42,386 bases of DNA from a virus (IMGVR_UViG_3300006641_000007:1-42386); one strand, 5' to 3'. Positions 1-42,386 are shown, counted from the first letter of the stretch. Notes: generated from the letters alone by a model not told the origin. Numbers and translations: made by a program.

Positions 1-70
1 ATCGGCCCTTCGTATCAGTTGGACAATTCCTATGCGGGGATTGAGCGGCTGGTCAACGCCTTCCTCATCG
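1..70. repeat. Terminal direct repeat, left copy (circular-assembly overlap)
   Basis: The first 70 bases are identical to bases 42317-42386. The repeat lies inside the gp10-like gene, and joining the ends restores one uninterrupted reading frame. This fits a circular or circularly permuted genome better than a fixed physical end, as expected for headful packaging in P22-like phages. Confidence 0.95.
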
Positions 71-1569
71 GCAACGAGTCGCAGGAAGAGGGCGGTTGGA
101 AGTTCATTACGCAGCCATGCCCCGGCAATCAGGCATTCGGTCAGTTACCCGTCCCCGCTCCATTCAATGCGCCGTCTCGCGGGCTGTTGGAGATTCGCGG
201 CAAGGTCTACGGCGTTAACGGCGGCGTGGTTTTCGAGATGCTGGCCGATGGGACTTACGTCTCACTTGGAAACGTCATTGATGACGGCCTTCCGGTGTCG
301 ATGGTGGCCAACGGCAACAACCAGGTATTTATTGCAAGTGGCGGAAATGGCTACGTTATCGACAGTTCTGGGGTTTTGAACCATATCACAACCGCTGATT
401 TCCTCGGCTCGTCATATGCCACGTTTCAGGATGGCTATATTCTGGTCTTGAAGCCAAACTCGAATCAGTTTCAGATCAGCGGCGATGATACTACTCCGGT
501 CGGTGATGCTCTCATCTGGAGCGCGTTAAATGTAAGCGTGCAAGCGGGGCAGGCTGATCTGCTCAAAGCGATCATATCGTCACGAGAATATGTTCGGCTG
601 CTTGGAGCGCGGCGTTCGCAGGTTTACCAGAACGTGGGTAACAACGGAATCGGCGGATTCCCGTTCCAGTCGTACAATCAAACCTTCATTGAGACCGGGA
701 TCGCGGCTCCGTATTCGTTGCAGGACTTGGGCAATGCGCTGATTTGGATCGGAGAGGACGTGCGCGGACAGCGGGCCTGCTGGCTGGATCGCGCTTTCAC
801 GCCGCAACGGGTAAGCACGTTTGCGGTTGAGCGCTGGTGGCAGAGATATACCCGGATCGACAACGCCATTGCCATGTCCTACATTTGGCAGGGGCATCTG
901 ATGTATCAGGTGACCTTCCCTAATGCCGGGCTGAATGCACTGGGTAACGTGATTTCCGCAACTTGGATTTACGATGTAACGCTTTCCGAGCTGACCGGAC
1001 GCCCGATATGGAGTGAACGTAGTTATCTTGTGCCGGGGGGCGGATTGCAGGATGCCGTGAGTATTGCTCCGGGGCGGGCGGAAGTCACCCATGCATTTTG
1101 CTTCGGCAAACATCTCGTCGGCAGTAATGGAACGGACGGGAACCCCGGCGCTATCTATCAGATGGGCATGGGAGTTTACACCGATTGCGGGGCGGATCCG
1201 ATCAGTGGCGCGCAAATCACTCAGCCGATTGTCATTGACCGGATATCGCCACATCTGACGGCAGACAACAAGCGTGTAATTTACAATCGCATCGAGTTCA
1301 ATCTCCAGCGTGGCGTGGGGCTTTCAGGCGGGACGATCCCAGGCGAAGACCCGCAGATATTGTTGCGATGGTCTGATGACGGGGGCCAAACATTCGGCAC
1401 CGAGTACCAAATTCCGATGGGGACGCAGGGAAATTACACGGTTTGGGCTTATCTGAATCGCCTTGGCTATGCGAATCACGGAGGGCGCGTGTTTTGGGTT
1501 CGGATGACTGACCCTGTGTATAACAGCCTCATTAGTGCGAGTCTGGACTTGTTGAGGCTTGGATCATGA
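1..1569 (+). CDS. P22 gp10-like tail hub / packaged-DNA stabilisation protein (3' part; starts at 42293)
   Basis: This is the main part of a 530-residue protein whose first eight codons lie at 42293-42316 before the circular join. In P22-like phages gp10 (472 aa) forms a ring below the gp4 adaptor in the tail and keeps the packaged DNA inside. The assignment rests on position directly after two gp4-like genes, on length, and on the overall character of the protein, which is beta-rich and Gly/Asn-rich with little charged helix; there is no catalytic motif. Reading can begin at a TTG at base 19, but the real start is the ATG upstream of the join. The stop overlaps the next start as ATGA. Confidence 0.75.
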   Translation: MGPSYQLDNSYAGIERLVNAFLIGNESQEEGGWKFITQPCPGNQAFGQLPVPAPFNAPSRGLLEIRGKVYGVNGGVVFEMLADGTYVSLGNVIDDGLPVSMVANGNNQVFIASGGNGYVIDSSGVLNHITTADFLGSSYATFQDGYILVLKPNSNQFQISGDDTTPVGDALIWSALNVSVQAGQADLLKAIISSREYVRLLGARRSQVYQNVGNNGIGGFPFQSYNQTFIETGIAAPYSLQDLGNALIWIGEDVRGQRACWLDRAFTPQRVSTFAVERWWQRYTRIDNAIAMSYIWQGHLMYQVTFPNAGLNALGNVISATWIYDVTLSELTGRPIWSERSYLVPGGGLQDAVSIAPGRAEVTHAFCFGKHLVGSNGTDGNPGAIYQMGMGVYTDCGADPISGAQITQPIVIDRISPHLTADNKRVIYNRIEFNLQRGVGLSGGTIPGEDPQILLRWSDDGGQTFGTEYQIPMGTQGNYTVWAYLNRLGYANHGGRVFWVRMTDPVYNSLISASLDLLRLGS

Positions 1570-2786
1570 GCGCGAATCCGCTTTCTCCGCCGCCTAAGTT
1601 TTTCGGCAACTTGGGGCAAGCTCCGGTAACCGAGCGTGATTGGGACCAGTTTTATCGCTGGCTGTTCAGCCTATGGCGTCAGGTAGAGCAGGGTGAAAAT
1701 CCAAGCCCTCCAATTCCGCCATTGCCTCCGGTTGTTAGCGCAGAGGCAGCTATCACGGAAACGCTGGCGAGAATCGGCGGCACTCCGCAACCGCCGGCGC
1801 CGCAATCGTCCTTTAACCAGTTGGTGGCGCTGATTCAGTCACGCCAGCCACAGCAACAGGACAACACATTGGCGTACCAGGCGCTCACCCGCGTCGTGCC
1901 GCCGTTTCCTGTCCCTGGTGCTGGTTCTCCGTTGCTCGATACGTATGCCAATTGGACGGCGACAAATTACCCGCCGGAAGTCTACAACGTGGGCACGCCG
2001 TTTGTCATTTCGACCTGGAACGTGGTTTATTGCGTTCGGCTGGTCGGCGGTGTTCCCACGTGGGTTTACGAGACAGGCATATACATAGCCGCATTTGCGT
2101 CCCGTCCCACAACCGGCTACAACGGAGCTGCATTGGGGACCAACGATACCGGACTGACGTTTTTGGGGACCGATACCCTGCTCTATTACTACTGGTCTGG
2201 CGCCGCGTGGGTGCCCGTAACGCCAGCAATGGGCGGATCGTACCCGACCTATGACCTGAACGGCACGTTTCCTAACCCGCCATTGAACACGACTGGCGTG
2301 ACAGCAGCTACATATGGCGATTCGACGCACGTTGCACAGATCACCATTGATGCCAAGGGAAGAATTTCCGCAGCATCGGACGTTGCGATTTCCGCCTCGG
2401 CAACGACAGGCACCTTTACGCCGGGGATCAGCTTCGGTGGCGGCACAACAGGTATTACATATTCCAGCCAAACAGGGCGCTACTGGAAGTTCAGCGGCAT
2501 GGTGATTGCGTTCTTTGATGTAACGCTATCCAACCAGGGAAGCTCAACGGGATCGGCAAGGGTGACCGATCTTCCCTTCGCCTCATCTGCCACTTTCATA
2601 GCGACTGGCGTTCTGAACTATGCGGACAACATGAATGCGCTGCAATCGGGCGTGACCGTTTACCCGGACGTGGGAACCGTGAATGCCTACCTGATGGAGT
2701 GGAAGGCTACTGGGTCAAGCCTGCTGGATGAAACGCATTTTTCCAACACCAGCAGAATAGTCGGAACGGCGATCTACTACTCATGA
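1566..2786 (+). CDS. Tail needle/fibre-like virion protein
   Basis: A 406-residue protein in the position where P22 encodes its tail needle (gp26). Residues 1-40 form a short aromatic, charged module that I take to be the virion-attachment part. Proline-rich linkers follow at about 45-60. At about 240-280 there is a segment ending in DAKGRISAASDVAI, a motif very common in phage tail fibres just before a beta-structured tip. The C-terminal 130 residues are Gly/Ser/Thr-rich and beta-like. It starts in an ATGA overlap with the gp10-like gene. The function (fibre or needle) is inferred from motif and position; the receptor is unknown. Confidence 0.65.
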   Translation: MSANPLSPPPKFFGNLGQAPVTERDWDQFYRWLFSLWRQVEQGENPSPPIPPLPPVVSAEAAITETLARIGGTPQPPAPQSSFNQLVALIQSRQPQQQDNTLAYQALTRVVPPFPVPGAGSPLLDTYANWTATNYPPEVYNVGTPFVISTWNVVYCVRLVGGVPTWVYETGIYIAAFASRPTTGYNGAALGTNDTGLTFLGTDTLLYYYWSGAAWVPVTPAMGGSYPTYDLNGTFPNPPLNTTGVTAATYGDSTHVAQITIDAKGRISAASDVAISASATTGTFTPGISFGGGTTGITYSSQTGRYWKFSGMVIAFFDVTLSNQGSSTGSARVTDLPFASSATFIATGVLNYADNMNALQSGVTVYPDVGTVNAYLMEWKATGSSLLDETHFSNTSRIVGTAIYYS

Positions 2787-2809
2787 AGAAATGGAGTAAA
2801 CTGTAACCA

Positions 2810-3187
2810 ATGGCGTTCACACCAGCAACCATCTATCAGCCGCAGTTTGCCGCCAATGGCGCAGCTGCGGCGCTAACGTTCTTTCCGTCGTCTGGTGCGG
2901 CCATCGCCACCGGATTGCTATATCAGATCAGTACGGCGTGGGCGGCAAACAACTCATCGTCTCCATGTTGGCTGGAAGTGTACCGGGTGCCGTCTGGTGG
3001 TACCGCTGGTGCGGCTACGAAGATTGGCCCACGCATCACGGTCCCGGTTGCGACTCAGGCGGTGCCCAATATCCCGCTGTCCATGTTGTGGGGAATCTAC
3101 CTCAATCCTGGCGACACGATTCACATGCTGGCGCAAACAGCCAGCGTAATTGTGGTAGAGGCTGATGGTGGAGTATGGACAACCTAA
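2810..3187 (+). CDS. Small beta-rich structural protein, function unknown
   Basis: A 125-residue, almost uncharged protein rich in Ala, Thr, Val and Pro, without a signal peptide. The pattern of alternating hydrophobic and small residues suggests a beta-sandwich such as a decoration or tail accessory protein. No close family is recognised. It starts 23 nt after the fibre gene. No good Shine-Dalgarno sequence is next to the ATG; a TAAACT hexamer lies 7 nt upstream. Its TAA overlaps the ATG of the acetyltransferase gene as TAATG. Confidence 0.6.
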   Translation: MAFTPATIYQPQFAANGAAAALTFFPSSGAAIATGLLYQISTAWAANNSSSPCWLEVYRVPSGGTAGAATKIGPRITVPVATQAVPNIPLSMLWGIYLNPGDTIHMLAQTASVIVVEADGGVWTT

Positions 3188-3681
3188 TGACCGCCGAACT
3201 GACCAAGGTATCACTGAAGCGCGGATTCCCGCTGGAAATGGCGAGTAAGCTCTGGCGCTGGCTGAATTCGCCGCGAGGCCCTAATTTCGATGATTTCGGC
3301 CCGCAGACACAGGCTCAGTTCATGATGGAACTGGCGGTGCGGGTTCGCCGGGAGCGCGCCTGGTCGATCATGGTTGATGGGGAAATCGTTGGTTACCTTG
3401 GCTTTGTCCCTCAGAACCCGATGGCCGGCCAGTTCCACGGCTTGGTGATCGCGCCGGAATATCGGCGGCAGGGGATTGGTCGGGATGCTTTTCGCGAGGC
3501 GATGGAAACATTGCGCGAAGAGGGCTACACCTCGTTTACGTCGATGCCGTTTGCGGACAATCGAGCCATCCATGAGTTGCTGTTTTCGCTCGGATTTCTG
3601 TGGGTCGGGGAACTCCCGAACGCTACGAAACGTGACGGCCAATTGTGTAGCCTGTCAATCTTCCACAAGGAGGTAAGGTAA
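3187..3681 (+). CDS. GNAT family N-acetyltransferase
   Basis: A 164-residue protein expected to transfer an acetyl group from acetyl-CoA to an amine; the substrate is unknown. The acetyl-CoA binding motif A is visible as RRQGIG at residues 93-98, followed by the helix FREAMETLREEGY. The typical C-terminal GNAT pattern of an Asn-containing turn (FADNRAIH) followed by LGF is also present. It lies between virion genes, with a TAATG junction on both sides. The start at 3187 is chosen because it overlaps the previous stop; an ATG at 3175 is an alternative. It may modify a virion protein or a host component. Confidence 0.8.
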   Translation: MTAELTKVSLKRGFPLEMASKLWRWLNSPRGPNFDDFGPQTQAQFMMELAVRVRRERAWSIMVDGEIVGYLGFVPQNPMAGQFHGLVIAPEYRRQGIGRDAFREAMETLREEGYTSFTSMPFADNRAIHELLFSLGFLWVGELPNATKRDGQLCSLSIFHKEVR

Positions 3682-4508
3682 TGCCTTTCGGTGGTTTACT
3701 CACGGTAGGATTGATTGGCGCGGGCGGTTCGCTTCTTGGTGGGCTGTTCGGCAAGTCTGCGGCGAACAAGGCCAGCCAGCAGCAATCTGACTCAGCGCAG
3801 CGGGCCTTGGATTTTCAGCGGCAGATTTTTGCTGCGCAGCAAGGGAACATGGCACCGTATCAGCAGGCGGGAACTACCTCCCTTGCAATGCTGATGGATG
3901 CGCTGAAATCCGGCAAGTTCGGAGTTGGCTCAACGGGCGATATCCCGAAGTTTACGGCCCCCACACTGGCGGAAGTCCAGCAAACACCTGGCTATCAGTT
4001 CACACAGCAGCAGGGAAACAAGGGAATCCTGCAAGCGGCGGCGGCGGCTGGTGGTGCGATCAGCGGCGGGACGCTGCGGGCGGCTGATGCGTTCAATACG
4101 AACCTGGCGAATACGACATACGGTGATGCCTTCCAGCGGGCTATACAGGGATACAGCGCTAACCTTCAGGGGTACCAGACAGACCTTCAGCGGCGGGCGC
4201 AGGAGTACCGGCAACTTTTCGACCCGGCTCAGTTGGGCGAAAATGCCGTTGCCGGTATCAATAACATCGGCTCAGGGGTAGCGCAGAATGTAGGCAATTT
4301 GATGACGCAGCAGGGCAATGCGCAGGCGGCGGGGACCATCGGCGGGACAAACGCGCTGACCAGCGGCATAACTGGAGCATCGAACAATCTCATTCAGTCG
4401 GTGTTGATGGGTAATTTGATGTCAAACGGCGGTCAGTTTGGACGGTTAAATCCGGGCGGAACGGGTGTTCGAGTAGGGGATACCTTTACCGCCGGAGGGG
4501 TCGGATAA
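3681..4508 (+). CDS. Ejection/internal virion protein with N-terminal glycine zipper
   Basis: A 275-residue protein. Residues 4-27 form a Gly-rich hydrophobic segment (GLIGAGGSLLGGLFG) like the membrane-active start of phage DNA-transfer proteins. It is followed by a Gln/Ala-rich helix containing QRQIFAAQQGN and a long Gln-, Ala- and Gly-rich helical body. It is the first of three large helical genes in the place where P22 encodes gp14, gp7, gp20 and gp16, the proteins ejected with DNA to form a channel across the envelope. A very good Shine-Dalgarno sequence, AAGGAGGT, ends 6 nt before the ATG. The role is inferred from position and composition. Confidence 0.65.
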   Translation: MPFGGLLTVGLIGAGGSLLGGLFGKSAANKASQQQSDSAQRALDFQRQIFAAQQGNMAPYQQAGTTSLAMLMDALKSGKFGVGSTGDIPKFTAPTLAEVQQTPGYQFTQQQGNKGILQAAAAAGGAISGGTLRAADAFNTNLANTTYGDAFQRAIQGYSANLQGYQTDLQRRAQEYRQLFDPAQLGENAVAGINNIGSGVAQNVGNLMTQQGNAQAAGTIGGTNALTSGITGASNNLIQSVLMGNLMSNGGQFGRLNPGGTGVRVGDTFTAGGVG

Positions 4509-5839
4509 TGCCTCTCGATCCGTCCATCATCCTTTCAGGGAAACAGCCGGAACCGATTTCTCCGATGCAGTCCGTTGGCGGGCTGATGCAGTTGCGCGGC
4601 CAAATGGCCGATATCGCCCTACGAAACCAGCAGATCGAGACCAGCAAAGCGCAGGTGGCAGAGCATCAGGCCATGCAGGCCAAGGTGGAGCAGGAGACCC
4701 GCAACGCTCAACGCCAGTACGAGATGAAGAAAAAGCTGACGCCGTTGCTCCAGGACCCCAAGTTTCAGCAGCGGCTAAAGAATGGCGATTTTGGCGTTTT
4801 GGCTGAAAATGGGATTGATCAGGATGTTGCGCAACCGCTTGTCGATGGGCTTCAAAAAGGCTGGCAGGCTGCTGCCGCGCTTGACACTGACAAGGCCAAG
4901 TTCCACGAAACCGGGCGCACGCGCTACGGTGACCTGTTGCGGGACGCTCAGACGCCCGAACAGATGCAGGAGGGTATTCGCATCCTCGGAGCCGATCATC
5001 CCGAATTAGTTCAGCAGGTTGGCGCAGTTCCCAGCGGTGCGAATTTCGCGCAGTGGAAGAAAGACCAAGCAGTAGCGAACGGTGTGGCTCGGGCCATTCT
5101 TCAGGCTGGCGTAGCGGACCGCGAGGCTCTGGCGAAGGTGAAAACCGCCGAAACGGAAGCAGCGCAGAAAGCGAGGGTTCTGGCTGGTACTTCGGCTATT
5201 GGGCTGACAGCTAAAGACCAGGCCGAAATTTCTGGAGAGGCGGCAACTCGCGCAGAACAGCACCGGCGCAACGTTCAGCAAGGGCAGCACGAGGCGGCGA
5301 CGGCTGGAACAGGAACATGGAGTATTCAGGAAGACGAAAGCGGTAAGCCTGTTAAATACAACTCGAAAACAGGCCAAGTTCTTCCGATTAGCGGAGTGCA
5401 GCGCGCTGGCACTGCCGCGAAGAAAGAAGCGGCAGAGGAAAAGGCGCATGGGCCCGCGCGCGATGCGGTTCTGTATGCCGAAAACTACCTCAGCAGCGAT
5501 GACTATACGGGGCCAGGTGACGAAGCACTGATGGAGAAGTTCTTCGACCTTGCCAAGCCGTCCACCGGGTTCCGCATGACGCAATCACAGCAAGACATGC
5601 TGAAGAACTCGCGCGGAATCATGGGCAGCATGGAAGGGAAGGCGCGCCACGCAATCTCCGGTACGTGGTTCTCGGACAAGCAGCGCAGGGAAATCGTCAA
5701 AACAATGAAGGAGCTTGCGGCGGCGAAAAAGTCCGGTAGCGCGAGTCCTTCCGGCCCCTCTGTCGGAACTGTTGATGGCGGATATCGCTTCAAGGGTGGA
5801 GATCCTGCGGATGCGAAAAATTGGGAGAAGGTGAAGTAA
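4508..5839 (+). CDS. Internal virion (ejection) protein, Ala/Gln-rich, helical
   Basis: A 443-residue, highly charged, Ala-, Gln-, Lys- and Glu-rich protein. Residues 20-85 are strongly coiled-coil. The middle has long amphipathic helices (190-280), and the C-terminus is a Gly/Ser-rich linker. It starts in a TAATG overlap with the preceding glycine-zipper protein and is followed immediately (TAAATG) by the third protein of the group. By position it corresponds to P22 gp20, which is ejected into the cell before the genome. No enzymatic motif is seen. Confidence 0.6.
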   Translation: MPLDPSIILSGKQPEPISPMQSVGGLMQLRGQMADIALRNQQIETSKAQVAEHQAMQAKVEQETRNAQRQYEMKKKLTPLLQDPKFQQRLKNGDFGVLAENGIDQDVAQPLVDGLQKGWQAAAALDTDKAKFHETGRTRYGDLLRDAQTPEQMQEGIRILGADHPELVQQVGAVPSGANFAQWKKDQAVANGVARAILQAGVADREALAKVKTAETEAAQKARVLAGTSAIGLTAKDQAEISGEAATRAEQHRRNVQQGQHEAATAGTGTWSIQEDESGKPVKYNSKTGQVLPISGVQRAGTAAKKEAAEEKAHGPARDAVLYAENYLSSDDYTGPGDEALMEKFFDLAKPSTGFRMTQSQQDMLKNSRGIMGSMEGKARHAISGTWFSDKQRREIVKTMKELAAAKKSGSASPSGPSVGTVDGGYRFKGGDPADAKNWEKVK

Positions 5840-7804
5840 ATGCCTGGGCCATGGGAAAAGTACGGCAGTCCACCGGAGCCAGCATCCGGCCCATGGCAGA
5901 AGTATGCGCCTAAAGCACAAACTCCCACTGCGACTGAAGAAGAGGGAGTTGTTCGGGGCTTTCTGAAAAACAGTCCCATTGGCGCGGTTCAAGGAGCGGC
6001 TGAGTTCATTCGTCACCCGATTGAATCGGTAAAGACAATGGGGATACAAAACGCGGCACTCTTTGACAAGGCGGCGCAGTCGTACAAAAAAGGCGATTAC
6101 ACTTCGGCGTTGTTTCACGCGCTGAATTACATGCTACCTGGCGGGGCGGCACTGGATGAGGCAGGTGAAGATTTTGCCAGCGGGAAGACCGCAAAGGGGA
6201 CCGCGAAAACGCTTGGCATCGCATCCACTTTGATTGCTGGGGCGAAGGCACCGCAAATGCTTCAGGCGGCAGGTAAAGCTGTGGACGTGGCCCCAGCGGC
6301 CATCAACGCGATGAAGGCTGGGGCAAAAGCTGCGGCCCCGGATGTTGGCGTAGGAGCCGTAAAGATTGGAGTTGGCGCGGCGCTCCCCAAAATCCCAGGC
6401 GTGTCGTATGGGCTTGAATATGTCGGGGGGAAGCAGATAGTAAGGGGGTTGGGCGAAGGGGTTAAAGCCGCCAGGGAATCAATGGCAGGCGGCAAGCCCA
6501 ATACCGCGCCAGCGCCAGTTGTTGAATCAGCCGCTGTTTCCCCGGAACTGGATGCGCTTGCTGTCAAGGCGGGATTCCCTGATTTCGCCAGTGCGCCAGC
6601 CCAGATCAAGCCCTTGCTGGAAAACGCCAATGCGGCGGAACTGGAGCGGTTGACGCGGACCCCAGCGGCAGAGCCTGTTCCACAATCTCCTGTTGAGCAG
6701 GTTCCTCCCACTGCTCCAGAGGCCGTAGCCGCGCCGCCCCGGACTGTCTCCCCGGAGGCGGTAGGCACTGCGGCCCCGAAACCGCCAGTGTCCGAGGTTC
6801 TGGCAACGGAGGGCAAGACGGCACCGATCACCGACCTTGAACAGCAACTTCAGCAGTCGCTGGAAGGCAAGCGGATCGCCCCGGAAGAACGTGCTGCGCT
6901 GGAAGCCAAAACGAAGGCGCAGGCGGAACTGAAATCTGAACAGATCAAGGCTCGGGAGCAATCCCGGCGTGCGCTGTCTCTCGGGCAGTTCCTCGACCAG
7001 CACGCAATCCCGGTTGACAAAATGGAGCTGATGACGCCGCAGGAGTGGACGCAGGTTGGCAAGCTGGCTGGTGTAGAGAACCCCAGCCCGACCACGGTAA
7101 AGATGGCGATTGAGTACCGCAAGGCGTCTCAGCCTGCCGTGAGTGAAGCGATGGCGACCGAAGGGCCTACGACGGCTGGCGAGGTCATGCAGAAGGTGAA
7201 ACGCGTCAGGGCTTCAAAACCAAAAATCACAAAAGACGCTCCTGCCGCGGAAGTAGTTGAAGAATTGCCGCCTGTTGTAGTTGATGAAAAATTGGCATTG
7301 GAACATCCGGCATCTGCTCGGCATTGGACGCCAAAACTGGAAGCGGCAGGACTTGTTGATGAGCATGGCGCTCGTACACTTGAAATGGCGATGCGCCGTG
7401 AAATGTTGAGCGATAACGAGGTTTTGGCAGTCATCCGACAGGCGACTAAAAACGGGCAGGTACGTGCATCTGGGAAGGAGATTGCCGATGCGTATCAACA
7501 GGTTAGATTGCCAAACCGTGAGCGCATGGCTTTATCTGAGGCGCGGTGGAAAAACTATTCGGAAAATCATCCTGAAGGGCAGTTTATTCGGGAGCCGGAT
7601 ATTGAAACGGCAATTGCCGAGTTTAAGCGGTCACCAGAAACAGCAACAGTGACAGGGGAACCAGTGCGCGATGTGATGGCTCGACATGCTGCGGAAAAAC
7701 AACGGATACTGGACGAAGCCGCAGCGCGGAAAGCCAAAGCCGCTGAACCAGAGAAAAAAACCGTTGGCGAGATCATGAAGAAAACGCGAGGCAAGAAGAA
7801 ATGA
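5840..7804 (+). CDS. Large internal virion (ejection) protein with GPW.KY repeats
   Basis: A 654-residue protein, third of the ejection group. The N-terminus carries two copies of a short motif, GPWEKYG (residues 3-9) and GPWQKYA (17-23), seen at the starts of internal proteins of other podoviruses. Residues 140-230 contain Gly/Ala-rich, moderately hydrophobic segments. The rest is Pro/Ala/Glu-rich linker and charged helix, ending in a Lys-rich tail. No lysozyme or transglycosylase motif is seen. By position it corresponds to P22 gp16. The stop overlaps the tailspike start as ATGA. Confidence 0.6.
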   Translation: MPGPWEKYGSPPEPASGPWQKYAPKAQTPTATEEEGVVRGFLKNSPIGAVQGAAEFIRHPIESVKTMGIQNAALFDKAAQSYKKGDYTSALFHALNYMLPGGAALDEAGEDFASGKTAKGTAKTLGIASTLIAGAKAPQMLQAAGKAVDVAPAAINAMKAGAKAAAPDVGVGAVKIGVGAALPKIPGVSYGLEYVGGKQIVRGLGEGVKAARESMAGGKPNTAPAPVVESAAVSPELDALAVKAGFPDFASAPAQIKPLLENANAAELERLTRTPAAEPVPQSPVEQVPPTAPEAVAAPPRTVSPEAVGTAAPKPPVSEVLATEGKTAPITDLEQQLQQSLEGKRIAPEERAALEAKTKAQAELKSEQIKAREQSRRALSLGQFLDQHAIPVDKMELMTPQEWTQVGKLAGVENPSPTTVKMAIEYRKASQPAVSEAMATEGPTTAGEVMQKVKRVRASKPKITKDAPAAEVVEELPPVVVDEKLALEHPASARHWTPKLEAAGLVDEHGARTLEMAMRREMLSDNEVLAVIRQATKNGQVRASGKEIADAYQQVRLPNRERMALSEARWKNYSENHPEGQFIREPDIETAIAEFKRSPETATVTGEPVRDVMARHAAEKQRILDEAAARKAKAAEPEKKTVGEIMKKTRGKKK

Positions 7805-9951
7805 AACGTATCCTTTGGCTGCTGGCGGCGGTGGCGTTCGCGCAAGATCCCGTCTCCATCACGCCGTACCAGTTGTTAGTCCCGAACGCCTCAAGCGGCC
7901 TGATACAGGCATGTTCCGGGTGCTCCATCTACACCTATGCGGCGGGAACCAACACGCCGCTGGCGACGTATACCAGCAGCACGCTTGGCACTCCGAACAC
8001 CAATCCGGTGCTAACGAACTCCAGCGGCTACGCAGTCAATGGCTCTACGATTACGGGCATCTGGGTTGGTTCGTCCTGCTACAAGTTTGTGGCCAAGGAC
8101 GCCAACGCTGTCACGCTGTGGACGCAGGACAATATCTGCGATCGGGGCGCGGTCCTTCAGGCATTGCTGGCGGCATCATCGGGCGCATCGTTGATTGGGT
8201 TCCAGCCGACTGGCGGCAGTGTCCCGATTACGGTTGCAAGCGCTCTCAACTCGGCATACCTGTATAGCACTGGATATAGCACGCTGGCGCTGGCTTGTTC
8301 TGCCGCTGCGGCGGCCAACAAAACGCTGGCCGTGGTGAGTACGTTTTCCAACTCACCGGCGCAAGCGCTGAATTGCGATCTGTGGTTTCCTTCAGGCGCG
8401 GGGGCTATGATTCAGCCCGCATCAGGCGCGACAATTACGATGTCGACGGGGAGGAACGTTACAGCAGCAGACTTCAAGATCATCGACAGCAGCGCGGGCG
8501 GAACGTTTACTATGCTGCTATCTCCCAGCAGCGCGTCCGTGGCATGGTGGGGCGCGGTGGGCGACGACAGCACGGACAATGCCGCCGCGATCACTTCAGC
8601 GCTGGCCGCGTCTAAGGATGTTCGCTTTCCGTTGGGGATATACAGAAGCAGCACAGCGCAGGCGATCACAGTTACTGGGCAGCGAATCTCCTGCGGCGGC
8701 GGGGCATACTCACCAGCGAATTCTGGCACGACGGTAAAATTCACTGGGGCCACGAGCGGATTCACTGTATCCGGTTCCGGCATCTATGCGAACTCCATCG
8801 AAAACTGCCACATCACAGCCACCAGCGCTACTTCCGTCGATGGGATTCGCCTTACGGGAACGGGAACTGGGGTAGTGAACTGGGCGCTCCGTAATCTGCA
8901 CTTCACGGGAACATGGGAGAAGGCGATTCACGCCGTTTCGTCTGCCGAGAATCTGAAGATCATCGAACCGACTTGCGTGGATATTGAAATTTGCCTGTAC
9001 ATCGAGGGGGTCTCAAACTCCGTCGATATCATCTCTCCGTTGATCGGGGGAACGTACACCAAGGGGCTTGTAGTGGATGATTCGCAAGGCGTTCGAGTGA
9101 TTGGCGGGACTATTCAAGGGACAGCAACGTATTTGGTCGAAAATTCAGGTTCGCCAGAGGGAACTATCTTGATCGGGACATGGCTGGAAGGTGCCGTGAC
9201 GAGCTTGATCGAGTCGTCCTCGCAGTTGACGTTGACTGATGTAATCATCGGCGGTGGTTCATATACCGACCACGGGATTCATCAAAGCGGCGTATCTACA
9301 TTGATGATTACTGGGCTAACGGGCGTGGGCAATCCAGGGGCCAGCAAGTGCCTTGTTCAGTACGACGGCAACGCCAGCGGAAGCGCACAGGGGTTAAGTA
9401 TTACTGGTTCTTATGTCGAGGCTACCGGAGCAACGAGACATGCTATCTGCGTCGGAACAGCCACAACATCATCTTCTGTCACAGTGATCGAAGGGAACCA
9501 TCTCATCACGTCTGTGGGCGATAATATCGTTTTCGATGTTTTTGGTGGGGTTCACTCCATCCGAGGAAACTACTTTACTTCGTCTGGATACAACATCAAC
9601 GCTTCGGCTATGGCAGACGGCAAGCTGATTGTGAATGGAAATAATTTTGCCACAAATGTCGAAAGCGGAGTTCCGGCTGACGCCTACAAGGGGAATTGCA
9701 TCGGATGCACGTATGAGTTTGCATTACCCGGAACGAACGTGAACAATACGCTGATGTCATTTTTCCCTGTCAACGAGACCACTGGGGCACTTGGCACCCG
9801 CGCGCAGATTGGATCATGCACGGCGGCGCGTAAGGGGCTGTCCTTCCCAATATCCGACGCTGATACAGTGGTCTATAATGCCGTTGTGGCTGGTGGCGGC
9901 GCAAATAGTCTGAATATCTGGTGCGATGGAACCAACTGGCGGGCGCACTAA
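7801..9951 (+). CDS. Tailspike-like pectate-lyase-fold beta-helix protein with Sec signal peptide
   Basis: A 716-residue protein. Residues 1-14 look like a Sec signal peptide (Lys-Arg, hydrophobic stretch, AFA before QDP). Residues 15-120 form a Cys-containing N-terminal domain. GAVGDDSTDNAAAI at 251-264 is the hallmark entry of the pectate-lyase-type right-handed beta-helix found in phage tailspikes, and repeated beta-strand turns continue to about 650. Such proteins bind and often cut surface polysaccharide. The start is fixed by the ATGA overlap with the ejection protein gene. A signal peptide on a tailspike is odd, because tail proteins normally assemble in the cytoplasm. The lack of a hydrophilic head-binding N-terminus is also unusual. 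Confidence 0.75.
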   Translation: MKRILWLLAAVAFAQDPVSITPYQLLVPNASSGLIQACSGCSIYTYAAGTNTPLATYTSSTLGTPNTNPVLTNSSGYAVNGSTITGIWVGSSCYKFVAKDANAVTLWTQDNICDRGAVLQALLAASSGASLIGFQPTGGSVPITVASALNSAYLYSTGYSTLALACSAAAAANKTLAVVSTFSNSPAQALNCDLWFPSGAGAMIQPASGATITMSTGRNVTAADFKIIDSSAGGTFTMLLSPSSASVAWWGAVGDDSTDNAAAITSALAASKDVRFPLGIYRSSTAQAITVTGQRISCGGGAYSPANSGTTVKFTGATSGFTVSGSGIYANSIENCHITATSATSVDGIRLTGTGTGVVNWALRNLHFTGTWEKAIHAVSSAENLKIIEPTCVDIEICLYIEGVSNSVDIISPLIGGTYTKGLVVDDSQGVRVIGGTIQGTATYLVENSGSPEGTILIGTWLEGAVTSLIESSSQLTLTDVIIGGGSYTDHGIHQSGVSTLMITGLTGVGNPGASKCLVQYDGNASGSAQGLSITGSYVEATGATRHAICVGTATTSSSVTVIEGNHLITSVGDNIVFDVFGGVHSIRGNYFTSSGYNINASAMADGKLIVNGNNFATNVESGVPADAYKGNCIGCTYEFALPGTNVNNTLMSFFPVNETTGALGTRAQIGSCTAARKGLSFPISDADTVVYNAVVAGGGANSLNIWCDGTNWRAH

Positions 9952-9961
9952 AAGGAGCATC

Positions 9962-10471
9962 ATGAAACGTCTACTACTCATCATCGCTATTGCGCTTCCG
10001 GCGCTGGCGCAGCAGAACATCAACTATGTCGCCACTACCGGCAACGTGTCGCTTAGTGGGGCGGCAACAGCGGCAACGCTTCAGCAGCCCGCGACAGGCG
10101 CAACGACAGTGTTTTTCCCCGTCGCCAATCCGCTCGGAGGACCTGCTTCGGTCGGCGCAACGGTCTATTGCTCGGTAGCCTGCGTGGCTACCGTGGCCCG
10201 CTCCTGCACGACCGCTGCCTCTGCGACGGCCGGAACGGTCACCAGCGTTAATCCGAACGTTCCTGCGGCTTCTGTGACGTTCTGGACAGCATCAAACGCA
10301 TCAGGATGTACCACGCTTCGGGTTCTCAACATTCAGGCGGGGCAGGAATACGCGATTGACCTGAGCACGTTCACGCTGGCGACGACAGGGACAAAATCGA
10401 ACATTACGATTTCCATCGCGTCGATCACCGGAACGGCTAACATTACGTTCTACCCGTGGGAGCAGCACTAA
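9962..10471 (+). CDS. Small exported beta-rich protein, function unknown
   Basis: A 169-residue protein starting with a clear signal peptide (MKRLLLIIAIALPALA, cleavage likely before QQN). The mature part is Ala/Thr/Ser-rich, has four Cys between about residues 70 and 120 and looks like a beta-sandwich. A good Shine-Dalgarno sequence (AAGGAG) lies 4 nt upstream of the ATG at 9962, which makes this start better than the in-frame ATG at 9926. It is the second of four adjacent genes with signal peptides. It may be a fibre subunit or an exported surface protein. Confidence 0.65.
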   Translation: MKRLLLIIAIALPALAQQNINYVATTGNVSLSGAATAATLQQPATGATTVFFPVANPLGGPASVGATVYCSVACVATVARSCTTAASATAGTVTSVNPNVPAASVTFWTASNASGCTTLRVLNIQAGQEYAIDLSTFTLATTGTKSNITISIASITGTANITFYPWEQH

Positions 10472-10959
10472 TGCGCGCCCGAATTGCAGCGATCCTCGCG
10501 GTGCTCCTGTTGTGCATCGTTTCGGTTGAGGCGCAACGACCGGGATCAGGTGCAGGGTATCCCGGTCCGACAGGTGCCACGGGAGCGACTGGGCCGTCCC
10601 TTGCTGTTTTCCGATGGCTGTTTTGTCAGTCTGGTACTTGCAATAACGAAACAACGACCGGCGGTGTACCTGTTCAATTGCCGTCTGGCACCGTCACGCT
10701 CAATGCCTGTTACGTGCTGTATTACGGAGCGATCCCATCAACAACAATCACAATCGATGTCCGAAAGAATGCAACCAGCAGCGGAACTGGTTCCAGTTTG
10801 CTCGGATCGGCGTGGAGTTTTTCGACAGCGACTCTCGGGACGCCGTTAGCATTCGGCGGCAGTTTCGCGGCCACGACGCTGGCCAGCGGAGATCAGGTGA
10901 GCTACTACATGACGGGGACCACTGGACAGGGGATGACAATTTCATGCGCTGGCTCCTAA
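10471..10959 (+). CDS. Small exported protein with collagen-like Gly-X-Y stretch
   Basis: A 162-residue protein. Residues 1-21 form a signal peptide with cleavage likely after VEA. Residues 29-43 are five Gly-X-Y triplets (GYP GPT GAT GAT GPS), as in trimeric phage fibre stalks. Cysteines follow at about 53, 58 and 76, then a beta-rich C-terminus. It starts in a TAATG overlap and ends 16 nt inside the esterase gene. The Gly-X-Y stretch suggests a trimer. No enzymatic motif is visible. Confidence 0.65.
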   Translation: MRARIAAILAVLLLCIVSVEAQRPGSGAGYPGPTGATGATGPSLAVFRWLFCQSGTCNNETTTGGVPVQLPSGTVTLNACYVLYYGAIPSTTITIDVRKNATSSGTGSSLLGSAWSFSTATLGTPLAFGGSFAATTLASGDQVSYYMTGTTGQGMTISCAGS

Positions 10960-13034
10960 TATCGCTGCTGGCGACCGGGCTACAAGCCGCCAACTTCACC
11001 TACGTATCTGGCGCGGTGGCGACTGACGGCGTGACTGTTACGCTGAATTTCACCGCGCCTGTATCGTGTCTTGGATTGACGCCTACATCTAATGTTCCTG
11101 GCTTCTCAGTGTACGAGGGGACCAGCGGGGCCGGTGCCGTGTATCCGACTACTACGACTGCGACGAAGGCGATTACGGCGGCGTGCGATGGCGGAACGGC
11201 GGTTACGGTCACTATGGTGCTACTGACGCCGGTGCGGTCAGGGATCACCGTTAAGGGAAGTTGGAATTACTCCTCTACATCCACACTGACGGATACCGCA
11301 GCAGACACAATTGCGGTGAATGCCGCGGCCACGCTCACGAACAATTCAACAGTGAGCGCAACCGCGTTTGAATACAACAACGCGGCGATCAAGTATGCCG
11401 GAAGGTGGACCAGTGGCGGCACGTATGTTTCCAGCTCATCCACAGACGCTCAGATCGAGTTTCAGTTCACCGGCACGGCGCTGCATCTCAATACCTTCAT
11501 GGATCTGGCAATCTGGAAGTACAGCATTGACGGCGCGGCTGTTCAAACGCTCGACGTGACCGCATCGGTCGGGTACAACGCGAACGCGAACGGGTTATAT
11601 CCATTGGCCACAGGGCTTTCGGATGCTTCGCACACTGCCACCCTGATGAAAAATACACTGTCCGGGTTCGGAACCACGACCGGGCTGGTGGTGCAAGGGG
11701 CAAGTCCGGCGTTGACGATATTCACAGGGTATGGCTCCGAATACCCGATATCCGGGGTTGCATCGACGATTAGCCCCACACTTTCGACGTACTCACCCAC
11801 AGCAGGAGCCCCCGGTCTGGGATTAGTGGACCCCGGTAATGGTTATGGCCTGACAGCGGAAACGCATACAGGTGGCGGCCTTCAGTTTGTATCCAACTCC
11901 TGTACTGATATTTGGCTATATGTCTTTCGCGGCGGAGGGTCTTCGTGGCGTGCCTATGTAGACGGCACGTTGACCAGCACTACGGCAATCCCATCGGGAA
12001 CCACTACAGTGGGCAGTTCGTATTCGTGGCTCCAGCTTTTGACTGGTCTATCCGGCACTAAATCAATCCAGATATCCCTGTACGGCACATACCCGATCGT
12101 ATCCACCACCGCCTACGTGTTCTCCGTAATGTGTGGAGGTGCCGGAACAATCTCAACAACCACGATCCCGGCAAAAGGGAGTGTTACCTGGCTGGGCGAT
12201 TCGCTGATGGCGTCGGCGACTACCAGCACAAGCCAAACCAGTTACCAGCAACTGCTGACAACCGCGACATCACATCCCGCCACTATTGGGCTTCCCGTCT
12301 ACCCTACCGCGCGACAATATGGCCAGTCCGGTGCGTCGTGCGCGACCGTCAGCACGTCTACGGCTGGTATGTATATTGATTCTCGCGTGGTCCTGGCGGT
12401 AGTGGGATGCGGCACTAACGATGCCATAATTGGCACGGCTAGCGGGACGGTAACAACAAATGTAAATACGCTGCTGACCAACACCAACGCCGCGTTGAAT
12501 ACGGCGGGACTGGGCGCATCGGTTCCGATCTTGTTCCAGATTCCTCCAAACACTTCGGCGGTTTCACAAGCGACCCTCGATAACTATCGGGCGTACATCC
12601 GAACGGGGATAGCCAACTACAACGCTGGTGCGCCGACGCACCTTGCCTATACAGCAGAAACGGAAGGATGGATCAGCACCGCCACTTCGGCAGTCTCGGC
12701 TGCAACTTGGTCGAGCGGCACCGCAACATACACGGTCGGCAGCACTGCCGGAATCTCCGCACTCTATCCGATATCGGTTTTGGGTATCACCCCGTCCGGC
12801 TACAACACCATATCCTGCACGCCGGGAAGCATCACCGCTACCCAATTCACTTGCCCAATCGTCGCCAATCCAGGAGCCTATTCAAGCGGCGGGACGATGG
12901 GCGTAGATACGACGGACGGCACGCATCCGAATGATGGGGGCAGTATGAAGATGGCGTCCCGTTATCTTCCTTGGTTTCAGCGTTTATTGTTTGGATGCAG
13001 AAACGGAGGTAACGCCTGTAATGGGGGACAATAA
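10944..13034 (+). CDS. Exported SGNH/GDSL-type esterase, tail-associated candidate
   Basis: A 696-residue protein. Residues 1-16 form a signal peptide (cleavage near LQA). Residues 17-135 look Ig-like, and 140-400 form beta-sandwich or carbohydrate-binding-like domains. The SGNH hydrolase domain follows: block I GDS with the nucleophile Ser420, a Gly in GQSG (460-463), block III GxND with Asn492, and block V DGTH with Asp658 and His661. All four catalytic blocks are present. Phage tail enzymes of this fold remove acetyl groups from surface polysaccharide. A 65-residue insertion separates the last blocks. The start at 10944 has AGGGGA 10 nt upstream and overlaps the previous gene by 16 nt. Confidence 0.8.
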   Translation: MRWLLISLLATGLQAANFTYVSGAVATDGVTVTLNFTAPVSCLGLTPTSNVPGFSVYEGTSGAGAVYPTTTTATKAITAACDGGTAVTVTMVLLTPVRSGITVKGSWNYSSTSTLTDTAADTIAVNAAATLTNNSTVSATAFEYNNAAIKYAGRWTSGGTYVSSSSTDAQIEFQFTGTALHLNTFMDLAIWKYSIDGAAVQTLDVTASVGYNANANGLYPLATGLSDASHTATLMKNTLSGFGTTTGLVVQGASPALTIFTGYGSEYPISGVASTISPTLSTYSPTAGAPGLGLVDPGNGYGLTAETHTGGGLQFVSNSCTDIWLYVFRGGGSSWRAYVDGTLTSTTAIPSGTTTVGSSYSWLQLLTGLSGTKSIQISLYGTYPIVSTTAYVFSVMCGGAGTISTTTIPAKGSVTWLGDSLMASATTSTSQTSYQQLLTTATSHPATIGLPVYPTARQYGQSGASCATVSTSTAGMYIDSRVVLAVVGCGTNDAIIGTASGTVTTNVNTLLTNTNAALNTAGLGASVPILFQIPPNTSAVSQATLDNYRAYIRTGIANYNAGAPTHLAYTAETEGWISTATSAVSAATWSSGTATYTVGSTAGISALYPISVLGITPSGYNTISCTPGSITATQFTCPIVANPGAYSSGGTMGVDTTDGTHPNDGGSMKMASRYLPWFQRLLFGCRNGGNACNGGQ

Positions 13035-13037
13035 ATC

Positions 13038-13124
13038 ATGGTCACCCTGATTGCCATTGTCGGACTGCTGGCGGCATCGCTGCTGACGGTCTACGTTCTG
13101 TGCAGGTTTGGTGGTGACGAATGA
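13038..13124 (+). CDS. 28-residue single-span membrane peptide
   Basis: A tiny gene just after the esterase encodes one hydrophobic helix (residues 3-22) followed by a short CRFGGDE tail. The stop overlaps the start of the next membrane gene as ATGA, which supports translation. No family is recognised. By position it belongs to the lysis-like group. Confidence 0.45.
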   Translation: MVTLIAIVGLLAASLLTVYVLCRFGGDE

Positions 13125-13348
13125 GGAAAATGGACCCAATCCTGAAACTGCTGCTACTCGGCATTGTGTTCTTCACTGTGGTATTGCTCTACACGCAGAA
13201 ATGGTTCCCGAATGACGGGCAGACGTTTCAGGTGGTGGCTGGCCTGCTGACCAGCTTCGGCGGCGCGTTTCTAGCATTCGCCCGCAAGGAACTTGGCGTT
13301 CCCGACGAACCGAAAGGGGGAGCGCCGGATGAGCAACCGAAGCCCTGA
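13121..13348 (+). CDS. Holin-like small membrane protein, two predicted spans
   Basis: A 75-residue protein with hydrophobic segments at about 7-24 and 36-53, a positive N-terminus and a charged, Pro-rich C-terminal tail. This size and topology match class II holins, which permeabilise the inner membrane at lysis. It sits in a run of overlapping small membrane-protein genes after the tail genes. No sequence family is recognised, so the holin call rests on architecture and context. Confidence 0.55.
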   Translation: MRKMDPILKLLLLGIVFFTVVLLYTQKWFPNDGQTFQVVAGLLTSFGGAFLAFARKELGVPDEPKGGAPDEQPKP

Positions 13349-13646
13349 GCCAGCGGAAACAGCGGAGGTTCGATTCACGGCGGCGAACGTCGCGCAGTTG
13401 GCGCGGATTGAGTCACACACTCAGCGGCACGATGAAAAGCTCGATGACCTGGCGGATTCAATCCGCGAAATCAAGCTCCTCATGACTGCCAAATTTCAAG
13501 AGATCGAGAAGACCATCGACGACGCGCGGGCTCGGATTGACCAGATTGAGCGGGTGCATATCCGCTGGATCGCGGGCGGGGCAACGCTGGGGGCTGTAGC
13601 TGCGGGCCTGTTCGGCTTGCTGAAGTTCGTCTTGAATCGCGGGTGA
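13329..13646 (+). CDS. XhlA-like coiled-coil protein with C-terminal membrane anchor
   Basis: A 105-residue protein with a heptad-patterned coiled coil over residues 20-75 and one C-terminal transmembrane helix at about 82-101. This is the architecture of the XhlA haemolysin/holin-accessory family of Bacillus PBSX. AAAGGGGGAG lies just upstream of the ATG. It overlaps the holin-like gene by 20 nt, and the following gene starts in a GTGA overlap. Family membership is suggested by architecture only. Confidence 0.55.
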   Translation: MSNRSPEPAETAEVRFTAANVAQLARIESHTQRHDEKLDDLADSIREIKLLMTAKFQEIEKTIDDARARIDQIERVHIRWIAGGATLGAVAAGLFGLLKFVLNRG

Positions 13647-13801
13647 AACTCCTTTCGTCAACCTACGCAGGTGGTGAACGCTTGAGGAGGAGACGCAGCA
13701 ACCCCAACCTCCTTGATCTGCGCTGGATGCAACCGAGATTTTATTCGCTTGACCCGCGAACGGAACAAAACCGCAATCCCCGCAACATTAACCCGAATTA
13801 A
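13643..13801 (+). CDS. 52-residue basic, Asn/Arg-rich protein, function unknown
   Basis: A GTG-started gene coupled to the preceding coiled-coil gene by a GTGA overlap. The product is hydrophilic, with an Arg cluster at residues 13-18 and an Asn/Arg/Pro-rich C-terminus. No family is recognised. The exact overlap and the intact frame are the evidence for a real gene. Confidence 0.4.
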   Translation: MKLLSSTYAGGERLRRRRSNPNLLDLRWMQPRFYSLDPRTEQNRNPRNINPN

Positions 13802-13804
13802 GGC

Positions 13805-13810
13805 TACAAT
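13805..13810 (+). promoter_or_regulatory. Candidate -10 box (TACAAT) 6 nt before an ATG
   Basis: TACAAT is followed by exactly 6 nt (ATCGGC) and then the ATG at 13817, which has no close Shine-Dalgarno sequence. The same spacing occurs at other unit starts. No good -35 is seen here, so an internal leaderless promoter is only possible. Confidence 0.35.
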
Positions 13811-13816
13811 ATCGGC

Positions 13817-13978
13817 ATGGTTGCCGAACTCGCGCAAGTAGGTTGTGCCCTGCTTGCCGGGGCTTTCCTGGTATGCGTAATCGTGCGATACTGGTGCGGT
13901 AAGCGTCGGGCGCTTCGCGGGCTGCGTCAGGCGCGGGAAATGCTAGAGCGCGCGAGAAAGGAACAGAATGCCTCCTGA
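13817..13978 (+). CDS. 53-residue membrane-anchored basic coil protein (i-spanin-like topology)
   Basis: The protein has one hydrophobic helix at about 9-26 followed by a strongly basic amphipathic helix to the end. This is a miniature version of the inner-membrane spanin layout (anchor plus periplasmic coil), though i-spanins are normally longer. The next short gene overlaps its 3' end in another frame, as Rz1 overlaps Rz. No clear Shine-Dalgarno sequence is present. Confidence 0.4.
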   Translation: MVAELAQVGCALLAGAFLVCVIVRYWCGKRRALRGLRQAREMLERARKEQNAS

Positions 13979-14078
13979 AGAAGAGAGCGGACCACCGGAA
14001 ACGCAGGGCGGGACACCGACACCGCCGCAAACTCCTCCGCCGCAACCGCCTGTTGACCCGCCTGCCGGATCGCAGTAG
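13968..14078 (+). CDS. 36-residue proline-rich peptide
   Basis: This small gene starts inside the end of the preceding gene in a different frame. About 40 percent of its residues are proline, with Thr and Gln. Rz1-type outer-membrane spanins are also short, proline-rich and overlapping, but this one has no signal peptide and no lipobox Cys, so a spanin role is uncertain. AGAAAGGAA upstream could act as a ribosome binding site. Confidence 0.3.
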   Translation: MPPEEESGPPETQGGTPTPPQTPPPQPPVDPPAGSQ

Positions 14079-14081
14079 AAT
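14053..14081 (+). promoter_or_regulatory. Strong sigma70-type promoter upstream of the tRNA-like element
   Basis: TTGACC (14053-14058), a 17-nt spacer and TAGAAT (14076-14081) match five of six consensus bases in each box. Predicted transcription starts near 14088, in a stretch of about 190 nt without a convincing gene that contains the tRNA-like element. The promoter overlaps the end of the proline-rich peptide gene. Confidence 0.6.
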
Positions 14082-14137
14082 GGAGTGGTACGCAATGGTG
14101 TCACCGCTGCTTTGGCATGTGCCCATTGCAGGATTTC

Positions 14138-14193
14138 TCCGGTGTAGCTCAGTGGCAGAGCTTGAGTGCGCGGGTTCGATTCCCGTCACCGTG
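14138..14193 (+). pseudogene. tRNA-like element lacking the anticodon arm
   Basis: The element has an acceptor-like stem (CGGTG 14140-14144 with CACCG 14187-14191), a perfect D arm (GCTC 14147-14150, loop AGTGGCA, GAGC 14158-14161), and a T arm (GCGGG 14170-14174, loop TTCGATT, CCCGT 14182-14186). Between D and T arms there are only 8 nt instead of an anticodon arm plus variable loop. No CCA is encoded. It is either a tRNA remnant with an internal deletion or a small RNA with a tRNA-like fold. The short frame through it (from 14080) reads like a translated tRNA and is not taken as a gene. Confidence 0.7.
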
Positions 14194-14280
14194 GGGAAAC
14201 GGAGACACTGGACGCGGTGCGTCGGGCTTCCCAGTGGGCCACCTAAACAGTGAGTACCGGGCGCACCGCATAGCAAAACA

Positions 14281-14844
14281 GTGATACGCCTCTGGCTCAT
14301 TTCGCTGGCACTCGAAGCCGTCCTTGCCGTGCTCCTAACACGCAGGGGCGGCTTTGCTGCGTTCCGGCGGTTCCTCTGGTACGATGTGGCCACGCAAGGG
14401 CTGGGGATCGCTTGTAGCGGCTCTGGCGCGTGGTATCCGCTGGTTCACAGGTGGAGCGAAGCGGGGGCCGTGGTGCTGTTGGGGTTCGTCGTGGCGGAGC
14501 GGTTGCGAACTATCCGGGAATCCCGGAAGGTTGCCACATCCGGCGTGGCAATCGCTACATCCGGCGTGGCGGGCTGCTGTCTGCATCTGATCTTCGCCGC
14601 GCCGGTTCCGTGGTCCGCGTGGGCTTCGGCAGTCTGGCAGGGAATCGCGCTTTCGCACTCGATCATGGGGATTCTGCTGTTGAGTGCGGGGGCCGGGGTG
14701 GTATCGCGGATACTGGCTGTCTGGTTGCTGGCCGATGCCGCGCTGTTCTACGTCGCTCCGCACTGGCCTGTCGGCATGGCGGTGCTCTGGCTCAACGCGG
14801 GGACTTGGGCGGCGCTGGCCATGCTGGCTTCCAAATGCGCCTGA
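14281..14844 (+). CDS. Multi-span membrane protein, function unknown
   Basis: A 187-residue, very hydrophobic protein with about five predicted membrane segments (near 3-18, 55-70, 95-108, 118-160 and 165-185). No family is recognised. It is the last rightward gene before the leftward operon and could be part of lysis or superinfection functions. It contains two in-frame copies of ATSGVA from a 21-nt tandem duplication. The GTG start at 14281 lacks a clear Shine-Dalgarno sequence, so the start is uncertain. The last 53 nt overlap the end of the convergent gene. Confidence 0.5.
   Translation: MIRLWLISLALEAVLAVLLTRRGGFAAFRRFLWYDVATQGLGIACSGSGAWYPLVHRWSEAGAVVLLGFVVAERLRTIRESRKVATSGVAIATSGVAGCCLHLIFAAPVPWSAWASAVWQGIALSHSIMGILLLSAGAGVVSRILAVWLLADAALFYVAPHWPVGMAVLWLNAGTWAALAMLASKCA
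14536..14570. repeat. 21-nt-period tandem duplication inside the membrane gene
   Basis: ACATCCGGCGTGGC occurs at 14536-14549 and again at 14557-14570. The period of 21 nt keeps the frame and duplicates ATSGVA. Confidence 0.8.
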
Positions 14845-15172
14845 CCCTACCTTCGGCATCGCCGCCGCAACGCTTGCAAAGCTGTTCCTGAACCGCGCAC
14901 TGGAGACACAGGGCATCCGTGCAAGTGTTGCTGAAGTGTTGGGCTACGCCACACAGACCACATGGCTGAGCGGTGCATTCAGTGCCGCCAACCCGGTCAT
15001 TCTGCATGTAGAAACACCATTTGCAAAGACCTTGCGCCTTGCGGACCTTGCGTTGATTGTCGGACGTGTAACCCGCTGCTGCGGCGATGGTTTCCTTTGC
15101 GGCTCTATCCCACATGTTGGTTCTAAACTGCACGGAATAGGAATCGATCTTTGCTGCTGCCCTGTGGTTCAT
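14792..15172 (-). CDS. Cysteine-rich zinc-ribbon-like protein
   Basis: A 126-residue protein with ten Cys arranged largely as CxxC pairs (50/53, 71/74, 89/92, 99/102, plus 66 and 84). This is typical of two or more zinc ribbons, as in phage proteins that carry a C-terminal CKRCGGD motif. Residues 1-40 are helical and basic. It is the last gene of the leftward operon. Its ATG overlaps the previous stop (ATGA) and is preceded by AAGGTGG. DNA or RNA binding is likely but unproven. Confidence 0.65.
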   Translation of the reverse strand: MNHRAAAKIDSYSVQFRTNMWDRAAKETIAAAAGYTSDNQRKVRKAQGLCKWCFYMQNDRVGGTECTAQPCGLCGVAQHFSNTCTDALCLQCAVQEQLCKRCGGDAEGRVRRIWKPAWPAPPKSPR

Positions 15173-15378
15173 TGCGCCACCTTCAGGACTTCGGCGGTTG
15201 CGGCCCACTTACGAATCTCGTCATCCGTGAGATATAAGTGCCCACGGAATGAGTAACCAACGGTCTCCGATATCGCCACTGTGTCCTCCACCCTTCCGAC
15301 TATTGCTCGCTGGCGAAAATCTCGCCTGAACACGTCTCCCGGTTTCGGGTCGCTCCGTGCGTCGTCTGCTGTTCTCAT
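15169..15378 (-). CDS. 69-residue hypothetical protein
   Basis: A small mixed alpha/beta protein (PKPGDVFRRDF and a central beta region) without recognised domains. Both ends are ATGA overlaps with neighbours in the leftward operon, which fixes the start at 15378 rather than the in-frame ATG 12 nt further upstream. Confidence 0.6.
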   Translation of the reverse strand: MRTADDARSDPKPGDVFRRDFRQRAIVGRVEDTVAISETVGYSFRGHLYLTDDEIRKWAATAEVLKVAQ

Positions 15379-15788
15379 CGCTGGTCCCATCCTTCGGCGA
15401 GATTGACAAATCCATCACCCTCGGACTTGAGCGCGACCAGACACATTGCAATGCGCCGGTCAGCGTGGGAAGCCTCAAAGTGATTGCGCTTGGACCCATC
15501 CACTCGGACCAGCCATCCACCCGAACCCTGGCGCATCGCCCAACGCCAGCCTTCGTACCACATCTTCGCTTCCAGCCGATAACTCGCCGCCGGGTCGGAA
15601 CAGAAGTCTGCGGGTTGCCAGTGGCCCTTAAATGAGCCAACGTCCTCGAACGTAAGCGGCGCGTCCTTGATCCACAGCCACGCACCGCTTTCGTGAATCG
15701 CCCGGCGTTCGGACAGAGGCGGCTCGGGGCAAAACACCGTCTCCGCGACTAAGCGGTTCAGGTCGGATCTACTGTTGATTGTTTTCAT
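15375..15788 (-). CDS. Phage ABA-sandwich-like protein
   Basis: A 137-residue protein. The pattern DPAASYRLEAKM (about residues 65-76), a Trp-rich strand region, and ADRRIAMCLVALKSEG (about 109-124) resembles the phage ABA sandwich domain, a small alpha-beta-alpha fold common in early regions of phages. No enzymatic role is known. The start overlaps the previous gene by 20 nt and the stop overlaps the next start as ATGA. Confidence 0.55.
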   Translation of the reverse strand: MKTINSRSDLNRLVAETVFCPEPPLSERRAIHESGAWLWIKDAPLTFEDVGSFKGHWQPADFCSDPAASYRLEAKMWYEGWRWAMRQGSGGWLVRVDGSKRNHFEASHADRRIAMCLVALKSEGDGFVNLAEGWDQR

Positions 15789-16236
15789 GTTTCATCGCCT
15801 CGTCAATGGCTTCGCGTGGGGTGTCCCCACTATACGTAAGATACTCCTGAGTTGGACGTCGGATATTCCACTTCCCCTCATCCGACTGCCATAGTACATA
15901 GCCGATGCGGGGGAATGCATCCAGCCGCGCCGTATCCTTCCGCGACTCTTCCAGTTCCGTGTTGCGTGGGTGGCCGTCTAGTTCATCGCAAATTTGCATC
16001 AGTTCCATTGTGCCGAACGGGTCGGCTAACGCACGCTCGGCCAGCGCCTTGACCTTCTCAAACGCGTCATACGCCTCTTCCAGTTCCGCGTTGCGCTTCT
16101 GGTGACTGGCTGTGCAAGCTGCAAGCTCGCGTTTGGTCTGCGCCAGTTCCAGCAGCACTTCCCGCATATCGGCGTTACCGTAGACGGCGGTAAAACGCTG
16201 TTCGGGCGTCAGGTGATCAAGTAATTCCTTTGTCAT
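15769..16236 (-). CDS. Coiled-coil hypothetical protein
   Basis: A 155-residue protein. The N-terminus contains LTPEQRFTAVYG, a long helix or coiled coil runs over about 25-75, and the C-terminal third is short beta/alpha. The start at 16236 sits in an ATGA overlap with the tiny zinc-ribbon gene and follows GGGTGGG. Function is unknown. Confidence 0.55.
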   Translation of the reverse strand: MTKELLDHLTPEQRFTAVYGNADMREVLLELAQTKRELAACTASHQKRNAELEEAYDAFEKVKALAERALADPFGTMELMQICDELDGHPRNTELEESRKDTARLDAFPRIGYVLWQSDEGKWNIRRPTQEYLTYSGDTPREAIDEAMKHENNQQ

Positions 16237-16352
16237 TTTTCCCACCCCCACCCGCATTCCTCGCAACACCACTCTTCCGCGCTGGTCGCTGGATTCTGGC
16301 CCAAGACCAGTTCGCATCCGCATTCATCACAAACGAGTAATCCCGGCGTCAT
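16233..16352 (-). CDS. 39-residue zinc-ribbon peptide
   Basis: The tiny protein contains CDEC (8-11) plus Cys13, then CCEEC (29-33), in an acidic background. This is the spacing of a minimal zinc ribbon. It is joined to both neighbours by ATGA overlaps, which makes chance unlikely. Function is unknown. Confidence 0.6.
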   Translation of the reverse strand: MTPGLLVCDECGCELVLGQNPATSAEEWCCEECGWGWEK

Positions 16353-17077
16353 TTCGTCACTCCTGATTTATCAACGTGTCGATTGGCCGATGTCCAAGTA
16401 TCTGCAGCCCCGTCTTTATGCTCCTCGACCCATGCGCGCATGTATCGGCACAATTCAACGTGCCAATCCACTTGCCGCTTCGTGTAGTCGGCAGATCGAA
16501 AGTGTTTGTGGTCACTGGCGATGCTCGCACTTTTCAGGTACTCGTGAATCTCGCCGGTCCAGTTGACCATCGGGAGGTACAGCCATCGCGGTGTCAGACA
16601 GATGGCCAATTTGTCAGCCACGCAAAGCCGCGAGAACGGAAGGGAGAGCTTTTTTGCATAGTAGCGCGAATGGAGGAGGCTTAAGTCGTGCCAATAAAAT
16701 CTAGGGCGGCGCAACAGCGTGAACGTATTTTCGCAAGTGACGATTTCCCAACCATCGACCAACAAAGCGTTAAATTCTTTCGTTCCATGCCGCCATGGCA
16801 CCCCCTTGCCCCCATTCGGCCACTCATACCACTCAAACGTGTACGGGCGACAATCGAAAACCTTCATCACCCTTGCGCCTAACTTAGGGTGCTGTTCTCC
16901 TTCTTCGCCGTCCATGTTTGGCTTGCCCCAGTATCCGAGATCATGAACAAAGAACGCCACCCAAAGGCGAGGGTCGAATGGGAACCCGTACAACTTCCAC
17001 CACGCCAGCGCGACAAACCATGGGTGCAGGAAAAAACAATGCGCCCCGAAAAGTACAGATTTAGTTCCAACCTTCAT
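16349..17077 (-). CDS. HD-domain-like phage protein
   Basis: A 242-residue protein with His13, His18, the HD pair His45-Asp46 in FFVHDLGYWG, and His63 in GEQHP. This arrangement is like the metal-binding centre of HD-domain phosphohydrolases and occurs in a widespread phage family. Aromatic residues are abundant. The start is chosen at 17077 because GGAGGT lies 7 nt upstream on the minus strand and the ATG overlaps the previous stop (TGATG). The substrate is unknown; nucleotide hydrolysis is possible. Confidence 0.65.
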   Translation of the reverse strand: MKVGTKSVLFGAHCFFLHPWFVALAWWKLYGFPFDPRLWVAFFVHDLGYWGKPNMDGEEGEQHPKLGARVMKVFDCRPYTFEWYEWPNGGKGVPWRHGTKEFNALLVDGWEIVTCENTFTLLRRPRFYWHDLSLLHSRYYAKKLSLPFSRLCVADKLAICLTPRWLYLPMVNWTGEIHEYLKSASIASDHKHFRSADYTKRQVDWHVELCRYMRAWVEEHKDGAADTWTSANRHVDKSGVTK

Positions 17078-17397
17078 CAGAAACACCTCCATGAAACCGC
17101 CATCACCAAAATCATCAGGTTGAGCGCAAACGACAGCATGGCCAAATGCTTCCACTTCGCACGCTGTTTGATCCACTCAGAAACCGCTTCCATGCACGCG
17201 ATGTTCTTGGTGCGCAGCCCTGCGATTTCCGCGCGCTGCTGCTGTTCGCGGACCCATTGGGCCTCGCACATCCGGCAGTCGCCGAAGGGCGGCGCAGTGC
17301 TCGGTTGCGATTGTCGCGCATTACCGTCCGTCAGCGACGCCATCAGGCGGAGTTGGTATTCATCGCTGAACTTATGAAACACCTGTTCGGGCGTCAT
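17077..17397 (-). CDS. Coiled-coil protein with C-terminal membrane helix
   Basis: A 106-residue protein with MTPEQVFHKF at the N-terminus, a CRMC pair at 41-44, a helical Gln/Arg-rich stretch at 46-82, and a transmembrane segment at 85-102. The start lies in an ATGA overlap with the previous gene behind GGAAGGTGA. Function is unknown; the topology is that of an inner-membrane anchored protein. Confidence 0.55.
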   Translation of the reverse strand: MTPEQVFHKFSDEYQLRLMASLTDGNARQSQPSTAPPFGDCRMCEAQWVREQQQRAEIAGLRTKNIACMEAVSEWIKQRAKWKHLAMLSFALNLMILVMAVSWRCF

Positions 17398-18113
17398 GCT
17401 GTCACCTTCCGATACTCCACGCGCCAAACCCACGGGTTTTTCGCCCACGACATTCGCTTCGCATTTGCCTTTTCCATGCGTGCTCTGCGTGCGAGGCTGG
17501 CAGTTTGGGGAATTACAATTTGGTCGCCATTGATCGAATCCCAGAGTTCCCTGAAATAATCAGACGGTGCCCAGTCGATAGTAGAACTTTCGAGTGGCGA
17601 TCCATCCCAACCAATGCCGATATGTGGCGGCGCGACAATGATACCCTCCCTGATCGCATCCTCTTCCGTAATATCGTGCAACCGCTCGGCCCGCACGCTG
17701 ACAGCCTCCAGCGTCAGGCGCGAAGCCCAACGGGGCATAAACAGCGACGACTTCGGCTTTGTCCAATCGCCAAACGAAGGGTTACCATCAGCCCAATACC
17801 AAACATCTGACGAATACGGGATAACCTCCACGGGCTTGATCCCCATATAGCAGTGCTCAAAGGAAAAGCACTCGCGAACCCAAAGGCGATCACCGGGCGC
17901 ATATGGGCACTTGGCCAACGTTTCCTCCCACTCGCCATCGCCGCAATAGCGCCGAAAGCAGGCAGCATCTACGGCAGGGGAGGACAACAGAGACCACATC
18001 CCGGGCGATTCGTTAATCTTATCCAGCCCGCGCGTGCGCCGCGTGACCTTCTTGCGGTCTTCGATTGTCGCCCGCACCATCGGGGCGGAAAAGAGTATCG
18101 GTAGTTCCTTCAT
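17394..18113 (-). CDS. ASCH-like/PUA-fold phage protein
   Basis: A 239-residue protein starting KELPILFSAPMVRA, with KKVTRRTRG at about 21-29, the GDRLWVRE strand at about 74-81, and a DITEEDAIREG helix at about 147-157. These elements occur in a very common phage family related to ASCH (RNA-binding PUA-like) domains. A role in binding RNA or modified nucleotides is possible. ATGA overlaps join it to RusA and to the membrane protein. Confidence 0.65.
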   Translation of the reverse strand: MKELPILFSAPMVRATIEDRKKVTRRTRGLDKINESPGMWSLLSSPAVDAACFRRYCGDGEWEETLAKCPYAPGDRLWVRECFSFEHCYMGIKPVEVIPYSSDVWYWADGNPSFGDWTKPKSSLFMPRWASRLTLEAVSVRAERLHDITEEDAIREGIIVAPPHIGIGWDGSPLESSTIDWAPSDYFRELWDSINGDQIVIPQTASLARRARMEKANAKRMSWAKNPWVWRVEYRKVTA

Positions 18114-18496
18114 TTGGCCAATCTCCAGTCAATAAATGCGAACGGCGTGTCAGGTGAGTAATGTTTGCGTGCGCGCAAGTGAACCACACGCGAATCGTCC
18201 ACCCAAACGCCAGCGTCTGTCAGCGCGTCCATCGTGCTGCGCACGAGTTTGTCCAGATCGGGCTTCTTGCTTGGCACCGCGCCGCGTTTGGCTGATTTCG
18301 GGCGGGGCAAGTAGAAATCGATGTCGACCGCGACCGGGCCATCAATCGGCGGCGCGCCGGCCAGTGCCTTCATCGCTTCCCACTTGACTGCCTCGCGCCA
18401 AGGTGCGACCTTCTTGGACGATTCAATCATGATGCCGCGCCCAACGTGGCGCTTGCTTCCTTGGGGCGCTGGCGTGCCGTAAACAATGATCGTCAT
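18110..18496 (-). CDS. rusA: RusA-family Holliday junction resolvase
   Basis: A 128-residue protein, close to the 120 aa of E. coli RusA. It has the N-terminal GTPAPQGSKR strand-turn, KPDLDKL with the metal-binding Asp80 and Asp82, and the downstream Asp90 and WVDDS (Asp100/Asp101). RusA dimers cut four-way DNA junctions symmetrically. In a phage this clears branched replication or recombination products before packaging. It lies in the same operon as RecT. AAAGGA precedes the start within the preceding micro-gene. Confidence 0.85.
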   Translation of the reverse strand: MTIIVYGTPAPQGSKRHVGRGIMIESSKKVAPWREAVKWEAMKALAGAPPIDGPVAVDIDFYLPRPKSAKRGAVPSKKPDLDKLVRSTMDALTDAGVWVDDSRVVHLRARKHYSPDTPFAFIDWRLAK

Positions 18497-18549
18497 TTGC
18501 GCTGTCCTTTCAGCCGCCGCAGTTTCTTCCGTATCGCGGGCGGAATCAT
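18493..18549 (-). CDS. 18-residue very basic micropeptide
   Basis: The peptide MIPPAIRKKLRRLKGQRK is joined by ATGA overlaps to both the upstream gene and RusA, and GGAAGGTGA lies before its start. Half of the residues are Lys or Arg. It may be a real micropeptide or simply a coupling element that carries RusA's ribosome binding site. Confidence 0.35.
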   Translation of the reverse strand: MIPPAIRKKLRRLKGQRK

Positions 18550-18719
18550 TTCTTCACCTTCCGCCAGCCCAAGTCTTCCCAGAACACAGATTCGTCTCCG
18601 TCTGGACCGCGTAGAACCATGCAGACATGGCCGGTAAAGACGACCTCCAATATGCCTTGATACCAGTCCACTGCCAGTTTGTCGCCGACCTTGAACCGGC
18701 GCATCCATTTGGGCTTCAT
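18546..18719 (-). CDS. 57-residue SH3-like small protein
   Basis: A small protein, basic at the N-terminus (KPKWMRRFKVGDKL), with a strand pattern (VDWYQGILEVVFTG, VCMVLRG) typical of small beta-barrels. ATGA overlaps on both sides support it. The function is unknown. Confidence 0.55.
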   Translation of the reverse strand: MKPKWMRRFKVGDKLAVDWYQGILEVVFTGHVCMVLRGPDGDESVFWEDLGWRKVKK

Positions 18720-19096
18720 TCTTCACCTGCCTTGTAGCCAACGATCTCCGCGATGGCGCGCCACTGGTCGGCAGTCAGGTCTGCTTGGTGAACTTCGTGT
18801 GCGATACGGTTCTTGTGGACACAAACGAACCGATAATCTTTGCGGTCCTTTTCGCTGTAAAACCATTGAACCTCGCCTTTTTGCGGCTTCTTCGGCACCA
18901 GCCATACCGATCCACGATTGATGAACCACTTCCATGTATACCCATCGATTTCCGCGTTCCGATTGTCGTATAATCGCTGGCACGCTTTAGCGTATTTTTC
19001 TCCCAGATACGGCGAAGCCACAATCCACGAGCGCGGCGTTTCACCGACAACGTTGTACTCGCCAGAATATCCCCAAATGCGCGGGAAGGTGCTCAT
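18716..19096 (-). CDS. 126-residue hypothetical early protein
   Basis: A mixed alpha/beta protein rich in Trp and Tyr, with no domain I recognise. The segment QADLTADQWRAIAEIVGY near the C-terminus looks like a helix pair. It is joined by ATGA overlaps to its neighbours in the leftward operon. Confidence 0.6.
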   Translation of the reverse strand: MSTFPRIWGYSGEYNVVGETPRSWIVASPYLGEKYAKACQRLYDNRNAEIDGYTWKWFINRGSVWLVPKKPQKGEVQWFYSEKDRKDYRFVCVHKNRIAHEVHQADLTADQWRAIAEIVGYKAGEE

Positions 19097-19518
19097 TCGT
19101 CACCTCCCGCGTCCGCGCGCCGCTCGGCTTCGTTGTTCGCCACCGCCCGCGCAACCTCCGCCTCGTGGGCCTTCGCCGCGTCCGGGTGCATCCAGCGGAG
19201 GATGGCGTAGGCTGCGGTGATCTGACTTCCGATGTCGTTCAGTGTTGTAACGTGAGCGATAAGGTTACAGGTGGTCAGGTAGGAATGAGTTTGGCCGAGC
19301 AATTCCATCGCCTCACTCACCAGAAACAGCGCCATCCCCGGCGCACACGACCGACAGACGAACTCGCCCTGAACGTATTCGCAAACGTCGTTCGACGGCT
19401 TCCCGCACGATTCGCAGCGGCGCGCGTCCTCTGCGGCGTTGATGGCGTCCTGCGTCTCCCGCGCTTCCATCCGCGATTCGTGCCGTGACTCGCGACGGCT
19501 CATGTTGTCGGCGCTCAT
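19093..19518 (-). CDS. Zinc-finger-like CxxC protein
   Basis: A 141-residue protein. After an Arg/Glu-rich N-terminus, CESC (35-38) and CRSC (55-58) form one four-Cys zinc site in a treble-clef-like arrangement. A hydrophobic helical middle (63-112) and an Ala/Glu/Arg tail follow. The start at 19518 overlaps the previous stop (ATGA). Function is unknown. Confidence 0.6.
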   Translation of the reverse strand: MSADNMSRRESRHESRMEARETQDAINAAEDARRCESCGKPSNDVCEYVQGEFVCRSCAPGMALFLVSEAMELLGQTHSYLTTCNLIAHVTTLNDIGSQITAAYAILRWMHPDAAKAHEAEVARAVANNEAERRADAGGDE

Positions 19519-19727
19519 TCCGCACCTCCGTAGATCATCAGCGCCAGCAGTCCGCCGATGGTGACAATTGCGAACGCCGCGCAAAGCAGCACGCCGAGCA
19601 TCGGCGCTTCGTCGTCGTCAATCCATCGGCCCTCGTTGCGCATTAGCCATTCGTCGGCAAGCCACGCCAAGCGGTCGTATTCCTCGTAAATTGCAGCGGC
19701 CATCAGCCGCAGTCTCAGTCCGATCAT
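19515..19727 (-). CDS. 70-residue membrane protein
   Basis: The N-terminal 40 residues are amphipathic, with several Trp and an acidic cluster (DDDEAP). One transmembrane helix lies at about 43-66. The gene is coupled by ATGA on both sides. No family is recognised. Confidence 0.55.
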   Translation of the reverse strand: MIGLRLRLMAAAIYEEYDRLAWLADEWLMRNEGRWIDDDEAPMLGVLLCAAFAIVTIGGLLALMIYGGAE

Positions 19728-19936
19728 TTCGATGCTTCCTCCATGTCCTGTAAAACCTGAATTGCCAGCGCGATTGTCTCGCCGGATGGTGCCAACTGGC
19801 CAGCGCACCGCGCGCATTCGTCCCATTGCGCCACGCCGAAGCCTTCGACCTGCGCGGGCGTGAACGCCGAAGACCGGATATATTGCGCGATGGCGAAGGC
19901 TTTGCGCTCCCGCATCGCCGTGGTGAAGATGCTCAT
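19724..19936 (-). CDS. 70-residue hypothetical protein with one CxxC
   Basis: A helical protein with a CARC pair at about 41-44 and otherwise no recognisable domain. It sits directly after RecT with ATGA overlaps on both sides. Confidence 0.55.
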   Translation of the reverse strand: MSIFTTAMRERKAFAIAQYIRSSAFTPAQVEGFGVAQWDECARCAGQLAPSGETIALAIQVLQDMEEASK

Positions 19937-20919
19937 GCCAGCAACTCCTTGACGCGGGCAAACGCCTTGTCGCGATTCCGCGCCGGGATTTCATCCCACA
20001 TCGAAACGCCGAACTCGCGGGCAATACAATCAATAACGCGGGCCTCGCCGAACATAGTCACCAGCGCGGCAAACTGTTCGTCCTGCGGTTCGGCGGCGGC
20101 CTTGATTTCGATGAGTCGCTTGGACATTTCCCTATAGATGGATTTGCCCTTCGACAGCGGCTTGATGAGGTTCGATTTCGCGAACCCGTGAGCCAGGAGA
20201 ACTTCGTAGTACGCCGGTTCCGCGCCAAACTTCTGAAACTCCTTTTTCAGGTCGGCAAAGGCTTCCAGCATCTTGAACTTGTCCGGCTCCGGCGCGGATT
20301 CGTCGGCGGTCGGCGGTGGCGGCGGCAATGGCGGTTCCGCTTCGATGTCGATCACGTCGCCCTTGAGCGTGGCCAGCTTCGCGGCGGCAACTTCCTGCGC
20401 GGCTTGAATTTTGTCCTCGCGGGTTGGCTGTTCGTGGCCGATTTCCTCTTCGGTTACAACGCCGTTGATGGAGAATGACCTTTTCAGCGCGAGGACTTCA
20501 GCAACCTTGGATATCATGGCGCTTGGGTACTTCGCCCAAATACCGCCTCCCTTGGAATACTCACTGAAATAGGCCTCGCAGGTGATGGGGTGCGAACGAT
20601 CCTTGCGCCATACGGAACACGTGGCGCGGATCGGGACGTTTTTCGGATCGCGCTCAACCCGCGTTTCCATCCCGTCGAACATCGGATGTTCGTTCGCCAC
20701 GCGAAGGTACCCGTCACGGCCAGCCATAACGCCAACACCAGGCACGAACCAGATTTCCTTCAAAAACGGATTCAGTCCGGTGGCCTTGCAGATTTCCGCA
20801 AACATGCGGAACTGCGCCGGGGTTGCATCCTTGCAGACGGTAGCGCGAAGCGTGCGCTCCATCTCTGGATCATCCCACTTACTGGAAGCGCTTTCGATGC
20901 GGGCGACTTCGGCGCTCAT
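19933..20919 (-). CDS. RecT/Bet-family single-strand annealing protein
   Basis: A 328-residue protein. The N-terminal core shows the family pattern: a helix with ATPAQFRMFAEICKATGLNP, FLKEIWFVPGVG, AGRDGYLRVAN, a HPI strand, and KVAEVLALKRSF followed by GVVTEEEIG. The C-terminal 150 residues are a Pro/Glu-rich linker and a helical domain. These proteins anneal complementary single strands in phage recombination. They usually pair with an exonuclease, which is not seen here. The start at 20919 lies in an ATGA overlap with the first gene of the operon. RusA in the same operon could resolve the products. Confidence 0.85.
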   Translation of the reverse strand: MSAEVARIESASSKWDDPEMERTLRATVCKDATPAQFRMFAEICKATGLNPFLKEIWFVPGVGVMAGRDGYLRVANEHPMFDGMETRVERDPKNVPIRATCSVWRKDRSHPITCEAYFSEYSKGGGIWAKYPSAMISKVAEVLALKRSFSINGVVTEEEIGHEQPTREDKIQAAQEVAAAKLATLKGDVIDIEAEPPLPPPPPTADESAPEPDKFKMLEAFADLKKEFQKFGAEPAYYEVLLAHGFAKSNLIKPLSKGKSIYREMSKRLIEIKAAAEPQDEQFAALVTMFGEARVIDCIAREFGVSMWDEIPARNRDKAFARVKELLA

Positions 20920-21086
20920 AACTCGGTGTCCTTTAATATGGACACGTCGCTGATCGTGGCTGACCCCTCCAGCACCTCGTCGCATGTCTCTCGATTGAAT
21001 GCGGACACGGCAGACAGAATGCCGCCTATCCGCGCCAACTCGTCTGGCGGAATTTCGATTGTGATTTCGATTCGCAATTTCTGCAT
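20916..21086 (-). CDS. First gene of the leftward operon, 56-residue protein, possibly leaderless
   Basis: A small acidic protein (two strands KLRIEITIEI, then a helix LARIGGILSAVSAF). No family is recognised. The chosen ATG at 21086 lies exactly 6 nt after a TACGAT -10 box and has no Shine-Dalgarno sequence, so the mRNA probably begins at the start codon. An in-frame ATG at 21137 lies upstream of the promoter and is rejected. Confidence 0.55.
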   Translation of the reverse strand: MQKLRIEITIEIPPDELARIGGILSAVSAFNRETCDEVLEGSATISDVSILKDTEL

Positions 21087-21092
21087 GGACCC

Positions 21093-21121
21093 ATCGTAAT
21101 CCCTGCCGCACCGAATTGCAA
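21093..21121 (-). promoter_or_regulatory. Leftward early promoter PL (TTGCAA-17-TACGAT)
   Basis: On the minus strand, TTGCAA (21121-21116), a 17-nt spacer and TACGAT (21098-21093) form a sigma70-like promoter. The predicted start coincides with the ATG at 21086. It mirrors the rightward promoter around position 21133.5. Confidence 0.65.
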
Positions 21122-21123
21122 GA

Positions 21124-21144
21124 GGAAATTTCCGCAAATTTGCG
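21124..21144. promoter_or_regulatory. Twin AAATTT palindromes, operator candidate between divergent promoters
   Basis: GGAAATTTCC (21124-21133) and CGCAAATTTGCG (21133-21144) are perfect palindromes whose centres are 10 bp, about one helical turn, apart. They fill the space between the two -35 boxes. Ribbon-helix-helix proteins such as Arc and MetJ bind tandem short boxes cooperatively, and an RHH gene begins about 70 bp away. The link to that protein is inference. Confidence 0.6.
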
Positions 21145-21145
21145 C

Positions 21146-21174
21146 TTGACTACGGAGGCGGGATGGATTACGAT
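21146..21174 (+). promoter_or_regulatory. Rightward early promoter PR (TTGACT-17-TACGAT)
   Basis: TTGACT (21146-21151), a 17-nt spacer and TACGAT (21169-21174) form a good sigma70-like promoter. The predicted start is at the ATG at 21181, which opens only a 26-codon frame overlapping the RHH gene in another frame. The RHH gene would then have a 34-nt leader. Confidence 0.7.
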
Positions 21175-21214
21175 TGGTGCATGACCTTCAAGACAGGTCA
21201 GGATGGGACGGGAA

Positions 21215-21397
21215 ATGAAGACAAAAAAGGTGAGCTTCCGGGCACCGGAGCACTTGGCTGATGCTATCAAAACGCACACGAAGTCCGAGGGCCGCACAAT
21301 GGAAAGTTGGCTGGCAGATGCGGCGCGGGATGCTCTGCCGCCCGCCGTTCGCCGCAAGCTGGCGCGGATCGCGAAGGGGGAGAAAAATGGGCGCTAA
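21215..21397 (+). CDS. Ribbon-helix-helix DNA-binding protein (regulator candidate)
   Basis: A 60-residue protein. A basic N-terminal strand (KTKKVSFRA) is followed by helices LADAIKTHTKSEG and MESWLADAARDAL, the strand-helix-helix order of Arc/CopG-type repressors, and a basic tail. The ATG at 21203 is an alternative start. As first gene of the rightward early unit next to twin palindromes, it is a likely autoregulator and a candidate early switch protein. Confidence 0.7.
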   Translation: MKTKKVSFRAPEHLADAIKTHTKSEGRTMESWLADAARDALPPAVRRKLARIAKGEKNGR

Positions 21398-22334
21398 AAC
21401 CGGCATCGCATGGACAGATGCAACGTGGAATCCGATTCGCGGGTGTTCGATGGCGAAGGGGTCCGAGGCGAAGGGTTGCCTCAACTGCTACGCCGCGCGG
21501 CTGGCTGCGCGGAACTTGCCGGAGTTGAGGTCGCCGACGACGGGCGAATCATTCGCGCGTATCCTGCCATCCGGCCCGCGCTGGACCGGCAAGGTCGAAC
21601 TGATCGAATCGCAACTGTTGTTGCCGTTGCGGTGGCGCAAACCGAAGCGGATTTTCGTCAATTCGATGAGCGACCTGTTCCATGAGGCGTTGTCGGATGA
21701 GGCCATCGACCGGGTGTTTGCCGTCATGGCGCTCTGCCCGCAGCACACGTTTCAAGTGCTCACGAAGAGGCCGGATCGGATGCTGGCGTACATGACGAAC
21801 GTTAAAACACTTGGATGCTTTTCGGAGCGGTTCGGTGTAGTGTGGCCTGCCACGGAAACAGGGACGGTCAAGGTTGCGCCAGGCATAGAGTTTCCCGTGA
21901 TGACTGAAAGTTGGCCACTTCCCAACGTCCACCTCGGCGTCTCGGTCGAGGACCCGGAAACCGCTGAGGCGCGGATTCCGCTGTTACGACAGACTCCGGC
22001 GGCGAAACGGTTCGTCAGCTACGAACCGGCACTGCGGCCGATTGGATTTGGGAGATACCTCGTGGATGGGAGTGGGCCGAAGTTTCTCGACCAGATCATC
22101 ATCGGTGGCGAATCAGGCCCGAAGGCGCGACCGTTCGATGTGCAATGGGCCTACGACACCATCCGGCAATGCCGCGATGCTGGCGTGGCGTGTTTCGTCA
22201 AGCAACTTGGGGCGAAGGCATATGAGTCAATTGACATAAAACGCGATTGGCGTAGGAACTGGACGCATCGTGATCGCGCCGGGGCCGATCCGTCCGAGTG
22301 GCCAGCAGATTTGCGTGTTCAGGAGTTGATATGA
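21387..22334 (+). CDS. DUF5131 (phage Gp37/Gp68) family protein
   Basis: A 315-residue protein starting with TGIAWTDATWNPIRGC, the signature of the DUF5131 family. Cys20, Cys31 and Cys34 (GCLNCYA) form its conserved cysteine site, which in the family is thought to hold an iron-sulphur cluster as in radical-SAM-like proteins related to spore photoproduct lyase. Further family segments are RIFVNSMSDLFHE, FQVLTKRPDR, HLGVSVEDPETAE and GGESGPKARP. The phage function is unknown. AAGGGGGAG precedes the ATG, which overlaps the RHH gene by 11 nt. Confidence 0.85.
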   Translation: MGAKTGIAWTDATWNPIRGCSMAKGSEAKGCLNCYAARLAARNLPELRSPTTGESFARILPSGPRWTGKVELIESQLLLPLRWRKPKRIFVNSMSDLFHEALSDEAIDRVFAVMALCPQHTFQVLTKRPDRMLAYMTNVKTLGCFSERFGVVWPATETGTVKVAPGIEFPVMTESWPLPNVHLGVSVEDPETAEARIPLLRQTPAAKRFVSYEPALRPIGFGRYLVDGSGPKFLDQIIIGGESGPKARPFDVQWAYDTIRQCRDAGVACFVKQLGAKAYESIDIKRDWRRNWTHRDRAGADPSEWPADLRVQELI

Positions 22335-22777
22335 GCGAGATACCGGGAGTGCCGAAGGGGATGAAGGTGGCGCGGATCAACCTGGCTGGAAATATGCCGC
22401 CAGACCTTCGCCGATGGGTGGCCGAACTGGTTCCCGACAACATATATGATCGCCCGCTGGACGAAGTGGTGGCGGATATCCGCAAGGCTGGACATGAACC
22501 GCTGATGGAGGGCGGGGATGTGGTGCTGCGCACACCGAGATTGGATGAGGAGTTTTGGAATGGGAAGCGTGGAGTGCGACAAGTCGGATACGCCGAAGGC
22601 CAATACATCATCCTCGCGCCAAAGGCCAAAAAGCGGTACCTGGTGGGGCGTTTTGAAATTGACCATGACGGGATGGTGTTGGTGAATCTGGGGCTAGTGC
22701 ATGGGACGCAGATACGCGAAACGGCGGCTCGGTTGTTGCTTCAGCCCGGCTGGTCCATCGTCGAGGAGTCCGAATGA
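22331..22777 (+). CDS. 148-residue hypothetical early protein
   Basis: A mixed alpha/beta protein that follows DUF5131 with an ATGA overlap. It begins with EIPGVPKGMKVARIN and has a central region rich in Asp and Glu. No family is recognised. A role with the neighbouring DUF5131 protein is possible from coupling alone. Confidence 0.6.
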   Translation: MSEIPGVPKGMKVARINLAGNMPPDLRRWVAELVPDNIYDRPLDEVVADIRKAGHEPLMEGGDVVLRTPRLDEEFWNGKRGVRQVGYAEGQYIILAPKAKKRYLVGRFEIDHDGMVLVNLGLVHGTQIRETAARLLLQPGWSIVEESE

Positions 22778-22923
22778 CGCCCGCGATTCAGCGGTGCCGG
22801 AACGAACAGCGGCAAGCGGCCACGTTGCTTTTGGCTGGGCACCATGAGCAACACGGGCTACGCATGGCGGTGACGGATTGGATACTGGAGGAGATTTTGT
22901 TGGAGGACACATGCAGTCAGTAG
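22774..22923 (+). CDS. 49-residue helical protein
   Basis: A short protein with two amphipathic helices (RCRNEQRQAATLLLAG and MAVTDWILEEILLE). It starts in an ATGA overlap and ends 13 nt inside the helicase-methyltransferase gene, whose Shine-Dalgarno sequence (TTGGAGGAC) it contains. Function is unknown. Confidence 0.5.
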   Translation: MTPAIQRCRNEQRQAATLLLAGHHEQHGLRMAVTDWILEEILLEDTCSQ

Positions 22924-25256
22924 TGGACGAATATCAGGAGTACCTGGCGGGGAAACTGGTATCGGCACCGGCAAGCGGGTTCGAGGTTGCAGAATCCGAG
23001 TTGAACTCGCGGCTGATGCCGTGGCAACGGCGGATTGTGGCGTGGGCGTGCAAGCGCGGGAAAGCGGCGCTACTGCCAGATACCGGCACAGGCAAGACGT
23101 TCATGCAGCTGGAATGGGCGCACCGGGTTTGCTTGTTCACTGGAGGCGACGTGCTGATTTTGGCACCATTGGCGGTTGCCAATCAAACCGCAAGGGAAGC
23201 GGCAAAGTTCCAGATAGGCACGCCGGTCACGGTTTGCCGAACGATGGCAGATGTGCGGCCAGGTATCAACGTCACCAATTACGAGATGCTGGAGCACTTC
23301 GACACGGCGCACTTCGCCGGGGTGGTTCTGGACGAATCGTCTATTTTGAAGTCATATTCCGGAACCACGAAAAAGGCGCTGGTGGCAGCATTCGCGCTGA
23401 CTCCGTACAAGCTGGCATGTACCGCAACGCCAGCGCCTAACGACCACATGGAGATCGGCAATCACGCGCAGTTTCTGGACGTGATGAGTTCGTCGGAAAT
23501 GCTTTCCCGCTGGTTCCTGAATGACACCATGAAAGCGGGGGGCTACAGGCTCAAAGCGCACGCGGTCAAGGACTTTTGGCGCTGGGTAGCGACGTGGGCG
23601 GTTACACTGTCTAAGCCGTCTGATATTGGCTTCTCCGATGAAGGCTACGACCTTCCGCCGCTGGAGATTCTGCAACACGTCGTTGAGGTGGACCAGTCCA
23701 TAGCAACTGAAGGCATGCTGTTCCGTTCGCCGGATCTGAGCGCAACCGGGCTACACAAGGAAATGCGGCTGACTGCACCGGCGCGGGCTGCGAAGGTGGC
23801 GGAGATTATCGCGCTTCGCCCGGATGAGCAATGGCTGGTGTGGTGCAACACGGATTACGAGGCTGACGAACTGGCGGCGCGGATCGACGGGTTGACCGAA
23901 GTCCGCGGCAGTCATTCGCGGGCGCATAAAGAGGCTGCAATGTTGGGGTTCTCGGAAGGGGCGGTTCGTGTTTTCTCCAGCAAGCCTGTCCTCTGCGGGT
24001 TTGGGATGAATTGGCAGAACTGCCGCAACGTGATTTTCGTTGGGCTGAGCTACAGTTACGAACAGTTCTATCAGGCACTCCGCCGATGCTGGCGGTACGG
24101 CCAAACGCGGGCAGTCACGGCGCATGTGGTTTGCGCGGAAACCGAGGGCCCTGTGTTGGCCACAATCGAACGGAAACGTAAGGACCACGAAAACATGAAG
24201 GCTGAAATGATTGAGGCGATGCGCGGTCAAACGATGGAGCAATTGGGAGTCGGCCCGAAACTGAAGACGGATTTCGAGCGCGACATTCGCACAGGCAATG
24301 GCTGGGAGATTCGACTTGGTGACTCCGTGGAGTTGTTGCGCGAGGTTCCGGATGGTCAGATTGACCTGTCTGTTTTTTCGCCGCCGTTTGCCAATCTCTA
24401 CATCTACTCCGACTCCGTGCGCGACATGGGCAACACTGCCAACGATGCCGAATTCTTCCGGGCGTTCGGCTTCATCGCGAAGGAGCTTTACCGCGCTACC
24501 AAGTCCGGGCGGCTGGCCGTGATCCACTGCAAAGACCTGCCGACGTATCGCGGGCGGGATGGTGCCAGCGGTCTGAAGGACTTTCCGGGCGATATCGTCA
24601 GGTTGTTCGAGGCACACGGATGGGACTTTCATTCCCGCGTGACGATCTGGAAGTGCCCGGTCACTGAGCGGGAGCGAACGAACAATAACGGATTGCTCCA
24701 CAAGTCAGTGACGCGGGATTCCAGCCAAATACGTCAAGGCATGGCGGATTATTTGATTGTCATGCGGAAAACTCCGAATGGCGATAGCAATCTGTCGGAA
24801 GTGCCAATCGCACGACCGGAAGGGTTTACGCGCTACGAGGGAGAATCGGACCCGCGCAAGAACAGTTTCCATCCGTCACCGTTCGCACGCACCGAGTTCG
24901 ACGGCAAGCGGGACTCTATCGCGATCTGGCGGCGCTACGCTGAGCCTGTTTGGTGGGATATCAATCAGACCGACGTGCTGAATGTGAAAACTTCCCGAAC
25001 TGAGAACGAAGAGCGACACATATGCCCGTTGCAGATGGGCGTAATTCGTCGCGCAATCGAGTTGTGGAGTCTTCCGGGCGAGTTGGTGTTCTCTCCATTC
25101 GGCGGCATCGGGTCGGAAGGCGTGGGGGCGCTGGAAATGGGGCGCAAGGCACTGCTGTTCGAGCTGAAGCGGGAGTACTTCCAGATTGCCACGCGGAATC
25201 TGGACGCGGCAGAAGTGCAGGAAACACTGTTCGATTTTGGAGGGAACGATGAGTAA
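22911..25256 (+). CDS. SNF2-like helicase fused to a beta-class DNA methyltransferase
   Basis: A 781-residue, two-part enzyme. Residues 30-420 form a superfamily 2 helicase: PWQRRI (Q-like, 37-42), Walker A DTGTGKT (57-63), motif II DESS (141-144), motif III TATP (171-174) and motif VI around QALRRCWRYGQTR (388-400). Residues 455-781 form a methyltransferase with motif IV SPPF (490-493) before motif I SPFGGIG (728-734), the order of beta-class enzymes; SPPF suggests N4-cytosine or N6-adenine. The two are fused in one frame with a Lys/Glu-rich linker (420-450). It may methylate phage DNA as protection from restriction while moving along DNA. No restriction partner is visible. Confidence 0.85.
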   Translation: MQSVVDEYQEYLAGKLVSAPASGFEVAESELNSRLMPWQRRIVAWACKRGKAALLPDTGTGKTFMQLEWAHRVCLFTGGDVLILAPLAVANQTAREAAKFQIGTPVTVCRTMADVRPGINVTNYEMLEHFDTAHFAGVVLDESSILKSYSGTTKKALVAAFALTPYKLACTATPAPNDHMEIGNHAQFLDVMSSSEMLSRWFLNDTMKAGGYRLKAHAVKDFWRWVATWAVTLSKPSDIGFSDEGYDLPPLEILQHVVEVDQSIATEGMLFRSPDLSATGLHKEMRLTAPARAAKVAEIIALRPDEQWLVWCNTDYEADELAARIDGLTEVRGSHSRAHKEAAMLGFSEGAVRVFSSKPVLCGFGMNWQNCRNVIFVGLSYSYEQFYQALRRCWRYGQTRAVTAHVVCAETEGPVLATIERKRKDHENMKAEMIEAMRGQTMEQLGVGPKLKTDFERDIRTGNGWEIRLGDSVELLREVPDGQIDLSVFSPPFANLYIYSDSVRDMGNTANDAEFFRAFGFIAKELYRATKSGRLAVIHCKDLPTYRGRDGASGLKDFPGDIVRLFEAHGWDFHSRVTIWKCPVTERERTNNNGLLHKSVTRDSSQIRQGMADYLIVMRKTPNGDSNLSEVPIARPEGFTRYEGESDPRKNSFHPSPFARTEFDGKRDSIAIWRRYAEPVWWDINQTDVLNVKTSRTENEERHICPLQMGVIRRAIELWSLPGELVFSPFGGIGSEGVGALEMGRKALLFELKREYFQIATRNLDAAEVQETLFDFGGNDE

Positions 25257-25383
25257 CGAAGAGAAGGAAATGCGCAGTGGTGGCCCCGCATTTCCCACTG
25301 TTGGCGATGGCCCGTATATTCCCGGCATGACATTGCGGGCCTACACCATCGCCGACGCCATGCTTGCGGAGCGTGCGAAATGA
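25249..25383 (+). CDS. 44-residue hypothetical protein
   Basis: A short protein with a SGGPAFP...GMTLRAYTIADAML pattern that occurs in many small phage proteins of unknown function. TTGGAGGG precedes the ATG. It overlaps the preceding and following genes by a few bases. Confidence 0.6.
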   Translation: MSNEEKEMRSGGPAFPTVGDGPYIPGMTLRAYTIADAMLAERAK

Positions 25384-25664
25384 CACGGGAAACATGGGAG
25401 TTGATCTGGAACATTTCCGGTAATGTTGTTTTATCGCTCTCTGTTTCGTTCGTCTGGCTGCGGCATATTTGGGCGGTGAAAGCAGCGGGGGATGAGGTGG
25501 CCCGGTGCCTCGAGGAATGCGCCGATGATCTGGAAGCCGAGGTAGTCACGCGATACGGCGGGCAGAACCCGCCGATAGAAACGGAACGAAAACGCTTAAA
25601 CCGCGACCTGCTCCCGGTGCATGAGGCGCGGGCTGCTCTGGCGGCGTGGGAGCGTGCCAAGTGA
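25380..25664 (+). CDS. Membrane-anchored hypothetical protein
   Basis: A 94-residue protein with one hydrophobic helix at about 10-32 and a charged cytoplasmic-type remainder. It starts in an ATGA overlap and ends in a GTGA overlap with the next gene. No family is recognised. Confidence 0.55.
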   Translation: MTRETWELIWNISGNVVLSLSVSFVWLRHIWAVKAAGDEVARCLEECADDLEAEVVTRYGGQNPPIETERKRLNRDLLPVHEARAALAAWERAK

Positions 25665-25822
25665 CGCCAGAAGAGCGAAAGGAAAGCGCGTTGCGCCTCG
25701 CGGAATGGGCGCTGGAGCAGATTACCATCCCACGGAAGGACGACACATTGGAAGAGATTAGCTCATTCGCGAAGCGGCGTTTGGCCGAAGTGAGGAAAAT
25801 ACTGATGGGGGATGTTCGATGA
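25661..25822 (+). CDS. 53-residue helical protein
   Basis: A GTG-started, charged protein with two helices (ESALRLAEWALEQ and LEEISSFAKRRLAEVRK). The GTGA overlap upstream and ATGA overlap downstream support it. Function is unknown. Confidence 0.5.
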   Translation: MTPEERKESALRLAEWALEQITIPRKDDTLEEISSFAKRRLAEVRKILMGDVR

Positions 25823-26466
25823 ACCTCGACCACATCGAACCGCTTGCCCGCGCCCGTGCCCTGTTCGCGAACGTGGGCACCGTCCATTCCTCCGACCCGC
25901 GACCGGGCGAAGTTCGTCACCTGCCAATTCGCAACAGGCCAGCTCCGCCGGATGAGAAACTGGACAACCAGACGCGACTGGCGGGCATCATCCACGACCA
26001 TTCGCGAACGCGACTTCCGGCGCCGCAACGTGAGGCAATCTCGCGGCGGTTACAGGTTGAGTACGGCGGCGAACAGGCACCGCGTGTTGCGCGTGCCGTG
26101 ACGCCGAAACCGTCCTCCCTACCAAAGTCGAAGCGCCCCGGCGGCTCCCGGCGATCTGGCATCATCCGCCGGCCGGTTGACCAGTGCAACCACATGCACG
26201 AAGGCGTTCCGGCATGGCACAAGGCCGGGAAATGGAGCGGAGAACAGCGTTACGCTTGTGCCTGCTGCGGCGGCACTGGATACATGACAGACGGGGTGAT
26301 TCAGCAGCGCCCGCGCGACATGAAGAAATACGAGTCGAAAGACCCGGCCCGCGCGATGGCCCGCGCCATGTGCACGCATCCGAAGTGGCGCAAGGATGGC
26401 AGCAACCACGGTCACCAGCGGGAGCGGTGCGCGGAGTGTGGCATTACCAGGAAGGCGGTTGTATGA
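25819..26466 (+). CDS. Basic protein with CxxC zinc-binding region
   Basis: A 215-residue protein. Residues 1-120 are Arg/Pro-rich and probably disordered. Cysteines follow in ACACCGGTG (147-150), at Cys185 and in CAEC (204-207), which suggests one or two zinc sites. It may bind nucleic acid. Both ends are ATGA-coupled. Confidence 0.55.
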   Translation: MNLDHIEPLARARALFANVGTVHSSDPRPGEVRHLPIRNRPAPPDEKLDNQTRLAGIIHDHSRTRLPAPQREAISRRLQVEYGGEQAPRVARAVTPKPSSLPKSKRPGGSRRSGIIRRPVDQCNHMHEGVPAWHKAGKWSGEQRYACACCGGTGYMTDGVIQQRPRDMKKYESKDPARAMARAMCTHPKWRKDGSNHGHQRERCAECGITRKAVV

Positions 26467-26543
26467 GGCCGGAACGCTGGGTGATGTCCGCGTTCGATCT
26501 GGTGGTCTGGCCGGAAGTGGTGGTGGCAGATGCTTCACGATAA
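26463..26543 (+). CDS. 26-residue peptide, doubtful
   Basis: It starts in an ATGA overlap with the zinc-binding protein gene and overlaps the next gene by 14 nt. The peptide is hydrophobic in the middle. It may only couple translation to the next gene. Confidence 0.3.
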   Translation: MRPERWVMSAFDLVVWPEVVVADASR

Positions 26544-26757
26544 CCCGCAGCCAGGCGACAGTTTCCGGCGGGCCCGCCCTGACGGCGTGCTTTGCGCGGG
26601 CCGGGTGCTGCGAGTGGCCGATGGCCACGTCTGGTTCGAGTGGGACCGGCGCGGGCGGTGCATGTCTATGGCCGAATGGACGCCGTGGGCTGCTGGCGCG
26701 AAAGTGGTGCGGCTGGATGCCTATTCACCAGCTGAAAGCACGCTCGATTTCATGTAG
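26530..26757 (+). CDS. 75-residue small beta-rich protein
   Basis: A protein with PQPGDSFRRARPDGVLCAGRV followed by VWFEWDRRG and MSMAEWTPW, which suggests a small SH3-like barrel. It is the last gene of the first rightward early block. No family is certain. Confidence 0.5.
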   Translation: MLHDNPQPGDSFRRARPDGVLCAGRVLRVADGHVWFEWDRRGRCMSMAEWTPWAAGAKVVRLDAYSPAESTLDFM

Positions 26758-26766
26758 ATTTTGCGG

Positions 26767-26772
26767 TACAAT
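26767..26772 (+). promoter_or_regulatory. Candidate -10 box (TACAAT) at the start of the replication block
   Basis: TACAAT is followed by 6 nt (GATCTT) and a GTG at 26779. No clear -35 is present. The transcript would begin with a hairpin-forming leader before the gene at 26877. Confidence 0.45.
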
Positions 26773-26776
26773 GATC

Positions 26777-26842
26777 TTGTGGGTAGCTCCCACAACGGAC
26801 TGGAATACACCCGGCTTGCAGCCTACCTCCTGTGGGCCGGGT
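26777..26842 (+). promoter_or_regulatory. Two-hairpin leader before the replication block
   Basis: TTGTGGG (26777-26783) pairs with CCCACAA (26789-26795) around a 5-nt loop. ACCCGGC (26809-26815) pairs with GCCGGGT (26836-26842) around a 20-nt loop. The first hairpin lies at the predicted 5' end and may stabilise the RNA or control the GTG. Confidence 0.45.
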
Positions 26843-26865
26843 CCATTCTCGAAACTTTGAGGTAG
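26779..26865 (+). CDS. Possible 28-residue leader peptide (leaderless GTG)
   Basis: The GTG lies 6 nt after the -10 box. The frame stops 11 nt before the next ATG, which has its own GAGAGG ribosome site. The peptide has one short hydrophobic helix (LAAYLLWAGSILETL). The same bases form two hairpins, so this may be an RNA leader instead of a gene. Confidence 0.25.
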   Translation: MGSSHNGLEYTRLAAYLLWAGSILETLR

Positions 26866-26876
26866 AGAGGTAGATC

Positions 26877-27209
26877 ATGGAAATCCCAGACGGGGCGCAA
26901 CTTGCGCCCAATAACCCAATGCCGGATGACGAAGTTCTGGCCATTGCCAGTGCCTTCGATCCAACAGCCAACAGATGCCCGACTTGCGAGACGTTCGGCA
27001 CTGTCTATTGCCTCCAGCGTGGTGGACACGGGGCAACACAGGCTGACCATTTGACCGTGCGGCGGCATATGCGGGTGCTCCGATTGGCGCTGGAAAAGAT
27101 AATCCAGCAGTGCGATGCGGGGCGGCGGCTCAAACAAGCCATCCCTGAAATGGACGCCTACTACCTGATCCAGAAAACGGCGGAAGCTGCCCTTCGGGAG
27201 TGTGCCTGA
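26877..27209 (+). CDS. 110-residue protein with CxxC
   Basis: A protein with CPTC at 34-37 and Cys45 (one incomplete zinc site), and a helical C-terminal half. It directly precedes the replication proteins; the next gene's ATG overlaps its stop (TGATG). Function is unknown. Confidence 0.55.
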   Translation: MEIPDGAQLAPNNPMPDDEVLAIASAFDPTANRCPTCETFGTVYCLQRGGHGATQADHLTVRRHMRVLRLALEKIIQQCDAGRRLKQAIPEMDAYYLIQKTAEAALRECA

Positions 27210-27964
27210 TGCCAGCGATACCCTACATGCCGCTGTATGTGGCTGACTACCTGGCCGACGCCGGGCACCTAACCACAACCGAACACGGGGCCTACCTGCT
27301 GCTCATCATGGGCTACTGGCAGCGCGGTGGTCCATACCGAGCGTCCGATGAACGGACGTTGAACGGACGTTTAGCGAACGTTGCACGGATGTCCATCGGC
27401 GAGTGGGCTAAAATTTCGCGTGTCATAGCCGAATTCTTTCAGGTGACACAGGATGACCACATGGAGTGGTACCACAAGCGCATCGAGGCAGAACTGGCCA
27501 AGTTTCGAGCTAAGTCATTGCAAGCAAAGGAAGCTGGGATCGCGTCCGCTCAACGGCGGCTCAGTGGGCGTTCAACGGGCGTTGCCATTCCGTTGCAACG
27601 GACGTTCAACCATACAGATACAGATACAGATACAAGAAAGTCAAAGTCTTTAGCGCGCGAGGCGCGCAAGAAAGCAACGAAGTTTCAGCAAATGCCGGAA
27701 GGCTTCGCTGAATACCCGAAGACCAAGTTTCACTGGCAACAATCGCGGATCGACCGGGAAGCGGAAAAGTTCGCGAACTACTGGACCTCGAACGGAAAGT
27801 GCATGGTGGACTGGATGGCAACCTGGCGGAATTGGTGCCTGAACGCGGAGGAGAGGCAATCGCCGAAGCGGGCAGGGAATGGCTACTACGGCGATGATTT
27901 TGTCCCGATGCCGTTGACGGACGGCGACGGGAACCCGATTGGCAAGGCCAGGGTGGACATATGA
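27209..27964 (+). CDS. DUF1376 (YdaU-like) replication initiator candidate
   Basis: A 251-residue protein. The N-terminus PYMPLYVADYLADAGHLTTT...GAYLLLI is the hallmark of DUF1376, a winged-helix domain found in phage replication organiser proteins. A HTDTDTDT linker (about 135-142) separates it from a C-terminal domain with FANYWTSNGKCMVDWMATWRNW, a pattern shared with phage O-like helicase-loader proteins. It is followed directly by the DnaB-like helicase (ATGA). It probably binds the origin and loads that helicase. The start at 27209 matches the domain; a GTG at 27200 is an alternative. Confidence 0.8.
   Translation: MPAIPYMPLYVADYLADAGHLTTTEHGAYLLLIMGYWQRGGPYRASDERTLNGRLANVARMSIGEWAKISRVIAEFFQVTQDDHMEWYHKRIEAELAKFRAKSLQAKEAGIASAQRRLSGRSTGVAIPLQRTFNHTDTDTDTRKSKSLAREARKKATKFQQMPEGFAEYPKTKFHWQQSRIDREAEKFANYWTSNGKCMVDWMATWRNWCLNAEERQSPKRAGNGYYGDDFVPMPLTDGDGNPIGKARVDI
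27614..27634. repeat. ACAGAT microsatellite in the DUF1376 linker
   Basis: Three perfect ACAGAT units plus a partial unit encode Thr-Asp repeats in the interdomain linker. Such short arrays are common in replication-protein linkers and may vary in length. Confidence 0.8.
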
Positions 27965-29331
27965 CCGGGCACGATCTGATTGCCCGTCGTGGTTTGCCGA
28001 TGGCGCTCGACGCTGAACGGTTCGTGCTCGGTTCGTGCCTGGTTGGCGACTCGGAGACGTTTGAGGCGGTTTCATCGGTGTTGGTGCCTGCCGATTTCGC
28101 TGTAACCGCGCATCGGGAAACCTACATCGGAATGCTAGAGATTGCCGGGGCAGGTTTGGATGTTAACCGGGCCGTGCTGAGCCAGTTTCTCGCGGACCGT
28201 GGCGACCTGGCCAAAGTCGGTGGGGTTTCGGGCCTTTTGGACCTCGAAGAGGGGATGCCAACGGTTTCGGTTGAGTCCGTGGCGTCCTATGTGGCCGTTA
28301 TTCGCGAGAAAAGCGCACTCAGAGGCATTATCGAAGCCTGTAACGACTCAATCTATCAGGCGGCGGGCGGCGATTCGTCTGAGGCCGTTCTGGCGCGATT
28401 GGACAAACGGCTAACCGGGCTGGCGGAAACATCGGCGGACGAAGCCGAATGGCGGACGCCAGGGGAAGTGATCATGGAGCACCCGGGCGGGCTGGATTCG
28501 TTCCTGTCGCCGTCACGCGGCGGCGAAGGGCTTGCAACGCCTTGGCCAGCGTTGAATCGCTTGATTTGCGGGTTACAGGCGGGTGATATGGTCATCGTGG
28601 CGGGGCGACCGTCGCACGGCAAGAGCGTTATCGGCATGGAGATCGGGCGACACGTGGCGGCGGATGCGGGAGTTTCTGTCCCGTATTTCTCGCTCGAAAT
28701 GTCGAAGGAATCGCTGGTTCGGCGGATGATATCGAGCGCTGGGCCTGTTGACGGGCAGCGGATGCGCCATGGTCATCTGAACGCGGATGAGCGGGCAATG
28801 GCGCGTTCGGCGGTTCAGAAAATCCGCGATATCCCGCTGTGGATCGATTACCGCCCATACAACACGGTCCGAATGCGCCAGGCGCTGAAACGCCTCATTG
28901 CAAAGCTGAAAACCGGTGGCCATCCGCCGCTTGGGGCCGTGATCGTTGACCACTTCCACCTGTTGCAGAAAGCGCATTCCGGGCAGGACGAGCGGCACTC
29001 CTTCGTCCAGGCCAGCCACGACATGAAGCGGATGGCGAAGGAATTTCAGGTTCCGTTCGTGGTCCTCTGCCAGCTGGGGCGAAAGCCGGAGGATGAAAAC
29101 CGGGAACCGGCGCTATCGGACCTGGCGGAAACATCGGCGCTCGAACAGGATGCTGACGTGATTATGTTCACGCATCGGCCTGAGTGCTACGTCAGAAATC
29201 GGGGGCGGGATGATCTGCGGGGATACGCGAAATGGATAGTGGCGAAGCAGCGGAACGGACCGACCGGGGCAATAAATATGGTGTTTTTAGCGCAATATCA
29301 GCAGTTCAGGGAGGCGGCCGATGAGTCCTGA
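27961..29331 (+). CDS. DnaB-like replicative helicase
   Basis: A 456-residue protein, near the 471 aa of E. coli DnaB. The N-terminal helical domain (15-120) begins with DAERFVLGSCLV. The RecA-like ATPase follows: Walker A GRPSHGKS (215-222), SLEMSKESLVRRM (244-256), Walker B AVIVDHFHLL (326-335), LCQL and the DLAETSALEQDAD segment typical of DnaB, then KQRNGPTG near the end. It unwinds the fork as a hexamer. No primase, polymerase or SSB is recognised in the genome, so host factors are presumably used. Confidence 0.9.
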   Translation: MTGHDLIARRGLPMALDAERFVLGSCLVGDSETFEAVSSVLVPADFAVTAHRETYIGMLEIAGAGLDVNRAVLSQFLADRGDLAKVGGVSGLLDLEEGMPTVSVESVASYVAVIREKSALRGIIEACNDSIYQAAGGDSSEAVLARLDKRLTGLAETSADEAEWRTPGEVIMEHPGGLDSFLSPSRGGEGLATPWPALNRLICGLQAGDMVIVAGRPSHGKSVIGMEIGRHVAADAGVSVPYFSLEMSKESLVRRMISSAGPVDGQRMRHGHLNADERAMARSAVQKIRDIPLWIDYRPYNTVRMRQALKRLIAKLKTGGHPPLGAVIVDHFHLLQKAHSGQDERHSFVQASHDMKRMAKEFQVPFVVLCQLGRKPEDENREPALSDLAETSALEQDADVIMFTHRPECYVRNRGRDDLRGYAKWIVAKQRNGPTGAINMVFLAQYQQFREAADES

Positions 29332-29479
29332 CTGGCCCGCAGAATGGCTCTACCGCTATGAGGAACGCTGGGCGATCCGGCACTTTGACGGCGGCATGAG
29401 CGAAGCGGATGCCCGCGCGGCAGCGCTTGCCGAAGTATGGGCGGAATGGCAGGAGATGAAAAAGCGCCCGCATGGTTAG
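29321..29479 (+). CDS. 52-residue hypothetical protein
   Basis: A small protein with DWPAEWLYRYEERWAIRHFD and an Ala-rich helix (SEADARAAALAEVWAEW), a type often encoded after replication genes in phages. GAGG lies upstream of the ATG and the gene overlaps the helicase end by 11 nt. Its last codons lie in the terminator hairpin. Confidence 0.55.
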   Translation: MSPDWPAEWLYRYEERWAIRHFDGGMSEADARAAALAEVWAEWQEMKKRPHG

Positions 29480-29488
29480 CGGGCGCTT
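29462..29488 (-). terminator. Rho-independent terminator for leftward transcription
   Basis: AAGCGCCCGC (29462-29471) pairs perfectly with GCGGGCGCTT (29479-29488) around a 7-nt loop. The A run at 29459-29463 gives a U tract on the minus strand, so it fits the end of the leftward unit from 30187. On the plus strand it lacks a U tract but may still slow polymerase. Confidence 0.75.
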
Positions 29489-29530
29489 CGGGTTTATGAT
29501 TGCGGCCCGCGCTCCGGCACGGGCGGGAAG

Positions 29531-29719
29531 TTAGTCTCTCATGGCGTCCTCCTTTGGCGTATAGCACAGAATCACGTCCTGAAGCTCTGCAAATCGCTCC
29601 GCCGTGGGGATCACTGCCGGCTCAACCGCCGGGCCGAAGTCATCCTGCAGCGCGACAGCAAGCGCCCAGCAGAGCGACAGCAGGAACCCGGCGCAAATGG
29701 CGAGTAGGAGGTAGATCAT
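29531..29719 (-). CDS. 62-residue membrane protein
   Basis: A protein with one N-terminal transmembrane helix (about 2-24) and an acidic soluble tail. GGAGGGG lies 4 nt before the ATG on the minus strand. It is the last gene of the short leftward unit. Function is unknown. Confidence 0.6.
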   Translation of the reverse strand: MIYLLLAICAGFLLSLCWALAVALQDDFGPAVEPAVIPTAERFAELQDVILCYTPKEDAMRD

Positions 29720-29943
29720 GCGCCCCTCCTCGCAAACAATCCCACAAACTCGCGGGAAGTAGGGCGAAGCTTCAGCAGCGTGCGAATACTGAGAGCGTAG
29801 CGTTTGCGGGCTGTAGCGGGGTAGAACAGACGCAGTGGTACCCTTGCCGGGTGGCGCGCCTGATTCGGCGGGCGGAATCGCTGGAGCGGTTTACGCGGCT
29901 AACGAGAGTCGCGCGGCCCTGTCAGCACTCCAGCACGTTTCAC
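29716..29943 (-). pseudogene. Possible small gene interrupted by an amber codon
   Basis: A GTG at 29943 opens 14 codons, then TAG (29901-29899). The same frame continues open for 60 more codons and ends in an ATGA overlap with the membrane gene. The downstream part is Arg-rich (for example RKRYALSIRTLLKLRPTSRE). It fills the otherwise empty 255 nt between two leftward genes. It may be a degraded gene, a sequencing error or chance. Confidence 0.25.
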
Positions 29944-29974
29944 GGTATGGGTCCGGCTGCGCGGGATCGTCCGC

Positions 29975-30187
29975 TCAACTAATGCCACATACCGCCCGGA
30001 AAATCGCCCGATCTACCGCGCTGGTGGGGTCCAGTACTCGCGGAATGTCCGTAAACTCAACGATATCCGACGCTACGTCCTTGCTGCTGCCAGCAGTCGC
30101 CTGCTGGTGCTCAAACTCGCCAGCGTGCGGGCAGGAATCGGAGCATATGCCGCCGGTCCTGTCGCAAACTCTGCAAACTTGAACCAC
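29975..30187 (-). CDS. 70-residue CxxC protein, first gene of the short leftward unit
   Basis: GTG start. Cys5, Cys8, Cys15 and Cys19 (CRVC and CSDSC) form a compact zinc site at the N-terminus; the rest is acidic and helical. The GTG lies exactly 6 nt after a TAACAT -10 box and has no Shine-Dalgarno sequence, so it is probably leaderless. A palindrome overlaps the promoter. Confidence 0.55.
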   Translation of the reverse strand: MVQVCRVCDRTGGICSDSCPHAGEFEHQQATAGSSKDVASDIVEFTDIPRVLDPTSAVDRAIFRAVCGIS

Positions 30188-30189
30188 GA

Positions 30190-30204
30190 TGTGATGTTAT
30201 CACA
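30190..30204. promoter_or_regulatory. Palindromic operator candidate TGTGAT-GTT-ATCACA
   Basis: A perfect 6-bp inverted repeat with a 3-nt centre. It covers the -10 box of the leftward promoter (30199-30194) and lies at the -35 position of the rightward promoter (30222-30227), so a bound repressor could block both. The regulator is unknown. Confidence 0.6.
30194..30199 (-). promoter_or_regulatory. -10 box of the short leftward unit (TAACAT)
   Basis: On the minus strand TAACAT is followed by CACATC and the GTG start at 30187. The -35 is not clear. Confidence 0.45.
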
Positions 30205-30221
30205 GGTTTCCGATTCTGGTG

Positions 30222-30227
30222 TAAGAT
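30222..30227 (+). promoter_or_regulatory. -10 box of the rightward late unit (TAAGAT)
   Basis: TAAGAT is followed by AGCGTC and the ATG at 30234. The ten bases GGTGTAAGAT recur at the second promoter near 30680, which supports both. The -35 region coincides with the palindromic operator. Confidence 0.55.
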
Positions 30228-30233
30228 AGCGTC

Positions 30234-30362
30234 ATGAGCAAGAGCGCGCGCGTGGTTGATTGGATCGTGATTGGCTTCCTGGTGGCCGCGTCGATGTGGA
30301 TGGCATCGCTCGATATCGACCGAGCAGCTGGCCCGCAGACGATACGAACGGAGTTGCGGTAA
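30234..30362 (+). CDS. 42-residue single-span membrane protein, probably leaderless
   Basis: A protein with one transmembrane helix (about 9-25) and a polar tail. There is no Shine-Dalgarno sequence; the ATG lies 6 nt after a -10 box. The stop overlaps the next start as TAATG. Function is unknown. Confidence 0.5.
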   Translation: MSKSARVVDWIVIGFLVAASMWMASLDIDRAAGPQTIRTELR

Positions 30363-30682
30363 TGGGCCGCGTTGGCAGCTCTCCCGCGTTTCGGCGTAAC
30401 GGGCGGCAGAACCCGCACCCGCCGAAACCGGCAATTGAGGAACCCATCCTGCCGCTGGAAGATCTGACCGACGAGCAGCTAGCACAAGAGGCTATCCGGG
30501 TGCTGAGGTCTCAAATGCTGGCCCCGACTCGGCACGCTACGGCTGTCACCAGCACGGCGCGCGCCATCCTGGAGTACACAAAGGCAAAGCCAGCGCAAGC
30601 CACCACGTTGAGCGGCCCGGCTGGGGGCCCAATCAAGTCCGAGCACACTATCAGATTTGTGGACCCGGCGGAAACGGTGTAA
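30362..30682 (+). CDS. 106-residue protein near terminase, weak small-terminase candidate
   Basis: The N-terminus is basic and Pro-rich (to about 30). A helical segment (LTDEQLAQEAIRVLRSQM and TSTARAILEYTKAKP, 39-80) follows, then a short tail. Size and position two genes before TerL would suit a small terminase subunit, but no HTH is evident, so the call is weak. Confidence 0.45.
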   Translation: MGRVGSSPAFRRNGRQNPHPPKPAIEEPILPLEDLTDEQLAQEAIRVLRSQMLAPTRHATAVTSTARAILEYTKAKPAQATTLSGPAGGPIKSEHTIRFVDPAETV

Positions 30683-30685
30683 GAT
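30657..30685 (+). promoter_or_regulatory. Promoter (TTGTGG-17-TAAGAT) before the terminase block
   Basis: TTGTGG (30657-30662), a 17-nt spacer and TAAGAT (30680-30685) form a promoter. It gives a leader of about 60 nt with a hairpin (30693-30723) and an AGGAGG ribosome site before the gene at 30751. Confidence 0.55.
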
Positions 30686-30692
30686 GAGTGTT

Positions 30693-30723
30693 GGCGAGGC
30701 ACCGCATAGAACGATGCCCCGCC
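30693..30723 (+). promoter_or_regulatory. Leader hairpin before the gene at 30751
   Basis: GGCGaGGCAcCG pairs with CGaTGCCcCGCC around a 7-nt loop, with two single mismatches. It lies just before the ribosome site and has no U tract, so mRNA stability or translation control is more likely than termination. Confidence 0.4.
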
Positions 30724-30750
30724 GCCAAGTGGGCATAGGAGGCCCGAAAC

Positions 30751-30978
30751 ATGGCACAAGAAGAGAATAGCAAGCCTTCAGAGACCGTTCTGATCGAACT
30801 AGATTGGGATTCCGGGCCGTATACCACTTTCCGCGAGGCACGCGGTAAGTCGGTAGTTAGTGGCGGCCAACAGCACCGTTTGCGCGTAATTCCCACGGCT
30901 ATGTGGATCGAATATCAGGAAGCATCGGCAAAGACCGCAGAGCTTGAGGACAGAATCGCGGGGTTGTCCCATGCTTAA
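30751..30978 (+). CDS. 75-residue hypothetical protein upstream of terminase
   Basis: A protein with a beta-type N-terminal half (SETVLIELDWDSGPYTTF) and a helical C-terminus (EASAKTAELEDRIAGL). ATAGGAGG precedes the ATG. A small-terminase role cannot be excluded. After its TAA the same frame stays open to 31095, overlapping the TerL start. Confidence 0.5.
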   Translation: MAQEENSKPSETVLIELDWDSGPYTTFREARGKSVVSGGQQHRLRVIPTAMWIEYQEASAKTAELEDRIAGLSHA

Positions 30979-31091
30979 CGCTGCGTTTCCAACGGCGGCA
31001 GGTGCCGCGAGTTTCTGCAATGTTACGGCTACAGCATGACCGAAATCGGCAGTAGAGGGGCAAATTGGGTTGCGAGGTTTACAGGCACAGA

Positions 31092-32387
31092 ATGACTGTC
31101 GATTTCCCATCAAAGCTCCGCCCACTGTTCACGCCGTCGCGGTGGAAGTCGATACGCGGCGGCCGTGACGGCGGGAAGTCATGGGGCGTTGCGCGGGCAC
31201 TCTTAGAGCGCGGGGCAAGCAAGCGCGAATTCATCGTTTGCGCGCGCGAAACCATGGAGTCGATCAAGGACTCAGTACATAGACTCCTGGTGGATCAAAT
31301 CGAAGCGCTCGGCATGCAAGACCAGTGGGATGTGGAGAAAGCGGTGCTGCGCCATCGGTTTACCGGCACTGAGATTGTCTTTCGTGGTCTGAAGAACCCG
31401 GACGCGCTGAAGTCGCTGGAAGGCGCCACTATCGTCTGGATCGAGGAAGCGCAGACGGTCAGCGCGGAATCGTGGCGCAAAGTTCCTCCGACAGTTCGCC
31501 GTGACGGGTCGGAAATATGGCTAACGTGGAACCCGGAGCTTGAAACCGATCCCACCTGGCAGAAGTTCGTAGTCCATCCGCCTCCGGGAATGATCGAGAT
31601 TATCATGAACTTCTCGGACAATCCATGGGCGTCGAAGGTTCTGCAACCAGAGCGGGAACAGATGAGAATTCAGGACCCGGACGAATACCAGCACGTTTGG
31701 CTGGGGCAACCGAAACGACAGATTGAGGGCGCGGTGTATGCCAAGGAAATCCGGCTTGCTGAGGAACAGGGGCGAATTGGGCAGGTTCCGTATCATGACG
31801 GCGTTGTAGTGCGCTGCGGCTGGGACTTGGGCGATTCGGACATCATGGCGGTGTGGTTCATCCAGTCCATGCAGGGACAGCACCGAGTAATCGACTACTA
31901 CGAGAATCGGCACGAGGATCTAGATCACTATCTGAATGTCTGCGAGTCGAAGGGCTACAAGTACGGTGAGGATTACTTCCCTTGGGATGCGGCCAGCAAA
32001 GTATTGGCTAATGCGCTTGAGACTACCATGCGTCAGAGGGGGCGCAATGTAAGAGTCCTGCCGCGAATGTCGCGCGATGTAGGGATAGACCGGGTGCGGG
32101 AAATGCTCGGAACGTGCTGGTTTGACATCGACAAGTGCGCGGACGGGCTGAATCGGTTGCGGTACTACCGATATGGGCAGACTTCGGTTATTGATCCACG
32201 GACTGGTGACCGGAGTTTGTCGCGTGAGCCCTTGCATGACGATAACTCGCACGGGGCCGACGCACTGCGATCGTTTGCGATGGGTTACCGTATGCCGAAG
32301 GAAGGCCCGAAGCCGATTCCGCCGGGGTCGAGGATGCCGATTCAGCCACCGCCGCGCCGGAGCGGGAGTTATTCTCCGTTCGGATAG
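31092..32387 (+). CDS. terL: Terminase large subunit (Terminase_3/PBSX type)
   Basis: A 431-residue packaging motor. The ATPase domain has Walker A GGRDGGKS (23-30), Walker B IVWIEE (114-119) with the catalytic Glu, and LTWNPE as the coupling motif region. The nuclease domain begins near WDLGDSD and has DNSHGADALR near residue 390, the conserved acidic and His site of the RNase-H-like fold. It packages concatemers into proheads, probably headful as suggested by the circular permutation. The start at 31092 overlaps a short upstream frame (ATGA); a TTG at 31065 is less likely. Confidence 0.92.
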   Translation: MTVDFPSKLRPLFTPSRWKSIRGGRDGGKSWGVARALLERGASKREFIVCARETMESIKDSVHRLLVDQIEALGMQDQWDVEKAVLRHRFTGTEIVFRGLKNPDALKSLEGATIVWIEEAQTVSAESWRKVPPTVRRDGSEIWLTWNPELETDPTWQKFVVHPPPGMIEIIMNFSDNPWASKVLQPEREQMRIQDPDEYQHVWLGQPKRQIEGAVYAKEIRLAEEQGRIGQVPYHDGVVVRCGWDLGDSDIMAVWFIQSMQGQHRVIDYYENRHEDLDHYLNVCESKGYKYGEDYFPWDAASKVLANALETTMRQRGRNVRVLPRMSRDVGIDRVREMLGTCWFDIDKCADGLNRLRYYRYGQTSVIDPRTGDRSLSREPLHDDNSHGADALRSFAMGYRMPKEGPKPIPPGSRMPIQPPPRRSGSYSPFG

Positions 32388-32418
32388 AGAAAGTTGGTGG
32401 TTGTGGTATTTGAAAGTG

Positions 32419-32427
32419 TGATACTGT
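32419..32427 (+). promoter_or_regulatory. Extended -10 promoter TGATACTGT
   Basis: TGn precedes TACTGT (32422-32427). Six nt (ATTTGC) later lies the ATG at 32434, without Shine-Dalgarno. A TTGTGG lies 15 nt upstream of the -10 box. Confidence 0.5.
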
Positions 32428-32433
32428 ATTTGC

Positions 32434-32538
32434 ATGGACGCGAAAAAGACAGCAGCGGAATGCGCCAGCCAGTACGGCGTTCGGCCCGGCCAGAGGGTGA
32501 CAGTGGCGGACCTGATGCGGAAAAAGGGCAAGAAGTAG
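32434..32538 (+). CDS. 34-residue basic peptide, probably leaderless
   Basis: A short basic peptide (ECASQYGVRPGQRVTVADLM plus a Lys-rich end). The start is at the predicted transcription start of an extended -10 promoter. The gene lies between TerL and a zinc-binding protein gene. Function is unknown. Confidence 0.4.
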   Translation: MDAKKTAAECASQYGVRPGQRVTVADLMRKKGKK

Positions 32539-32540
32539 CG

Positions 32541-32774
32541 ATGACGCCAACCGTTATTGCGTTGCGCGGGCGAGATGGGCTGAGAATTTCTCAGGAAACG
32601 TTTCGTTCAAGCGTGGCAGTGCGGTCTGTTCGGGTGACTTTCCATGGTGCTACGGTGGCGTGTCGCAAGACGAAAAACGCATGGAAGTGCGGTAAGTGCC
32701 AGCGTGGTAATCTTGGGGCCAGACCTGTGATTGGGGCCAGATGCAAGGTTTGCAAAAGCGAGGTTGTTCAATGA
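32541..32774 (+). CDS. 77-residue zinc-ribbon protein
   Basis: Cys50, Cys53, Cys68 and Cys71 (CGKC and CKVC) form a C-terminal zinc ribbon; the N-terminal 45 residues are basic with beta strands. It starts 2 nt after the previous stop, and its stop overlaps the next ATG. Nucleic acid binding is likely. Confidence 0.6.
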   Translation: MTPTVIALRGRDGLRISQETFRSSVAVRSVRVTFHGATVACRKTKNAWKCGKCQRGNLGARPVIGARCKVCKSEVVQ

Positions 32775-32956
32775 AGATCACATGCAAGGCGTGCGGCGGC
32801 GGTGGCGACGATTGCAAGACCTGCAACGGCGAAGGGCGGATTGAGGCCTGTATTACGGCCTTCCCTGAAGTTCCGGCGACATTAAAGCCATCAGACGACA
32901 TTCAGCCCGAACAGGGTACACGAGCGCCGGGACTCACTACCCGGAGAAAGAAGTAA
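32771..32956 (+). CDS. 61-residue DnaJ-type zinc finger protein
   Basis: Cys5, Cys8, Cys15 and Cys18 occur as CKACGGGG and CKTCNGEG, the CxxCxGxG half-repeats of the DnaJ zinc centre, followed by a disordered tail. There is no J domain. It may act as a small chaperone-like or nucleic-acid-binding protein. It is ATGA-coupled to the upstream zinc ribbon. Confidence 0.6.
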   Translation: MKITCKACGGGGDDCKTCNGEGRIEACITAFPEVPATLKPSDDIQPEQGTRAPGLTTRRKK

Positions 32957-32959
32957 ACC

Positions 32960-33955
32960 ATGCCATTACTCACCCAAACCAACGGCGGAAGTCTTCAGAA
33001 TTCCACGCTGGCCACCATCAACACGATTGCGGCGTCGATCTTCCCGTCTCAGGGGAACATCTACTTTGTCGCACCGTACAGCGGGAGCGACAGGAACCCC
33101 GGTACCGTCGCCGCGCCGTTCAAGACTTTGGCTTTCGCGCTTTCACAGGCGACGGCTGGCCAGAACGATGTTATCTACCTGCTGGCGCAGTCGAATACTG
33201 CCGCAAACACGACGGATTACCAGACGGCCACGCTGAACTGGAACAAGGACCTGGTGCATTTGGTCGGCGTCAACGATTCGCCGTTTCTTGGCCAGCGTTC
33301 GCGTGTGGCGTTCGATTCGGCCTATGCGACGGCCTCAAACCTTTTCACGCTGTCAGCTAACGGGTGCCTCATCAGTGGCATCAGCTTTTTCGCTGGTGTT
33401 GCATCCGCGCTTCCGACTGGTTGTATGCAGGTCACCGGCCAACGCAACCGCATTGTCAACTGCCAGATTTCCGGCATGGGGAACAGCGCGAACGACATCA
33501 GCGGAGCATATTCGCTGTATCTGAACGGCGCGGCGGAAAACGTTTTTGAGAATTGCTACATCGGGCTGGACACGGTTACGCTCGGCGCTCAGGCGAATTC
33601 CCAGATCAAGTGCGCATCGGCGGCGACCCGCAACCTGTTCAGCGATTGCCAGATCGTGACGTACACCAACCACGCGACGAATAACAACTTTCTGCGGTGC
33701 CCGACTTCAAGTCTGGACCGCTGGTTGGAATTCTCAAACTGCCGGTTTGTCAACCCGATCGATTCCAGTTCCACCAACCTGACGCAGGCCTTCATCGTGG
33801 CATCGGATGCGGGCGGAACTGTGTTGCTGACGGGCGGAAACACTGGCGTTTTGGGCGCAACTGACTGGAATTCGACCGATAGCGGCAACGTTACGGCGAT
33901 CAACGGCACAGTGACGGCTGGCACTTACGGGCTGGCGGTTGACGTGACCAGGTAG
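32960..33955 (+). CDS. Right-handed beta-helix protein between terminase and portal
   Basis: A 331-residue protein. NIYFVAPYSGSDRNPGTVAAPFKTLAFAL (split here for its parts: NIYFVAPYSGSDRN, then APFKTLAFAL) at about 33-61 is typical of DUF1565 and pectate-lyase-like beta-helices; repeated strand-turn units with conserved Asn and Cys follow to 250, and a Thr/Gly-rich end. No signal peptide. It is probably a virion surface or head-fibre protein, but a tailspike-like depolymerase is possible. It is the last gene before a strong terminator, so it can be expressed apart from the head genes. Confidence 0.65.
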   Translation: MPLLTQTNGGSLQNSTLATINTIAASIFPSQGNIYFVAPYSGSDRNPGTVAAPFKTLAFALSQATAGQNDVIYLLAQSNTAANTTDYQTATLNWNKDLVHLVGVNDSPFLGQRSRVAFDSAYATASNLFTLSANGCLISGISFFAGVASALPTGCMQVTGQRNRIVNCQISGMGNSANDISGAYSLYLNGAAENVFENCYIGLDTVTLGAQANSQIKCASAATRNLFSDCQIVTYTNHATNNNFLRCPTSSLDRWLEFSNCRFVNPIDSSSTNLTQAFIVASDAGGTVLLTGGNTGVLGATDWNSTDSGNVTAINGTVTAGTYGLAVDVTR

Positions 33956-33962
33956 TAAACTG

Positions 33963-33992
33963 GGGGGCCGTCTTCGGGCGGTCCCCATTTTT
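33963..33992 (+). terminator. Rho-independent terminator with UUCG loop
   Basis: A 10-bp GC-rich stem (33963-33972 with 33977-33986) is capped by TTCG closed by a C-G pair and followed by ATTTTT. It separates the beta-helix gene from the head genes. Head gene transcription must start beyond it or read through. Confidence 0.85.
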
Positions 33993-34001
33993 CAGGAGAC
34001 A

Positions 34002-34139
34002 ATGCAAGTGGACTTTTCAAAGTGCATGAACGCCAGAGACGAGCATGGACGCATTATCATCAACCCGGTTCCGGTGAACCGTAAGCCCATCGCTCTGACC
34101 GAAGATCAGATCCTAAAACTATTCCGGGAGCGTTCGTAA
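34002..34139 (+). CDS. 45-residue hypothetical protein
   Basis: A small protein (GRIIINPVPVNRKPIAL, then a helix TEDQILKLFRER). CAGGAG lies 4 nt before the ATG, and the stop overlaps the next start (TAATG). It is the first gene of the head operon after the terminator. Confidence 0.55.
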   Translation: MQVDFSKCMNARDEHGRIIINPVPVNRKPIALTEDQILKLFRERS

Positions 34140-34522
34140 TGGAAGACACAATCGACATTGCGGCGCAATACGCGGGGATTCGGGCAGACATCCCACTGGA
34201 AGCGACTCATCTGGTGATGACGTTGCCCAGCAGGCGGAATGCAGGGATGTGGCGGCTGAAGGACGGCATGTTCATCGGGGAGGCCGCTGACAAGACGGTA
34301 GTTTTCGGTCCTAATCCGAACAAACGGGAATCGCGGCTGTTTATTTCGCACGAGAAGGCTAAAAGCTACCTGATTGACGTAGTGGCCGCTGAAGATGCGG
34401 AGGACGGCGTACCGATCATATTCGAGCATAATCAGGAAAAGGCGTCCCTGATCGTGCTGCCTGGTGGCGATCCGTCGCTTGTCGTTAACGGAGCAGTGCC
34501 GAACGTGCGAAAATTCAACTAA
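34139..34522 (+). CDS. 127-residue hypothetical protein before the portal
   Basis: A mixed alpha/beta protein (EATHLVMTLPSRRNAGMWRL, then strand-rich FGPNPNKRESRLFIS and IIFEHNQ). No family is recognised. It is closely linked to the portal operon and possibly a minor head protein. Confidence 0.55.
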   Translation: MEDTIDIAAQYAGIRADIPLEATHLVMTLPSRRNAGMWRLKDGMFIGEAADKTVVFGPNPNKRESRLFISHEKAKSYLIDVVAAEDAEDGVPIIFEHNQEKASLIVLPGGDPSLVVNGAVPNVRKFN

Positions 34523-34708
34523 ATGACTAAGGTTTCGTGGTTGTTGATAATTTTCGGTATACCAATGGCGTCCATGCCAGCGGCATATCAATTGTTGCAC
34601 CCAGATGCGACTACATTCCGAGCCGTGATTGAAACAGCCCCCTATTCCATTGCTGGACCTTTAATGGTATGGGCTGGATTCCTGATCTTTAAAAGTTTAG
34701 AGGAATAA
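34523..34708 (+). CDS. 61-residue membrane protein with two spans
   Basis: Hydrophobic segments at about 5-22 and 42-57. It starts right after the previous TAA, and its stop overlaps the portal ATG (TAATG). Function is unknown; a small membrane protein in a head operon is unusual. Confidence 0.5.
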   Translation: MTKVSWLLIIFGIPMASMPAAYQLLHPDATTFRAVIETAPYSIAGPLMVWAGFLIFKSLEE

Positions 34709-36849
34709 TGCCGACCATCGCCCGCAAAGATATCCCGCAGTTCGTCCGCCGCTGTTACGATGCCTGGAAAAAGGCCGGAATTCAGACGCGGATGGAGGAG
34801 ACAGAGCGGCTCAAGTTCTATGCGGGCGGTGATGGGCAATGGCGGGATGCGGAGATTCAGAAGCGCCGCGACTCAGGGCGTCCATGGATCACGATAAACA
34901 AGTGCAAGCCGCCTGTTGACCAGATCGAGGGCGATATCAGGCTGAATCCTCCGGGGCCGAGCGTCAAGCCGGTTGGGGAAGTGGCAGATGCGGCAGACCC
35001 GGATATCATTGCTGGCCTGATTCGGGAAACGGAGTACCGCAGCAGCGCGGTAAGCGCGTATAGCACGGCTGGCAAGTACGTTGCGGCATCTGGTTGCGCT
35101 TATCTGGAGTTGGCGACGGAGTACGTTTCCGATACCAGTTTCGCGCAGCAGTTGCGGATTGACGCAATTGAAGACCCTGCGATGGTGTTCTTCGATCCTG
35201 CGTCCCGAAGGCTGGATCGGCGGGATGCAACGTGGGCTGGCAAGATTCGGATGCTCTCCAAGGAGCAGTATGAGGCTACGTTCGGAAAGCGGCGGGTGCT
35301 GGAACCTGCGGGGGTGCAGATTGCGGCGGGCTGGATTCAGGACGCTCTTGGAATCGGCGGCAACATGGCCGAAATCAACGAATGGACCGGCATGGGGAAG
35401 GGTCCATTCTACGTTGTTGAGTTTTATCTGGTAGAGACGAACCCGACGAAGTTGCGGCTGTACTCCAACGGGATCAGTTACTTCGATGACGAGACAAGGC
35501 CAGATGGAATTGTGCCGAAGGGTGGAGAAGAAAACACCCGCATCGTGCCGCGCCGCGTGGTCACCAAGTTCGTAGTGGATGCGTTGGAGATTTTGGACGA
35601 GACGGAATGGTTGGGGGATATGATCCCGATATTCCCGGTACTCGGCCCAGAGGTCTACATCGATGGACGGCTTCACCGGCTGAGCCTGATTGCGGGCGCG
35701 ATGGATTCTCAGCGGGCGCTGAACTATGTTGCGACCACGGCGGCGGAACTGACCGGGGCGCTACCCAAGGCGCCGTGGATTGGGCCGAAGGGATCGTTTG
35801 AAGATCAGCGCTGGGAATCGGCCAATTCGGAGATGTGGGCGTATTTGGAATACACTCCGGTTTTCGTCACCGACGAAACGACGGGCGGCCAGACGCTTGC
35901 GCCAGCCCCGCAGCGCAACATGTGGGAAGCGCCGATTCAATGGCTGATGATGTTGGGGCAGTGGTACAGCGACAACATCAAGGCGACGACATCAATCTAC
36001 GATGCTTCGCTTGGGCGTGAAAAGGGCGATCAGTCAGGCAAGGCGATTGAGCAACTGCGGAGTGAGTCGAATGTTGCCAACTTCAGTTACGCCGACAATC
36101 TGCACCGGGCGATTGAGGTGATGTACCAGCAGATGTGCATTATCTTCCCGAAAATTTTGGACGGCCCGCGCGTCGTGCAGATTGTGCGGCCCGATTCGCA
36201 GCATGAGACAGTGCGAATCAATCAGATTTTTGGGGAAGATGGAATCGACCCGCAGACGGGGAAGAAGGGGAAGGCGAACAATATTGCGCTTGGCCAGTAC
36301 TCTTGTCGCGTTGTGGCTGGCCCGAACTTCCAGACCCGTCAGGACCAGGCACTCCAGATGTTGCTGGATGCGGTCAAGATCAACCCGAACATCCTTGCGA
36401 ATCCGGCAGTTACGGCAAAGTTGGTGCGGATGATTGGGCAGGGTAACCCGGAAATGGAAGGCATCGCGGATATCATTGCGCCGAACGATTCCGACTCCAA
36501 CCCGCAGCAGATGGCACAGCAGATGCAACAGATGGCGGCGCAGAATCAGCAACTTATCCAGGCCGTGCAGGCGCTGCAAATGGAAATCAAGACGCAGGCT
36601 CCGAAACTGGCTCTGGAGAAGTACAAAGCAGATCAGGACGCGGCGGTGAAGTTGGCGGTGGCCGAAATCGGTGCCAAGAATCAGGCGGCGGCGCGGGCCT
36701 CGGCGGATGAACTGGCGACACGGCAAATGCATGAAGAGATGGCGCACGATGTGGCTATGGCAGCGCAGAATCAGGAACACGCGCAGGAGAACATGGCAGT
36801 AGAACAGCAGCGGGAATCAGTGCAAGCGAATCAGGAGACAACTGAATGA
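34708..36849 (+). CDS. P22-like portal protein
   Basis: A 713-residue protein, close to P22 gp1 (725 aa). Family segments include WRDAEIQKRRDSGRPWITIN and a following VDQIEGDIRLNPP (about 48-82), conserved in this portal group. The last 120 residues are a Gln/Ala-rich helix (MAQQMQQMAAQNQQ) that matches the extended helical barrel of P22 portals. It forms the dodecameric DNA channel at one capsid vertex, binding terminase and then the gp4 ring. The stop overlaps the scaffold start (ATGA). Confidence 0.9.
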   Translation: MPTIARKDIPQFVRRCYDAWKKAGIQTRMEETERLKFYAGGDGQWRDAEIQKRRDSGRPWITINKCKPPVDQIEGDIRLNPPGPSVKPVGEVADAADPDIIAGLIRETEYRSSAVSAYSTAGKYVAASGCAYLELATEYVSDTSFAQQLRIDAIEDPAMVFFDPASRRLDRRDATWAGKIRMLSKEQYEATFGKRRVLEPAGVQIAAGWIQDALGIGGNMAEINEWTGMGKGPFYVVEFYLVETNPTKLRLYSNGISYFDDETRPDGIVPKGGEENTRIVPRRVVTKFVVDALEILDETEWLGDMIPIFPVLGPEVYIDGRLHRLSLIAGAMDSQRALNYVATTAAELTGALPKAPWIGPKGSFEDQRWESANSEMWAYLEYTPVFVTDETTGGQTLAPAPQRNMWEAPIQWLMMLGQWYSDNIKATTSIYDASLGREKGDQSGKAIEQLRSESNVANFSYADNLHRAIEVMYQQMCIIFPKILDGPRVVQIVRPDSQHETVRINQIFGEDGIDPQTGKKGKANNIALGQYSCRVVAGPNFQTRQDQALQMLLDAVKINPNILANPAVTAKLVRMIGQGNPEMEGIADIIAPNDSDSNPQQMAQQMQQMAAQNQQLIQAVQALQMEIKTQAPKLALEKYKADQDAAVKLAVAEIGAKNQAAARASADELATRQMHEEMAHDVAMAAQNQEHAQENMAVEQQRESVQANQETTE

Positions 36850-37805
36850 GCACGGCAACGTTAGAACATCCAACAGAACAGCAGGTATTCGACGCCAAGG
36901 CATACATGGATGCGGCCAACAAGGGAGAGCGGCCCGCGCCGGGAAAGCCCGAAGAAAAACCAGCAGAGGAAGCGAAGGAACCGGAGAAAGCAGCGGAATC
37001 ACCGAAACCGGCAGATCATGAACAGCCGCGACTGCCGCGATCTGTTCGTCGCGAGCTGAACCGCCTTCGCGAGGAGTTGGGGGCGGCAAAGGCAAAAGCT
37101 GAACTGCTGGAAAAATTCGGGGCGAAGGCGCAGCACGTTGATGCCGACGAAGATACCGAGCCTCAACGGGATGACTTTGGCAGCGATGCGGAATACCTCC
37201 GCGCTGTTAGTAAATGGGATCGCGCGCAGGAAGCCAAACAGCAGCAGCAGCAGGGCAAGACCGAGCAACAGTCTGCGGAAATCCGCGCTCACCTGAAAGC
37301 GATGGACGAAAAGGCCGTGGCCGATATTGCGGCGTACTTCCCCGACTGGGACGAAGTTTCCGCTGCCGCCGCTGAAGACGAAGACGCCCCGGAGTTCAAG
37401 TTTGAGGAGCATCCGCAATTGGTCGGGATGCTATCCGGCAGTGAGTTTCGTGCCCATGTTCTGTATCACTGGGCCAAGAATCCTGATGCTCTTCAGTTCA
37501 TGCTTGACCTGACAGCCAAGCCATCGGAGCAGATCAGGGCTTTCCACCGTCTTGAAGGACGGCTGGAAAAGGAGTATAGTGGGAAACAGGCCGCGCAAGC
37601 CTCTGAAGCGGAAACGCCAAAGAAAGACCGCAAGCACCTCGCAGACGCCGAAAGGCCGGGCGAAACCGCAGCGGATCGAGATGTCCGCAAACCGAGACCG
37701 TCTACGGATGTAGCGGCTAGGGGTGGTTCGGCCCCGCCAGATGAACCCGCAATCGGGTCGGCTGCGTGGATGGCAAAACGCAATCAGGCGGCTTACGCTC
37801 GATAG
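36846..37805 (+). CDS. Capsid scaffolding protein
   Basis: A 319-residue, highly charged, Glu/Lys/Ala-rich helical protein between portal and coat genes, about the length of P22 gp8 (303 aa). Long coiled-coil stretches (60-85, 125-165) and a basic, partly disordered C-terminus, which in P22 binds coat, are visible. Scaffold directs prohead assembly and leaves before packaging. Confidence 0.75.
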   Translation: MSTATLEHPTEQQVFDAKAYMDAANKGERPAPGKPEEKPAEEAKEPEKAAESPKPADHEQPRLPRSVRRELNRLREELGAAKAKAELLEKFGAKAQHVDADEDTEPQRDDFGSDAEYLRAVSKWDRAQEAKQQQQQGKTEQQSAEIRAHLKAMDEKAVADIAAYFPDWDEVSAAAAEDEDAPEFKFEEHPQLVGMLSGSEFRAHVLYHWAKNPDALQFMLDLTAKPSEQIRAFHRLEGRLEKEYSGKQAAQASEAETPKKDRKHLADAERPGETAADRDVRKPRPSTDVAARGGSAPPDEPAIGSAAWMAKRNQAAYAR

Positions 37806-37864
37806 CGACACCCTAAACCGTAAAACCCGGCAGAACCTCGGCACCTTACACAGGAGCGCGGTAT

Positions 37865-39100
37865 ATGCCAATCAATTCGGTTCCAGTACGGCAAGAAGTC
37901 ACTGCTGAAGTCTTGCGCGTGCTGATGAACAACTGTTTCGCGTTACGGATGATCCGTCGCGAACACCAGAAGTACTTCGAGCAGAGTACTCCAATCGGGA
38001 CAACTCTGCAAATCAAACGTCCGTGGCGTCCCCAGGGTCGTCAGGGACAGGCTTTCCAGCCGGAACCCATCGTCCAGACCACCGTCCCGCTGTCCATTTC
38101 GTACTGGCGCGGCGGCGATTTCGTCTACAACGATACCGACGAAGCCCTGTTCCTCGACATGGGCAACTTCCACCGCAACTATTCGATGCCGATGGGCGTC
38201 ATGATCGCTAACCAGATCGACTCTGATCTGCTGGCTTTCATGCAGGTCACGGCCCCGAACTTTGTGGGGACTCCCGGCACTCTTCCGACCACAACGGCGG
38301 TTTACAACTCGGCGCAGACCAGCCTTAATAAGCTGCTTGCACCGCAGAACGATCGCGCTGTGATTTACACGTCGGAATACAACCAGAACCTCGTCGGCGC
38401 AGGTCAAACGCTGTTCAACCCGGCGCGCGACATCAGCGACCAGTACCTCGAAGGGTATGTTGGCAAGTACGCCGGTTTCAAGTTCGGCATTGACGAACAG
38501 ATTCCTGGCTTCACCGTCGGCACCTACGCTGGTACGGGCCGCGTCAATGGCGCGAGTCAATCGGGAACCAGCCTCATCACCGATGGATGGACCGCTTCGA
38601 GCCTCAGCCTGAACCCCGGCGACCGGTTCACCATCGCTGGCTGCTACAAAGTGAATCCGAGCGGTACTCACGTTGCGTACTCCGGTACTGCCAACCTGAT
38701 GCAGTTCGTGGTCACGGCGGCGGTCACCGATTCGAGCGGCGATGCAACGATCCAGATTTACCCGCCGATCATTCCTTCGGGGCAATTCCAGAACTGCACG
38801 GCTCCAGCCGATAACGCTGTAATCACCATTGCTGGCGCTTCGGGGTCTTCGTGCAACACGGCTTTCTACCTTCAGCAGGATGCGTACACCGCCGCCTTCC
38901 TGAAGCTGCACAAGCCGTCTAACGTGGAATGCACCGTCATGGGCGGCGAAGAGTCGGGCACGCCCGGCATCTACCTCCGCAATATTCGTCAGTGGCAGTC
39001 GAGCGGCCCTTACCAGGGCTACGAGACCGACCGCACGGATGTGATCTACGGGTTCGCCCCGCAGTACGCGGATTACATGGCGGGGGTTATCTACGGTTAA
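37865..39100 (+). CDS. Major capsid protein, P22 coat type
   Basis: A 411-residue protein (P22 gp5 is 430 aa). The N-terminal arm and HK97-fold region include IRREHQKYFEQ and GTTLQIKRPWRPQGRQGQAF. A beta-rich stretch with NPGDRFTIAGCYKVNP and VTDSSGDATIQIYPPII (about 240-310) resembles the P22 coat accessory segment. AGGAGCG precedes the ATG. It follows the scaffold by 59 nt. Confidence 0.85.
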   Translation: MPINSVPVRQEVTAEVLRVLMNNCFALRMIRREHQKYFEQSTPIGTTLQIKRPWRPQGRQGQAFQPEPIVQTTVPLSISYWRGGDFVYNDTDEALFLDMGNFHRNYSMPMGVMIANQIDSDLLAFMQVTAPNFVGTPGTLPTTTAVYNSAQTSLNKLLAPQNDRAVIYTSEYNQNLVGAGQTLFNPARDISDQYLEGYVGKYAGFKFGIDEQIPGFTVGTYAGTGRVNGASQSGTSLITDGWTASSLSLNPGDRFTIAGCYKVNPSGTHVAYSGTANLMQFVVTAAVTDSSGDATIQIYPPIIPSGQFQNCTAPADNAVITIAGASGSSCNTAFYLQQDAYTAAFLKLHKPSNVECTVMGGEESGTPGIYLRNIRQWQSSGPYQGYETDRTDVIYGFAPQYADYMAGVIYG

Positions 39101-39119
39101 TTCGTAGAGGAGAAACGAC

Positions 39120-39839
39120 ATGGCTTCCACAATCACTCAAACCACACTTTCCGGTTCCATCAACCAGAACGCCCTCGTTCTGACGGTGGCTTCCGCAACC
39201 AACATCACGGCACCCGTCGCGAACTTCCAACAGTCGATTTACGTCATCAACCCGGACCAGACCAAGGGCGAGTTGATGTACGTAACCGGCGTCAGCGGTA
39301 CGCAGATTTCGGTGGCCCGTTCCAGCCTCTTCCGGCAAAGCTTTTACACCGGCGCGATTATCATCATCGCCCCGGCTCCGGTTGCAGGCTCCGCGTTCGG
39401 CGGCAACTTCAACGGCGGTTTCTTCGAGACCGATCCCGTTGGAGATCCGAGCGTGTCCGGCTCCTATCCGGGCGCTCCCGTCGTCACTCCGTGGGTTAAC
39501 GTCACCAACGGCAACCAATGGCTTCAGGGCATCAACGGCCAGTGGGTTCCCGGTTGGAACAATCCGAGCGGGATCAAGGGCGTAACAGCGGCGGTGGCTT
39601 CGGCTGCTGGCGCTATCACGCCTTCCGGCCCGCTGTTCCACGTAACGGGCACCGCAGCGGTCACTGGGTTTACCATCCCGGTCGGCTTCTCTGGCGGTTC
39701 GTTCACCATCATTCCCGATGGCGTTTTCACCTGGACTACGGCAGGAAATATCGGCTTGGCCGGTACCGCTGTCGTTAGCCGGTCGTTGACGTTCACCTGG
39801 GACAGCAACGCTGGCAAGTTCTATCCTTCGTACGTCTAA
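39120..39839 (+). CDS. Coat-adjacent structural (decoration-like) protein
   Basis: A 239-residue protein with few charges and beta-rich, Gly/Thr/Val-rich composition. The N-terminal half (ALVLTVASATNI, GELMYVTGVSGTQISVAR) looks like a phage Ig-like or tail-decoration domain. TAGAGGAG lies before the ATG. Position straight after the coat gene suggests a decoration or head fibre. Confidence 0.6.
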   Translation: MASTITQTTLSGSINQNALVLTVASATNITAPVANFQQSIYVINPDQTKGELMYVTGVSGTQISVARSSLFRQSFYTGAIIIIAPAPVAGSAFGGNFNGGFFETDPVGDPSVSGSYPGAPVVTPWVNVTNGNQWLQGINGQWVPGWNNPSGIKGVTAAVASAAGAITPSGPLFHVTGTAAVTGFTIPVGFSGGSFTIIPDGVFTWTTAGNIGLAGTAVVSRSLTFTWDSNAGKFYPSYV

Positions 39840-39868
39840 GGGGAACGTGTCAGCAGTCATTACCAGCA

Positions 39869-39897
39869 GGGTGCCCGCGCCAAACTCGCGGGCACCC
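39869..39897 (+). promoter_or_regulatory. Strong hairpin downstream of the coat and decoration genes
   Basis: A perfect 11-bp stem GGGTGCCCGCG/CGCGGGCACCC has a 7-nt loop and no U tract. It probably acts as an mRNA 3'-end stabiliser or partial attenuator that lowers expression of the following tail genes. Confidence 0.65.
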
Positions 39898-39927
39898 GTT
39901 GGGTTCAACATCGAAACAGGAGACGAC

Positions 39928-40386
39928 ATGGCAAACGTTCAGGTAATGGGTGGAGTTTCCACCGAAGGCGGATTGAAAGAAGCGCAGGCAGTCCAGCGGC
40001 GGCACAATGCGGAGGTTGCTGACGCGCTGCTGAACATCAGTGGCGTGGGCACTGCAACGGGAGAGCCCGCGCACAAAGACGACGCCCGTCCCGCTTACAA
40101 GCATCAGCAGTTCCCCAAGATGCTATACAAGCCGCTTCCCGGCATCGACGGCGAAAAAGTCGTTATGTCTGACGTGGAGATGGCTGTTGCGGTTCAGAAC
40201 GGCTGGCGCGAGGAACCTTATCCCCGCGCACCGCAGGCAATTCACGATCCGGCGCAGGAGAAAAAAGAACTGCTCGATACCAACCAGCGGCTCCAATCGC
40301 AACTTATCCAGCAGGCCGAGCTTATGGAGAAGATGGCGGCACGGCTGGAAGCCATCGAAAAGAGCGGCAAGAAGAAAGGCGAGTAA
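39928..40386 (+). CDS. 152-residue hypothetical head/tail joining region protein
   Basis: The N-terminus is beta/Gly-rich, the middle has PKMLYKPLPGID and SDVEMAVAVQNGW, and the C-terminus is a coiled coil (KKELLDTNQRLQSQLIQQAELM...) with a Lys-rich end. ACAGGAGA precedes the ATG at 39928, which is preferred to a GTG at 39847 because the hairpin lies between. Function is unknown. Confidence 0.55.
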   Translation: MANVQVMGGVSTEGGLKEAQAVQRRHNAEVADALLNISGVGTATGEPAHKDDARPAYKHQQFPKMLYKPLPGIDGEKVVMSDVEMAVAVQNGWREEPYPRAPQAIHDPAQEKKELLDTNQRLQSQLIQQAELMEKMAARLEAIEKSGKKKGE

Positions 40387-41307
40387 ATGCCGACAGGCCA
40401 AGCAGTCATCACCAACACGCTCACGAAGCTTGGGTTGGTTCCACAAGGTGGGACACCGAGCGCGTCAGACTCTACGTATTGCCTCAACGAGTTAAACAAT
40501 ATGTGGGCGGCGTGGGGGATTGACGAGGGCCTGATTTACGGCCAGCAAACCTTTCAGTCGGCGTTAACGGCGGGGCGCGCGGTGTACTCCATTGGGACAA
40601 ATGGAACATTCAACACTTCGCGACCCGCCCGCATTTACAAGGCGTTCGCGCTTGGCGCCGCCGCATTTACGGCGACCACAACCAGCAGCAGCGCGGTGTT
40701 GACTTCTATCGCGGACACATCTTCACTGGCTGTCGGGCAGATGGTCATGGGCGCGGGCATCCCCGCCAACTCTTACATCTTGTCCATTGTCACGAACACC
40801 TCAGCGACCATCAGCAACACGGCCACGGCATCGGCAACAATCACGGCTTACGTTACGACCGGGAACCGCAACGAGATCAAGATCGTAGAGGCCGGCCAGT
40901 ATTACAGCCATAACGATCTTGGCGCAACGGCCAAAACACCGGACGAACTGTACCCGGACTACCTGACCAGCGGGACGGATGGCACGATGAATCTGTACCT
41001 GTTCCCGGTGCCATCCACAGCCCCGATTGGGATCGAGTTGGATTTTGGGGCGATTTTCTCAACATGGGCATTGGGCACGAATTACCTGATTCCGCCAGGG
41101 TATCAGGACTGTATCGAATGGACGCTGGCGTTTCGCGTGCTACCCGGCTTCGGTGAGGCAATCAGTCAGGGAGTGGCTGAGGTAGTTGCCGCGCAGGCGA
41201 CAAAGGCAGAGGCGAGATTGCGGGCGATGAACGCATTCAACCGACAGATACCACCGCAAGCCGTAACCGCGCCCGGTAGCGCGCCCGCCGCGCAGCAGGG
41301 GGCCTAA
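40387..41307 (+). CDS. P22 gp4-like tail accessory factor, first copy
   Basis: A 306-residue protein, longer than P22 gp4 (166 aa). The N-terminal part (ITNTLTKLGLVPQGGTPSASD, then CLNELNNMWAAWG) and the C-terminal LIPPGYQDCIEWTLAFRV match the gp4 family, which forms a ring between portal and tail hub. About 65 residues (95-160, with VGQMVMGAGIPANSYI and ATISNTATASA) are inserted as a beta-domain. A similar insert occurs in the next gene. Confidence 0.75.
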   Translation: MPTGQAVITNTLTKLGLVPQGGTPSASDSTYCLNELNNMWAAWGIDEGLIYGQQTFQSALTAGRAVYSIGTNGTFNTSRPARIYKAFALGAAAFTATTTSSSAVLTSIADTSSLAVGQMVMGAGIPANSYILSIVTNTSATISNTATASATITAYVTTGNRNEIKIVEAGQYYSHNDLGATAKTPDELYPDYLTSGTDGTMNLYLFPVPSTAPIGIELDFGAIFSTWALGTNYLIPPGYQDCIEWTLAFRVLPGFGEAISQGVAEVVAAQATKAEARLRAMNAFNRQIPPQAVTAPGSAPAAQQGA

Positions 41308-42287
41308 TGTCTCTCATCACGGCGCAGGATTATATCTACAACGCGCTCAGAAAATGCGGGCAACTGCGACCCGGCTACACCGAATCGGCGGAACTGTTGA
41401 GCGATGGTCTGGACGAGTTCAAGGCGATGTTTGACAGTTACAACGCGCGCCGCACGATGAACTACAGCATTCCTGATTACATTTATGAAATTGGGAGCAG
41501 CACCGGACTGGATGGGATTTACGGCCCATCGATTCAGTTCACCATCGGACCATCGTTCACAATCTCGGCAACATTGACAAGCGGGCTCACGACGGCGCTG
41601 GTGGCCAATACCTTTGGCCTTATAATCGGCCAGACGATTACCGGGACCGGGATTCAAAGCGGAACCACGATTCAGGCGATTTCGGTCAATTCCAGCATTA
41701 CCCTGAGTAACGCGGCGACGGCGACAGGCGCACAGATCATTACGGTTCTTCCATCGTTCTCAGGGCCACGGCCAGAGGGCATTGTTCGCATGAATTTGTA
41801 CATGACGAGCACCAGCCCATCGCAGCCAACGCGAATCCCGATTCAGATGGTGAGCGCAGAACAGTGGGCGGCAATTCCCGTTCTGCAAATCACGGCGATT
41901 AACGTCACCACAACCTGCTACTACGATCCGCAGATGCCGCAGGGCGTGTTGAATGTCTGGCCTCCGCTGAACGGCAACTCGCTCGAAATCTTTACGTGGG
42001 GATTCCTGACGCCGCCGGTGGCACTGACTACCGGTATCAGCCTGCCGCCGGGATATGCCGATGTGATTATTTGGGACTTGGCGCGGCGCATGTGGCCGAT
42101 GCTGACCAAATCGGTGCTGGTCAACAAGGTTTCCCATCAGTGGTTATGCGGGCAGGCGGCGATTGCGCGAAAAGCAGTCATGGACGTGAACCGCCCGCGC
42201 CCGAAGCTGACCAACGACTTCCGGGGAGGACGCGGCAGCAATGCGGTCTGTGATTGGTCCCTTCTGCTCACTGGTTCTCCGTACTGA
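41307..42287 (+). CDS. P22 gp4-like tail accessory factor, second copy
   Basis: A 326-residue paralogue of the preceding protein. It shares DYIYNALRKCGQLRPGYTES with GLDEFKAMFDSYNARR, and LPPGYADVIIWDLARRM near the C-terminus. It also carries an inserted beta-domain (IIGQTITGTGIQSGTTI, SITLSNAATATGAQI; about 95-155). It starts in a TAATG overlap. Two gp4-like proteins may form stacked or mixed rings. Confidence 0.75.
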   Translation: MSLITAQDYIYNALRKCGQLRPGYTESAELLSDGLDEFKAMFDSYNARRTMNYSIPDYIYEIGSSTGLDGIYGPSIQFTIGPSFTISATLTSGLTTALVANTFGLIIGQTITGTGIQSGTTIQAISVNSSITLSNAATATGAQIITVLPSFSGPRPEGIVRMNLYMTSTSPSQPTRIPIQMVSAEQWAAIPVLQITAINVTTTCYYDPQMPQGVLNVWPPLNGNSLEIFTWGFLTPPVALTTGISLPPGYADVIIWDLARRMWPMLTKSVLVNKVSHQWLCGQAAIARKAVMDVNRPRPKLTNDFRGGRGSNAVCDWSLLLTGSPY

Positions 42288-42292
42288 TTGAC

Positions 42293-42386
42293 ATGAGCAT
42301 CAACTTCGATGGCTTCATCGGCCCTTCGTATCAGTTGGACAATTCCTATGCGGGGATTGAGCGGCTGGTCAACGCCTTCCTCATCG
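42293..42386 (+). CDS. P22 gp10-like protein (5' part; continues at base 1)
   Basis: The ATG at 42293 begins MSINFDGFIGPSYQLDNSYA and runs through the terminal repeat into the main part at 1-1569 after circular joining. It lies 5 nt after the second gp4-like gene. No clear Shine-Dalgarno sequence is present. Confidence 0.75.
   Translation, partial: MSINFDGFIGPSYQLDNSYAGIERLVNAFLI
42317..42386. repeat. Terminal direct repeat, right copy
   Basis: These 70 bases are identical to 1-70 and represent the overlap of a circular assembly. Confidence 0.95.

Follow-up and report, generated by a model that had tools for sequence, protein, structure and literature searches.

A soil-type, P22-like podovirus appears to send its tailspike and the products of the three neighbouring genes through the Sec pathway of its host. 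Export and oxidative folding of the spike and its neighbours are well supported by comparison of sequences, and the spike, which has kept the domain that binds it to the virion, may dock on virions after export. The virus is represented by record IMGVR_UViG_3300006641_000007, analysed here over its full 42,386 bp (the window). The record carries a 70-base exact terminal repeat and is therefore probably a complete, circularly assembled genome. Judged from its gene content, the virus is a P22-like podovirus, with matches to the portal family phrog_156 (2e-92), the coat family phrog_283 (3e-43), a terminase, the head-closure protein Hc3 and an ejection protein. By the rule-based scorer described below, no signal peptide (SP) is found in the head, portal and ejection genes; the SP-less proteins include the P22-type portal (34708..36849, plus strand), the major head protein (37865..39100, plus strand) and the head-closure/tail protein (phrog_578, Hc3; 19..1569, plus strand), the last of which fits ordinary cytoplasmic assembly.

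Signal peptides on a tailspike and its neighbours

The four neighbouring genes lie at 7801–13034 on the plus strand, and each N-terminus has the form of a Sec/signal peptidase I-type SP: MKRILWLLAAVAFA/QDPV at 7801 (the tailspike), MKRLLLIIAIALPALA/QQNI at 9962 (gene 2), MRARIAAILAVLLLCIVSVEA/QRPG at 10471 (gene 3) and MRWLLISLLATGLQA/ANFT at 10944 (gene 4), the slash marking the predicted cleavage site. The first residue of the predicted mature protein is Gln in three of the four, in agreement with the original observation that the AxA-like sites are mostly followed by Gln. Purine-rich or Shine-Dalgarno-like sequence precedes all four ATGs, the best being AAAGGAG (9962) and the weakest that at 7801. 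SPs were called with a rule-based scorer that considers the n-region charge, an 8-residue h-core and an AxA-type site; among the 46 genes of the window it returned these four, a multi-TM protein at 14281 and no others. With the first 45 residues shuffled, it was positive in 1.5% of cases over all genes and in 7–10% for the leucine-rich N-termini themselves, and the chance of four side-by-side positives among 46 genes is 2.6e-4. As a control, 200 kb of E. coli gave positives that were nearly all annotated as exported, lipo- or membrane proteins. Scorer, shuffles and control agree on an n-h-c signal peptide with an AxA-type site. The four SPs originally proposed are confirmed in the sequence, and homologues support them as real. 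The shuffles, the retention of the SP where its sequence has changed and the association with cysteines given below rule out chance or compositional N-termini.

The tailspike gene (7801..9951, plus strand) encodes 716 aa: an SP (residues 1–14, ending AFA/Q; coding sequence 7801..7842, plus strand) placed before the anchor domain, a head-binding domain at residues ~25–113, and a 600-aa C-terminal part. The mature protein has 16 Cys, including C38-x-x-C41, C93 and C113 in the head-binding domain. Residues ~25–113 resemble the N-terminal part of the tailspikes of Rhodoferax phage P26218, Xanthomonas phage PBR31, Thalassomonas phage BA3 and others, and the profile of this anchor domain matches PDB entries 7eeq (tailspike head-binding domain, E = 6.6e-16) and 9vyg (tail spike, 3.5e-14). 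By these matches, the product is a genuine tailspike with a virion head-binding domain behind its predicted SP. In P22-like tailspikes the part that binds the receptor is a trimeric beta-helix; in the window's spike no Pfam domain was found, and an AF2 model built from three sequences reached a pLDDT of 36.

In most phages the domain lies at residue 1, and the cultured phages P26218, PBR31, BA3 and others start there without an SP; SP-less homologues begin ~25–29 aa ahead of the (L/I)YTYxAGT motif. The true start of the window's spike could lie downstream and the SP could be read by chance from the overlap with the preceding gene, since the stop codon of that gene overlaps the ATG at 7801, whose Shine-Dalgarno sequence is weak. 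However, no start codon preceded by a ribosome-binding site was found between the SP and the domain, an SP occupies the same position in the relatives G010, L002, L086, L144 and others, whose DNA is different, and the Shine-Dalgarno sequence of gene 2 is strong; we have rejected mis-called starts as very improbable. Only slightly less improbable, in our judgement, is that the hydrophobic N-termini stay uncleaved and are structural, serving as an anchor tail, either packed into the tail adaptor or inserted in the outer membrane at entry. Some podovirus spikes do start with variable N-terminal peptides, but the same n-h-c layout with AxA/Q fronts unrelated proteins here (spike, beta-sandwich, collagen-like and esterase), and a structural N-terminus predicts none of the CxxC gain, even cysteine numbers or clustering of SP-bearing neighbours reported below.

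Gene 2 (9962..10471, plus strand; 169 aa) belongs to a family in which all eight members found, at 37–77% identity to the window, have both an SP, mostly with Gln at +1, and a YCSxAC motif. Its predicted fold is a beta-sandwich (pLDDT 80) resembling uncharacterised small tailed-phage proteins, with no match in the PDB. Gene 3 (10471..10959, plus strand; 162 aa) has 4 mature Cys and a collagen-like stretch, GPTGATGATG; the Gly-X-Y repeats that had been noticed in one of the small proteins are present, then, but short, at about four triplets, and they are longer in the positional counterpart in G010, which combines an SP with a different C-terminal domain. Gene 4 (10944..13034, plus strand; 696 aa, 10 mature Cys) has a CE2_N-like jelly roll at ~165–245 and SGNH/GDSL-type motifs. 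The label of SGNH esterase first given to it draws support from four motifs in the proper order, GDS at 418, GQSG at 460 (GxSG), GTND at 490 and DGTH at 658 (DxxH), but the Pfam matches are both below cut-off (CE2_N, 2.6e-5, 24.7 bits against 27.9; GDSL, 0.01, 16.8 against 32.9), and we treat it as a putative esterase.

Signal peptides and cysteines among relatives of the spike

The tailspike of G010 has an anchor 76% identical to that of the window, and its N-terminus, MTGKYLLLALLATAAFA/QDPVSITPYQ, has a different signal sequence with the same boundary; SPs are also present on the two genes after this spike. In L002, which is 49% identical over its best segment, the spike, gene 2 and another two genes have them. 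The set of four genes is not kept as a whole in relatives: G010 has the spike, gene 2 and a collagen-like gene 3, L002 has the spike, gene 2 and other SP genes, and relatives of the putative esterase were absent from the viral contigs and phages searched. In L042 and L043, gene 2 heads runs of SP genes, among whose products are PKD and laminin-G proteins of 1200 residues, and L171 has four SP genes in a row. SP-coding genes make up 12.7% of the neighbours of SP-bearing spikes vs 0.8% around SP-less spikes (p = 2e-4).

Working SPs would place folding in an oxidising compartment, and cysteines were therefore used as a test that could have failed. The best 80 of ~500 anchor-domain relatives in each of two scans were combined into 108 non-redundant rows, 16 with an SP and 92 without. 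A CxxC motif, where others have PLxGG, is present in 11 of the 16 SP-bearing spikes and in none of the 92 SP-less ones (Fisher test, 1e-11 over the 108 rows), a value to be read, like the other p-values and parity counts in this section, as a guide rather than as exact, because the sequences compared share ancestry, on a tree of poor resolution, and the counts are therefore not fully independent. Five SP-bearing spikes lack CxxC, and Gln stands at +1 in 10 of the 11 spikes that have it. Median Cys content is 1.7% in SP-bearing spikes vs 0.26% in SP-less ones (p = 4e-5, in an earlier subset). Cys richness alone is not specific, since a window gene without an SP (32960–33955) has 8 Cys.

The parity of the cysteines points the same way. 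The mature Cys count is even in 30 of 32 SP proteins vs 45 of 88 other (non-SP) ORFs on the same contigs, and for spikes alone in 16 of 17 with an SP vs 23 of 50 SP-less homologues that contain Cys (p = 3e-4). The numbers range widely, from 2 to 22, but shift in pairs; one SP-bearing spike, that of L243, has an odd number (7). On the best anchor-domain tree, SP status changes six times, with only one change forced and with poor support; as the domain is too short to resolve such a tree, we claim no number of independent gains of the SP. The homologue comparison is independent evidence, drawn from sequences, that the predicted SPs work.

Host and known systems

A scan of GTDB with the CxxC spike alignment gave 17 loci. 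All three prophage loci in Acidobacteriota (Edaphobacter aggregans DSM 19364, Ca. Acidiferrales and Acidicapsa dinghuensis) have an SP-bearing spike, as against 13 of the other 14 without an SP, the exception being a Hyphomicrobiales MAG whose spike likely has one. Of these three genomes, that of Ca. Acidiferrales (31%) and that of Acidicapsa (29%) also encode a portal of the window's type, and from these two observations we infer that the host of the window virus is probably an acidobacterium. No relatives of gene 2 were found in GTDB genomes. AxA/Q near the site occurs in 49% (19/39) of Acidicapsa SPs vs 28% (7/25) of those of E. coli, a trend only, given that the scorer slightly favours Q.

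Like the window, P22, Sf6 and HK620 combine a head-binding domain of the 7eeq/9vyg family with P22-like gene order, a P22-type portal and a phrog_283 coat. P22-like spikes have no export signal and fold in the cytoplasm, whereas an SP precedes the domain in the window, G010, L002 and others; the window further differs in the CxxC, the Cys-rich protein and the adjacent SP genes, and its Sec signal is predicted to be cleavable. PBR31 and P26218 share the anchor domain, and in each the first or second gene after the spike encodes an SP protein (PBR31_00035 and P26218_24, each with 2 mature Cys), but their spikes have neither SP nor CxxC. The coat proteins pIII and pVIII of filamentous phages are parts of the virion that pass through Sec before they are assembled, as proposed here for the window; unlike it, filamentous phages assemble by extrusion at the membrane and have no capsid that is filled inside the cytoplasm.

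Phage Sec substrates are already known. Exported endolysins, such as Lys44 of fOg44 (reviewed in PMC6116005), and Lom of lambda (PMC12309495) are likewise late proteins that use the host Sec pathway, but they are lysis enzymes or a host outer-membrane protein and not virion receptor-binding proteins. Porphyromonas phages encode SP proteins that follow the Q-rule (PMC10367356), a rule that, with high Q-values, has been described for Bacteroidetes in a paper in which Acidobacteria are not mentioned (PMC5837995). Those proteins resemble the window's in having an SP with Gln at +1, adapted to host Sec and signal peptidase I, and differ in being of unknown function and from Bacteroidota, whereas in the window the tailspike itself is concerned. 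Absence of an SP has even been counted in favour of a phage origin of receptor-binding-type proteins (PMC6199706). A full-text search of the open-access literature, which includes few subscription papers or preprints, returned no report of SPs on tailspikes with a head-binding domain, and an SP-bearing spike of this kind appears unreported there.

Proposed export and completion of the virion

The retained head-binding domain bears most directly on what the exported spike does. The core motifs YTYxAGT, NTNP, YK and DN are kept in every SP-bearing spike found. It is conceivable, and we think unlikely though well short of negligible, that all four proteins are exported and disulfide-bonded and that the tailspike has lost its place on the virion, or has another role beside it, as a free or surface lectin, depolymerase or esterase. 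Such a protein would remove or hide receptors, either to exclude superinfection or to release progeny from EPS. The SP and the cysteines suit export of this kind equally well, the predicted co-exported proteins include an SGNH/CE2-like enzyme and a small beta-rich one, and PBR31 has an SP-bearing esterase, gp40, for which its authors propose a role in lysis (PMC10975493). Against this, the domain belongs to the same family as that of the SP-less spikes and retains its core motifs, where a useless one should decay, and no other homologue of the spike was recognised in the window. The domain could nevertheless be a leftover of evolution in a protein that is only secreted, and export would keep the spike from the heads until lysis, an apparent cost.

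We consider it fairly probable that Sec export, periplasmic disulfides and docking at lysis together account for these observations. In this sequence of events, for which the first step is read from sequence alone, the SP would be cleaved at the AxA site, usually exposing Gln. The oxidising periplasm would then be where the mature proteins fold and their cysteines pair, those of the CxxC in the head-binding domain among them, as the comparison of homologues suggests. The spikes would wait in the periplasm as SP-less heads and tail tubes assemble in the cytoplasm, and, once lysis breaks the inner membrane and wall, would dock via the head-binding domain and complete the virions outside the cytoplasm. 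Heads and tail parts of P22 were reportedly joined in vitro in 1967, in work that PMC2989905 and PMC3741392 cite, a precedent for docking after export. Gene 2, the collagen-like gene 3 product and the SGNH/CE2-like esterase would also be exported, and may be surface parts or enzymes acting on envelope polysaccharides.

The earlier proposal that the virion acquires these proteins outside the cytoplasm gains from the SPs, the head-binding domain and, in homologues, the CxxC, the even Cys counts and the clustering of SP genes, side by side and in Acidobacteriota prophages, all of which speak to export; the step onto the virion is our reading of them. The original suggestion of a secreted depolymerase system, with the esterase and the collagen-like protein as partners of the spike, draws no such support, and the same holds for release of these proteins into the medium ahead of lysis. 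A second virion component may be affected in some relatives. The protein encoded directly after the coat gene (39120..39839, plus strand) has no SP in the window, but one is present in the Acidicapsa prophage homologue (E = 4e-6) and in the gene at the post-coat position of L039, which suggests that a signal has been added to an outer virion protein in more than one component. Whether tailed phages of Acidobacteriota are more generally completed outside the cytoplasm, with spikes (and, in some members, the post-coat protein) exported by Sec, locked by disulfides in the periplasm and docked at lysis only, we judge to be evenly balanced.

Tailed-phage virions are held to be finished in the cytoplasm. 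Extracytoplasmic completion, if true, would be a new assembly route and would give Caudoviricetes virions a second assembly compartment. Periplasmic folding would open disulfide bonding to the spikes and could make them more stable in harsh soils; it would also decouple the supply of spikes from capsid assembly and add the Sec and disulfide machineries of the host to the host factors of phages. The combination of an SP, CxxC and an even Cys count offers a sequence rule for spotting such proteins, which may aid the assignment of phages to Acidobacteriota.

Record ends and neighbouring genes

The ends of the window carry an exact direct terminal repeat of 70 bases, and the record is therefore probably a complete circular assembly. 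Within the tail module, a putative GNAT-like acetyltransferase was recognized by eye at 3175-3681; in the cultured Xanthomonas phage PBR31, a gene at a comparable position (PBR31_00028) is annotated as an acetyltransferase. Small membrane proteins resembling a holin-like lysis cassette are encoded 3' of the putative esterase gene (13121-13646), and a 793-residue ORF at 22878-25256, likewise read by eye, appears to join an SNF2-type helicase to a DNA methyltransferase in a single protein.

Signal peptides at other positions

In the window clade, the protein of the gene directly 3' of the coat gene (39120-39839) lacks a Sec signal peptide (SP); its Acidicapsa prophage homologue (E 4e-6; L279:10910-11938, minus strand) has one, as does the product of the gene in the same place behind the coat gene in a relative's locus (L039:6255-7091). 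Two loci from other phages, L042 and L043 (8.3-13.6 kb in each), contain runs of SP genes 3' of gene 2, including 1205- and 1242-residue proteins with PKD and laminin-G domains. The cultured phages PBR31 and P26218 (a Rhodoferax phage) encode SP proteins with two mature Cys residues shortly 3' of their SP-less spikes (L046 8088-8897, L044 7661-8170).

Cysteine content and export

Close to the portal gene, window 32960-33955 encodes a 331-residue protein with eight Cys residues (2.4%) and no SP; a similar protein is encoded at ~7.5-8.7 kb in L039. That the window protein is Cys-rich yet SP-less shows that high Cys content by itself is no sign of export.
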